A stretch of 64,000 nucleotides of DNA. Origin: Adineta ricciae (Eukaryota; Rotifera; Eurotatoria; Adinetida; Adinetidae). Within the stretch, counting starts at the first letter, position 1. The number at the start of each line of letters is the position of its first letter. Location of the stretch: contig CAJNOJ010000002.1 of the NCBI GenBank assembly GCA_905250025.1, positions 930,001 to 994,000 of the forward strand, given 5' to 3'. Below are positions 1 to 64,000 of the stretch, piece after piece. A program made the translations under genes and the position numbers. The notes beneath the pieces were generated by a model that did not search any database, was not told the origin of the DNA, and saw nothing but the letters and a program-made list of their open reading frames with translations.

Positions 1-235
1 TTCATTGCATGTTTATCATCATTTTCTCCCTGAAAAAAATTGGACGAATAGAGAGAAGAGAATGAAGACGAGAAAAGCACCGTGCCGGTTTTTCATAGTT
101 GCGTTTTGACAGGAAGGTAAAAGAAAGAAGAGACGATAGACTCTCTCTATGGGCAAGTTAAAGAAAAGGAAAAAAAAATATTCCAGTTTCCAACAGTAAC
201 CAACGTTGACTCTCATGCTTTAAACTATCTGTTTA

Positions 236-3200
236 GAATCACGATCGTGAATACCGTGTGTTAAAAGAAGAATTGGATGAAGCTCGTGATGATCGTGTTG
301 AACTTGAGAAAAAATACGCCGAATTACAACGTCATTGCGATGTAAATCAAGTTCTTTTTTTCTCTTTTTTTTTATGCATTCATGTCTGATTATTTGTTTA
401 GCAAATGAAAAAGCAACTGACATCTGACATTGTAAATTTGGAACAGAAATTATCCCGTCAACGAGAAGACTTAGACGTAAATTCAATTAAAAAAAAGGGC
501 AAACCGAATAAATTTTCATGTGTATCGTTGATTTTAGCGATCAGAACAAGAACGACTCATGCTACAAGAAAGATTAAACGAATTACGTAACAATCCGTTA
601 GCCGGTGGCGATCGGTCATCACAAGTCCAATTGTTAATTGAAATAAAACAAAAAGATCAGGTCAGAAATGAGCCACGATTAAGAATCTTTTTTTGCAAAA
701 ACGATTTCTTCAGGAAATTGAACAACTTAAACAAGAACTTCAAGGTGTTCGAAAGGACCCTATCGACAGTCAAGGAGCGGTTGGAACGGCCGGCCGTGAA
801 CCGAAGTTTCGACGTAAGTGACGCAATGTTAGAAAGTCGAAATAAATTCATTTCCAAACAAAAATTTATCTTCTAGCACGACCTGATCTTGACTATTTAA
901 ATCGTGAAGATCTTCTATACGAACTTCACAAAGCTACCGAGCTTAACCAAGAATTGAACAGACAATTGAAAGGTGAGTCTGTTAGTGCAACGAGCTTCTC
1001 TCGTATTTAACAATTCATATTAGAAAAATTCCCATCTCTCACGGAACTTCACAAACAATTGGTTCAAGTTCGACACGAACTCGAACGACAACTGTATGTC
1101 AACCAAGTCCTATGGCGTAAACTCAATGCTTTAATGGATATCCATGGCTCGACTACACGACTCGAATTAATGCATGAATTAGCCAATTATCAAGAAGAAC
1201 TCACCAAATTACGAACCAAATCTCGTATGGATATTGCTCGCTCAACTAAAATCAATGCTAATGCTCGATCTACATCAGGTCTTTTGCTTGAAATTGTTTA
1301 TTTCATCTTTCTCTTCTTCTAATGCTTCACACTACTTTGTCTTTCTTGAATATGATCTGCTTTGATTTTAAACCTCTCTTTCTCTCTCTCTCTCTGCCGC
1401 TGTTAGAACAAAATCTTAGCACAGCACACCATGATGCATCGTCAACAGGAAACGATGAACCATCGAAAAATATCAAATCAACAATCGCATTGTTAGAACG
1501 ATCCAATATTGAATGGCAAACAAAACTAGCACGGCTTACCGAACAACTCGGTAGAAGTGAAACTCAATCGAGGAATCATCAACGCGATTTGGTCAGATAT
1601 AAAAAATTGTTATACGAAGCAGGTTCGTGTTTATTGTATCTCTGTCGAAAACACTGTTTACTTTGGTGTAGGGTTAACTGACCCATCACATCGCCAGCGA
1701 CGCCATAGTGCTGATGACTCAGTAATCGTTGGTGTAAACGAATCGAAGAACAGTCGTGATGATCTAACTGATATTACTAATCTTGACCAGTTGAGAGAAA
1801 TCATTCGCAATCAACGGAAACATATTCAACAATTGCAAATGCGTGTTCGAATCAGTACACCGGATTTACTTCAAATACCAGCTGTAGAAAAACTTAATGA
1901 ACAAGTTCAAGTACGTCTTCTATGAGAAACAGTCTGTCAGACTGATACTTCGTATTCAATTTAGAATTTAAATCTTGTCATTGACTCACATAAAAATGAA
2001 TCGAGTTTATTGAAAAGTGAATTGGAAAAACTTTCTAAAACTATTGAAAAAAACAAAAAAACAATACAACAATACGAGAAACGTTTACAAGATCAACGAA
2101 TCGCCATTGAATTTCTGAAAAAACACGTGCAGAACTACGACAAACTGATTCCAGTTCGTTCTCACTCTCGTCCCATCAAGTCAATACAAATCTTTCATAT
2201 TTTAGAAACCCGATCTTCAGCTGCCGATTTTCGATGAACGCAAAGATCATATGATGGATTCGATTAATGACTATATTATCGATTTAGACATTGATATCAT
2301 TCAAGGCAATGAAAAAAAGAAAAGTATAGTCATTAAAGCTGTTTCATGTTCATTTTATTGATATTTTCATGGATTTATCTAGACCGATATGGAAGGAGAA
2401 CTCCTCAGACATCTCTCTATTTTCTCTAACACGAAATCTTTTGTCTAATGCATCTCGCTATCGCTGCTCTGTTTTTGCTAAAAAAAAGACGAAAATCTTA
2501 TTCTTTTATCACAACGAATACATGCATAAGATATCGAACTTAAATGTTATCTGTTTCTACTTTCAGCACCTGCATCCAATAGACAAAGTGCCATTGTACA
2601 TGACAATGATCATCCACCACAATCCTCGAAAAGAGATGATGATATTCAAAAGCTCATTATTGAACTCAATATCAAAGATCAGACTATTCAACAACTAAAT
2701 CAACAACTGAAGGAGTAAGAGCGCGTGCCAGTTGGTCTGGAGGCTAAGTTTTCTTTTTAGATCGGTACGAAAGGATGAAGGTCCTACATTTGAACGAGAC
2801 AATTCAGTCGAATTACAAAGCTTACGGCAACAAAATAATGCTCTCAAAGCTGAAATCAGCAAACTTCGACAATTTGAAGAACAAAATCGAAGGTAACGAG
2901 AGAAATTGAATACAGTATTTCTCATACAACAGTACTATTTCTATAGATTACACGATGACAATGAAAGTTTACACAATGAACTCAAACGTTGTAAATCAAC
3001 AGTAGGACATTATACAAACAGAATTGATGAATTAGAACAGAGACTAGTTGGAAATAGTAGGTTTTTTTTGCATCATATTTTATTTGATACCACGAGAAAT
3101 GAATCCTTTTAGACACAAGTACAGGTGAAACAGTGATTCGTACCAGTGATCTATCACAATTAATAGACGAAATTCGTCATCTTCGTCGCGAACTTGAACA

Positions 3201-4623
3201 AAATATTATCAAACAAAACGAACTACAAGCTAAACTTGATGAAAACATTCGTCAATCACGATCACCACGTTCATTCAAATTCTCTGGTCATGGAATATCA
3301 TATCCCGATCATCAATTTATTGACGCTTCTGGTTTGATGGGTACGGAGAACGTGTTATCATCGTCGTCAACTATAGTCGATGAGCAACGTTCAAGAATAG
3401 TCCCTTCGTCGGTGGCCGACCTTGAAAAAATTGAGATTTCTCATCAGTTTGAAAGAGGTATTCAAACTGAATTTTCGATTTCATATTATCACGATTTACC
3501 ATCGATTTTAGCTATCAGACCGTACGTTGTTGGCGAAATCAAGATTCATAATGAACTTCGTCGAACTATGGAAGATATTAAATTTGATGTGAAAGCTACT
3601 GCATCGGAATTACATAATTCTCAGGGCGTATGTATTGTTAAAACTACATAGGAATTGTAAATTCGTTTTTATTTCTCAATGTTTAGACTACGTCAAGACA
3701 ACCACTGGAAGAACGTTTGAATTCGTTTGATGAACGTTTGATTCATGCTCTTGACTTAATCGAAACATACTGTCAGACGCATTTACCCGAAAAAGATGAA
3801 CGTAGCGAAAATCCATTTATTGATCAACGTCTAATCGAAGAGGTAATTCGGTCTCTCCACAATATTCTTTCGAATAAAATTTAATTTTTTCAGAATAAAA
3901 ATCTTTTTCTACAACAAAGAAAATATCTTCAAATTATCCAACATCTGAAAGAAAAATACAAACAACATTCTGAATATATCGATCAATTGCTTGCTCAAAT
4001 AACGGTAAGTTACTGAACTTCGATGGTTTTTTTTTCATTTGTCTCACTCGAACGTCTATTCCTCATCTGTATCTCTATGCGTATTCTACTTTTTGCTATT
4101 TCTCAATCTGAATTCTTGCAGAAAATGAATCGGAAAAGAACGGATTCAGGCGAATATATGGCATTCTTACGTAAGTATTCATGTTTGTCAATCAACGGAA
4201 GATCTGTCACCCATTAGAATCATTAATTTCACTAATATGTTTGTCTTTGCATGTCTTGATGTTGTTTTATATTTGAATTGGACTCTGTGTATCTGCTTCC
4301 AACTAGTTCTTTATGTTTCGTATGTGCGTGTCTGTAGTTTGAACTAGTTTTGTAGACATCTGATTCCTAGAATGTGATAATAGTTTTCTCGTGTTAGAAA
4401 GTCATGAGAACTAGAATGGAAGTTTCCACTTGAACAGAAAGCGCGATTGATAGACGCTGGATCTGATTTTGTTTTGTTTGTTCTAGTCCAACCAACATTA
4501 GATGTATTGCAAAAAGCGCGTTCTAACATTGAGAATCATTTAAAAGAAACCAATCGAAATAGCATGCCACCTGGTAGTGCTCAATCGCATCGTCATCGTC
4601 GTCGTCCAAGTAATCAAAATTAG
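236..4623 (+). CDS. Large coiled-coil protein, C-terminal part (5' end outside window)
   Basis: A long run of exons, each ending at GTAAG-like donors and resuming after TTTAG/CAG acceptors, encodes an almost continuous heptad-rich protein. The first exon seen begins at 236 after 'gtttag'; the sequence before it reads as intron. Exons cover roughly 236-341, 403-477, 540-660, 714-813, 875-970, 1024-1278, 1408-1622, 1674-1910, 1965-2155 and onward to a stop at 4621-4623. The protein is rich in E, K, Q, R and L, has no membrane segment, and ends in a basic His/Arg/Ser tail (SHRHRRRPSNQN). An AATAAA-like signal lies near 4823. The composition and stretches such as LRRELEQNIIKQNELQAKL recall centrosomal scaffolds of the CDK5RAP2/myomegalin/pericentrin type. 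That assignment is a resemblance only; a ciliary or Golgi coiled-coil protein is equally possible. The true start lies upstream of the window. Confidence 0.7.
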
Positions 4624-7600
4624 GTCATATATGTTGGTTCTATGAAAATTTTTTTTATCTACTTGTGTGTGTGTGTTTGTTTGTTTCTTTTCCTAAATTT
4701 TATCGCTTGAAATATCGTGTTTGTGTGAATACTTTCCGTGGGCTTCTAGATTTGATTAATACCTGTCGATCCAAAAACAAGAATCATTAAACGTTTTCTT
4801 TTTTATGATGATATATAATTTATTAATAAAAACATAGTCTAAAACAAAACGTGTGCGTCGTCAATTGAATAGAATTCGCCATATTGAATAGCAAAAAATC
4901 ACGTGAGATCAAGATCGAAGTACGGTCATTTCAGGAACATCCCTAATTTCTCATTAGCAATTCAAAATATCTTTGCAACGTCTCTGACACGCCCCCTATT
5001 CTTCTCAAATTTATTTCCGCTTTTTTGAATATACATCTATATCAGGTTGTTCGTTACGAGCTCTTTCAAAGTATGCTTTAGCTGTAACGACGATCTCGAC
5101 TAAGATAATGGTCACCAAACACGTTTCACCGCTACTAATAATGAATGAAGTACACGCTATTGCATAGAATACGTGAGATTATCTGTTGGGCACGTTGCTG
5201 ACTGCTATTTAAGTACGAAATAGCAAATACACACGGAGATGGTAATCAGATCAAGCTAGGAAGTTTGTTTATTTTATAGCATATGATGTATCAGAATCGT
5301 CTTCGTTACTTCTGCATGCTGAGATCTAAAAATAAACAATAATATGGATCTTGTTCAACGCTTCTTTTTCTCTTTCGTTCTTGCTCGTCATCCTTGATGA
5401 TGATTTGTCGATATGATCAATTCCGACGAAGAAAATCGAACTTCTAGTCATTTGTAATTGTTTCTTGAAAGTTAATTATATCTGTCATAAAAAAAAACAC
5501 ATAAAAACGTCGTTTGAGATCGACTAATATTTGATTTTGATTAGGCTACGACGATCCAGTCATGATTGATCGTCAGTATGAATCATGAAGTGTGCTGGTA
5601 GGAACTGTCAAATATCCAATTGAGAAGTGAAGGCTTTTTGATGGATCGTGTATAAGAGGGAACACATAGAGTTATTTCCTTTGTCATTTCTAGGACTGGG
5701 CAGCAGCTGGGTATGTCTTTATATTCGTATATTTGATTCTATTCTCGTGTGTGAATGCAACATTTCAACATGTCGCGACGAACAAGGTAAACTCTCGATT
5801 TTATTTTCATCATTAGACGGTTGTCTTGGCACAGAGGAGAGAAGTAAATTCTCGTTAGGATTAATGAGTTCGTTAGACGCCACTTGATTAAATATACAAA
5901 CATGTTTATCGTTTTACAAGTACGAGTTACTTGTTGAAAGAAAACTAAATACGCAATCAGGGAGGAGAACGTTTCTTGTTTCATTTGGGTATGAAGAAAT
6001 AGAACGGAGACGCACAGATTTCCATAATGTTATGGTTTTATGTTGCTTGATTTGTCATGAAAGTTGTGATTTTCTAAGTTGATCCGAAAATAAATCAGAC
6101 AGCGAGACGCACATGAAAATAAATTGTTCATTGTAAGAATTCTACTTATTTCCGATATAAAATTTTGAGGATGTCACTAAAATTACAATTTCCTTCCCTG
6201 AAATTTCAATTTGGAAATGTCCTCATACGGAATATTTGTTGCTTGTACTTTCTCGTCAAAAGTAGACTACCTCACACTTTTCAATCGAATCCTACTTTTT
6301 TGGTCTTCTCAATTGTTTGTATTAGTCTCTCGGTTAAAAAGACGTTACAACGTAAGGAAAGTAATACGATCAATAAGAGATGTTAAAAAAAGCCATTCAC
6401 GACAGAATACCTGGTTTGGTGTTTCTATTTTTCCGAGCTCTCCTGTGTCACTATCGATTTTTCTTTCGTCGACTGATAGTCATATCATAAAGTGCACTCT
6501 CCGGACGGTGTGAAGAAGACGACGGAGAACAAGAAAAACACATCAACATTTGTGCAACAACGATGAAGGTCTCACCGCTGGTTACTCCCCATCGAATGAT
6601 GACGCTGATATGATTTTAATACAAAGACAAAAAGCGGATATTATCTTCAGAACTAATGGCAACTAAGACTGCTACTTCAGGGTAATGAAATCTTGATAGG
6701 AAGTCGTTTCTTTTCTTTGACTGATTCACAGTTCAAAATCGAAAGAAATCTTATTAGTAATCGACGAACTTTCTCGACTATATCTATCATTGACGGATAT
6801 ACCATCTTGTTCTCATATCAAAAAAACCTAAATGTAATCCATTAACCAGTGGATTACTAATGGATAGACAATTGTAATAACGACATGCGATCGACATCAA
6901 CGATTCGAAGAGAGACTATGTTGTTTTTGCTGAAGAGAACTGACAATATCAACGCAGGATTCATAGGTTAATTAGTATATTTTTCTAAGGAATAATAATA
7001 ATATCATTACACCGAAAGGATTTTTCTCATATCATCCGAGCTCCTTTATGATTGAGAACAAAAGCAGCGTATAATCCTCGAACATCTGTTTAAGTATTCA
7101 GTTCATTCAATCAAGATTTTTATGCTTAATATATTTGCTTTTCTACTAAAACACACATTAGTATATGAAGAAAAAGTTCAAGTACATCCCACTGTCTAAC
7201 CTTCTCTTTCTGTTCGCTCCTTTCTTTCTCTTTTCTCTTCTATCGTATGTCCATCATCTATGATTTGTCTCTCTGTCATCAATACTTACTGCTTTCATTT
7301 CTCTAATACTTCGGTATATGTCTATATATTGTATTCATCTATCAGAAAGAAGAAAAACAACAAACAAAACGAAGATAAAACACGCTGCATAATATTGTTC
7401 TCGTTCTCTTTATCTAGTTTCTCTACTACCATTAACATCATCTCAATATTGGACTCGAATCTTAATAGTTAAGATAAGCTAAAGGAATTAATCAATTGCT
7501 GACAAACGAACAACTAACAAATGAATCTAAATAAAAGCAGGTAAAAGAAAACAAAAAGGGAAAGGAACATTATTTTTCTCGTATTATTAATTAATTTCGA

Positions 7601-8589
7601 TAAAAATAGTCTGTGAAAAATGATCGTAAGGATAAAACCATAGAAATAATTCAAAAGAAAAATATTTTTCATCCAGAGCGTACAAATGTATTATAAAAAT
7701 ATCTTTTCTATTTTCTTTCCGTTTTGTTCTTCTCAATCTGAGCTCCTTGCGAACGTGAAAACAAATTACTGTTTACAAAAGGACAAACTTTTCTAAATTA
7801 ACCGCTAGTTGGTAATCATTACGATCGAATCAATATAGCAGACGAAGATATATCATTGGAAAAGATTGTTTTCTTCTTCCGCTTGTTTATATATTATGAT
7901 AATAGGACAAAACTTTTCATCTGGAGAAAGAGACATATTCCTAATAGACAAATCAGTATGGTTCTTTTGATCTTTCGCATGAGTTTATTTAATTATTAGT
8001 TAAAGAGATATTATTTTGACTTGCAAATTTCTCTCTCCGTGGAATATTTGTTGAATTCAAGAAAGTTTAGCGTATTAAAATAAAAGAATTTTTCAAAACA
8101 AAAACTTTTCAGTTATTAAGCTATCGAGTAATTAGATCGTAATTGTCATGTTCGGTTGTTGGTTAGAAGAGAAAAAGTAATAATCGATCAGCACACTAAT
8201 TTCATATTCCAGACACATAAAATAATAACTGATTAGAACAGAAATCATCTATGAGGCGTCTGATTTCTGTTAAAGTAAACAACAGATAAGATATGTTTGT
8301 TCCGTTGAAGTTTTTTTTTTCTGCAAAAAATTATTCTGGGAGCACAATTATAGGTAAGAAAATGTAAAATATCACAAACAGATAAAAGTCGTCGAGTTCT
8401 CCCTTCACTTATCAAGCTCTCAAATTTAGTAGTTCCATTAGGATATAATAAGCTTTCTAATTTTCAAACACATTTTCTCTAATAAGTGCAGAAAAAAAAT
8501 GCAAAATCAAAAATAGAGGGAAAAAAAGGAAGTCGACGACGGTGATAGTAATGATGATGATGATAATGAAGAAATGCTTTTCTTTCTAG
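4624..8589. other. Gene-poor stretch, about 4 kb
   Basis: No exon series with conserved protein character was found on either strand. It begins with the 3' UTR of the coiled-coil gene. The longest open frames (about 6165-6513) are short, hydrophobic and unsupported by splice sites. One or more 5' exons of the following GPCR probably lie in its right part, because the GPCR frame continues upstream into an exon that lacks an ATG, but I could not identify them. Confidence 0.5.
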
Positions 8590-10042
8590 TTCACAAGATG
8601 TATACAATGCATCTAACAATTCTTCGGTTTCATTAACACCTATTCTCTCCTCTGCAACTCTTTCAACTAGTACATCGTTACCATCATTCAATTCTCGCGT
8701 TGTTGATGTGAGTATGGCATTGTCATCGAAACTTCAACTGGCATATTATATTGCAATTGCATTGACGGGCCTTGTTGGCAATACGACAACAATTATTGTC
8801 TTCTCACAACGACGTTTACGTTCATTACGCTCATCATTCTTTCTCACATGTTTAGCAATCACTGATCTTATATTCATACTGATCTTAGTCATCGCTTTTC
8901 TCGATGAATTACGTGCGCCGGTAATGACTATACCTGTCTGTATGATTACAATTTACTTAAGTCATATAGCATCGTTCTTATCGTCGAATTTTACATTGGC
9001 TTATACGAGTCATCGTCTTATCGCCGTGTTCTTTCCAATAAAAGCAACCAATTTTCTAAAACAACGTACGAATCGTATACTTGCCATCGCTTTATTAATC
9101 TTCGCATGTTCATTTTATTCAATATCATTTCCTGTAACAACAACCAAGTTTCGTTCAAATACGACAAATATTGTCTCATGTGAAGAAGATCGGGATAAAC
9201 CGTTGCTATTTCCATTTCTTGTTTTGGATACTTTATTTACATTTATTATCCCATTCTCGTGTATAGCTTGTATGAATCTCGCCATCGTCTATAAACTCAA
9301 TTCGAAATTTACCTTCTCGCAAAAGTCGCCGCTCTCGAATATCTCCACACCTGGCCTGTCGCTTTCAGCAAAAACATCAATCAATTCATCCGGACAATCA
9401 GTATCCGATGCTGTTCCATTATCGCAAATGAATAATGGTAACACGACAACAAATATTAATACAATTAGCACATCAAAAAATAGTAGTCATAATGAATTGA
9501 ATAATCTCAGTCAACAACAACAGCCGGCACAAGACAATTTTCATTTATCTGTTCAGCCATTACAACGACAGAATCGAACAAGACGAAACCATTCGTTACC
9601 ATGCGCTTTTGCACCAAGAAACGTTCCATTACAAGATTTGAATACAACAGTTCGCATACGTTCGACTCAATGTCGTGCAACGGCTTCGGCCAAAACAACC
9701 AAAATGTTATTAGCAGCATCAACTGTTTTTCTTGTGTTTAATTTACCTTATCACTTATTATTGTTCTGTTTCCTATTTATTCCACATCAACCAGCATGGA
9801 TGCTCGATGCTGTCAATATTGCACGTCTTTGGTTTTTTGCATCGTTCTGTGTGAATTTCTTCGTTTATACCATTTGTGGTCAACGATTTCGTAGTGAAGT
9901 TGTTCGTCTGTTCAGCTGTCTGACACTTCGACGATATATTTTATTACGCAATCAAAAACCATTACAGGACCGTCAGAATAGCATTTATTTGAGTCATCGT
10001 CTCTTACCAGTACCGTCAACGCGTTTCTCACATTCAAGCTAA
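8590..10042 (+). CDS. Class A (rhodopsin-like) G-protein-coupled receptor
   Basis: A seven-helix receptor at the cell surface, likely sensing a peptide or amine and signalling through a G protein; the ligand cannot be read from sequence. TM1 carries the GN motif (TGLVGNTT), TM2 has LAITDL, and TM7 reads NFFVYTICGQRF in place of NPxxY. At the end of TM3 the usual DRY is SHR. A Ser/Thr/Asn/Gln-rich third intracellular loop of about 120 residues follows TM5 (roughly 9300-9670). The in-frame ATG at 8714 leaves almost no extracellular tail, whereas the frame extends upstream to an acceptor at 8588-8589 and encodes an N-glycosylation-rich segment (YNASNNSSVS). I therefore treat 8590 as the start of an internal exon; the first exon is not identified. 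The downstream part is one exon ending in TAA at 10040-10042. Membership of class A is secure. Confidence 0.88.
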
Positions 10043-10082
10043 ATCATCATTCTGCATAGAACATTGATTTTTGTGTCTCTTA

Positions 10083-10106
10083 ATATATATATATATATAT
10101 ATATAT
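10083..10106. repeat. (TA)n microsatellite
   Basis: An uninterrupted TA dinucleotide run in the 3' flank of the first GPCR gene, followed by a T-rich tract. Confidence 0.9.
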
Positions 10107-10279
10107 TGTTTTTCTCTGTCGGATAGATGTTTTTATTTTTCATTTGATCTCTTCTGTTGTTTTTGTTCGTATAAAAAAAAACAAAAGAAAATATCAGCAC
10201 TGATTGCTCGACTTCTTTTTCGCTTGCAACGTTCCAAAACAAAATCTCCCGTCTTTAAGATTGACGATTGGGCATATGT

Positions 10280-10750
10280 ATCTATATATATAAAGAAGAA
10301 AGTTTGTCTGTCTGTCTGTTCGCTATGCATTCAGTCCCTGTAGCAGCTATCGGCGTGAAACTTTCCACAATGCTTCCTGAGACCCAGAGGAAGGTCGACA
10401 TCTACTTTTCCCCGAGAACAAAGGAACCAGCCGTTTGCTGCAGGCAATATATGAAACGGACCAATAGGAATGCGACATTTCCAAAATTGAGAAAATTAAT
10501 AGCGAAGGCTGTCTGAGCGCTCAAAAACAACAATCCACATGTTCGACCTGTGCTTGGGAGTCCTGTGCATGCTACAAGCGGCCTACGAAGCTGACCAATA
10601 GGATTGCGAGATGTGTAAAATTGCAGCGGGTCGGTAGCGAAGGCGGCCGAAGGCCGTCTGAGCGCTCAAAGACATCAATCCACGTGTTCTCTACGCCTAT
10701 GATAGTTCAGTGCATGCTACAGATAGTCTGCGAAACTCACCAATAGTGTT
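10280..10750. repeat. Degenerate GC-richer tandem repeat, period about 134-146 bp
   Basis: The block begins with a (TA)n/AAGAAG tract and TGTC repeats near 10280-10320. It then repeats a set of landmarks in the same order: 'ccaatag' (10461, 10595, 10740), 'gcgaaggc' (10503, 10637), 'gtctgagcgctcaaa' (10511, 10656) and 'gtgcatgctaca' (10565, 10711). Spacing is about 134 bp and then about 146 bp. The second copy holds a perfect hairpin CGGCC-GAA-GGCCG at 10644-10656. Base composition is clearly richer in GC than the flanks. No intact protein is encoded. It may be a decayed non-autonomous mobile element or satellite; there is no terminal inverted repeat or target-site duplication that I can assert. 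Confidence 0.7.
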
Positions 10751-11363
10751 ACAGGATCTCAAAAGATTAAGATAAATGATGAGGGTAGGTGAATTCGAAG
10801 GATATAACGGATGAAATGACGTGAGATTGAGGAAGAGGTCGATGAATGAATAGCTGGAGTGGAAAATGAATATCAGAGAAGGAGGAATTTTTCATGATTT
10901 TTGAGGCAGAAATTAGCTTCGGTAACTCTTTTGCATAAAGAGATATAGCCGAAACTGCCATTTCATGCGATGCACTGTGGGAAAAATAAGGAGTGGAAGC
11001 GTAGAAATTTTAATTGTATTGATTTTCTATCTGTTATAGCTCTTCAACACGTGAGATGTTCGACATAAATATTTCTTACTTGCAGCGGGTACTCCCTCTA
11101 GTTTATTAATAAGAAGTCATGTGTCACAAAAGATATCTTTGTTTTTTGTCGATGTATTTCTACGTTGGTTAAGTTAGTAATGTCGATGATCTGTATATTG
11201 TGGGGTAGTTTTGACGTCAGTAGACAAAAACATTAGTTTCTAAGGACTTCGTTCTTACTCGAGCCCACACATATATACAACGACAAATTACAGCGTAGAA
11301 AGAAAGCGAACAACAAAGAAGTAAAGCATTATCACGCATATGGAATTACTTGGTTTATTTTTA
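10751..11363. other. Intergenic, 3' flank of the NACHT/WD40 gene
   Basis: No coding exons are recognised. An AATAAA on the minus strand near 11100-11110 could be the poly(A) signal of the minus-strand gene ending at 11364. Confidence 0.5.
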
Positions 11364-14300
11364 CTATAAAGCCCAGCTTGCAACTTCAGATGGGGCGACA
11401 TTGCTCGTATTTGCTGATTCTTTATTGATACTGTCCTTTGGTATTGTTGCGTTCGATGGCAAATAATTATCAATATAGAACATCAGAAGTCGATCGAAGC
11501 CCCAGAATCTACCGTGAGCAAGTAGAATGTTTGAAGAAGAGAAGAGATTAATTTGATCAATGGGTACATGTGCATGAAGCACGTGAAGTAGTGTTGTTGG
11601 AGACCATATAGCAAGAGTACGGTCTCGTGAGGATGAGAATAATCGTTTGGAATTCGAATCAAATATTAAGCCAGTAATCTAAAAAGTGATATTCGATTTG
11701 TAAATTTTCTTCATGAAAGTCAGGTTTACTTGATCGTTATGAATGGATTCTAGAACGTCATAACGAGGATCAGTTGTCAAATACCAAATAACAATCGATC
11801 CATCATCAGCACCCGAAGCCAGACATGAATCATTCGGCGATTGAATAGCTAAAGTGGTAATACTAATTGATAAGCAATACTTTTCCGCTGTGTGATTGTA
11901 TAGAACAAGTGAATGGCGCATCCACGAATGGAAATTCGAACGTACATCAAGTTCAGCTAGAATCGACGGTAGTCGAACATGCAAAATAGAACCTTGATAA
12001 GCAACCCAAAGTTCAGAGCGTGTCATTGATGATGTGTAGGTCATAAATGAAGTGATTTGTCCGCTTTTGGAAACTTTCGATTTGATATAAGTAATCGGTT
12101 CTTTGATGGCTGTAAGTTGAGCTTGTTCATCGCATGAGAATACGCGAAAATCACTCAGATATTCGCCGTTCGTTGGATTTACATATTGTTTAAGAATGAG
12201 AAAGCGCTTGTTGGGCGTGAATTCCATCGAATATTCGACATTGCGATTTCGAATGGGAAAGATTTGTTCTGACTCAATGTGAAATTTCGTTTCGATGTTA
12301 TCGTACTTGATTCGTAGACAAATAAATGCATTCATAAACATGAAGATAATGAGATTTGAATGAAAGGTTCCTACTGAGAAACATTTCAATTGACTTTTGA
12401 GTTTTAAATCATACTCGAAAAGTAATTCGTTGAGATTGTGGACTGAATAACTGTAAACAATCTGTTCACCGGTGAGAATAATATAATATTGGTCGTTGTC
12501 AAACAGCGCAATGGATTCGATCTGAAGTTTATCGAGAGAGTAAAGAGATTCGATGGTGTGTGACGGTTTATTTGTTGACCGCATGACGATCGGATGAGGA
12601 GTATCATATTCACATGCAGCGACGAATTGTCTGCCGATCTAAAGAACAAAAGTTTTATGAGAATACAGAGAAAAAGAGGAAATTTACATTGTAGTTGCGA
12701 ATTTTAGTGAATAATCCAGTTGGTTGTAAACTCGCTTGAGATAATTGATTTGTATCAAGTAGTTGAATAGTTTCATCGTCGAGTAGTATCAAAACATACG
12801 CTTTTTTCTTTTCGTCGTTGTCCATCATTGTTGTTGTTTGCACTAATTTCAGATCTTGGACATTTGCACGGAAATTAACTTGCATTTCATTCAATTTCGA
12901 TGTTTGATCTGGACGATAGATAGTGATGAACTGTTGAGAAGCATCGGTTGTGATCAGAACATGATGATGTTCATCCTGTGTGATCATATTCCAAGCATAA
13001 CGTGATTCGCTGATCGGGATTTGTTGTACAATGGTAGAGAGATCTTTTCGATCGAATAGCATCACTTGTTTCTTTGTTGATATCGCAATCAAGTCATTGG
13101 ACAAGCATACAAGACGATCTAATTCCTCATTCGGAAGAATATGCACTTGTGGAATGAGTGTGTCCTCAGTAGTCAAAGTTTGAACTTTGGTATTGGATTT
13201 GATTTTGATTAGGTCAAACGTACGAAGATAACCATCAGTAGTAGCAAGATACAGAATTTCGTTGTTATTGACCGGGAAGTCGAATAAGTCAGGTGAAGTG
13301 AATTCGAGATCAAGAAAAGCAAAACGCATGATCAAGATTTCTACATGTTCATTCAATGCCCAGAGAGTAATGAGCGCCTGATTGCACTCATCGAATATCA
13401 AGCAAAGAACATAATCATCGTTAGCACCAACACATCGAAGTGATACACTGACATTTAAAGTATCTTTGATGTCAAACGAGGAGTGTTTCACTGGGATTCG
13501 GGCACTCTGAAAACGATACACAAGAAACATGATGCATTGAACGCAACTTTCTCATTAGTCTAGTTGAATTTAAGTCATTTATCAGGAAACATGATCTTTT
13601 CTTTCTAAGAAAATCTATATTGAGGGGCTTTCATTTCCAAACATAAAAGACTCAATTTGCTGGAAACAGAATTGATTCGTAATTTAGCGTAAAATGAAGC
13701 TCAGATGACATGAAACGGAGCGCAATTTTACATTTCAGTACTTTCTATTGTAGTACTAATTCAGAACTGCGGGGGATGGTAACCTATTCCACTGAGTGCA
13801 TACCCGGTAAATAGTATTTTCTTCTGTTTGATCCGTTGCAATCAGACGCCATTCATTGGCCAAGATCAACTGTCTAAAATCATGAGAAACTCAACGTGTT
13901 ACAAATGAAAATTGTTTCTTACAAAAGTGACTTACTCTTCATTGCTGGTAAAGCAGTATGCTTTATTACAAAATGATTTGTTGTCAAATGATAATAATCG
14001 TTCGTCTATCATATCGCCTGAGCGAGTGTTATACACTTTCAGATCATTGGTACCAAACAAGTAGACTTTATTTCCGTTTTTCGTGATATATCCACTCCAT
14101 ATCTTGTCAAATGTTTCATCCAAATCGATTCTATCAACCTAATGCAAAAATAAACATTGGATTAATCCAACTTCAAATGAGACATCTTACTTTTCCAGTA
14201 TGCAAATTGATCACCGCGACAGTATAAGTTTGAATGAGATTGTTGACCTGTTTATTTTCCGTATCATATGTTCCATCAATAACGACGAGACAATAGAATT

Positions 14301-17300
14301 CGTTCAGATATAGAACATCCGTGACTGAGGAGAAACTCCATGCCAATGCGTCTGTTTCTTGTGGAAAACTTGCATACAACGAACGGAAACAATTATCGTG
14401 TTCACTGCAATAATGTCGACAATCGATTAAAAGTTTTTCAAGCTCTTGACTGGTATTCAGTTCGTTTGTTTTCATGTACAGTCGACTTGTTTGTTGATCA
14501 TCAATAAAACCTAAGATTTGCTCGGAAATAATCAATGTTACATCCGTATCTGCAATCATCTGGTCATCAATGGACCATATTGCATGATAGAGACATCGTA
14601 GATCGCCCCAATTAGGTTTTAGTCGTATACATTGTCGAATCGCATCGATAAAAATCGTGTGACCAAGGCTTTTCAATTGACACGAGAGAAAATTCAAATT
14701 AAAAAAACATACTGTTCGTAGAATATTATCCTTTCCCGAGCCGAACTCTAAACAATGATAAGGTAAAGCAACTAACTTTCTTTGATTAAGACTATTGGTC
14801 GTCTGCGAACTGATTAACCGATCAGCATCCTGTATAACCATATTATTTCGTTTTTTTAGTGTTATTGTTCGTTTATAAGCTGTTTGGTCGTTACAATAGA
14901 TCTCAATTAAATGTTCGTGACATTGTTTTCGTAAATGTTCGTAACGGTTACTTGTTGCTTCCAGAAACTTTCGATGATAAAACGATAAAATATGTTTATT
15001 ATGAATTCTTTTGCGACTCAAATATTCTTTAATCGAATAAAGTAGTGATTGACAGAGTAGTGACGGTACGTGAACAACATTTGGAATGGGCGGATCATGA
15101 TGAGCATAGATTTCATTAAGCACAATATCATTGATAGATAAACAGTCTTCTAATTCATTTTCGGAGATACCATTCAACCCGTAGACGAGATATGCAAGTG
15201 AATATTGAACAAATTCTTTGCCGTGACGATTTTCTAGACGTGCAAATAATTGTTCAACAGCATTTTCAATCGTTTCAGGAAGAGATAAGGTGATTTGTAA
15301 AGACTCATCAGCAAAATGAGTCCATGTTCGTGCGATATCCAACAATAATTTCAAATACAACGGCTTGGGATTATGCTCAACCGTCATCAATAGATGTTTG
15401 TATTGTTCCGATGATAGTTGTCGATGATTGACTTCTAGTGAACTTCGAATGATGTTTTCGAAATCGATGGGACGAAGGCGTGGAATGTGGAATAATGCTG
15501 ATTCATCATTACGAATGAATTGAGTGAATAAATCTTTTAAATTGACGCGTTCAATCGTCGGAATAAATGATATGAGTATATGAACATCATGAGGGAGATA
15601 GCGTAGTAACCACGATTCGAACTGAAAGGAATATTTAGATGTATCTTGAAATTGATCGATAGCATCCAGGAGAATAAACAACGGTTTGGGCGTTACTGAT
15701 TTTTTACGAAGAAGTTTCGAACGCTTTCGTGAGAGAGATCGTAATCGTTCGTGAAATATTCGAACTAACGAGGCAAATGTCAATGATTGATCGTCTTCGT
15801 TGTTGTCTGCATCGTCCTCATCGGTACCATAGACGAATTTCAACTGTTGACATAAAGAACGAATAACTAGCTCGATAGTCGTCGATTGCGCAGACGTGCC
15901 AAGAAAGCGGAGAAATACAGCACTTGTCGGATACCATACTCGCAAATTTTGGGCTAAACGTGCCATAAATGATGTTTTTCCACAACCCGATTCAGCAAGG
16001 AAGGCAATGGGCGATGCAACGTTTCGTCGATTAGCTTCAATACGTGCGTGAACATTAGAGAACAATTCTTCTCTGCCAAAGAAAAATTGATTCTTTTCTT
16101 GACAAAACAATGCATGATGTAAGAGATCTTCGTGAAACGGCGAAAGAGTTTTGTTTGCCAATGTTCTACAAGTATTCTCGACCATTTGTAATATCATTGT
16201 CGATAAGAATTGACAGAACTCATCGATATATTGTTTGTGTGATTGTTCTTTACTGATATCTAAACCACCGAGTTTCTAAATTCAAATTCAGATGAGAATA
16301 TTTTATCGGTAGATTCGTACAGTAATTACCCATGGAACAAGATATCGTTTGAATTGTGCTGGCGGTGTAACTTGTCCACAGTACGCTTTCAATCGATTGA
16401 TTGCATTCGATATACGTTCGTTTTTTGCTGAATCTATCGAAGGAAACTTGTTCGAGAATAGCGAGAGTTAGAGAGAATTACCAAAGAACTTCGCATCTGC
16501 AGGTGTTTCAACAATTGGATTGAGAAAATCTCGAACTACACCGATGACATTTGCAGTATTAGATGCCATGGTTCCTCGTCGAATTTCTCGTTCAGTAACT
16601 AAATGAATTGAAGAACTCTTCGATATGAATTGTCTTAAGTTATCTAAGAGTTTTTACTTGATTCGAAATATTTGCCAGCTTGTTCATGTGATATTCGCTT
16701 TTGTTCATATGCTCTGTCGACTGCGTCTCGTAGTGCTTTTAACAAAGCTTTTTCTTCCGTTTGCCATCGTTTCTTTTCCTGCTGTTGTTCAGCTGATTGT
16801 TCTTCAAAGTGTTTATAATGCGTCGTAATCGGCTGTAACAGAACAGTCTACAGATGAACTTTAGATGAAACATTGACTTACGACATAAACATATTTTGGT
16901 GGAAGACAATTTTGATCCAATAGAAACCATTTTTGTACAAGATCGATATTATCGATTTTCTCTTGGCGACCAACATCGATAATTTTCTCAAATTCATCCT
17001 GATCGATCTCTAATGGAACGTACATGTACCCGTAGCGATTTCCAACCAAATAAATAAAATTAAGACCAACTGATAGATCGATGCATCGTTCAATTTCATT
17101 CATACACATGAGATCTGCGGTATGATCAACATCTGCCGTGTCGGAAACACCCCATCTATGTGTTGCATAGGCATCGCCTTTAGATTTCAAAGCAAGGAAA
17201 ACGTCTGTTGGCCTACCTCATGTCGACAACTTGAAATTCATAGCCTAGTTGAGCGCAGCGTTGTTTGATTGTTGGAAAAACTCGTCGATAAAGTTCATTT

Positions 17301-17563
17301 CTTTCAACTTTGAAGTCGGAGAAAGTGGAACTGAGAAAAATTCGAAACAATCGCGATGTTTGCTTCGAAAACGGTTCAGTAAAATCTCCTGTAACCAATC
17401 GATTGAATTCCGATTTGTTTTGAATCACAGGTTTTGCTGTACTCAACTCAGTTTTATTCATAAGATTCGGTTTTTTCAACATCTCAGGCAGAAGAGCTCT
17501 CTTCTCAACTTTCCGAGTGGCAAGTGCTTTCGACTTAAATGTGCTACTTTTTTTTGTTGCCAT
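11364..17563 (-). CDS. NACHT and WD40 repeat protein, NWD1/NWD2-like
   Basis: A STAND-type NTPase: a nucleotide-dependent switch expected to oligomerise on sensing a ligand. The first exon (17217-17563) starts with a basic tail and holds IFLSSTFSDFKVERNEL, the DUF4062-like opening of NWD proteins. It splices within R|WGV to exon 2 (16882-17155), which carries the family region MCMNEIERC...YLVGNRYGY. The next exons include SITEREIRRG. A large exon (about 14190-16230) holds the NACHT domain, with Walker A AESGCGKTS and Walker B LFILLDAIDQF. The remaining exons (to 14123, 13506, 12640 and 11679) are a beta-propeller region, ending in a clear WD repeat (LFSSSRDRTLAIWS) before the stop at 11364-11366. 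Total is about 1,800 residues over 10-12 exons. An intron of about 300 nt (13507-13805) is the longest in the gene. Vertebrate NWD1/2 are the nearest named relatives; the physiological role is unknown. Confidence 0.88.
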
Positions 17564-18053
17564 ATTTGATCAGTAGACGACACAAATAGACCAAATTAAT
17601 TCATACACATACGCACACATCATGTCATTGCGGCAATCATCACCTAACAACGACCTCTACATTGATTACTATAGTCACACATGAACAAAACAGAAAATGC
17701 AAAAAAGACTCCTTTTCACTCAATTATCGTCGTAAACTTATCGAACGCATCAGTTCAAATCGATCACTTTCGCACGAAAACGATAGTTTCTCAATGTTCA
17801 AACAGAACAAGACAATATTTTTTGTGGCATATAAATCATACACATTGTACATTAAACAATTTCACATCGTTTTCTAGAAACGATTACTTTACACGAAACC
17901 CCTTTGCTGAAGAAAATGTCCTTCTCTCTTTTCGTTTGTACATATTTTTTACCTTCACTTTCTATATCATGCTTACCGTGTATACTCATAAAACTACAGT
18001 CATTCATGCATGAACAAATAACGTTACACTTATCACTTTTTTCTAGTTTGAAG
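17564..18053. other. Shared divergent 5' region of the NWD-like and TM9SF4 genes
   Basis: The start codons of two divergent genes lie 490 bp apart here. No coding exon is apparent. The right edge contains a strong splice acceptor (ttttttctag, AG at 18045-18046) seven bases before the TM9SF4 ATG, so part of this stretch is a 5' UTR intron or a trans-splice outron. Confidence 0.5.
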
Positions 18054-20970
18054 ATGCTCAACAAAGTATTAAGCAGTTGCTTATGTTTGATATACTTAAT
18101 TCAGCCAATTCGTTCATTTTACATTCCCGGCGTTGCTCCGCTTGATTTTGAGAAAGGCGACAATGTTGATGTGAAAGTAATTCCACTATTTTTCCAAGAA
18201 AATAATAGAACATTGTTGATATTTTGTCTTTCTCTTTCTCTTTCATATAGGCAGTTAAAATGACGAGCTCAAAGACTCAACTACCCTATGATTATTATGA
18301 ATTACCCATTCATTGTAAACCGTCTGACGGTGTTCAATATAAATCAGAAAATCTCGGTAAATTTATCGCTAATTACACCTATCTTCGAAAAATAAACAAA
18401 TTTACCGTTTAGGCGAAGTTCTCCGCGGTGATCGAATTGTGAATACAAATTTTCGAGTAAAACAAATTCAAAAGAGAAGTCTTCGTCGATCAATTGATGA
18501 TTTCATGCTATTTAGGTGGAAATGGATGTCAATGTTCCTTGTCGAATCCTTTGTAAAGATATAGTCTTAACCAAAGAACAAAGTGCAATAGTATCGAAAC
18601 GTATCGAACAGAAATACTATGTTCATTTGTAAGATATCTGAGAAAACTTCGATAGTACATCAATTGAAAATATCTTTACTATTTTCAAGACTTGTTGATA
18701 ATCTACCAAGTGCTACGAAACTTCAAAATGTCGAGACTCAAGAAACTTTATATGAACATGGCTATCGCTTAGGAGTACGCACGAAAGATTCCAACGATGT
18801 CTTTTTGAATAATCATTTGATTTTAAGATTACATTATCATAAAGAATCCGAGTATGAGTATTTTATTATCGAGTCGAATATCGAACTTTTCTTTTTGAAA
18901 GAAATGGATATCGTGTTGTTGGTTTTGAAGTAGAACCAAAAAGTATCAGCCACAGTCGGATCAAAATTGACGATGAAGTCTCATGTACAATAGAATCAGG
19001 AGTTGATACCATGAAAATCAATGCAGAACGTATAGTTATCAGGATGAAAAATTCTTTCTTATGTCAGAAAAATTTCGCTTTGCTTAGAGGAAACAAAAGT
19101 TACAACAACATATGAAGTCGAATGGGTACCAAGTGATACACGTTGGGCCAGTCGGTGAGTATAAATTGATCTCGTAGAGCTTTTTATCTAATAGTGAAAC
19201 TGCACTGTAGTTCCTAAATTGTATTATATGATTTTAGCTGGGATACGTATTTGGCAATGTCTGATGTTCAGATCCATTGGTTTTCTATCATCAATTCAGT
19301 TATTGTCATCTTTTTTCTTGCTGGTATCGTTGCAATGATTATTGTTAAAACCCTTCGACGAGATATTGCACGATATAACCAAGAAGATTTGGTTAGTTTT
19401 TTTTCTGAAACGGATGAAATTTGAGTCTACATGTTTCTTTGATTTAGGATGAAGGTATCGAAGAAACTGGATGGAAATTGTTCGTTGAATATTTGATGAA
19501 TTATTTGGGAATTTCTTCTTTGGTTTCGTTTGTTTTTAGAGTTCATGGTGATGTTTTTCGTCCACCGATGGCTAAGAATTTTCTTTCAGCTCTTATCGGG
19601 TCAGGTATTCAGTTGTTGCTGATGCTGTTTATTGTCATTGGTTTGTATTTTATCTGAGCAAATGTTCCCACAAAAGAAATCGTGCATTTTGTCATTCAGT
19701 TTTCGCCGCACTTGGAATGCTTTCACCGTCATCGCGTGGTGCTTTAATTACAGCTGCTTGTTTTCTCTACGTCTTTATGGGGTATGTCGAAATGTGTTTT
19801 TCACATTGAAAAATAACATCTTCGTTTCATACTGACTAGGTTGATTGCCGGATACTTTTCTGGTCGAATTTATAAAACAATGAGAGGTACAAATTGGAAG
19901 CGAACTGCGATTTTAGTATGTCGAGAGTTGATTATTCTAAGAATGTTGATCATATCCGATTGACGGCATCTTTTAGACCGCTACACTCTATCCATCGGTT
20001 GTTTGTGGTGTTGGTCTATTTTTGAATTTCTTCATTTGGGGCAAACGTTCATCAGGTGCTGTACCATTCACAACCATGCTTGCCATCTTATCTATGTGGC
20101 TAGGAATTTCTTTTCCACTCGTCTATATTGGCTTCTATTTTGCCTATCGTCAATTAGTATGTTCGCGAGTCAAATGACAAACGAAAACTATTCATTATTC
20201 TAGCCGTATGAACATCCGGTACGAACCAATCAAATTCCAAAACAAATACCTGAGCAACAGTGGTATATGCATCCAGTCATCAGGTAAATGAAAGAAACTG
20301 AATGAATGTATCGATTTTGTTTCTATTTAGTACACTCATCGCTGGTAAGGTATTTGATAGCCAAAAAGAATGAATTTTCTGTATGAAATTATCTGTTAGG
20401 CGTACTTCCGTTTGGTGCAATGTTCATTGAATTGTTCTTTATTTTTACGGTAAATGAAAGTGGGATAGTTTGCAAATCGTGAGAAAATTTCGAGTTTTCA
20501 TCTATTTAGGCGATATGGGAAAATCAGTACTATTATTTATTCGGTTTTCTATTTCTTGTATTTATCATTATCATCAGTAAGTGATTAACAAGGCAATTCT
20601 GCGAAGAACTCCGTGTGCATTTAGTTGCCTGTTCACAAATCTCTATTGTCATAACATATTTTCAATTATGTGGAGAAGACTATCATTGGTGGTGGCGATC
20701 ATTCATCGCCTCAGGGGGTTGTGCATTCTACATCTTTGCTTATTCAATCTTTTACTTCTATTCCAAAGTAAATTCAATTGAATCATACGTTCTACAGATG
20801 AAGACTCTCCTTTATTCTAGCTTGATATAACTGAATTCGTTCCAATTCTACTCTATTTCGGTTACACATTAGTTATCTGTTTTACTTTCTGGATTCTCAC
20901 TGGTACAATCGGCTTTATTGCTTCGTATACATTTGTTGTTCAAATATATTCCGCTGTGAAAATCGATTAA
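18054..20970 (+). CDS. TM9SF4: Transmembrane 9 superfamily member 4 (nonaspanin)
   Basis: Nonaspanins are endosome/Golgi membrane proteins with a large luminal N-terminal domain and nine helices; they help sort membrane proteins and act in phagocytosis and adhesion. The signal peptide ([17 protein letters not shown]) precedes FYIPGVAP, then [17 protein letters not shown] and [15 protein letters not shown], all diagnostic of TM9SF4. [13 protein letters not shown] is restored across an intron (donor gttcgt at about 19473, acceptor just before 19541), and the helical bundle follows to 20970. The protein ends in VKID, the family's C-terminal K-x-D Golgi-retention signal. There are about 14 exons with introns of 45-75 nt. 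ATG at 18054 is chosen because it opens the signal peptide and follows an acceptor by seven bases. Length of about 620 residues matches the family. Confidence 0.95.
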
Positions 20971-21235
20971 TTGATAATATGATAAACCTATGCATTTTCT
21001 TACTATTTCAAACCAAATAGAAACTTTTCATTTTATGTTTTCACCCATTTTTCTCTATGCATTTCTTTTCAACCATCGTTTTTCTTCTTCTTTTTTCCCA
21101 AATAAATTCTATTTTTTCTCACTTGTTATCTGTCGCCCAAAATATGGCTTTTTTTCTCTTAGTTCGTCATTCAAAAACCGATCGTGTACATTAAAGATAA
21201 CGAGTGTTCTTTTTCCTTACAAAAACCTCCTAGTT

Positions 21236-22868
21236 TCATCGAATAGTGTCATATTGATTACAAACTAGTGCAAAACATTGTTGTCCATCAACTAATAAGC
21301 CATAGTTGGCGATAATACTCGGTCGTATTTGTTTTTCATTCAATCGCTCGATCAGTTCATGGTATGTTAAACCAAGTACAACCATCGACGAACCTTCTTG
21401 TTCTTTTGTCCACAGAGCAATAAACCGATAATCGCCGTTGTTCAAATGATAAACTTTCAAATCAACTAACTTGAAATTATCGATCAACGCTTTCGTATGT
21501 TCTTCAAGTAATTCATTTTCCGTTAGATTTATACGATGGTATCGATTGTGATCGTAACCTTTCGATGTAAATAAATTTGAATAATACAGATTTCCACATA
21601 ATAACAATGGACGGATGTTCACTGCATTGCATTTCTTTTCATTTAACCATCGATATTCAATCACAGGTGTATATAACTTATTGAAGGATTTATTCGATTC
21701 ATGACGTAAGAACAGACAAATGTAACGAAACATATTTTCATTCTTGTGACAATAGACATCAAAATGAATTAAGTCGAATTCGGAACGATTCATCTTCAAG
21801 GTTATTTCATGGAATTGTGCCGGATTGAGATCGTAAAACAGAACCGACGTACGATTTTGAAAGAGATGATTATCATTCCAAATAAATGTGAAATACTGAC
21901 GTTGATCGATAGTAACTACATCAAACCATGTTATATGGAAGTTTTCATAGATCGCAGAGAATACAAATGCCGATAATTGTTCGTATGGGATAGACAATAC
22001 TACATGTTGATTCATGGAAGATTTCTTCGATGGAGGTAATTTCTGTTCTTGTTGTAAAGATAATTCTTGTTAAAATAGATGAGAGAGAGAGATATGAGTT
22101 AGATTTGAGAGAAACATCAGCGTACCTTTCATCAATAAGATTTCTTTATGTCGCATTTCGTTTAAGAAATTAATCTCAGAGGATATCAATGGACGTTCAC
22201 TGTCGACGTATCGTTTGGATTTGTCGCTTTTTAACAGCCAGTCAGGTGTATGGATGGTTATTTCAACAAGTTTAAACAACGGTTCAAGTGATTGTTTAAT
22301 TGGCTCGTGCTAAATGAAGAAAAAAGTGTACGATCACATGGATTGACAAACCGAATGTTCTTACCTCACTGAGAAGGATCGTTGCTTTGTATTTTTTTGT
22401 TAATTTTTCAATTAAGGCTTCTGATGCTCGTTCACCATATGATGGTAAAATAACAGGCATTATTAATGGCAGATTATGACTACTGTCATGTTCCTGAAAG
22501 AGAGAAATTTCATGATATTTTCCTTTTTCTCCTGCATTTACGTACCAATGCAAATAAAAGCATCCATGAGCACCAAAATGATGAGTACCATTGCTCGTCA
22601 ATGATCGGTACGAATATTTTCGAGCGGAGAATTTGAATTGGTATCGATTCGTACCAATTCGTAGTGAAATCAATGTTGTCCGATGCTCGATAAATGATTT
22701 CTTGACTAAAATTGAACTCCTTCGCTGGTTTTAGTCTGGCTCAATTCAAACAACTTACGTGGAACAGTGCTGTTTGATAAGCGTTGCTACGGATGAACAT
22801 TGCGTCGATTGGGGATTAAAACAAAGAAAAACATCGACACCACATGCTTCGTGAGCTACATGCGACAT
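21236..22868 (-). CDS. Protein resembling polyglycine-hydrolase-like (BTRD1) repeats
   Basis: A soluble protein of about 500 residues, convergent with TM9SF4. The C-terminal exon (21236-22030) holds at least two imperfect units built on 'strand-Y-FIALW-K ... GLTY-ELIERL ... RPSIIANYG', for example DYRFIALWTKEQEG and LGLTYHELIERL. This layout resembles the bacterial tandem repeat domain 1 / polyglycine-hydrolase structural repeat known from bacteria and fungi. Upstream exons encode the segment from ISLRIGTNRYQF to HNLPLIMPVILPSYGE. I place the start at 22868, giving MSHVAHEACGVDVFLCF, with a 42-nt intron after 22757 that keeps the frame open; ATG at 22800 with a different acceptor is an alternative. 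A 48-nt intron at 22494-22541 has no stop and is a multiple of three. There is no signal peptide. The domain call comes from memory of the repeat pattern, and function is unknown. Confidence 0.55.
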
Positions 22869-24123
22869 CGTTATTGTTTGTTATGATTGTAAGTATTGTA
22901 GCAAATTGTGATGAGCTTGCCCAGTAACATCAAACAGTTTCCATGTAACTAGTATTTCTTTGTGTTCTTCAATGATTTCTTTCTTTTTCTCTCTTCTCTC
23001 TTTCTTTTTTTTGTTACAACAAACATAGTTTATATATAGTATTTTTACCTTCGTCTCTCTGTTTGACTGTCTAGAGACGTTGACTGGCAAATAATAATAG
23101 GATTGATGTTTGTGAGTATAAGTGGTGCGCTTGTATTCATGCGAATGCGAAATGTATAGATAGCTCAGTAAGGCATAGCGAAATCTGTTCGTTGACAAGT
23201 TTTCATTTTTGATTGCGTTTACTAACAGAGGATTTCTATGGGTTTTATTTGTTATGCAAATATTGAAGGATTACAATTTTTAGTTGATGTGAGGTTTCAG
23301 TTTTCTTTTATATGAGGAGATTGTTCGATATCGCGAGAGTTACTCAGCCAAGTCGATTTTGTAGCCAGACTGACTTTTTCTATTAATGAAAATAGATGTA
23401 GGATAAGAGAATGGTTCTTTTTCCTTGATTCTGACATGTCGACAATGAAAACAGTTTCCATTTTCGAGAGTTTGATGTGGTTGTAGAGAATAAACAAAAA
23501 AACTTCAGCAGAAAGAATGTTTCCAACGCAACCAAACCATACATTCGTCTCCATACTTCTCTTCTAGCTATAACTTTTGTCTAGATGAAAATCTAGAAGT
23601 TTCTCTGAACTATTTCACGAGAAAAAAGTTGAACTCATGTTTCATGTTAAACTTTTCTTTTAATATTTAATGCTTTTCTCTCATAGAACAAAATATTTCT
23701 CTGCTTTTCAAACAAAGAATTTTCAGAATTCTTCTCGTTGTTTGTCTCGTTCCAGTTGTCATTGGTGGATTTTCAACCAATCAAAAAGCAGATATACTCA
23801 TCCATCCACATAATCCAGACGCATCCAGACCCACGTGTTTCCTGAGAAAATCTTTTTCTTTTTCTTTCGAACTATTTATGGTTGCATCTAAACAATCCGC
23901 GTTATTCTTACACATCTAAACACTTCTTTTACATCTTATATCGTTCTTTCTTCATATGTCACTTTGGAAAACATCGATTTTCAACCCCCTGATTTACAAG
24001 CTTCTTTTTTTTCAGCATTAACTCTTCAAAACACACCTACACACAAAACCACACACACCTCTATTATTGTCGGTATAGCAAATTCTTGTTATTTTTCTTT
24101 CAATATTTCAACAAACTATTACA
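22869..24123. other. Divergent intergenic region
   Basis: About 1.25 kb between divergent start codons. Open frames at 22881-23198 (-) and 23964-24239 (+) have the composition of untranslated AT-rich DNA and no supporting splice pattern. Nothing else is recognised. Confidence 0.5.
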
Positions 24124-26372
<2,249 letters not shown>

Positions 26373-27426
26373 AACGGTAATGATAAAGTCAACGGTGATG
26401 ACGATGAAATCCAGTCAAATATCTTCTTTTGTTATTTTCTATTTATTTTGTTTCTTTTTTCCTCATCTTGTCTCTTGTCCTTCCTTCGGCCCAGCTACAT
26501 ATCATTCGTGTCTTTCCTTACTTCTTCTTTGGTCTTTCCTTTGGATTTAAAACATCTGAGAAAAAGCTGAAAAACAAAAAAAAAAAGTCATAACATTTTT
26601 TGTAAACACGTATAAAAATATCAGTAATTCCCTTTTGTGCGTTCTTCTTCTCTTCATCTTCATTTTAGTGCTTTTTTCAGTGAATCTCTCACGATAAGAG
26701 ATATCCTCTTCCATCTAACCTGTATTTGAGCTTCATCATTCAAGCAGAGCCTTATTTCTATTCATTGACATGTCCTACTCGACTGCTTTGTGTGCAATAT
26801 ATATATACATATATATATATTGATTCTAGCCTTCTTCTTTCTTTCTTTTTGTACATATTATCATCGCATTCATATATGTATCTATCTCCCATTTTTCTAT
26901 TTTTTTTTGTTCACTTGTATGAACGTGTATTCATTCATTCTTGTTTGTTTGGTTCTTTCTCTCACGATTACGAACTATGCTATTCCTTTAAAGTAACAGA
27001 AAAGATTTCGCGGTCTTTTCTTTCCCACCTTCACTTGTGCAAAACTTTCAATATCTGTGTGGGCCAATTCAAGGAAAATGTGTTTCTATGTAGAGTTAGA
27101 TAAGTTATATATACATCTACGTATATATACAAACAAACACGTGTGCGTGTGTGTGTGTAATGAGTGTATTGTCGGAATAAAGCCGAACCATTGAGATTGT
27201 TGGTTTCAGTCGTTGGACTGACCAACGTAAAGCAAATCAATTTGTCAGATGATATGATAGAGTCATGGTAACCATTGCTATGTGTACAAAAAAAAGAAGA
27301 ACACAAGAAAAACTTGTTTTATTGTGTCGCGAGGAAAAAGAAAACTTTGGAAGAACAGCGAAAGCATGATTAGGATGAAGAGGGATGCTTGTTTATTACG
27401 TAAGAAGCATGAAAAGCGAATGTTTC
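26373..27426. other. Intergenic between convergent genes
   Basis: T-rich 3' flanks with (TA)n tracts at about 26800-26822 and a (GT)n tract near 27140-27158. The 125-codon open frame at 26726-27103 is a hydrophobic T-rich artefact with no splice or homology support. Confidence 0.55.
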
Positions 27427-28505
27427 TTATTCCCAAACTGTTGTACAATAGAGCTGTTCGAGAGCTTTGAGTACAACTCGTGCTGTTTGACCAATCGAAT
27501 CGACAGCAATTGAGCATTGATAGAAAAGTAATTTCACATCATCAAATGTACCATCTCCAGTTGCGACATCAGTTGCCATTGTTGTTTGTGTATCTTCCGA
27601 TGACTCTTGATCGGTTTTCTTGACACTGGTTGAATTATTTATGGCGGAAAGTTTTTCCTAAAATAAACAGGAGTTATTGATTTTCTCCGATCAATTTCTA
27701 TATCATTTACCATAACAACTTTATTAACATTATTCAAAATAATCTCAACAAGTTGATCCAATGTCGTTGGTTGTTCGACTTTGATTCTTTGAAGAATATT
27801 TTCCATTGGTACAAGTCCTTGTTGTCGAATTGTTTCATACAAATATTGATCTAAATTTGTTGAGCTATTCATTATGGTAAAGAATTTTTGCGAAATATTC
27901 TTCAATTGTTCGAATATTCGATCGACTGTTTGAGCATTCAAGTTCGGATGAATGCGTTTCACCACCCAATCGGGTAAGACACCAGTTGTAACAACTTCAT
28001 TATGAATTGTATCGAGCTGTGTGACATTGATAAAACTGGAAACGATATATTCCAAGTCGAATTCAGCTTCAACGGCATGCCAGAGACTACGGCCTAGCTT
28101 CTCGTAATCAACATTATGCAATGCTGTACGAAGAATAACTTCACCGTCAATATTTTGTCGGATTCTACTCATAGACTCATTGTTGTGTAGGATAAGTAAT
28201 GCGACTTTGGTATAATTGACATCTTTGAATGCACTGGCTACCATTTGTTCAAGAACAGATCCTTTCGGATTTCCGGCACTATCTCGATTAAGACTGTCAC
28301 CGAAAAGAAACCGTTTTTGACGATGATGTTCAGATTGAGATGACGATACGTGATAATAACGCATGGCAAGTTGAGCAATTTCAGGTACTATGGTCGAAAT
28401 ACTTGTCGCTGTTCGAAGGAGCGAACATGCGCTCGGACTTAATTCAGCAAAAACTTTCGTTTGTACACAAACGATACAGAAGGCCACTATCGATAGAAAA
28501 CGCAT
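27427..28505 (-). CDS. Secreted protein of unknown family with a dibasic cleavage site
   Basis: Two exons (27711-28505 and 27427-27657) joined across a 53-nt intron give 341 residues. The N terminus is a clear signal peptide (MRFLSIVAFCIVCVQTKVFA). About 65 residues in, after a short pro-like segment, comes RQKRFLFGD, a furin-type dibasic site. Several N-glycosylation sequons follow (NYT, NES, NVT, NIS, NSS). The mature region looks helical and has no repeats or known catalytic motif; the C-terminal exon has a short Ser/Thr/Asp linker, then VRLLFYQC-like and LEQLYCTTVWE segments with two cysteines. It ends with TAA at 27427-27429. I do not recognise the family. A secreted, possibly proteolytically matured factor is inference from signal peptide and RxKR. 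The neighbour (DUF1295 gene) lies on the same strand, 348 bp upstream. Confidence 0.75.
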
Positions 28506-28853
28506 TTTTCAATGTGATATTTATCTATTGGGTTCGTCGAATGAATCTTGTATATGGTAGAGGATTCTTTTTTTGCCAATTATCTTTCAAGTATTTACCA
28601 ATTAGAGATAGAACGATTCGTGTAGAACTGTTGGTATGTTAACAAGTTCTCAAAACAAACAGATATGAATATGAATTCTCATGTATCATTAGTTAGATAA
28701 CCAAATACACACATAATGTATCATACGGTTTGAACCGTCCACAAGATGAGATAGATGAAGAGCAGTTTCCGTCGTTGAATTAGATCGTAAGAGAAAGAAG
28801 TCTTATTTTCGATAAAGAACGATGATAAAACTATTATAAAAAATGTGAAAATC
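28506..28853. other. Short intergenic region
   Basis: About 350 bp between two minus-strand genes, holding the 3' flank of the DUF1295 gene and the promoter side of the secreted-protein gene. No motif stands out. Confidence 0.4.
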
Positions 28854-29840
28854 TTAGATAGCAGGAAAGTTAACAAATGGAAAAAGAACCGGTGTTTTCT
28901 TTCGATATGTAATATAATCCGAATCATTTCCATATGTTTTCATCGCTTTTTTCTCCAAAATCGGTATTCCACTAAGGAATGAGATTAACGACGCTACGAA
29001 TACTGGTGACAGGAAGCCGAAAATTCGTTCGTTTCCAACCAACATATGTGACGAGGCGATATACAATCCAAACCAAGCACATATTTCACCGAAATAGTTC
29101 GGATGTCTTGAATATTTCCACAAGCCAGTATTAACAAATTTTCCCTAAAACAAAACAAACATATTTTTCTGATCAAACAATGATTTCCTTTTCGTACTTG
29201 ATTGCTTGGATTACTTTTAAATGCCATTTTTTGTCGATCGGCTATAGCTTCGAAACCGAAGCCAAACAACCAAATAGCCCAGCCAATGAAGTCCGTTTTT
29301 GTCAATGATTTATCCACTCGTTTTTGATTAAGATAAAGAGTAGGCAAAAGTGTGATGAATACCCAAACACCTGCGATGAACACGAATAGAAATCGATGTA
29401 CTACTTTGTTGATCGAACTCACCCTGCATCATCCAGACATAAAATAATCGTAATGGAGAATTGCGCATACGATCAAAACGTGAATCTTTGCCAAGCTTCA
29501 TTATTCGACGAAACAAGAACGTACCCAATCTTAATAGATTACTTGTTGAATTCACAAGCTGATCAACAGAAACGTAAAATTACCTCAAAGCCCAAATCAT
29601 CACACAAGCTGATTGAATTTTCTGCCGTAAAGTTTGTCCATTGGCGTTACGACTTAAATATGTCAATAAGATGAATGTCAATGAGCCTAAACCACCGATT
29701 TGGATATCAATTAGCTGAATCGAAACTCAGTTACCTGTTAAATCATAAAATTTCTCTGTTCGAAGTTTCGTTGAGACGATCCAACCGAAAAATTGGATCG
29801 CAAAATCGACACCGATTAGTTTCCCAAGTTGTAAACCCAT
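28854..29840 (-). CDS. DUF1295 (steroid 5-alpha-reductase-like) membrane protein
   Basis: A multi-pass ER-type membrane protein of the DUF1295 group, related to steroid 5-alpha-reductases and isoprenylcysteine methyltransferases; the substrate is unknown. Five exons join cleanly: MGLQLGKLIGVDFAIQF...RTEKFYDLTG; GSLTFILLTYLSRN...MIWALR; LGTFLFRR...DSRFDRMRNSPLRLFYVWMMQ; GVWVFITLLP...FEAIADRQKMAFK; and GKFVNTGLWKYSRHPNYFGE to the stop at 28854-28856. The family signatures TEKFYDLTG, ADRQK and LWKYSRHPNYFGE(I/W) are all present, so the cofactor-binding C terminus is intact. Length of about 265 residues is near family size. The start at 29840 is the first ATG in frame; the open frame beyond it starts only with a TTG. 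It is divergent from TEX2, 143 bp away. Confidence 0.9.
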
Positions 29841-29983
29841 CTCAACACGATTTAACGAAGCAAAAAAAAACAATTCTTTATCTTGAAATATTTCATTGGA
29901 TCTTAAACGAACATCACTCGGCCAGATTCGACAGATGACAGTCTTCTCCAATTAATTATGACACATGTTTCTAAGTGACACAT
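29841..29983. promoter_or_regulatory. Putative bidirectional promoter, DUF1295 gene / TEX2
   Basis: Only 143 bp separate the divergent start codons. Both promoters and 5' UTRs must fit here unless upstream non-coding exons exist. No TATA box is asserted. Co-regulation of two ER-membrane lipid-related genes is an inference. Confidence 0.5.
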
Positions 29984-32114
29984 ATGATGAAATATCTATG
30001 GTTTCTCGTTGATTTCCTGGTCGGTTTTGTTCTCGGATTGATTTTCTTACATGTTTTCACCAAAACGAAATCGTTTTTTTCCTTTAATATTATCTCATTG
30101 CTTGTGAATCTCTTTTCGCTGAACAAACATTCGATAGTTCAAAGGAGCACAATTTATTCGACAAATTCAGTTGATTTAACAAAAACATGGATGTATGAAT
30201 TAGACGATGAGGTTTACAACTTACAGAAATTTTCATATACAAAAACAAAGCTCTGTTTAATCGAAATTCGAAAGAATATTCTGTTCATTTTTCAATCATT
30301 GAAAAAACCAAATAGAAAATTAAATGACAAAGAACTGCATGGAAAAGTACGTTTCAGCCAAGTTCGATCGTACAATCTAGATGAAGCCAAAGTTGGTTTG
30401 TCGCCGGTGAACGTTCCTCGATCGAAATATTGGTCGAAGAAAACACCGATTGTCTTGCGAAACCTACGTTATTTACGCACGGAATATTTGTCTAGTTCAT
30501 CGAATACGGAGAATCAAGGTCAGACGAATGAAACATTATTCTTGTTTGCACGAACATGTCGTAGTAAAGAAGAATGGTTTTATCGATTTACTTACGCGTC
30601 TCAGTTAAATCTGTGGAAAGACGAGATTCAGTATCAATTAGAGCGCGATCAAACAGTTCAAAGCACAAAGCAGGTAGGTCGTTTTTTGTCAGTTTGAATG
30701 AAAACCAGCAAATCCTATACATAGATCAGTGTCGCAAACTGTTCTAGAAGAACAAATAGTGTGACAGACCCAAATGAAGATCAAAGATATCAACAATGTA
30801 CGATGAAATTCCTTGAACGGTCTGATCGGTTCACTGCACTGGATCAACTATCTTATATAAAACCAGTTGAAATTATGCGTAAAGTTTTGCCTAAGTTCAG
30901 TGAAAAGAAAACGAGTGTATACCCCAGAGAATTAAACAAAGACATTCCATTACTAAGCTATCAGAAACAGCAATACTGTGAACAATGGCTCGAGAAGCAA
31001 AGCCATGGGAGAAAAACAAATGTTAATCCAATGACAAACGAATCCAATCGTGATATTAACACAAACAGATCATTTTACCGAGACAATGTGCATCCGTATC
31101 AAAGTGTTAATCATCCATTATTGTATTTTGTATTTAAATATCTACAACAAATTCCACATGAGATTGAAAACCCAATTTTACTGTTGAACGCTTTTTTTAC
31201 TCGATGTTTTCTCGATTTATTCGATAATGAAGAATATCTTGCACGAATGCAATCTTTTCTGCAGAAACAACTGGGAAAAATCAAATTCTCATGGATTGAA
31301 CACATTTTCATCACTAATCTCGACCTAGGCGACCGTTTACCTGAGATCAAAGTAAGTTATTTCCTAATTAACATAACCATACAACAATTTAGAATAAAAA
31401 AGGACGTATTCAAACTCTGGATGGATGAACACGGCTTTTGGTCACGCATAAAAATAGCTTATAATGGAAAACTTCAATTAAATTTGAATATTAAACTAAA
31501 ATGGCGTCGAAAGTCTCATCTCAGGAATCAGAAATTATCAACAACCAGTCGAGAATCTAAGCACATTCTTCCGCAAAAGACATGGCGTCAACATATTTGG
31601 CCACCAAATCGATGGTTTCGACGCCAATCGTGTCTTTCAAGAGCTGTATTACCAAAAAAGACAATATCCGCGACAAAAACAACTAGGATGACACTGATAA
31701 TTAAATTCGAACTCAACCATCTTCATGGTGTTCTGTTACTTAACATTCCACCAATTCCATCCGATCGTCTTTGGATTAGTTTTCTCGATATGCCAACGAT
31801 GCAATTTTCCGTATTGTTTTTTTTCTTCTCCTCGCAGACCTCACTGTATATCCTGTGTTTCTTCCAGGCTACACCGCATTTCGGCGAATATCGTATGCCA
31901 TTCTATCGTGTAAAAGTCAAATTAGAAGAAAAACTACGTGAAACATTTCGCCGATATCTAGTGGGACACCAATGTAGACAATTCTCATTTCATTCATCCG
32001 CGTCCTTTCTTCTAGGTAATGCCCAATATGAAAGATATGCTTATTCCAACAATTCATGATTATATCCAAGAGAACGGTTTTACCGCAATCCTTTCAAGCA
32101 ACGCAGAGCACTAA
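29984..32114 (+). CDS. TEX2: TEX2-like SMP-domain lipid-transfer protein
   Basis: TEX2 proteins sit in the ER membrane and use an SMP domain to move lipid at contact sites. The N terminus has a hydrophobic pair of segments (YLWFLVDFLVGFVLGLIFLHVF and FNIISLLVNLF). A PH-like region follows (SKKTPIVLRNLRYLRTEYL; LFARTCRSKEEWFYRFTYA). The SMP domain starts near ILLLNAFFTRCFLDLF, with KIKFSWIEHIFITNLDLGDRLPE, DEHGFWSRIKIAYNG, HGVLLLNIPPIPSDRLW and VKVKLEEKLRETF, ending VMPNMKDMLIPTIHDY. Four introns join in frame: 30675-30725 (acceptor acatag), 31352-31402 (51 nt), 31811-31867 (57 nt) and one of 55 nt ending just before 32018. The stop is 32112-32114. ATG at 29984 is the first after the divergent promoter. 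At about 640 residues it is shorter than human TEX2, lacking the long disordered N terminus. Confidence 0.92.
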
Positions 32115-34022
32115 TAAGTAAATGTGTATTCTAGCAACGTCAACAATATCGTTAGGAAAGACAAAAGAACACTTTTTGATGTGATTGAAAGCAATCATTG
32201 ACTAAAGTGTCGAATGTACGAACAAAAGTGCTATCTCTTAGCTGACGCATACCACTTTTTCTTGTTCTCTACTTCTCTTTTATTCGATCTTGGATAAGAA
32301 TCCCTTCGTGCATAAACAATAATGCTGGAAGGGCATTTGATTCATTTTTAGTCGACAGGCCGTTGTTTTATTTAGCCGTGAAGATCATGATGACATAAAG
32401 CTCGTTTATAGTGTATTTTTCGTTCGACGATGATGTCACGGTGATTTTTATCGTTGTTGACAAATGTTTTTCTTTGTGAGGAGCATTTACAGAAAAAATA
32501 TAGTTTCGAGATGAAGAAAAGCACAGCCATCACAAATGTGTGGCCAGAAATAAACTATGGAGTTGCATTGTAAGACTTGTTCGCAAAGAACACTCTGTTT
32601 GACACAAATGTAAGTATTTCTTTTCATCGAACAATCTTTGAAATAAGTTTATTCGACCGCTACTTAATGGTTTTTCATGTAAAAAAAGTATTACGATGTC
32701 TTTCTTTTTGTGTCCTTTAAACAGAGAAACAGCGAAAAAACAGTTCACAGAACAAAATGGCTGCTCCTTTTCTAATTAGACATTCATCTTCAAGATAAAT
32801 AGCGCTAATTATCGAAAATGTGCCACTGTTTTATCAAATAACGACATAGTTCCTCCGGCTGACCTCTGTGTTCACGTAATTACGCCTCATTACTTTTCTG
32901 CATCCCACTGTCGAATGTTTTCCTTATACGTGGAAGTCGGGTAACGCAAACGACGTTTCTACCCACACAGTTGTAATGATTATCGAGGATATTTTACTGT
33001 ATCTGAAACATCCCGTTAAGCTATTTCATAGACTATCATCCATAAGTACGCTTGTACACTTCTCGAAAACAAAACAGGAAACTAAGTTCAGCCGTGTTGA
33101 GTAGTGAAGACGGAATTATGCACAAATGAATTATGCGACATATTTTTAGTTTTTGTATATAACATTTTGAACTTATAAATTTAAATTTCATAGGAGAAAA
33201 AAGACCTACACAACCGGTACTTGACATTGTCTTTACTGAAAACAAAACTAACAACAGGAAACGGAAGATATAAGAATTTAACGTTCGTTTGGTTATTTAC
33301 GTGTTAAGCGTCATCCAATATTCTTTTATAAACGACTTAGATAGATTGATACATTTTGAGCTTTTTCTAAGATGCAGATAAAAGGGATTATATAAACTTG
33401 CATCTCTCCTGCGATTCCACTTACTCTGATCAGTGTTCAGTTCCATTTGGTGGCTACAAATGTATCAACGATTAGAAACAATTCGATAACAAACGTGCGT
33501 TTAAATTCGCCTCAATCTTTATCATCGAATATATAAATAAACATCAAAGCAACGATTTAATTTGACTGACGAGCTCTCTGATTGACATTCGGTGAGAATC
33601 CACAAGTAAGAGAATAACAAAGTTACTTAAATTTCATGTCTTAATAATAACTATGTGTCCAGTCAATATTATTTACTTTATTTTTCCTTTTTTTAAACTC
33701 TCTTTTTATGCATGGAATGTTCGTTTTCCGAGTGGTTGAACAACTCAGCAAAGAAGCTGATTTACAAATAGCTTCTTTCTCTTTTGCACTTCGACGTATT
33801 AGCATAAACATCCACTGAGCATGTTTTCTTTTCACTCTTCATGAACTCGATGTTTTCATCTTTGTCTCTCTCTCTCTGTCTCTCTTCCGACATCGTTTTA
33901 AAGCAAATTTCCTTGTTGCGTGGTCTCCATTTGAAAAAGTCAAAGTAGATTCATTTTCTTTCGCCCGTCTGAAGACATATTAGCCACCATAACTCTATCC
34001 GGTCTGCTTCTATTCAGATAAA
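32115..34022. other. Intergenic, 1.9 kb
   Basis: No exon pattern on either strand. The right end carries an acceptor (ttctattcag, AG at 34016-34017) five bases before the next ATG, so an upstream exon or a trans-splice outron is probable. Confidence 0.5.
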
Positions 34023-35756
34023 ATGTTAGCACTTTCGTGTACATTTATCGGTCTATGCCTATTCATTTTTGGCTCATTCGGCAATGGCCTCTGTATATTA
34101 GTATTTCTTCGAAGAAACTTCCGCTATCGTATTATTACACCATTTTTCATCGTTTTACTAATAGCTGACTCGATTTATTTACTATTTCGTTTGATGAAAG
34201 TACCTTACTATCTGAATACATTATTTGATTTGCCCCGCAACAGCACGAGTAATTCCTGTTCGCAAACATTCCTCGTTCGAATATTCGCCTATGCGACTCA
34301 ATACTGGCCCCAGGCATTTGTACCGTTCATTCAACCTGAAATCTATTTACGGTTTTCATTAATCTTGATGTCAATTATGTCTGTTCAACGAACGGTATTC
34401 ATCAAACGCTCGTTGAAACTTCAAATCTTACCGACAACATACACCGATAAATACAAATACAAAGGAACATTCCTCATCATTTTTCTCACATTTTTTCTTG
34501 CTTACGCTTTTCAATTCGGCGGATTAACTCTATTCTGTTCGAAATCCGTCAGCCGAGATCGAAGCTACGACTGGTTTGTTTACATGAATCGACGAATGAA
34601 CAATGTTACACACATGCTACTGAATACAATACCCAAGCATTCGAATGATTATCAATGCGTATCGTATGCCGTGGAAAGATTACAAAAAAGTCAAATATTA
34701 TTTACAGAAGCCAATCGAACCTGTGCGAAAGGAGATTTAATGAACATTCTGTCATTTTATTTTGACCAACACGATAGATCAGTTGTGAAATTAATACAAA
34801 GAATTATATTTTCCAAAACAGGACACAACATTTCACGGAATGATGTCTACCGAAAATACCACTTTCATGAATGTCTTTTTCCACAAGAACCGAACTTCTT
34901 CGACCGGGCGTTCAATTTCATCTATAGTCGAACATTTGATTTCAATCGGTATACACTCATCTTAGGTAAGTTTCGAACAATTTTGCTTTGATTTGAATAA
35001 ATCTGTGAGAATTTAGTCTTCGGAAGTATAGTTCCATCATTAATAACAATCATGAGCAATATGATATCAGTCTATCGTGTTCAGGAATTGAACCGTTTGA
35101 CAGCAGGTTTAATTATCCAATGTCGACGTCGAACAGATGACACAAGACGAATATTAATTGTGATTACGGTCGAATGTTTATTTGCAATTATTAATTCCTG
35201 GTTTGGTCAAATCATTCTCTCATTTATTTATTGTAAAAAGAAATTTCTAGCCGGTGATGATTGTCCAGGATTTCTAAGTGAAACCTACGGTCTATTAATT
35301 ACTTTCGATCTACTTAATTCTTCATCCAATATTATCTTGCACTGCTTATGCGGACGACGTTTCCGTGACGAGCTCCGTCGAATGATTCTCTCATGGTTAG
35401 CGTTCTTTCGATGTTTATTCCAACATCTCTGGTGTTGCTATTTCCATATTTCTTGTACAAAAGTACCCGACGAACAATACGTTGCTTACAAAGTAAACAC
35501 CACTCGAGGAGAAAGCTCGAACAGTTCAAGTCATAATCAAATATTTGTTAATATTCAACCGGCGTCAACCAATCCATGTAATACATGTTGTGACTGTCGA
35601 TGGTACTGCCACCGGAAACCTTTGACAACATCTCAGCATTTATCGCCGAATGATCAAACAAATAATGAAACACGATACACACCGGTTACACAACAAACAT
35701 ATACGGCTAGACAAACACAGCCGAGTTCATTACGACTTTACTATGCGTCAAAATAG
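34023..35756 (+). CDS. Class A-like GPCR with a very long second extracellular loop
   Basis: Two exons (34023-34965 and 35018-35756; donor gtaagt, acceptor atttag) encode a seven-helix receptor of about 560 residues. TM1 contains GSFGNGLCILVF (GN motif) and TM2 IVLLIADSIY. TM3 ends in SVQR instead of DRY. TM4 (GTFLIIFLTFFLAYAFQFGG) and TM5 (LILVFGSIVPSLITI) are separated by a loop of about 150 residues with N-glycosylation sequons (NVT, NRT, NIS) and cysteines. TM6 is ILIVITVECLFAIINSW, and TM7 has NSSSNIILHCLCGRRFRDEL where NPxxY is expected. The cytoplasmic tail is Cys-rich near TM7 and then Ser/Thr/Gln-rich. The extracellular N terminus is almost absent with this ATG; an upstream coding exon may exist. 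It is a divergent, lineage-expanded type of receptor; its ligand is unknown. Confidence 0.82.
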
Positions 35757-36726
35757 TCTTTCATGACTCTGATTTTGGACTATTTTTCATTGGCCTTGCG
35801 CGCTCTTTTTGCTTCTTATGACATGTATACATTCATGATTACTGTGATGCTAAAATATGCTTTGTAAAACGAGATTTCGCATTCATATATGATTAAATTT
35901 AAAGCCCTGAATCTGCTAAGCGAACGATTTCTTAATAGGCTAAAGAATGTTTAAGGAAACCAGTTGCTTCAAACAACTATGGAACTGTGAATTACAATTA
36001 TACGACCTCTCGGCACGATGAGTGATGTGTAATACAAGAGATTGTATAAAGAAAAAACAGAGATTGACGTCAGAAAAAGTAATAAAGTAGAACAAAACAA
36101 CGTTTTAACAAATTGTTAAAGCTTGTGTTTTCAAGTGAATACTTTGAGATATTTTCTCAATGAATTTGTTTTGAGTAACTCATCAAATTGCCAAAATAAA
36201 CAATCAATAGATGATTAAATCTCACAATTCAGTCGTATACTTGTCCACATATACGTATCTTTTGCCTGATCTCACCCATAGTGATATAATCTCGATAGTT
36301 GAGTGTTAATTGATTGATAGGAAGCTTTTCTTTCAACTATCTATCATTAATAATCATAATAAAGCCAACGTTCTCCACTTCGAAAACAAATCGTCTGGAA
36401 CGAGAAGTTCTTCTTATGCTGCAATATTTGAGCTGAACAAATGACTAATTAGACATTGCTTGATGTCAACAATTCATATCTTCTTCTTTCTCGCCATGAG
36501 TTATCATCAAACAACGAACGATCAGACAAAATGAGTCCATTAATTAATCGAAATAGGATCAAATATAAATGTAGCCAATAGGCAAGAATGTCCATTAATG
36601 CAATGTACGGAGAAAGAAAGAACGAATAGATTATCTCAAACAGGTCAATTAAACAAAAGGTGTCGAATATGCATCAGTTTGAAAAACAAAACGAACGCAT
36701 ACACATCAATTCTTATTAGCAGGCAA
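35757..36726. other. Intergenic, about 1 kb
   Basis: 3' flank of the GPCR and 5' region of the SH3 gene. An acceptor 'ttcttattag' ends at 36720, seven bases before the ATG chosen for the next gene. Nothing else is recognised. Confidence 0.45.
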
Positions 36727-37538
36727 ATGTATTCGTATGAAATCAGTGAATATACAAATCGTCAAAAAATGAAACAAACAGCAGCCAGAGTCTATGCTCG
36801 TTTATATCGAATCAAGACTATCTTTTGTAAAACGGGTCAAAGTATGTCATTACCCACACATTTCTATTTCATTAACCAACTCTGATTGTATTGTAGAAAT
36901 TTCTTCTGGGACTAGCAAAACATCGAATCAGCATGACAATTCATCAAAAATCTGTGACGATAATAAACAATCGAAATCGTCATCGTTTATTCATGTAGGT
37001 TCTATCATGAAATTCATCGAACACTGCTGAAGTCATTTTCTTCAAGACTAGTTTAGATGATACAATATCATCCATTAGTGGTGATTCAATCGATTCTGGT
37101 ATATCAACATTAAGCAATTCTTCATACAGTCCTTTATTACCGAAATCATGTCATATAAGGTGTGATCCATCGATCATAAATTATGTGTCACATAATTTAG
37201 TCATAACTGACCGGTCGCAGATATTTCTCGATGACACACTTTTCGAACATAAACCATTAGCGGAGAGCAGCCGTTGTGTTGCACACGACCAAGACCAAAC
37301 TCTAGTTGTCAATGACGATTGTGACGAACAAACTGGACCATTAACATCGACAATGATCGATCGGTGGTATTCGATAACTAAGTCATATATAGCCACATTT
37401 CGTCAGGATTTGACGGTGAGAAAATATGAATGCGTACAAGTGCTTCGTTCCACACATCCACATTGGATTTGGGTTCGCAATGAACGCAATGATGAAGGAT
37501 TTATTCCTAGTGACTGCTTATTGTTTTCTCCATTGTAG
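36727..37538 (+). CDS. Small protein with a C-terminal SH3 domain
   Basis: Exons 36727-36841, 36897-36994 and 37047-37538 join in frame to give 234 residues. The C-terminal 60 residues form an SH3 fold: SYIATFRQDLTVRKYECVQV, then HPHWIWVRN with the ligand-groove tryptophan, and DEGFIPSDCL with the conserved Gly-Phe-x-Pro. Such domains bind proline-rich peptides in signalling complexes. Upstream lies a disordered Ser/Asp-rich stretch (SLDDTISSISGDSIDSG) and an N-terminal basic helix (AARVYARLYRIK). I chose ATG 36727, just after an acceptor; an in-frame ATG at 36598 would add 43 residues of unlikely composition. Not matched to a named family, so it is only an SH3 adaptor by domain. The next gene converges 110 bp away. 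Confidence 0.72.
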
Positions 37539-37648
37539 AACTATTTGCAGATAGTAATTTCCTATTCAATTTTCGTTGTTCAATCTCAATTGATTTTTAC
37601 TCGAAATAAAACTGTTTATTCGATATGAAAGCCAAAGAATGGAGTATC

Positions 37649-38461
37649 TTATAGAAAGAGAATGAAAAAGAAATGTGGTACAATGAACAAAATGAATGAG
37701 ATGTCAATGTTGGCAGAATCTCTTGCGAAGTTATCGAGTGGAACTGTTTGATCATAGATGGACAAACATGCAATAGCTGAATCCACAACTTCGGACGTAT
37801 AAGATCGTCCAAGAAAATATACGAAAACGAAATATTTAGTAATTTCATCGTAATCACCAGTCGGCGACGGTGGACTTTGTTCATAGATCCATGTTTGAGA
37901 TGAATTTGCAACCGATAGATTGTTGTACAGAAACGAGCCATCATCGAGAAAAGTTGAACTGACCAGAACTCCATTTCCATAGTTCTTAGGACACCCTTCA
38001 TGTATATTCAAAAGGGTATCTAGATTGATCCCACAAGCAGTTGCATCGATTGGATTTAATAATTTTCGCAGCGAAAGGCGAAGATTTTCTGCACACTCTT
38101 CTCCTAAAATAGCATTGCACCCTCCATTTCCTGTTTCCGTATTCATAATTATCGGATATTGTCCCAAGAATCTGAATGAAACGCCATAAGCAATACAACG
38201 ATCCATGGAATCAAGATTTGTACTACCACCGACTACGCGTAGAGTTTCCTTCATTGTATCGTTTACTTCTCGTTGATAAACTGCTAGTGACACTGTAATC
38301 GGAGTGTCATACAATGAAGTTGTTCTGAAAATAGTAGCATTCGATGTAAGACCAGTTACATTGGGATTTGATCCTGTTACAAGAATTTCGCCAAGGCCAG
38401 CGCACCGACTCAGAAGGTATCCCAAGAAAACGATGATGCAGACGAACGGCTTTGAAAACAT
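37649..38461 (-). CDS. Predicted GPI-anchored extracellular protein, unknown family
   Basis: A single open exon of 270 residues. It starts with a signal peptide (MFSKPFVCIIVFLGYLL). The middle region has N-glycosylation sequons (NVT, NAT, NDT, NLS, NSS) and about eight cysteines. The last 20 residues are strongly hydrophobic (ISFILFIVPHFFFILFL) right at the C terminus, after small residues near DSAN; this is the layout of a GPI-attachment signal. No catalytic motif is seen. It lies tail to tail with the SH3 gene. Being intronless is unusual here and fits a simple surface protein, a retrocopy or an acquired gene; I cannot tell which. Confidence 0.72.
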   Translation of the reverse strand: MFSKPFVCIIVFLGYLLSRCAGLGEILVTGSNPNVTGLTSNATIFRTTSLYDTPITVSLAVYQREVNDTMKETLRVVGGSTNLDSMDRCIAYGVSFRFLGQYPIIMNTETGNGGCNAILGEECAENLRLSLRKLLNPIDATACGINLDTLLNIHEGCPKNYGNGVLVSSTFLDDGSFLYNNLSVANSSQTWIYEQSPPSPTGDYDEITKYFVFVYFLGRSYTSEVVDSAIACLSIYDQTVPLDNFARDSANIDISFILFIVPHFFFILFL

Positions 38462-38918
38462 GCTTTTAGAAGCCGAACGATCGATTGATAAATTAGTTCT
38501 GTTCTGTCATTGGAATAAAAAAAGATGAAGAAGTACTGCTTACGGCCATATAACTTGACCTTACACCGGTGATTCGCGATCTTGTTTCGTATCCGTATAC
38601 GACAATTAGGTCTGAGAGAGACCATGTAATTTCGATGCCTATTTTGATAAGGTGCGAAGAAGTCAAGGTTATTGACAAAAAGTATGATCATGATACAGAT
38701 ATGCCTTTGCAAGGTGGGCTACGACATCATTGATCAACCGTGTTCATTTTCCGCGAGACTTTGTGCTTATACAACTTTCGTGCACGCTCATTTGGTCATA
38801 CTATTATTCATGGTCATAGTTTTAAAGTATTTTTACAGTTCTATACGAAACTTTTTATTTTATTTCACAGATAATTAAAATAGACTATATTTCAAAATAC
38901 ATTAGGCTCTTTTCAATT
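38462..38918. other. Intergenic, about 460 bp
   Basis: Lies between the starts and ends of two minus-strand genes. No supported feature is seen. Confidence 0.4.
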
Positions 38919-39614
38919 CTAGACAAAGTTTGGAAGAGTTATCCATTCTTGACCAAATGTATCGTTCAAACGATCGATATCACGCACACATCGGTTGACG
39001 AATTTTACACCTGTTGTTGACGCTTTTGGCAGCGATGGCTTGAGAATACGTGTCAACAGTGACGGTGGACGCGCCGATGCTAAAGACAGACGAAAATATA
39101 TATTGTGATTGTTTCATACTTCTTGTCATCAAAATTATCTACCTTTCTTAGATCGTTTACTGATCACTGTCACTTGCGATGCATTGGATTGATTCATTGT
39201 AATAATACTAAAATTTGAACTATCACTGCTCATACTATCGATTATTTCCCATGGTGTCGTGTTAGTTGTATCATTATGGATACTCTGAAATAAATAAAAG
39301 ATGAATGTTTCGTTTGCTAGTTTCGTATGGTACAATCGACTCACTTTACGATTAATGCTTTCTGTCAATGTTCTATCGAGTGACGCAAACGAACTATTAG
39401 TAAGAGTACAGTCGCCAACCAGAGTTCGGTCACTAGCGCTCAATAGTGTGATACCAGATGAAAGCGTTGACGACAAGAATTCCACTGTTTTTCTCTTTGA
39501 AGTTCGATGTCGAACAGGTGTTCGTTCGAAACTACGTTCAGTACAGAGATGTACACGTTTGAGAAGGCGATCGGTGCTTGTTTCTAAACGACGATTTGGT
39601 GTAAGGCAAGCCAT
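38919..39614 (-). CDS. Small Ser/Thr- and Arg-rich protein of unknown function
   Basis: Three exons join in frame: 39614 to about 39347 (MACLTPNRRLETSTDRLLKR...), a middle exon to about 39144 (SIHNDTTNTTPWEI... VTVISKRSKKG) and 39079-38919 (ASARPPSLLTRILKP... RDIDRLNDTFGQEW), stop at 38919-38921. The product is about 175 residues, has no signal peptide or membrane segment, and is rich in Ser, Thr and Arg with basic patches that would fit a nuclear or chromatin-bound protein. Introns are 50-66 nt with canonical ends. I do not recognise the family. The gene is supported by splice-consistent frames rather than by homology. Confidence 0.55.
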
Positions 39615-40515
39615 AATATGAATTCTGAAGTGATTATGAATCGTGTGAATGAACTATTGACTTTCAATGTATATATATTCCGCTACAATGGGAGAGAGAG
39701 AGCGACAACTTATCGTGTCGACATCAACGGCATCGATAATAGCCGATTCTTTTGATCATTTGAAAATGTCTATTACAGATGTGCGTTATGCGATTGATTA
39801 GTGATCGTCTTGATGATGAAAGAATCATCAACTAAGTGACAAATCATCAAAAATATAGTTGAACCTTTGAAGGTTTCATAGGAAGAGAATGAACTTTACT
39901 AGAGATTATCTTTACCCACAAATATGAGTAGGCCAATGTACTTGTTCTGTTTGATAACGACATCTGGTATTTACGCCAAAACATTTGGCTTGTCTTAACT
40001 GATTAGATGCTATCATTGATTCCTGTACATTACAGCAGGAGAAGACGCTAGTCTGGAAGAGATAAATATAGAGAAGTCCTTTTCTGATCGACTAATGCAG
40101 TAAAGTATAATGATGACTAAAGCGCTACTTTCACTTTTCTATAGAGATTGGATGACTATTTGTACTCTTTTTTGGCTTCGATTATAAAGTTTATGATATT
40201 TTAAAGGTTACACCAAAGCTGAGCCATCTTGTCCGATGAATAATATACTAAACTGTCATTTTATTCTATTTTTTAACATGATGACTCATAACGGATAACA
40301 AAAAAGACCGTGCGTTTACTTCTACTTATTTTCAAGCCTTTTATTTTCTTGTTTTTTTTTCACGTCTGAAAAGAACCTTGTATGAGTCATAACACTGCCT
40401 CATTTATGTCAAGAATATAGAATAGCAAAATCATTGCAAAACTTCCAAGCAATATTATTCGTATAAGGCAAAGAAACTTCCACCAGTAGTACTACTTATT
40501 TTAGGCAAGGAAACG
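39615..40515. other. Divergent intergenic region, 0.9 kb
   Basis: A (GA)n tract lies at about 39691-39704. An acceptor (ttattttag, AG at 40503-40504) precedes the DUF4139 gene's ATG by eleven bases. No other feature is supported. Confidence 0.45.
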
Positions 40516-42454
40516 ATGTCGACAACAACAAACACGATTAACGGAGAAGAAAATAAATTATTGGAACCTGCTGTTAAAACATCAATTGTTCGATTTAATA
40601 TCAATCAACAATGTCCGATACAAAATGTCACGGTTTACAACGATCGTGCTGAAGTTACACGACTTTTAAAGCATCATTTTGATGCTGTAGGTACTTATGA
40701 TTTAGTCTTTGAAGGTTTTTCTCCATTCGTTGATCAAACATCACTACATGTCAGTGGAGGAACGGGTAAAGCATGTACGATCCTTGAAGTCTCGTATCAA
40801 ACGTGCTATGATAAGACATCACCAGATGTCGATTTAACTTCGTTGGATCAATTACAGAATGAATTTCAACAGGTCGTAGCGGATATCACTGCCCATCAAC
40901 GAGAAATAGCACGTCTTGATAAACAACGAGCCTGGCTTGATGGCCGAGCGACGAAACTGATGAATCAAGATGGGGAGATAAAGTCAAATGATCTCGATGC
41001 CATGGATCAATTTATGGATTTTTATCGTAAGACTTTAGCGAAATTGGACGATCGAACAACTGAAGAGGAGAAGGAGGTTAAAAAATTGATCGAACGCAAA
41101 GATGGATTAAAAACGAAAATCGATCAACATGGTGCAGCAAGTGATGCCAGTCGTCGAAAAGAACGTCGTGAAGTGACCATTACAGTACATATAGGAACGG
41201 GCAATGTTGATGTGGATCTGGAACTATCATATTTAATAAGTAGTTGCTCATGGAAAGCAAGTTACGATGTTCGTGTTAGTAGTACGGATCTTTCAAACCA
41301 ACGAACACAATTAACCTACTATGGTATCATCGTAAGTATTGTAGAAAGAAATATCTTTCTAGACAATATCATGTGATCTATGTATATTATGCTTTAGACT
41401 AATAAAAGCCAGGAAAACTGGAGTGATGCACAACTATCGTTATCAACAGCTACGCCGTCACTTGGAGGCGCCCCGCCAAAATTATCTACATTGAAAATTG
41501 AATACTATCAGCCTCGTTATGAGAGTCGCTCATACGATTGTACTTTGTCGGATGAAGGTCTATCTGATATGAAATACTCACTGAGTGCTTGTGGGTTAGA
41601 GGCGGAAGAAGCACCACGATCAAGAAAAGCGAAAGGCTTTGTGAGTTTCCGTGGTCGATCAGCTCTTCCTTCAAAACAAATCTCTGAAGATGAAGAAGAT
41701 CATGTTAGAGCACAAAACACAGTCAACGTTTTATCAACAACAACTGAAGCCAGTATGTCAAGTTCTAGTTTTGCCATACCTCGACGCGCAACTATTGAAG
41801 CTGATGTAAGTTTTCTCAACATTTGTCATTACCGCTTGGTAACAATAATTTCCTTTTTAGGGTAAACCACACAAAGTAACAATAGCAGTTCTCGATCTCA
41901 GCTCATCATTCGTCTACACAGTCGTACCAAAATTATCACTTCACGCATATCTCAAAGCAACAACTACGAATACATCAGATAAACAACTTCTCGCCGGGCC
42001 AGTTGCAGTTTTCATGGATAATAATTTCGTTACAAATAGTACCATCGATAATGTTTGCATGGGTGATACCTTTGACTTACCATTAGGTACCGATGCTAGT
42101 GTCAAAGTCGAGTATAAACCAGTTAAAACCAATACCGAAACCCAAGGTATAGTTTCGAAAACTCATCATGAAACAGTTCGTCGCGAGACACGCATTGTCA
42201 ACACAAAACTAAGTGACATAACAGTTCACGTCTACGACCAAGTGCCTCGATCATCGTATGAGAAGATCAAAGTCAAGTTACTCGTACCCGATCTACGTAC
42301 TAAACAAGCAAATACTGTCTATACTGTGACCATGAACGATCAAAACAATTTGGAATGGAAATGTCTCCTGAAATCCAAAGCGGATTGTCGACTGCCGTTG
42401 GAATATACATTAGAATGGCCAAAAGAGAAACGTATCGATTACAAAGAAGAGTAG
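40516..42454 (+). CDS. DUF4140/DUF4139 protein (mucoidy inhibitor A-like, F37C4.5 family)
   Basis: A soluble protein of about 605 residues found from bacteria to animals, with no established biochemical role. Exons 40516-41331, 41398-41805 and 41861-42454 join exactly. The N-terminal DUF4140 part includes VTVYNDRAEVTRLLKHHF and YDLVFEGFSPFVDQTSL. A coiled coil follows (EIARLDKQRAWLDGRATKL; EEEKEVKKLIERKDGLKTKI). The DUF4139 part contains VDLELSYLISSCSWKASYDV, YYGIITNKSQENWSDAQLSL, FVYTVVPKLSLHAYLKA, AGPVAVFMDNNFV and DTFDLPLGTDASVKVEY, ending KCLLKSKADCRLPLEYTLEWP, which are family hallmarks. A Ser-rich insert interrupts it near 41700-41780. ATG at 40516 is the first in frame after an acceptor. 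Family certain, function unknown. Confidence 0.94.
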
Positions 42455-43819
42455 TGTGAATTTGATCGAAAAACGATTTTCATGAACAAAATACTAGGTA
42501 TTTGTTTGTAGTACTTATGTTTCGTATTCATTTTATTCCTCATAAATACAGAAACAACTGTTGTATTGTATTGTATAACTGTATGACATCCTATCAATAA
42601 ATGCTTAACAAAATCTTGGGTATTTAGCCTTAGCATATCTTGTGGAAAACGAAAATCTCCACTAATATCCGTGATTGTTTATCTGTTGCATGAGAAGAAA
42701 CAAAACCTATAAAAATTTGGAAGATAATTTCTTTTTCTCGAATCTTAAACAAAAGATTCCATTCGTTCATACATCATACACACTTTCTTCAAATCAAAAA
42801 AATGTTTTTCTACTATAAATAATTACTAATTTATTTTTTTGAAAAAAATCATAGTTGATGTTTTTGTTTACCAATTAATTTCGGTAGATAATTACAAATT
42901 ACGATCTACATTGTTTACATATAGTCACATTTCATCATTGTGGATCATGACCAGTTCATATCTCAATGACATCACCCAAACCATATCATGTTTTTCTACT
43001 TTTTCTTCTCTTCATCCTTCCTTACATTGACGAATTTCATCAACCTACGCGCTATGTTGTCAACGTCACACATATCGTCCGTTTTCTTTCTAACTGTTTC
43101 ATTTTTCCAGTATATCGAAGTCATGCGAGAAAAATGTTCGTTACATGCTTCTTTCTCTCCCTCTCTCGCTGCCTCCTCTTCTTCTTCTTTCAAATTTTGT
43201 CATACTTCTTCTTTCACAAATATCTACCTTTTGCCACTGACACGATCGTCAGCATTTCGGCATGCTTGAGCGAACGCGCATTACTTTACATGCATGTATG
43301 TTTATGAATTACCTTCGAGAATCGTTCTGCATGTATGTTGATAGGTAGTATCGACGTCATACTTCTTGTCATGTTTTTGGAGGTCTTTATTTACCTTATC
43401 ATTTTTCTCGCTTCTCTCTCTCTCTCGTTTCTCTATCATTCAATTTCGTTTTTCACAGTTTCGTACAAATTTTAGTCCAATTGATAGAACATATATTGAC
43501 TTTCTCTCTTCTCCTTTCATATGGTAGATATGTAGTGATCAGTTGTTTTCTTTCTTTTTCCTTTTTTGAATTAATAAAAAACAACAGAGATGAAAAAGAG
43601 AAAGAGAGAGAAAGAGAAGTAGGAGAGAGAGAGAGAGAATCTAGATGCATGTTCGACCGTGCTGACGAGAGAGAGAAACTGTACATAGTGCCAAGAGGCA
43701 ATAACTGTTTAGAAGAACGATTACAATAAAGAATTGTCAAACAAGTTGTTTTCGTCTTCTCTTTTTCTTTTCTAGTTTAAGTCGGTGTCACTTGGACTTT
43801 CATTGTACGTATCAGCAAC
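42455..43819. other. Intergenic, 1.4 kb, with (CT)n/(GA)n tracts
   Basis: Pyrimidine-rich DNA with a CT tract at about 43410-43430 and a purine (GA)n tract at about 43590-43640. Open frames here are artefacts of these tracts. A strong acceptor (cttttctag, AG at 43774-43775) sits 44 bases before the next gene's ATG. Confidence 0.55.
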
Positions 43820-44296
43820 ATGTCCGCCCGACGTCCTTACGCTTCGGTCAATCGATATGCAGTGTAAGTATCTTTAGACAAAAAGATCTCTTTGCCTAAA
43901 TGACTCGTTTTCAATTTCTCTTAGGCGAAGACCCACGTTTATTCCACGAGCAGCACCACCTCCACGCCCAGGTGGCGCTGGTGGATTACTTAAAGGCCTA
44001 GCATGTCCACTACTTTGTCTTGGTTGCCTGTCAGCATTGTCCCTTCTTGGTCTTTTTGCTACAATGATTGCTGCTGCTGCCTACATGAGTATGTGGTAAA
44101 CTCTGATTTTTATGAACAAATTGTAATTAAAAATTGTTTCGTTTTTCCATTAGACCAAATTCAAAATCAAATTCGTAAAAACGCAACAGGTGCCGGAATG
44201 ACGACAGAATTCAATGTCTTCGTTCTCTTCAGTGCACTTCTCTGCTCCATCTATGTATTGACCAAACATCGACGTGGTGTTGCCATTACTAATTAA
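43820..44296 (+). CDS. Small Gly/Cys-rich two-helix membrane protein (tandem paralogue 1)
   Basis: Exons 43820-43863, 43925-44088 and 44154-44296 give 116 residues. A basic N terminus (MSARRPYASVNRYAVRRP) and a Pro-rich stretch (RAAPPPRPGGAGG) lead into a hydrophobic helix starting LLKGLACPLLCLGCLSALSL. A short loop (NQIQNQIRKNATGAG) follows, then a second helix (FNVFVLFSALLCSIYVLT) and a basic tail (KHRRG). The next gene repeats the layout, exon number and the GAGGL...C..CL.AL.L.GL.AT pattern, so the two are tandem duplicates. No signal peptide. A role in membranes is clear from composition; the specific function is unknown. The acceptor-then-ATG arrangement upstream supports the start. Confidence 0.8.
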
Positions 44297-45672
44297 CTGG
44301 TGAACACATACGACTAATTCAACACCACCTCTATGCCTTCGAAATTTACGAACATATGCGAATCTTTTTGAGAAAAAAAAACACTTTCTTTTACTTCTTC
44401 ATCTACACTTTTTGCAACACAACTATATTTTCGTCTTGTCTTCTGATGAGAAAATTCTTTTCGACTTTTTCTTTTCAAACTTGCGCGCCAAAAACCGATT
44501 TTCGCTCGAACAGGTATCCATGTGTAATTTAATATCGTCAACTATCATCAGTCATCGTCATCGTCGTCATTGTGTTTTTATTTTATCGAATTAAAAAAGA
44601 AATATATCTCTCAACTGTTGACTTGCTGCTATTAAAACCTGCACAATTACCTGTTCACAATTTTTTGTCATTTTTTTACACTTTTTTTCCTTGTGTCTAC
44701 GGTTTATATAAAAGAAAAACAGCGAACAATACGTATGTGTTCAAGAAACATTTCTCATCGTTCTCCATCTTCTCTTTAATTGATTCTTCAAAGTCATTCA
44801 CTCAATTAGATCGTTTATATTTGAGACATGATCATTCTTTATATTTCAAATGTTCACCTATCAGAGATATAGATATGTACATGTGGTTAGGTGTATGCAA
44901 ACCTGTTCGTTTCGTTTGTCTAAACATTGATGATAATCACAACTCAATTTTTTTCTGTCAAGGTCGATTTGCATTTGCTTACGTATGCATTCATCAGTAG
45001 AAACATGTATTTCTGTTACCTACACATGCTTTTCTATGTTACGCATGACCAATTAGATTTTTTTTTGCCTTTTTTTTCGTCATACAATTGCATACTCATC
45101 ACGAACTACGCAGACTGATATGCATTAGTTCGATTTTCTGTCCCCTTCTCTCTTTCTCTCTCTGCTCTGATTTTTTTGCCATCAATAAAGGTAACACGGT
45201 GTCTCATACATTCGAAGTCACGCATATTGAAGAGAAATAGCAGTTCCCTTTTTTTTTCTTATGCACTCGCAGTATCCATACGATTACCACGAAGGAAAAA
45301 GATGCCGTCAACCATGACGTGAATGTGTATAGATGCGTCTCCTTCAGATAGGCGAAAAAAGAGAGAGAAGTAAGGAGAATGTAAAATGATACATAGTCAT
45401 GTATTTTTTTCAAACAATAATAAGCGTTGAGTGCTATTTGTTTCTAGTATATGTAAATGCAGAGAGAGAGATAGAGAGAGAGGAAAAAGAGGGAGAGAAT
45501 ACAGGTCTACGAAGATTTAGTAGAAGTTGTTTACTTTTTTTTTTTGAAAAAAACGAGGAAGAATAGAAAAGTCCTTCTTCGTTTTTTTCTCGTTTCATAG
45601 TGATCGTTCGTATATGATAAAGTTTCTGTTCATCTGTGTCTTTTAGATTGCTGTCCACCGTACAGTGAAAAT
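44297..45672. other. Intergenic between the two paralogues, with poly-T and (GA)n tracts
   Basis: Homopolymeric T/A tracts and a (GA)n tract at about 45459-45482 dominate. Open frames on both strands are low-complexity. An acceptor (gtcttttag, AG at 45645-45646) lies 26 bases before the next ATG. Confidence 0.5.
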
Positions 45673-46077
45673 ATGTTCGATCGGTAAGTGTTCGTATATA
45701 CATTCCTATACATACAGATATGAATAGAATTGTACTAATATAATTATCTTTATTCAGCGCAAGAGCACCAGCCGGAGCCGGTGGATTAATAGGCGGCCTT
45801 GGTGGAGCAATTACTTGTCTTTGCTGTCTTGCAGCACTTGGTTTAATTGGCCTCTGGGCTACATTCATTCCATTCGTTGCATTCTTTAGTAAGTTCGCTT
45901 TTCGACTTGCTTTGACATCGATCGTTGTTCGTTTCACTCTCTTTAGAATATGCATACGATCAAGACGTAAGAGCTTATGGCGGCAGTCCAAGTCTCAAGA
46001 ATCTTCCACAAATTGCCTTCCTTCTTGCCATCTGCCTGTTGACCATCCGTTTTGTCAAACGACAGATCTCTACATAA
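45673..46077 (+). CDS. Small Gly/Cys-rich two-helix membrane protein (tandem paralogue 2)
   Basis: Exons of 11 nt (45673-45683), 131 nt (45758-45888) and 131 nt (45947-46077) give 90 residues. The very short first exon encodes only MFD plus part of an Arg. Exon 2 encodes ARAPAGAGGLIGGLGG and the helix core ITCLCCLAALGLIGLWATF. Exon 3 encodes KYAYDQDVRAYGGSP, a second helix (IAFLLAICLLTI) and a basic tail (RFVKRQIST), stop at 46075-46077. It aligns with the gene 1.4 kb upstream by order of parts: RAP/GAGG lead, Cys-rich helix, short polar loop, second helix, basic tail. All splice sites are canonical. Because exons are tiny, simple ORF searches miss it. Function unknown. Confidence 0.8.
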
Positions 46078-47400
46078 AACACTCTTTTAAATGCCAAACT
46101 AAAAAAAAGACACTTTTTCGAATATCGAACTATATCATCGTCGTCATCGTCGCTGTTGTTGCTGTCGTCCGGAGATTTTGTTACACGTAAACGTGTATAT
46201 GCGCGCTTTTTTTTAATATTCGCAGAAAAAAATTTTTCAGAGAGAAGAGTCGTCGTCGTCACATAAATTCCCATTGATACACTCCCAACACCACATATTT
46301 TTCTGGGTTTTCTTGCAATTTTTTTAATCTCTGTCTCTCTGCAACTTTTTTTTGTCTTTTAATTTTCAAAAACATTTTTTTCCACTTTTGAACAAAACAC
46401 GCGTCCGCATATATACTGATTTCGACACTTCTTTTTCGAAGGCATGACAAAAAAGAATTTTTGTATAAAATGGACTCGACTTTGCAGTTTTGTCCTTCAC
46501 TGGGCTTTGCCAGTGCTCGGAAACAAACAAGCAATTTTCAACACATATCAGCTAAACAGTTTCAGCATCGAAAACAAATTTCACACCGGTGCACTCTTTT
46601 CAACATATGTCACGAATTCAAATTCAGTCAAGCTTTTGTACGCTTTGCTGATCATTTGCGTTGACCCACGAGTTTTCAACACGTGAAAATAATGACTATT
46701 CTTGGAAATAATTCACTTGAAAGAAGTAGAACGCGTGTCGTATATCAATTAATTGAAGTCGAGTTTTTTTGTCACCACCAACTATTGACACTGAAGTCAC
46801 AATGTATTATGTTTCTATTTGATCTATCTATCGAAGAATAGCAAATTTTCTATCAAAACCGGCGCTGAATTCAATATTGACATAAGGTAAGAGAACACTG
46901 CCACTCTCGAGTTGAATAAAGGTGAAGAACGTTCGTCTTGATCATTACACAGTTGCCACAACTCGCCCTAGACGTGATTTACAAGTAATCATTCCAAGCC
47001 ATGTTTTCTCTACACTTTTCGGATACATGAACGATGATGCTTGAGCGCTATCCAGCGACATCTACTTCAAGGAAATATTGGTTTAAGTCGATTTTCACAT
47101 AACCATCAGTAATGCAAGTTTTTTCACTAAATTTTATTGATAAAATAAAGCACAACGAATTGTTGGATGCGAAAACCATTGTTGAACTACTTTGTCTCTA
47201 AATCGAATGGACGATAGTACGACGTTTATACACGAATGTTGTTTTTTTTTGCTTTCCTTTGTCCTTTCGATCAGTCAAGTAACCTATACTACACGAGAGT
47301 GATTACTGAAGCATGAAGTTTAATAGCGAGAAATAGATAGTGCTGAATCGAAGGCAAGAGTCGTTTAGTATTACGGAGAAAAATATTTACCTTGTTTTAG
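46078..47400. other. Intergenic, 1.3 kb
   Basis: No supported exons. Open frames at 46259-46534 (-) and 46444-46686 (+) overlap each other and low-complexity runs. The stretch ends in an acceptor (cttgttttag) directly abutting the next ATG. Confidence 0.45.
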
Positions 47401-48387
47401 ATGTCATCCTCTCGACAATCATCGAATAATAATAATAATAACAGTAATAATCATACACATGCAAATCAAAGACATGATCGACAAACAACTGATAGAGTGT
47501 ATGTGAATCTCATCTCGAATGACTTCTGTCTGTGAAAGATTATGTTAGTTCTAGCAATAATCAAAGATCTTCTCAACGACAGTCAGTCGGTCAACATGGT
47601 CAGTCGTAAGTTTGACGTTTAATTAGAAAATTGGATAAAAATATTGGTTTTTTTTTCTACTTAAGTAACTATGAAAATGATTTCTATCAACAAGCGTATT
47701 ATCAAGAAGATTTTGATGATAACTTACCCAACGAAATTGTTGCTGAATTAGATGCAAGAGAACAATATCAATCGAATCTACACGATGATGATGAGTCGAT
47801 CTTTTCGGATGCTGTACAAGACGCGTTCAAGAAGTATCAAAACGAGGTAGATCAGATGAAAACCAAAACTTATCCGAAGGCATTTCACGTTTTGGACTTA
47901 TGATGATGCGATGTATTCGAAAAGAAAGTTGGCAAGCAAAACGAACACATCCGTATTCTAAATGTTGGAGAATGAGTCTTCCTTTCAAAGACGAGTTAGG
48001 TGACGATGAGGTACCTGCTTGCTTTTCGCTCGCTAAATCACGCTAATAGTTTTCGAATGGATGGACAGAACTGAGATTTATATGACTTTTTTTTTATTTA
48101 GCAAGAAGAATTGTATGCCCAAATGGAAGAATGTTGGAACTACATGGCTCAAGAGAATGTCAATGACGAAAAATTGCAAACTTCAGTAAGAATTTTCATA
48201 ATTAGGGGAGTCTACGAACAGTCTCGTTTATATGTAGATGGAGCAAAATCAAGAAAGTACATTAAATCCGGATGCTAATGAATTTCAACCATCGTGGTTA
48301 AAACCTTCCTCATATGAAAAGAATGAAACAGCTTCAAATACCTTCCCATCAACCAATCAAAATGAACAACAAAGCAAACGAGATTGA
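47401..48387 (+). CDS. PAM2-motif protein, PAIP2-like (poly(A)-binding-protein partner)
   Basis: The C-terminal exon holds STLNPDANEFQPSW, a textbook PAM2 motif (LNPxAxEFxP) that docks on the MLLE domain of cytoplasmic poly(A)-binding protein. The preceding exon reads QEELYAQMEECWNYMA, acidic and PAIP2-like. The N-terminal part (MSSSRQSSNNNNN...) is Asn/Gln-rich, followed by acidic DFDDNLPNEIVAELDAREQY and DDDESIFSDAVQDAFKKY. Exons: 47401-47503, 47561-47605, about 47667-47846 or beyond, about 47900-48010, 48103-48186 and 48239-48387 (stop). One join is unresolved: after KKYQNE the frame stops at TGA 47901-47903, while the downstream frame opens at an overlapping ATG (47900). No canonical intron I can see reconciles the two, so this could be a frame change, an unusual splice, or two short genes. 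The acceptor abuts the ATG at 47401, favouring that start. Confidence 0.65.
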
Positions 48388-48785
48388 ATGTTCGTTTGTA
48401 TTTGTTATGTATACTCTCGTTCGTTTGTTCCAGCGTCTTGATTCATTTTTTTTCTTGTTCTACATGGCTTTGTTTCCCCTATTGAAACATCTACGAAAAA
48501 AAAAAGAAAAGAGAATCTACATCTGCGTGAGAATTTTCTTCTATGAATGCTTATTTTTATCGTTAGGAAAAGAAAACAAACGAGGTAAAGAGAAGTTTTT
48601 GTTTTCAAAAGTCTTTTCTAATAAATTACCTTCATTTAAGAACCACTTATCGGCGTTCCTCTTCTTATTTCAGATGATAAAGCGATCATAGACTGCTTAT
48701 GTAAAAATTTTCTTCTAGATCTTTTATTTTGGAATCGGATTTTCTGCTTTGTTAACCCGACTCTTTTCTCGATTGAGAGTAAAGA
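48388..48785. other. Intergenic, 0.4 kb
   Basis: Holds the 3' flank of the PAM2 gene. An open frame covers part of it but has T/A-run composition. No other feature is supported. Confidence 0.45.
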
Positions 48786-51302
48786 ATGTCATCCATGACG
48801 ACTCGCAAAGTAGATTCTTCTGGTAAAACTTATTGCACGAAATCTCACGACCAAATATCTGTCGAAACAACCGGATTAGCTATGGGAATCAATGGTAATC
48901 ATTCATTTGAGGCCACTCCATCGCCCTCATCGATCGCATCAACGAGTACAATTGAACATTCCATGAAAGATCGACATAGGATCTTATCATCAACGTTAAA
49001 AAGTAAAACTTGCAAAAGATTCTTTTGTCGTGAATAGCTAGTTTTGCATTAGATGATCATTCCCATCTGACTGCTAAACGTCGTTCTCGTTTTGAACGCC
49101 TCTTTCATCATACACAATTGATTAATCGACACTATATGATGAACATGACGAACATTTTATTGCAAATGCAAAGAGAAATTCATAAACTAAAACGACGTAC
49201 CAGTCGCATGGAACAATCTGTGGTTAAACAAACTAAAATGGTACAACCAGTTATTCGTATTCCTCGACTGACCAGAGGTTTTTTATCTAAAAGCCCAATA
49301 TTTTCTCATCAAAAGTTTCTTTTTCGACAGATGAACTTTCGACAATCTGCATTTTTGATAATGACAACGATGTGCATGAGAATGAAGCAACTACCGATGG
49401 CAATAACAATGAAATAACGCTCACCCATCCTCGAAAATCGATAACATCGAAGAGCATCAAGCGCTTAAGTATGAAAAAGATTTACGATCTTCTCTCGTGG
49501 ATATTGTTGATTTATAGAATCGAAACACAAGCGTATGAAAGCAATTTTGGGTTTAAAAAACAAATCGAAACGTGCTATCTGGATTAATAATCGACAAAAG
49601 GCAATAGATCCCAACAAATATTGCTCAACATGTCGACATGAATTTTCCAAACGATCGAATTTTCTTACGCATGTTCGAAATATTCACAAAGGTAAATGTC
49701 CACCTTTGATCAACGAACAAGATCAATCACTTTTGGAAATGAATGAAGAAAGTGCAACACGTGACCATTCAGGTAGATTTTGCAAGTCAAACACGAAAGT
49801 GACTTTTCGAACATCGATTGATTTCATTAGGTGTAGTTTCGGATGAAGATGCGCAGTCTTTACAAGCGTTGAATAAATCATGGGCTACGAATCAGCAAAA
49901 GTCGCACGCGCGAAGCAGTGTGAAATTATCTCGCGAACCAAAACGAAGATTGAAACTTAAGTGTGATGTCTGTAACAAATTCTTTCGATCGGATTACCTC
50001 AAAGTAAGTCAATCAAAGATTTCATTCGAGATACACATACATACAAATATGATTAACTCTGTTTGATATTCGATTATCTAATCAAAACAAGATCGACTAG
50101 TTATTCTAACCTTGTAGTTATCAGAAGCTTATTTATATCTGTTACAACTTGTCGGATTGATCTCATACAGACATAGCACATACTGAAATGGGTCCGAAGT
50201 TAATACTAGACTAAACACATAGCTAATAATTGACTATTCGCTGATCAGTGTCATGTATAGTAAACGTCAAGACAAATCAAAAGATATTTTGAATAACTTG
50301 AAATTGCTTTCCTTAGTCACATAGACAACGTGCTCATCATGATCAACAAATCTTGTCGAGTTCAAGCGAAGGCAACTCAAGTTCTGAGCAATCTGAAACG
50401 GCTTCGAATCGATCATTGAATGAAAATGTTACATCTAACGAAATGCTGCGTCCATGTGTATCAAACACACCTGCAACAATAACAATAGCTGAAATGGATT
50501 CTGACGATGCACCAATTCTCTTCCGCGTAAGCATTTTTCGAAAAAAAAATTCGATAATTAACTCACTCTTCTGCTAATCTTACAGAATGATTCAGCGCCT
50601 CGAATTGTTCTTGCTGTTACATGCCTCGAAAGCTATCAGATAGTAAGTATAGTAAAACTCTACGATAATTGTGACAAGTTGATTGTTTTGTAGGAATTAG
50701 TCGAGAAATTTATCGAAAAATTCTCTTCTCGTGTTTGTCAAACAGCTTCTATCGATTCTCGAACAACGCATCTAATTACCAACGATGAAAAAAGTCCATT
50801 ACGTTCGCCATTGTCCATGAAGTTAATCGAGGCTATTGCTCATCATTGTTTCTGTGTATCGTACCGTTGGATAAGCGATTGTCTTAATCAGGACCGAATT
50901 CTCGATGAAACTTCATACGAGATCGAAGGCGACGATACTGATGTTCTTCCACACGGTGGACCGCGCCGTTCGCGTTTCGTTCCAAATCGTCATTCGCTTT
51001 TCGAAAATATTTGTTTTATGATCAAATGTACAGAAAACTCTGATATACGAATGACGAATGAACGTTTAGAAGATTTAATCACCACATGTGGTGGACAAAT
51101 CATAACCTGTGTAACACAACGATTACTTGATAAGCACCAAATCATCGTGCTCTGTGATATGATGTATGTGTCCGAACGACGTCACAATTATGATCAATGT
51201 CGATCATTAGGTATACATTTTGTTTCGTCAGACTGGGTGCTCGAATCTATTCTTGAATATCGACGAAAACCTTTTTCATTATTTGAAGAAGTTCCCTTAT
51301 AA
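48786..51302 (+). CDS. C2H2 zinc-finger protein with C-terminal BRCA1/BARD1-type tandem BRCT domains
   Basis: Eight exons join in frame to give about 640 residues. The N-terminal half is Ser/Thr-rich, then a basic coiled coil (ILLQMQREIHKLKRRTSRME) and Lys-rich stretch. Finger 1 is CSTCRHEFSKRSNFLTHVRNIH (positions about 49623-49690). Finger 2, CDVCNKFFRSDYLK|SHRQRAH, is split by a 316-nt intron. An acidic Ser-rich linker leads to BRCT1 (RIVLAVTCLESYQI; THLITND; KLIEAIAHHCFCVSYRWISD) and BRCT2 (FENICFMIKC; LITTCGGQII; FVSSDWVLESILEY). The inter-BRCT linker GPRRSR matches BARD1, and the Ser/Lys pair in SMKLI fits the phosphopeptide-binding Thr/Lys of BRCA1 and BARD1. No RING or ankyrin repeats are present. 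A DNA-damage or chromatin role is inferred from BRCT. Splice joins inside the finger and BRCT1 argue for one transcript. Confidence 0.85.
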
Positions 51303-54300
51303 ACTTCTATCAAGTGTCTCTCTTTTGTGATGTACAGATCTTTCATTTCATTGTGAATTGTTTTCATTTTGCAGCGATAACTATGATAAAACTCGAACAA
51401 TAATGTTTTTCTCTTCGTATTATTGTTTGTTCGTATCTTTTTTTCCTTGTAATAGTTCTCATTTGATAATAGATAAAGGTCACTTAAATAATAAATAAAA
51501 TATGTGAATATGAATCATTCATTGGAAATGGAATAGCTTAGTAAGAGATTGGAACCTCGATGAATTCTGGCACGACGCAAATCGAGAAATACGCTGGTGT
51601 ATTCTGAAAGATATACCGCGTGAGCAATGATTGTCGTCAAAGATTCGATGATGGCACTTCGATCATGCTCTTGCGTTGATTTGTGTAAAAATATATGCTG
51701 GCTGGGCTATGTAAGAGCAATTCTCAGGTTCTTGCTGAGAAATTTTTATTTTTGCTTTTAATTAGAAGAAAAACATACCGATGCGTCGTGAAACACCTAA
51801 TCAAGTATATTTCATGAATACTCTGCTTGAATTATGTACATCGATGGTTCCAATACCGGTTAGAAATAGCAACATGACGTGCGGAAGCACGACGTTTCAT
51901 TATAATTTATGGATATGAATATTCTCCTAACTAGGAAATCTTTATTAAAATCTCATAACCTTCGATATCATGACTGTTTGTATATGCACATGATTACTAG
52001 TGTACTTAAAATTCTCTATGAAGCAATTAGACATCAGACGCCAGACAAAAAAGGTCAGAAGAAGAAAGATTTGGCGCGAATAAAAAAAATAATTACTTTG
52101 TTATCTTATAAGAAGTACATCCAAATATTGATTTTGTCATTAAATCTAGTTATATTCAAGTTCATCATGTCTGATCAGTCATGTGGATAATAAAGATTGA
52201 ATGGCAATGTTTTTGTCGAGGAAGCTTTAGCCTTGCTGCTGTTAACATTCCATACATGTCAATATTTGACGTATGATGTTAGTTAGTTTATATAAGATAT
52301 ACATTATCACTTTCCGATAATTGATAGAAATATATTCTTTTTCCAACAACCATATTCACAATAAGATCAATCAATCGGTTGGTGTTGACATGTTAATCAT
52401 GACCTGAGTTCTTTCCTATCCTCTCTCCCTCTCTCGTTCTTCGCGGATATAGGTTTGTAATTAAAGTTCATTGACGACATTTATTTTCCACATAAACCAA
52501 TCGATTATTCATTTTTGCTTTACTCATCCTCTGACAGGTTTATGTCCGTGCTGTACCTTATCACTATTATTGATTGGATATCGAGAGAAGTCTTAGCATG
52601 GAAATCTTTTTCGTTTTCGTAACAGTTGGAATTAAATGATGGATTTTGAAAATGTCTAGTTAATTAGGCAGTATTCTTTCATCTAGGTAATATCTTAAAG
52701 GTCGCACAAAGTAACATCTTGAACCTTCAGTAAAAAAGCAAAAACCTAATCTGATTTTTCTTATCGAAAATCTGTACACATTCACTCACAACTCATGCAC
52801 AACATACACTCATTATATTTAATCGAAATATCGTAATTGTAGAGATTGATGTCGTTTATAATAAGATGGAGATTACACTTTTCTCGAACTAGCCCTACTG
52901 CTCCACCTTATGCTTGTCTGTCGATTAGAATACTTCTACAGTAGTTGTCTGTATTTCATTTCTGAAGCTATCGAGTAATCAAAGCCGACAAGCGAAGGTT
53001 GAATAGGAGGGAAAAGAAAGAAAGTGAACTACTTCGAAAAACGACTGGTCGACGCGTGTGGTATCGACGGCCTTAGCCTATGATGTATGTGTATGTCTCA
53101 ATTAGTCAAGGCCTTGATTTGATTCTCTGATGATAGTAGTGCCTATACGTTTTCTCATTTGACACTAAAAGCTTCACTATTTCTACTTCTGCCTCTTCTC
53201 CATTGCTGGATATTATCTCGACATCAACTATATCTCTTGTACGTAAATCAGACATGTTCATAATATCAGTTTTCATGGTCATGACAGTCGTTCAAAAGAT
53301 ACACTAAATGCACAAATAAATGGCAGCACTACACTTAACCATAGATCGATTATCCGTTTTTATGATAAGTGCACGCGCATATGTTCGAAGTTGCTATGTG
53401 CGTGTGTGTATGTAGGCTTGTCATTGCTACGCTAGATTATGTTTATCTATTTCACATCTCGCCTTAGGCAAATAGACACAAAATTTTTGACAACGACAGG
53501 TAATCTAATGCTTTAGGTGCACAATCTGTATGTATCTCAAATGTATCTGAGGCATTGAATCAGCTCATATAAATAATGTCTTTGCGCGTCAGCAATTATT
53601 TTCGAGGTTCATTAAATCATATCTATCCAATAGGTTATAATGTCCTTGTTTACTTAACAATGAAGTGTCTGGCTACAAGTGAGAATCAGATTTGAAAAAA
53701 AAACCAGACGTACACATCACTAGATCCGGCTGAGTTTGAGCATTTGTGATGGCTAGTCCAGTATACTTGTCAACTTTCGTTCTATGTCAATGAATGACAA
53801 GGACTAAGTATGTCAATAATCATGAATTGACTAGCTAATTTCATTCATGAGAACTTTCTGAAGATTTATTTGTGTATTGTTTCTTTTTTTTTCTATGCAA
53901 CATATATGCGCATATTATTTTCAAGTAAGGAAAAATCGAACCAGGGAGTTCATATCATCAAAAATTCTATTCATACTGATAGTATGAAGTGCTTGATATA
54001 AAGTACGTTTAGAAAAGGAAAATAAGAGAAAGAGAAAGAGAAAGAGAGTCAGGAGAGAAAAGAGAAAACCTCGTTGAAACAATATCGTATTTTCAGGAAG
54101 AACATTATCGTGATGAGAACGAATAAGTCCAACGAACAGACGAGAGAGAGAGAGACATTTGAGAAGTTCTGTTCTTGACTGTTATGTAATTGATTAAACA
54201 AGTAGTACAAGTTAAATAGATGACATGGTTAGATATTAAGGCAGACTGATAAGATCTCGAATATCATTACGTCGGGATTAATGTTCGAACTGAGGAAAAT

Positions 54301-54715
54301 GCCCAGTCTGCTGACAGATCGAAGGTTTGTCTGAAGACAAAATCCATTGCATTTCATTAGTTTCTCTTGTTAGACTTGTGATTGACTAACGAGAACAATT
54401 AATGATATACTCGTTTTGTTTATACATCTTACTGTTTTGCTTTCCTACTGCGTATTTTCCGGCTTAAGTTATGACATCATCAGTGTGCTAAGGTAAATCT
54501 TTTCTTTGTATTCTTATGAACAGACGAAAGAGGAGTCACATGAGTGTCAGTCGTTATTATTAATTATTTTCTATTCGCCTGCGTTATCCATTGTAATCGG
54601 ATAAATTTGGACTTATGTTTTTTTTTGTCTGGTATGCCATACGAGTCTCACCAATCTCTAACAGTAAATCGTTTATCGATAAGCTTTATTTAGATTTTCT
54701 AGTCTGTAGATAAGA
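51303..54715. other. Gene-poor stretch, 3.4 kb, with purine-rich microsatellites
   Basis: No exon series is recognised on either strand. A purine tract (AAAGAG)n lies at about 54020-54048 and (GA)n at about 54143-54154. The 93-codon frame at 51909-52190 lacks support. An acceptor (gattttctag, AG at 54701-54702) precedes the next gene's ATG by 13 bases. Confidence 0.5.
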
Positions 54716-56337
54716 ATGTTGAAAGAAAATGCAAGTGTTTACATGGAATCATCTGTTATATCGGTTGTCACAATATCAATGCAGAATCTGGAGTCTAGTG
54801 GCAGTTCTGTGAAATATTTTCAACTTTTACTCAAGCGTTTTGGTGTTATGTATATGGCAATTGTTATTACTCTTGGTTTTATTGGTAACTCAATATCGTG
54901 TTATGTGTTCGTTCGAAGTAAACTTCGGTAAGAGGAGAGCAATGAGAAATGTGAAGTACAATGCAAGCATTTGTTTTGATTTTAGACGTTTAAGTTGTAG
55001 TTTATACCTTACAGCTTTATCAATATCGGACAATGGATATTTAATCTGCTTGGCATTAATTTGGCTTGAAAATATTCGTGTTTTTATCTTTCACAATAAC
55101 GGAATATGTCAAGTTACAGTATACCTAACGACCGTCTTCAGTTCATTATCAGTGTGGTAGGAGTTTTAAATTTTTATATAGAATATATAATCTTCTCATC
55201 AATTAGTTATCTTATTATAAAGGAACATAGAACTTTGTGCCCGAGGAGAAATATTTTCCGATGTTTGATACGGTGAACTTCATTAATAAATGTAACAATC
55301 ATCGTTTTAGGTTCACCGTTGCATTTACTACTGAACGTTTTGTCGTTGTTGCTTATCCATTGAAACGTTCTCAATATAATTCATCAGCACGAACCCGTTA
55401 TGCTGTTGTCTTATTGACATTTCTCGCCTTGTTCCTCTATTCTCCTACTCTATGGACATCAGGTATCGAAACAACAGATCCCGAACGATCAACATTACCT
55501 TCATATGACACGCGTTGTGTTACTCTTCGTCCTTGGCTTCGTTTTACTCGTCAAATGAATATAATTGATTTCTTTCTAACATTTATCATTCCTTTTCTAA
55601 CTATCGCTACATTTAATTCGTTAATTATCCTTAAATCTGGCCAATACGATCGTTTACTGGAACGAAATTACATTCAACCATCAACTTATATTCTGCATAA
55701 TCTTCTCGAACATCGTCTACGTCGTTCGAAATATCATCGACGTATAACTAAAATGTTATTAATCATTTCGACAACATTTCTACTACTCAATACTCCTATG
55801 CATTTACTGAAAGTTTATTATTTTTTCTTTTCGAACGACGATACATACGATGAAAAATCTTCCTATGAATCGATCATCGAAATGTTAACATTTTATTTAT
55901 TTTATACAAATTTTGCAATCAATTTTTTCCTTTACTCGCTATGCGGAAAGAATTTTCGTTCGTGTCTCATGGGTTTACTCAAACAATTCGGACGGACTAA
56001 ACAAACGAATAGTTTCCTATCAAATGGCTTATTTCTCGCTGGTCATGCGGCTATTGATGAAACACCTGTCGTTCAATACTGCAAACATTTACAACGGCCT
56101 GAGCATCTTCGAAAGTATTCAAAACGTGAAAACAGTAGTACAGTAAGTAGTAGCGGAATCAAAGGAAATCCATTACTATCAACATTTCATGCTGCGACAA
56201 CTGGTACAATGCATCATACATTACATCAGTTAGCGTCGGATTCATCACTAAAAAAATCGCCGCTCAAGATCGAATTACTAACGAATGGATCAACACCGAC
56301 CGTTCTCAAATTTTATCCACCATTTACAATTCACTGA
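54716..56337 (+). CDS. Class A GPCR, neuropeptide-receptor type
   Basis: Exons 54716-54928, 54986-55158 and 55311-56337 encode a seven-helix receptor of about 470 residues. TM1 has TLGFIGNSISCYVF, TM2 LTALSISDNGYL, and TM3 is followed by TTERFVVVAYPLKR, with TER replacing DRY. ECL2 keeps the Cys (YDTRCVTL) that pairs with the TM3 cysteine (NGICQV). TM5 ends FIIPFLTIATFNSLII; TM6 is preceded by HRRITKMLLIISTTFLLL; TM7 reads FAINFFLYSLCGKNFRS in place of NPxxY. The AYPLKR loop is typical of peptide receptors (FMRFamide/thyrotropin-releasing-hormone-like), which suggests a peptide ligand; the exact type is not determinable. The N-terminal tail has a sequon (NAS). The Ser-rich cytoplasmic tail ends at 56337. 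Confidence 0.9.
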
Positions 56338-56897
56338 AAAGACATGATTTTTCTGTTTGTTTTTCTTCATTTTTTTTGTATATAGAAACCTTGAACGTCT
56401 AACGAATAAAGAGGACGCCGTTTTTCTTCCTCGTGTACAAATTAGAAACATTCGTATGCAATTCTCAGTGTGCATGAAGTATTTTCGATGCTTATCTTTT
56501 CATAAACATTTCCCGTAGGCTACGAAACAACTTTATCGTAGATATTTTTGTACACAAATCAACAAAACACCCACGATCTTATTTAATCTTACATCAATGC
56601 ACTGCAATGAAAGATGTTAAACATGGGACACAAATAATTATGTTTCTATTTAGAATATGTATCCCGGCGTGTTTTTGTTCGAGCTGTAGATTCAAATGAA
56701 GTCGATAAAAGCCGCTTGTTCTCACATCGTTTAACAAATGAAGAAAAGAAAAGTTATTTTTGAACGACGTTTGTCTCTGATTTGAAATAAGTAGGCAAAA
56801 GCGGAAGAGAGTTGAAGTTTTATTCCAATGACAACAACGAACATAAAAATGAGAGACTAGGTTTATATATATTCATTCGGTTCTGACCAGTTATTAA
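56338..56897. other. Intergenic between convergent genes
   Basis: 3' flanks of the GPCR (+) and of the small secreted-protein gene (-). An AATAAA lies near 56404 on the plus strand. No coding exon is seen. Confidence 0.45.
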
Positions 56898-57263
56898 TTA
56901 TTGAACAAGTTGTGCATTTACCAATAGTAATGTAGCTCCATTGGTTAAACTAACCTCACTTTCAGTGATATTCATGTCCGAAACGAGTATACACGAACCA
57001 GAGGAATTATAAAATGTCAGGGCTGAACATCCATTTGAAAGCAAACATTGGCAAACACAAGCATTCAGAGTTGGACCGGGTGCTGTTTGGTTACTTGAGC
57101 TGTAGGCAAATCCTATTCAAAGAAGGAATCGGTATAGAGTTGGATAAAGAACGATTGAGTATTTATGTGTTGACTTACCATTATAATAAGTATAGTTTCC
57201 CGAGAAAACACCGAGAACTAAGCAGCCGATGATAAGAATGAGATAGCACGTAATGTTTGGCAT
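56898..57263 (-). CDS. Small secreted PAN/apple-like cysteine-rich protein
   Basis: Two exons, 57179-57263 and 56898-57112, joined across a 66-nt intron (donor gtaagt, acceptor gaatag), give 99 residues. The first exon is a signal peptide (MPNITCYLILIIGCLVLGVFS). The mature part reads ACVCQCLLSNGCSALTFYN and then SGSCILVSDMNIT: closely spaced cysteines followed by CxALTFYN and a further Cys, the core of PAN/apple-like modules that bind proteins or sugars outside the cell. Stop is TAA at 56898-56900. Sequons NYT, NQT, NSS and NIT indicate glycosylation. The gene is too small for a simple ORF search because the intron splits it after 28 codons. Coding status rests on signal peptide, splice sites and Cys pattern. 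Confidence 0.72.
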
Positions 57264-57701
57264 TGTTAAAAATGAAGTATGCTGGTATTTTACAGTTCCT
57301 TTTATTATATTTCTTTTGCTCGATGAAAAACAAAAAAATATGGAAAATAATATTCTCTTTTTTTCTGATGAGACGCTAATAATTACTTTAAAAGCTTTTT
57401 TTTTATTGTTTTTGAAAAAAAGGACTTTGTTTCAGCACAATTTTTTTAAATGGAAGACCAATTGAAGTTCAAGATTTTCTTTTTTCTTGAAAAAAAGAAT
57501 AAAAGCACTTTCCCCAAGAACATATTAGTCGGAAGGCAACTCGTTAATTCTAATTTGATTTCTTTTGGCGAACAGCTTGTGCAGCATTTCTTTCACCTCC
57601 ATTATAAGAACAATGAAAATCATATATGACATGAGCGATTTGCTAAATGAAGAATGTCCAGGGCTATTATAGTGTCCACTAATACGAGTGTAGAAGGACA
57701 T
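57264..57701. other. Intergenic 5' of the tRNA
   Basis: AT-rich with long T and A homopolymers (57354-57430). No feature is supported. Confidence 0.45.
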
Positions 57702-57784
57702 GCCAGGGTGGCCGAGTGGTTAAGGCGTTGGACTTAAGATCCAATTCACAATAGTGAGCATGGGTTCGATCCCCATCCCTGGCA
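57702..57784 (+). tRNA. tRNA-Leu (anticodon UAA)
   Basis: An 83-base class II tRNA. The acceptor stem GCCAGGG pairs with CCCTGGC, followed by discriminator A. The D arm holds the A box (TGGCCGAGTGGTTAAGG), the anticodon loop reads CTTAAGA with anticodon TAA, flanked by TTGGA/TCCAA, and the long variable arm is a TCAC/GTGA hairpin typical of leucine tRNAs. The T arm contains GGTTCGATCCC (B box). A TTTTT run at 57791-57795 is a fitting RNA polymerase III terminator. No intron is present, and no CCA is encoded, as expected for a nuclear gene. Confidence 0.97.
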
Positions 57785-57790
57785 AATAAC

Positions 57791-57795
57791 TTTTT
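57791..57795 (+). terminator. Pol III oligo-T terminator of the tRNA-Leu gene
   Basis: Five T residues seven bases after the tRNA 3' end. Confidence 0.8.
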
Positions 57796-58037
57796 GCTAT
57801 CCTGTTCTGTGTAGTTGGTAACGTCATTTCGCAACAATGTAGAGCAGTCATTGTCGAGACAACCGATAATAATGAAGACTACCTATGCAGTTATTACAAG
57901 AAGAAATAATAAAGAACAAAGAATTTGTCAAGATTTGATAGTTAAATGATGAAATCATATGAGTTTCGTTTGCTTAGTCAATGCTTCATTTGGATTTTTA
58001 TCAAGAACTTTATTTATATGGTTAAAATATACCTCAG

Positions 58038-59672
58038 CTAATTTTTCACATTCTTTCTGCATACTTTCTCTAAAACGTTCAGAAATTGATATCGAAGAAG
58101 CCGATAGAGCATTTCGGCAAATTCCATCAATGAAAGAAAACTAATTCCAATCCAAAGACCTGTTTGACCACCAATATTTGAGATAACATCAACAGCACCC
58201 AATGTTGCTTGTTGTGTGTAACTTTCGACCTGAGTTGATCCGCATACAACGTCAAGACCGACATAATTCGATCGGATCTCTGTTAACCAAGTTGTTGACC
58301 AATTAGCAGGTAAAGGAATCGACGATATTTCAACGAATTGCTTGATATCATTCACGTACCACTGCTGTGGTGCAGAACTGGATGATATTTGTATGGGAAA
58401 ATCATTTGTAAAACATTCCGATTCACAATCCTTCGCATACTCTCCTGTAACAGAACTTGAGTTTCGAAACCGAGTAGCTGCTGCAGAATAACACGGATCA
58501 GACACATTACATAAATTCGCGAAGATAACATTGCTAGTGCCAAGAGGAACAATATAACGCGTCGGCCATTGAAGAGGACTAACGCAACCACATTGTTCAT
58601 ATCTAAAGGTAACGAATGGCGCACGAGTTTTGAGTAAATATATCTAAGCGTGTTGATCAAACATACGTGTATATTTGATTTGCAACTTGAAAACATATCT
58701 GTTGACCATAAGAATAATTTGCACCTGAGAATTGATCGAACATGGCTTGCATACCAAGATTATTTTTCTCAGTACAGGTAGTGTATGGCGATGGCAAAAA
58801 TGTATTTGTTGTTGTGCTGTATGCTATTTTATGTTTTCGTCCTGCGACTAATTCAACACCAAGTCTATCAATGAGTGGTAACTGTGTATTATCATGAACC
58901 ATTGCTACGATGCTAGTTGCTACGTGTATGCGAGAAAAGAACTTCTAGAATGATATTGTACACTGGTGTTTATATCCTTACCATCGGAAATGAATGGAAC
59001 ATATTGGTGACTGTGTATATACAAATCCAAATGGAGTTTGCCACTTTGTCCATTTTCATTGTTATAATGTATCGAGCCATTGTTAATGGCAGATGTTTGA
59101 GCATTGAATGTATAACAACGGCCATAGGTAGGGGATTGAAATGTAACAAAATCATCGCTCGAACAATTCTTACCATTGTAAATACATTTGATTAACATTG
59201 AACTTAGTGAGAAGAAAATTTGATTTACGGACTCATTTCGATTCAGTTTATACTGAAGATAAGAATAGATATAACTCGCTTGCTGTTGAGTAAATGCAAT
59301 CCTATCGGTATTGGTTGTATTCGTCAGATTGAAAGTATTCGTATAGTTTAAATAGGATCCAATGAATTGATCATAGCGAAACGGAGAGTAGTTACAGATA
59401 GTCACTGCTGGAAAAGGTTGTGGCCATTGATTGGCGAAACGCACTAGTGTCTGTGTTGGATAACTATAGTAAGCAAGAATCGCTTGAGTTACAAAAAAAC
59501 TCATGATTCCGAAGAATCCAACGAATGAAATTGACCAAAAGATTCGATTATGTAGACTTTGGCTACGTGCGATACCTGGGATTCCATGAGTCGATGTATT
59601 GAAACCGAATTCGCGGATAATCATCCGACGTTGATCGGAATTCGATTCGGTTTCTAAGGAGGTCGCCTGCAT
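58038..59672 (-). CDS. DEG/ENaC (amiloride-sensitive) sodium channel subunit
   Basis: A trimeric ligand- or proton-gated cation channel of the plasma membrane. Three exons (about 58983-59672, 58666-58921 and 58038-58602) give about 490 residues. The N-terminal cytoplasmic part contains the pre-TM1 region with HGIPGIARSQSLHNRIFW, matching the family's 'HGxxxI' gating motif. TM1 is FVGFFGIMSFFVTQAI. The ectodomain opens FPAVTICNYSPFRYD and contains the conserved Cys-rich segment YEQCGCVSPLQWP. The selectivity region is GGQTGLWIGISFLSLMEF, including the GxS filter (GIS) and the start of TM2. All sections are intact, so it should be functional. The start is ATG at 59670-59672; an upstream TTG frame extension is ignored. 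The short C-terminal tail ends KNVKN. The gating ligand is unknown. Confidence 0.93.
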
Positions 59673-60710
59673 TGACAAAATAATTTTTGTGTATGCTTCT
59701 TGACGCCACTCAATATGACTTGTTTATTTCAGTTAAATAAACTTAGTGTATGCCGATCATTCAAAGTAATATAGCTTTCAAAAGAAGCCCTCAAGTAATT
59801 TGGCCCATAATCATGAATGTGTTTATCAGGAAGTATATCCGTCGTATTTACAATCATCCGTATTCTAACATTATGCATGAACTCGATCGCATGCATTCGA
59901 TTCAACGTATTACACTACGCATGATTTAACTAATTGGTACCGATTGACCTTTTGTTTAAGACGTTTGAACTAATGTGGGAGAGAGTGAAGTCTTAAGTTC
60001 TTAGTGTAGTGAAGCTATGTATAGCAGGCTATTTTGACAAAGAAAACAACGAAGCCATTACAAGTTGACACGCTTTCCAAACATAGTCGATCAGGTTTGG
60101 CAAAGAGAACGAAGAAATAATGACGTCGGTATAAATAATAAATGAATGCACTTTTGCTTACATCTACGTATGCTCACATTCCAATATTCTCTTTTCTTAA
60201 ATCTCCATCACATACAAGAATATTATCTTATTTTTGGAGCTCCGCAGAAAACAAAAGTTAGGGAGATACCTTCTTGGAAAATCGATCGTAGACGTCATGG
60301 TATGTTGCTCTTCTAAGGCATAGAGAGATTCTTTTCTTTGTTAAACAATAAAATATTCCAATAAGACTTCGGTTGTTATAATAGTATTTGTTTATTCTCA
60401 TGTCAAAATTTGTTTTTTAATGAATCATCAGCCGATTGATTGGTTCAAGGTGTAGTTACTCTACCTTCATTCACCGGTGAATGAAAATATCAACGCGTAA
60501 CTAAGAGGAAGAAAAGAGGTCGATTCCCAGCAACGCTTTCAATTCATCGCATGAATTTGTCACACAAGGTCTGAATTTCAACAGCATTATTGTTATTTTT
60601 AAGAGTCTCTAGTTATTAAGTGGTTCGAACGTAAGTGATCTTATATATAATACTCAGCAATTTGCCCAACGATATCAACGTTGTTTTCTGTCTAATTAGG
60701 AGATAAATCA
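59673..60710. other. Divergent intergenic region, 1 kb
   Basis: No supported exons. An acceptor (tctaattag, AG at 60698-60699) sits eleven bases before the next gene's ATG. A 74-codon open frame on the minus strand (60616-60840) overlaps the next gene's first exon and is a shadow. Confidence 0.45.
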
Positions 60711-63700
60711 ATGGATGCACAACGACGTTTCCCAGGAACTGGTCCCATATTACCTGATTTGCCACGATCGTATGTCTCCTCATGCGTTTGCTTTCCCAAT
60801 GAAGAACATCTTGTCTGTTCTGTTTTAATCTAGTCCTCAACCGCCAATTATTGCATCCCCAACTTCCTCTCAGCTTGTACCTGTTGATGCACGTTTCCCT
60901 CCTTCGATGTTACCTCCAATAAATGCTCAATCTACTCCAAATCCGACATTATTACCTCTACGAACAGGCATTCCAGCGCCAATGTAAATTTCCACAACTT
61001 TCTTTTGATTTCCGAATCTCTCGACTATGACTATTCTTTCAGGTTTGATGATTCGTTAAATCAATCTCTCTATAAAGTAAAGCAATTAGAAAGTCGTTTG
61101 CAAATGACAGAAATTTCGAATCGTGCGTTGCTTGAAGAAGTAATCCGCTTACAAACTGAATTATTCAACGCTGTAAATTTCTTTGATTTCATTTATTATT
61201 TATAATCACTATTAACAATTAATTACTTAGATACGACAAAGCCAAACAGTACTTCAAGAAGAACGTCTCGCGCGTCAACAAATTGAGAACAATATTCGCA
61301 TCCAAAACGATGTTATACTACAACTAACAGCACGAATCAAACGAAACGAAAATACATTTATTGATGAACATCAAGCATCGTTAACTGCCACGGCAAGCGT
61401 TCGAGGACTTGAACAACAGCTTATTGCCATGCAAAAAGATAATTTTCTTCGGCGTGACACGCAAGCAATAAGGTAAAGGAATAGAATATTTTATTGATGA
61501 TAATGATTGGAATGAAATATTAACTTTGATTTAGCGTCGAAGGTATCCGTAAACAAATCGATGAGAATAGTTTACAACGAGAACAGTTAGAAAAGACACA
61601 AGTACACATCGGAGAAGAAATTCGAGCTACTCGAAGTCGTCTAGAACTTGATTCAGCTAATATCAATCTATTAACCAACGAAGTTAGACAAAAGACGAGA
61701 AAACTAGAAGACGATCAACGGTTAACCGTAAGTTTCATTGTAAAACTTGTTTCTATTGAAAGATTAGTTACCATAGTAACTCATAGTTGAGCAATAGTTT
61801 TCTTATTGATAGAGCCTCTATGTCATTTAGAACGATCTTGTCCGAAAACAACAAGAAACAATGAATGCGGGTGATCTCCTCTTCAATTCATTTCGTGCAG
61901 CAACTGATCAAAAGTAAGTCTTGATTGTTGAAAACTAGAATAATAAGCGATTGATCATTTCAGGTTAAATGAATATCGAGATTTATTCAACGAAATTCGG
62001 ACGCGTTTAGATTTCGAACGCGAAGATCGTCGTCTGGTCGAGACTCAACTTACTTCAAAGTAATTGACATCGCCAAAAAGATCATTATAGATTTCTATTT
62101 TGTAGAGTAAGTGATCTTCAATCATCCATCAACTCGACACGTTCGACACAAACTGAAATCGTAAAAACAATGGAGAATATGCGTCGAGAAAGTGTGAATC
62201 AAGTCGAGCAGACTCAAGTGCGATTACGGCAAGAGATCAGTGATACGAATGCTCAAACCATACAACGAACAACGGATAAACTAGAGCGTTTACGTGATGA
62301 ATTTGAATACAAAGCGAAAGACATTGAAAAGGTAATGCGCAAAGATCTACTAAGGTTCTTCTTCCAAAGAGATTCTCTCTAAGAAAACAAAACTGTCTTT
62401 TGAAAATTCTTTGAACAGAATCAGCAAATTGAAAATGAACAACGACAACGACAATTACAAGCCTTTCAAAGCGATATCGAACAACAAATGGATGTATTAA
62501 AAAGTACTACACATGATGAACAATCGAAAATTTATAATGAAATGAGGGTATTTCGAGTTGTGCCTCTCAACGAATAACTGACGGATTGAATAACATACTG
62601 ATTTGAATTCATCTTTTTCTGAACTAATCTATAATTTTCGTTGGATGTGAACTTGATTGCGAATCGAACTTCTTTTTTTTTGTAGGATACAACTAGAAAG
62701 AATGCTGAATCGTTACGCAAATTGAACGATGGTATTACTCTAATCGAACAGCAAACAGATGAAAGTCGACGCAAGATCGAAAAAGTACTCGATGCAGAAA
62801 TCAAATCGCGGTAAATCAATGTTTACATTCACTAAACCAAACCAATTGAATCAACATATGGTCTCATTTCAGTAAACATCAGTACAAAGAATTAGCTGAT
62901 AACATCACCAAATCCGAAGAAAAATCTGCTCATCAACTCACTGCCATTCAATCATCGATAAATAATATCAACACACGTATGGCAGATCTTCGCGACTTAG
63001 TATGTCCTGAAACGATCAGTTCGATTTAGTTGATCTTTCGCTGTTTGTAATTGTAGAGTACTAAACCTGAAATAATCAATATTAATCGACGACTGGATAC
63101 AATTGAACATTCTCAACGAGAAGCCGAAGGAAACATTCATGCAATAAATAACAATCTAGGAGATATTGTCACACGACATACAGCTACAGATGCACGTGTA
63201 CAACAAAATGAAGATAAAATCAAAGGTGGTGCTCAAGCAGTTCGCGATCTTACAACTCGTGTTTCATCGTTGCCTACTACTGATGATCTTGCAGCCGTTC
63301 GACGTGATCTCAATGAAAAAGTATGTTGCTTTACTATAGCGCATCTTGCTTGGCTTATGCATCTGTCTTGCCTCTAAGATTCGCAATGATCTTCAAAAAT
63401 CTATTCAACAACATGATGAAATTACATCTCAGACCTTCACTAAACATGAACAACGTGTCAATAGTTTACGTGTTGATTTGAACCTTTTGGAAGAACAAAT
63501 GACCCAACGTATAAACAATGTAAGTGAGATGAGATGCCTGTTAGCTTTGGCAGCTTAATTCAATGTGCTTTGAATATCTTCTGTAATCAATTTGAGAATT
63601 AAATAGAATGAATCCTTTTATTCTAGACTGAACAACAACTTTCCAATCAAATGCGTGACAAACAAACTGATCTTGATATGTGGCGACGAGATGTCGATCA

Positions 63701-64000
63701 AAAGATGGTTCGTTTAATGAACTTAAGAGAAACCATGCCACAAGAGGTAAGTACAACTAACGAAGAAAAACGAACATCTGTCAAAATGTAATACAAATCT
63801 AGATATTCAATCTGAATGAGAAAATCGCAGCCACACGACAAGAGTGTATGAAGTTTTGTCAAGAAGAACACTTTCGAATGTAAAATAGAACATCAATCTT
63901 CATATTATGCCATTATTTGATACTTTGTCGGTGAAATTTAGGAAAAGTGATATGGAACGAAATACTCGAAAAGATCATGGTCTCACTCAACGATCTGTAC
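60711..64000 (+). CDS. Long coiled-coil protein, N-terminal part (3' end outside window)
   Basis: At least 16 exons, each with canonical splice sites and 45-75-nt introns, encode a Pro-rich N terminus (MDAQRRFPGTGPILPDLP; PPSMLPPINAQSTPNPTLLP) followed by almost continuous coiled coil: QLESRLQMTEISNRALLEEV, ERLARQQIENNIRIQNDVIL, LVRKQQETMNAGDLLFNSF and, near the edge, WRRDVDQKMVRLMNLRE. The protein is at least 750 residues and runs out of the window. The ERLARQQIENNI segment recalls the FAM81 coiled-coil family, but that match is weak. A cytoskeletal or ciliary role is plausible from composition alone. The ATG at 60711 is well placed: it follows an acceptor by eleven bases and opens the frame. 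Confidence 0.75.

Follow-up and report, generated by a model that had tools for sequence, protein, structure and literature searches.

According to the excerpted text of PMC8483008, the C-terminal domains of BRCA1 accompany an N-terminal RING in the orthologues of eight distant species. In the BRCT pair the phosphate of a bound peptide is held by Ser1655, Gly1656 and Lys1702, and a Phe at position +3 by Leu1701, Phe1704, Asn1774, Met1775 and Leu1839 together with Arg1699; missense substitutions at G1656 lower binding or eliminate it (PMC4728184, as excerpted). The R1699L exchange weakens binding as well, raising the KD for a phospho-CTD peptide to ~413 uM in the excerpt of PMC12805184.

Does a BRCA1-type BRCT pair also occur in nature apart from the RING? 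Within the window, by which we mean the whole 64,000-nucleotide stretch of Adineta ricciae DNA analyzed here, a single gene on the plus strand (48786-51302) encodes, in our hand-set model of eight exons, a product of 627 amino acids. The protein differs from BRCA1 in this size, in its lack of a RING and in its C2H2 motifs, and from BARD1 in having neither RING nor ankyrin repeats. We regard the following explanation as probable: one gene specifies a RING-less, BRCA1-type tandem-BRCT protein, in which the N-terminal half of BRCA1 is replaced by a pair of separate C2H2-type motifs, probably accompanied by a basic coiled coil. C2H2-type motifs together with a BRCA1-type BRCT pair and no RING are an unusual combination, and exact-phrase matching in the open-access literature retrieved no description of C2H2 motifs combined with BRCA1-type BRCT domains.

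The open frame runs unbroken across the eight modelled exons, from the ATG at 48786 to the TAA at 51300-51302. Seven GT-AG introns, set by hand, measure 50, 53, 49, 58, 313, 59 and 51 nt; six of these lengths are not multiples of three, so that the frame depends on intron removal. Exon 1 (48786-49002) contains the start codon, which was also picked by gene-model searches, and is less certain than exons 4-8. Exon 2 (49053-49277), very basic and heptad-patterned over aa 101-131, is the least certain, and exon 3 (49331-49468) is drawn from the hand model and the gene-model searches. The first C2H2 motif lies in exon 4 (49518-49772; aa 229-250). Exon 5 (49831-50003) supplies the Cys half of the second motif (from aa 323), which is then interrupted by intron 5 (50004-50316, donor GTAAGT) and resumed in exon 6 (50317-50526) with its His half, followed by a linker that is rich in Ser and acidic (pI 4.1 over aa 351-410). 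The first strand of BRCT1 is encoded by exon 7 (50586-50642), intron 7 (50643-50693) interrupts the domain, and exon 8 (50694-51302) comprises the remainder of BRCT1, the GGPRRSR linker, BRCT2 and the stop.

How far is this model recovered without knowledge of proteins? We searched 48701-51400 for the best spliced open frame, with dinucleotide shuffles as the null. Without splice weights, the search returned 48786-51302 at three low intron costs, a score reached by none of 200 shuffles, and shared two, three and four of the seven hand-set introns at the respective costs; the intergenic comparison stretch 51311-54010 gave 93 codons. At high intron cost it fell back on 50817-51302 alone, free of introns and matched by 1 of 100 shuffles. 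Splice-site weights came from a general animal consensus and had not been fitted to the source organism. With these weights, the lowest of four costs again yielded 48786-51302, with five of the seven introns (3-7) in common and exon 2 skipped, and the second-lowest cost yielded 49535-51302 with two of seven (0/200 shuffles in both cases). The two highest costs retained only the single open frame 50817-51302, with none of the seven introns and 1 of 200 shuffles matching. The weights score both splice sites of intron 1 as weak, and the donors of introns 1 and 2 likewise; since the weighted model also skips exon 2, the coiled coil may not belong to the protein. Exons 4-8 are thus well supported, exons 1-3 less so, and exon 2 with its coiled coil least. 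Codon scoring, trained on 14 open reading frames of the window, did not separate the exons from intergenic DNA (-0.07 to 0.08 bits per codon in the true frame, against a 99% point of 0.05 for the intergenic best of three frames).

The BRCT pair itself is recognized without difficulty. Both Pfam BRCT (4.4e-16, strongest over aa 414-489) and BRCT_2 (1.2e-13, aa 527-617) match above cut-off, as an earlier reading of this locus from sequence only had proposed to check. Compared with all solved (PDB) chains, the pair finds BRCA1 first (1l0b, 3.5e-15; other BRCA1 rows from 4.7e-12 to 1.9e-11), and all 18 of 18 BRCA1 rows fall between 3.5e-15 and 1.9e-11. BARD1 follows at 0.0054 to 0.022. To give a scale, 174 aa of BARD1's own BRCT pair, most of its length, reach 1.2e-9 against 1l0b. 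Smith-Waterman shuffle z values rank the families alike: 32.3 and 24.0 for two BRCA1 sequences, 15.7 for BARD1 and 5.2 for MDC1. Identities are low and do not by themselves separate the families (57/188 and 49/192 for the two BRCA1s, 50/186 for BARD1), and a five-sequence tree does not settle the position of the pair (43% support). The BRCT pair is strongly supported and, judged by these comparisons, appears to be of BRCA1 type, nearer to BRCA1 than to BARD1. The sequence-only reading had called it BRCA1/BARD1-type; its tandem BRCT assignment holds, and the family is narrowed to the BRCA1 side (3.5e-15 against 0.0054). The GPRRSR linker on which that reading also relied is present. It is identical in solved BRCA1 1l0b and in BARD1, and reads GPKRAR in human BRCA1. 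AlphaFold2 applied to exon 8 alone, without an alignment, gave a mean pLDDT of 35.1, too low for the model to be of use.

A further tie to BRCA1 lies in the gene rather than the protein. Exon 7 ends between codons, after an Ile that aligns with BRCA1 Phe1662, so that the 51-nt, phase 0 intron 7 sits at the place of the human BRCA1 intron c.4986|4987 (codons 1662|1663, phase 0), as documented by the variants c.4986+6T>G and c.4987-2A>G in the excerpt of PMC6772163. The BARD1 junctions in the BRCT part given in the excerpted text of PMC6877745 are 1677|1678, 1810|1811, 1903|1904 and 2001|2002, and among these there is none at the equivalent place, codon 582|583. With six BRCA1 junctions in ~618 nt of BRCT sequence, as counted from partial sources, simple arithmetic puts the chance that one intron matches at ~1%. 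The common intron place, with so low a chance of coincidence, favours descent from a BRCA1 gene at the DNA level.

Is the phosphopeptide pocket of BRCA1 preserved along with the fold? In alignment with human BRCA1, the phosphate-binding residues Ser1655 and Gly1656 are replaced by the Thr-Cys of exon 7, conservatively in the case of Ser, and Lys1702 is kept. The earlier claim of a Ser/Lys phosphate pocket is therefore borne out for the Lys, the only identical residue of the three, and not for the Ser. Of the +3 pocket, R1699/L1701/F1704/N1774/M1775/L1839 reads L/M/I/R/M/L here, with two of six residues (Met1775 and Leu1839) kept. Elsewhere Thr1700 is Ser, Arg1835 is Ser, and Trp1837 is kept. 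The place of Arg1699 is taken by Ser in BARD1, which thus resembles the present protein in lacking the Arg as well as in possessing the pocket Lys. Because Leu stands at the Arg1699 place, and changes of G1656 harm BRCA1 binding in the excerpted literature cited above, phosphopeptide binding may be poor. From the aligned residues, the first anchor, for the phosphate, seems plausible and the second, for +3, is changed; binding of the canonical pSxxF motif has probably become weaker or been retuned, and may be lost.

The N-terminal half is less clearly assigned. Its two Cys/His motifs, taken as two C2H2 fingers in the sequence-only reading, are indeed there, yet both remain below the Pfam cut-offs (zf-C2H2 16.7 bits against 25.2), so the proposed Pfam check of the fingers returned matches of sub-threshold strength. 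Finger 1 has the classical spacing C-x2-C-x12-H-x4-H, in which it resembles FOG/U-shaped and classical C2H2 fingers. Finger 2, C-x2-C-x11-H-x4-H, is one residue short of the pattern C-x2,4-C-x12-H-x3,5-H. Some 70 residues separate the two, which are isolated where a DNA-reading array would have its fingers in tandem. Weak, non-significant finger matches include ZFPM2 (FOG) and U-shaped, and the fingers of these two bind proteins. With sub-threshold motifs this far apart and such matches among them, we do not uphold the suggestion that zinc fingers recruit the protein to DNA. Against solved structures the N-terminal part gave six matches, none convincing; the best was the RNA-editing complex protein MP42 (0.0028 for the whole sequence, 0.14 for the best single stretch), and U-shaped scored 0.54. 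The region aa 71-146 has a pI of 11.9. Seven of eight core heptad places are hydrophobic in 28 residues that begin at aa 103 within it, a score equalled by none of 500 shuffles; this segment was selected as the best of 48. The basic coiled coil proposed earlier is accordingly matched in charge and heptad pattern, and it falls within uncertain exon 2, which the weighted model skips.

For the 627-residue protein Pfam lists neither RING nor ankyrin, as previously claimed, and no full RING pattern occurs in the stop-to-stop, unspliced six-frame readings of the window. Half-RING patterns occur at three places (20000-20083, 24605-24727 and 26784-26873), all more than 20 kb from the gene. The next upstream gene ends ~400 nt before the start of the BRCT gene, and a RING hidden in the ~400 nt between the gene and the next upstream stop was considered and rejected. 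Absence of a RING thus appears supported, for unspliced frames as distinct from an intron-split or distantly trans-spliced RING. BRCA1 has a cluster of SQ/TQ sites; the present protein has two such sites in 627 aa, one of them within the BRCT pair.

Could the model have merged two neighbors, a zinc-finger gene that ends after exon 5 and a BRCT-only gene that begins in exon 6? Intron 5 is far longer than the others (313 versus 49-59 nt), exon 6 offers two in-frame ATGs as possible starts of a BRCT-only protein, and the unweighted search took a rival intron 5 donor at 50061, which breaks motif 2 though it keeps the frame into the BRCT exons. However, reading on beyond exon 5 leads to a stop at 50064-50066 without any His at finger spacing, whereas exon 6 opens with His residues that complete motif 2 in frame. 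The donor at 50004 scores 3.9, the best of the seven introns, against -5.7 for 50061, and models spanning both halves were picked at the lower costs with and without splice weights. Furthermore, the exon 7 frame has an in-frame TAA at 50559-50561 and no ATG from there to the end of the exon, so BRCT1 needs exon 6. We reject two separate genes, which we consider very unlikely, on the grounds that exon 6 completes finger 2 in frame and the donor at 50004 is strong. The evidence supports splicing of finger 2 to the BRCT exons, and a single gene, as seen at genome level, is likely; this agrees with the earlier preference for one gene over two neighbors and with its observation that introns interrupt finger 2 (intron 5) and BRCT1 (intron 7) without loss of the frame. 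A separate doubt concerns the motifs themselves, which might not be zinc sites at all; the protein would then consist of a disordered basic region followed by the tail of BRCA1. Their sub-threshold scores and the residue missing from finger 2 speak for this; yet at least two loose motifs arise in only 24 of 20000 protein shuffles (a strict PROSITE-like motif appears in 64 of 20000), and the usual core places of both fingers, read from the sequence and allowing for the gap in finger 2, are hydrophobic. We judge it unlikely.

Nor is a source of the pair in another tandem-BRCT family (MCPH1, PTIP, MDC1 or BARD1), or in an unrecorded C2H2-BRCT family common to many animals, easily reconciled with the scores, which drop sharply after BRCA1 in both the solved-chain and the Smith-Waterman comparisons. 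PTIP (0.1) and MCPH1 (microcephalin, 0.13) score poorly among the solved chains and MDC1 is absent from the matches up to E 10, against 3.5e-15 for BRCA1; an origin from any of these three was rejected. The intron fits BRCA1 and not BARD1, a comparison confined to these two genes, and the literature search noted above retrieved no C2H2-BRCT combination. In favour of such a source are the exact GPRRSR linker of BARD1 and the composition of the sequence collections searched, which hold no eukaryotic genomes as such, so that a wider family would not show. In these collections the BRCT pair gave two pattern matches in viral contigs, neither confirmed, and none in phages, and the whole protein gave 33 pattern matches in genome contigs, none confirmed. 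We hold another family to be quite unlikely. More weight attaches to the view that this is simply the organism's own BRCA1 orthologue, diverged, with its RING end lost or replaced and without a second, RING-bearing BRCA1 elsewhere. The BRCA1-like BRCT pair and the BRCA1 intron agree with it, as does the table of over-expressed A. vaga genes in the excerpt of PMC12220480, which labels one BRCA1 and one BARD1, by label and without architecture. Against it, the protein has no RING and only the two SQ/TQ sites, and the BRCT pair alone ties it to BRCA1. We take an orthologue as a real possibility, if one somewhat short of an even chance. In evolution, the gene may have arisen either by fusion or from an ordinary BRCA1 whose RING end was lost and to which fingers were added.

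How might a RING-less, BRCA1-type protein of this kind work? Its BRCT pair would recognize a phosphoserine of a partner protein by way of the Thr and the retained Lys, and its second pocket would no longer prefer Phe at +3. The coiled coil would dimerize the protein, and the isolated fingers might contact a nucleic acid or another protein. Lacking a RING, the protein would act as an adaptor rather than a ubiquitin ligase. A role in DNA repair is something we infer; the protein could be a rewired DNA-damage reader. A bolder version, which we consider rather unlikely, is that in a desiccation-tolerant animal the BRCT module of BRCA1 was separated from its ligase end, joined to protein-binding fingers and a coiled coil ahead of it, and given a rebuilt +3 pocket (R1699 to L, F1704 to I, N1774 to R). 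The product would read a new phospho-code at DNA breaks without carrying a ligase. Were a BRCA1-type BRCT pair to occur naturally with no RING, the reader and the ligase function would be uncoupled. The wild-type residue at the Arg1699 position is Leu in this protein, the same residue that in human BRCA1 weakens phosphopeptide binding in the excerpted report cited above. In a bdelloid, a rearranged BRCA1 would bear on break repair, A. vaga being reported to lack BRCA2, Nbs1 and Rad52 in the excerpted text of PMC6264785.

The window has a mean GC content of ~35.5%, short introns and genes of animal type, features compatible with a bdelloid though no proof of one. Upstream, on the plus strand, the last exon piece of a gene at 47616-48388 carries a PAM2 motif (PF07145, 20.9 bits, cut-off 20); its two other pieces have no Pfam match, and the gene looks related to PABP-interacting protein 2. 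A NACHT/STAND NTPase with an NWD1-like winged helix is encoded on the minus strand at 14173-16275. It is adjoined by the minus-strand open reading frames 11679-12638 and 12655-13551, which have sub-threshold beta-propeller/WD40 matches and may belong to the same gene. Plus-strand genes include two rhodopsin-type GPCRs (7tm_1; 8570-10042 and 55231-56337), a nucleotidyltransferase resembling MTPAP/poly(A) polymerase (24470-24958), and open reading frames at 40426-42454 that match DUF4140 and DUF4139 above cut-off and are probably exons of one gene. On the minus strand, two open reading frames at 58038-59723 match the amiloride-sensitive sodium channel family (ASC) over its N- and C-terminal regions. 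Finally, at 21236-22069 on the minus strand there is a weak match, at 24.1 bits barely over the cut-off of 23, to the polyglycine hydrolase-like repeat BTRD1; at a guess, this may be a horizontally acquired gene.
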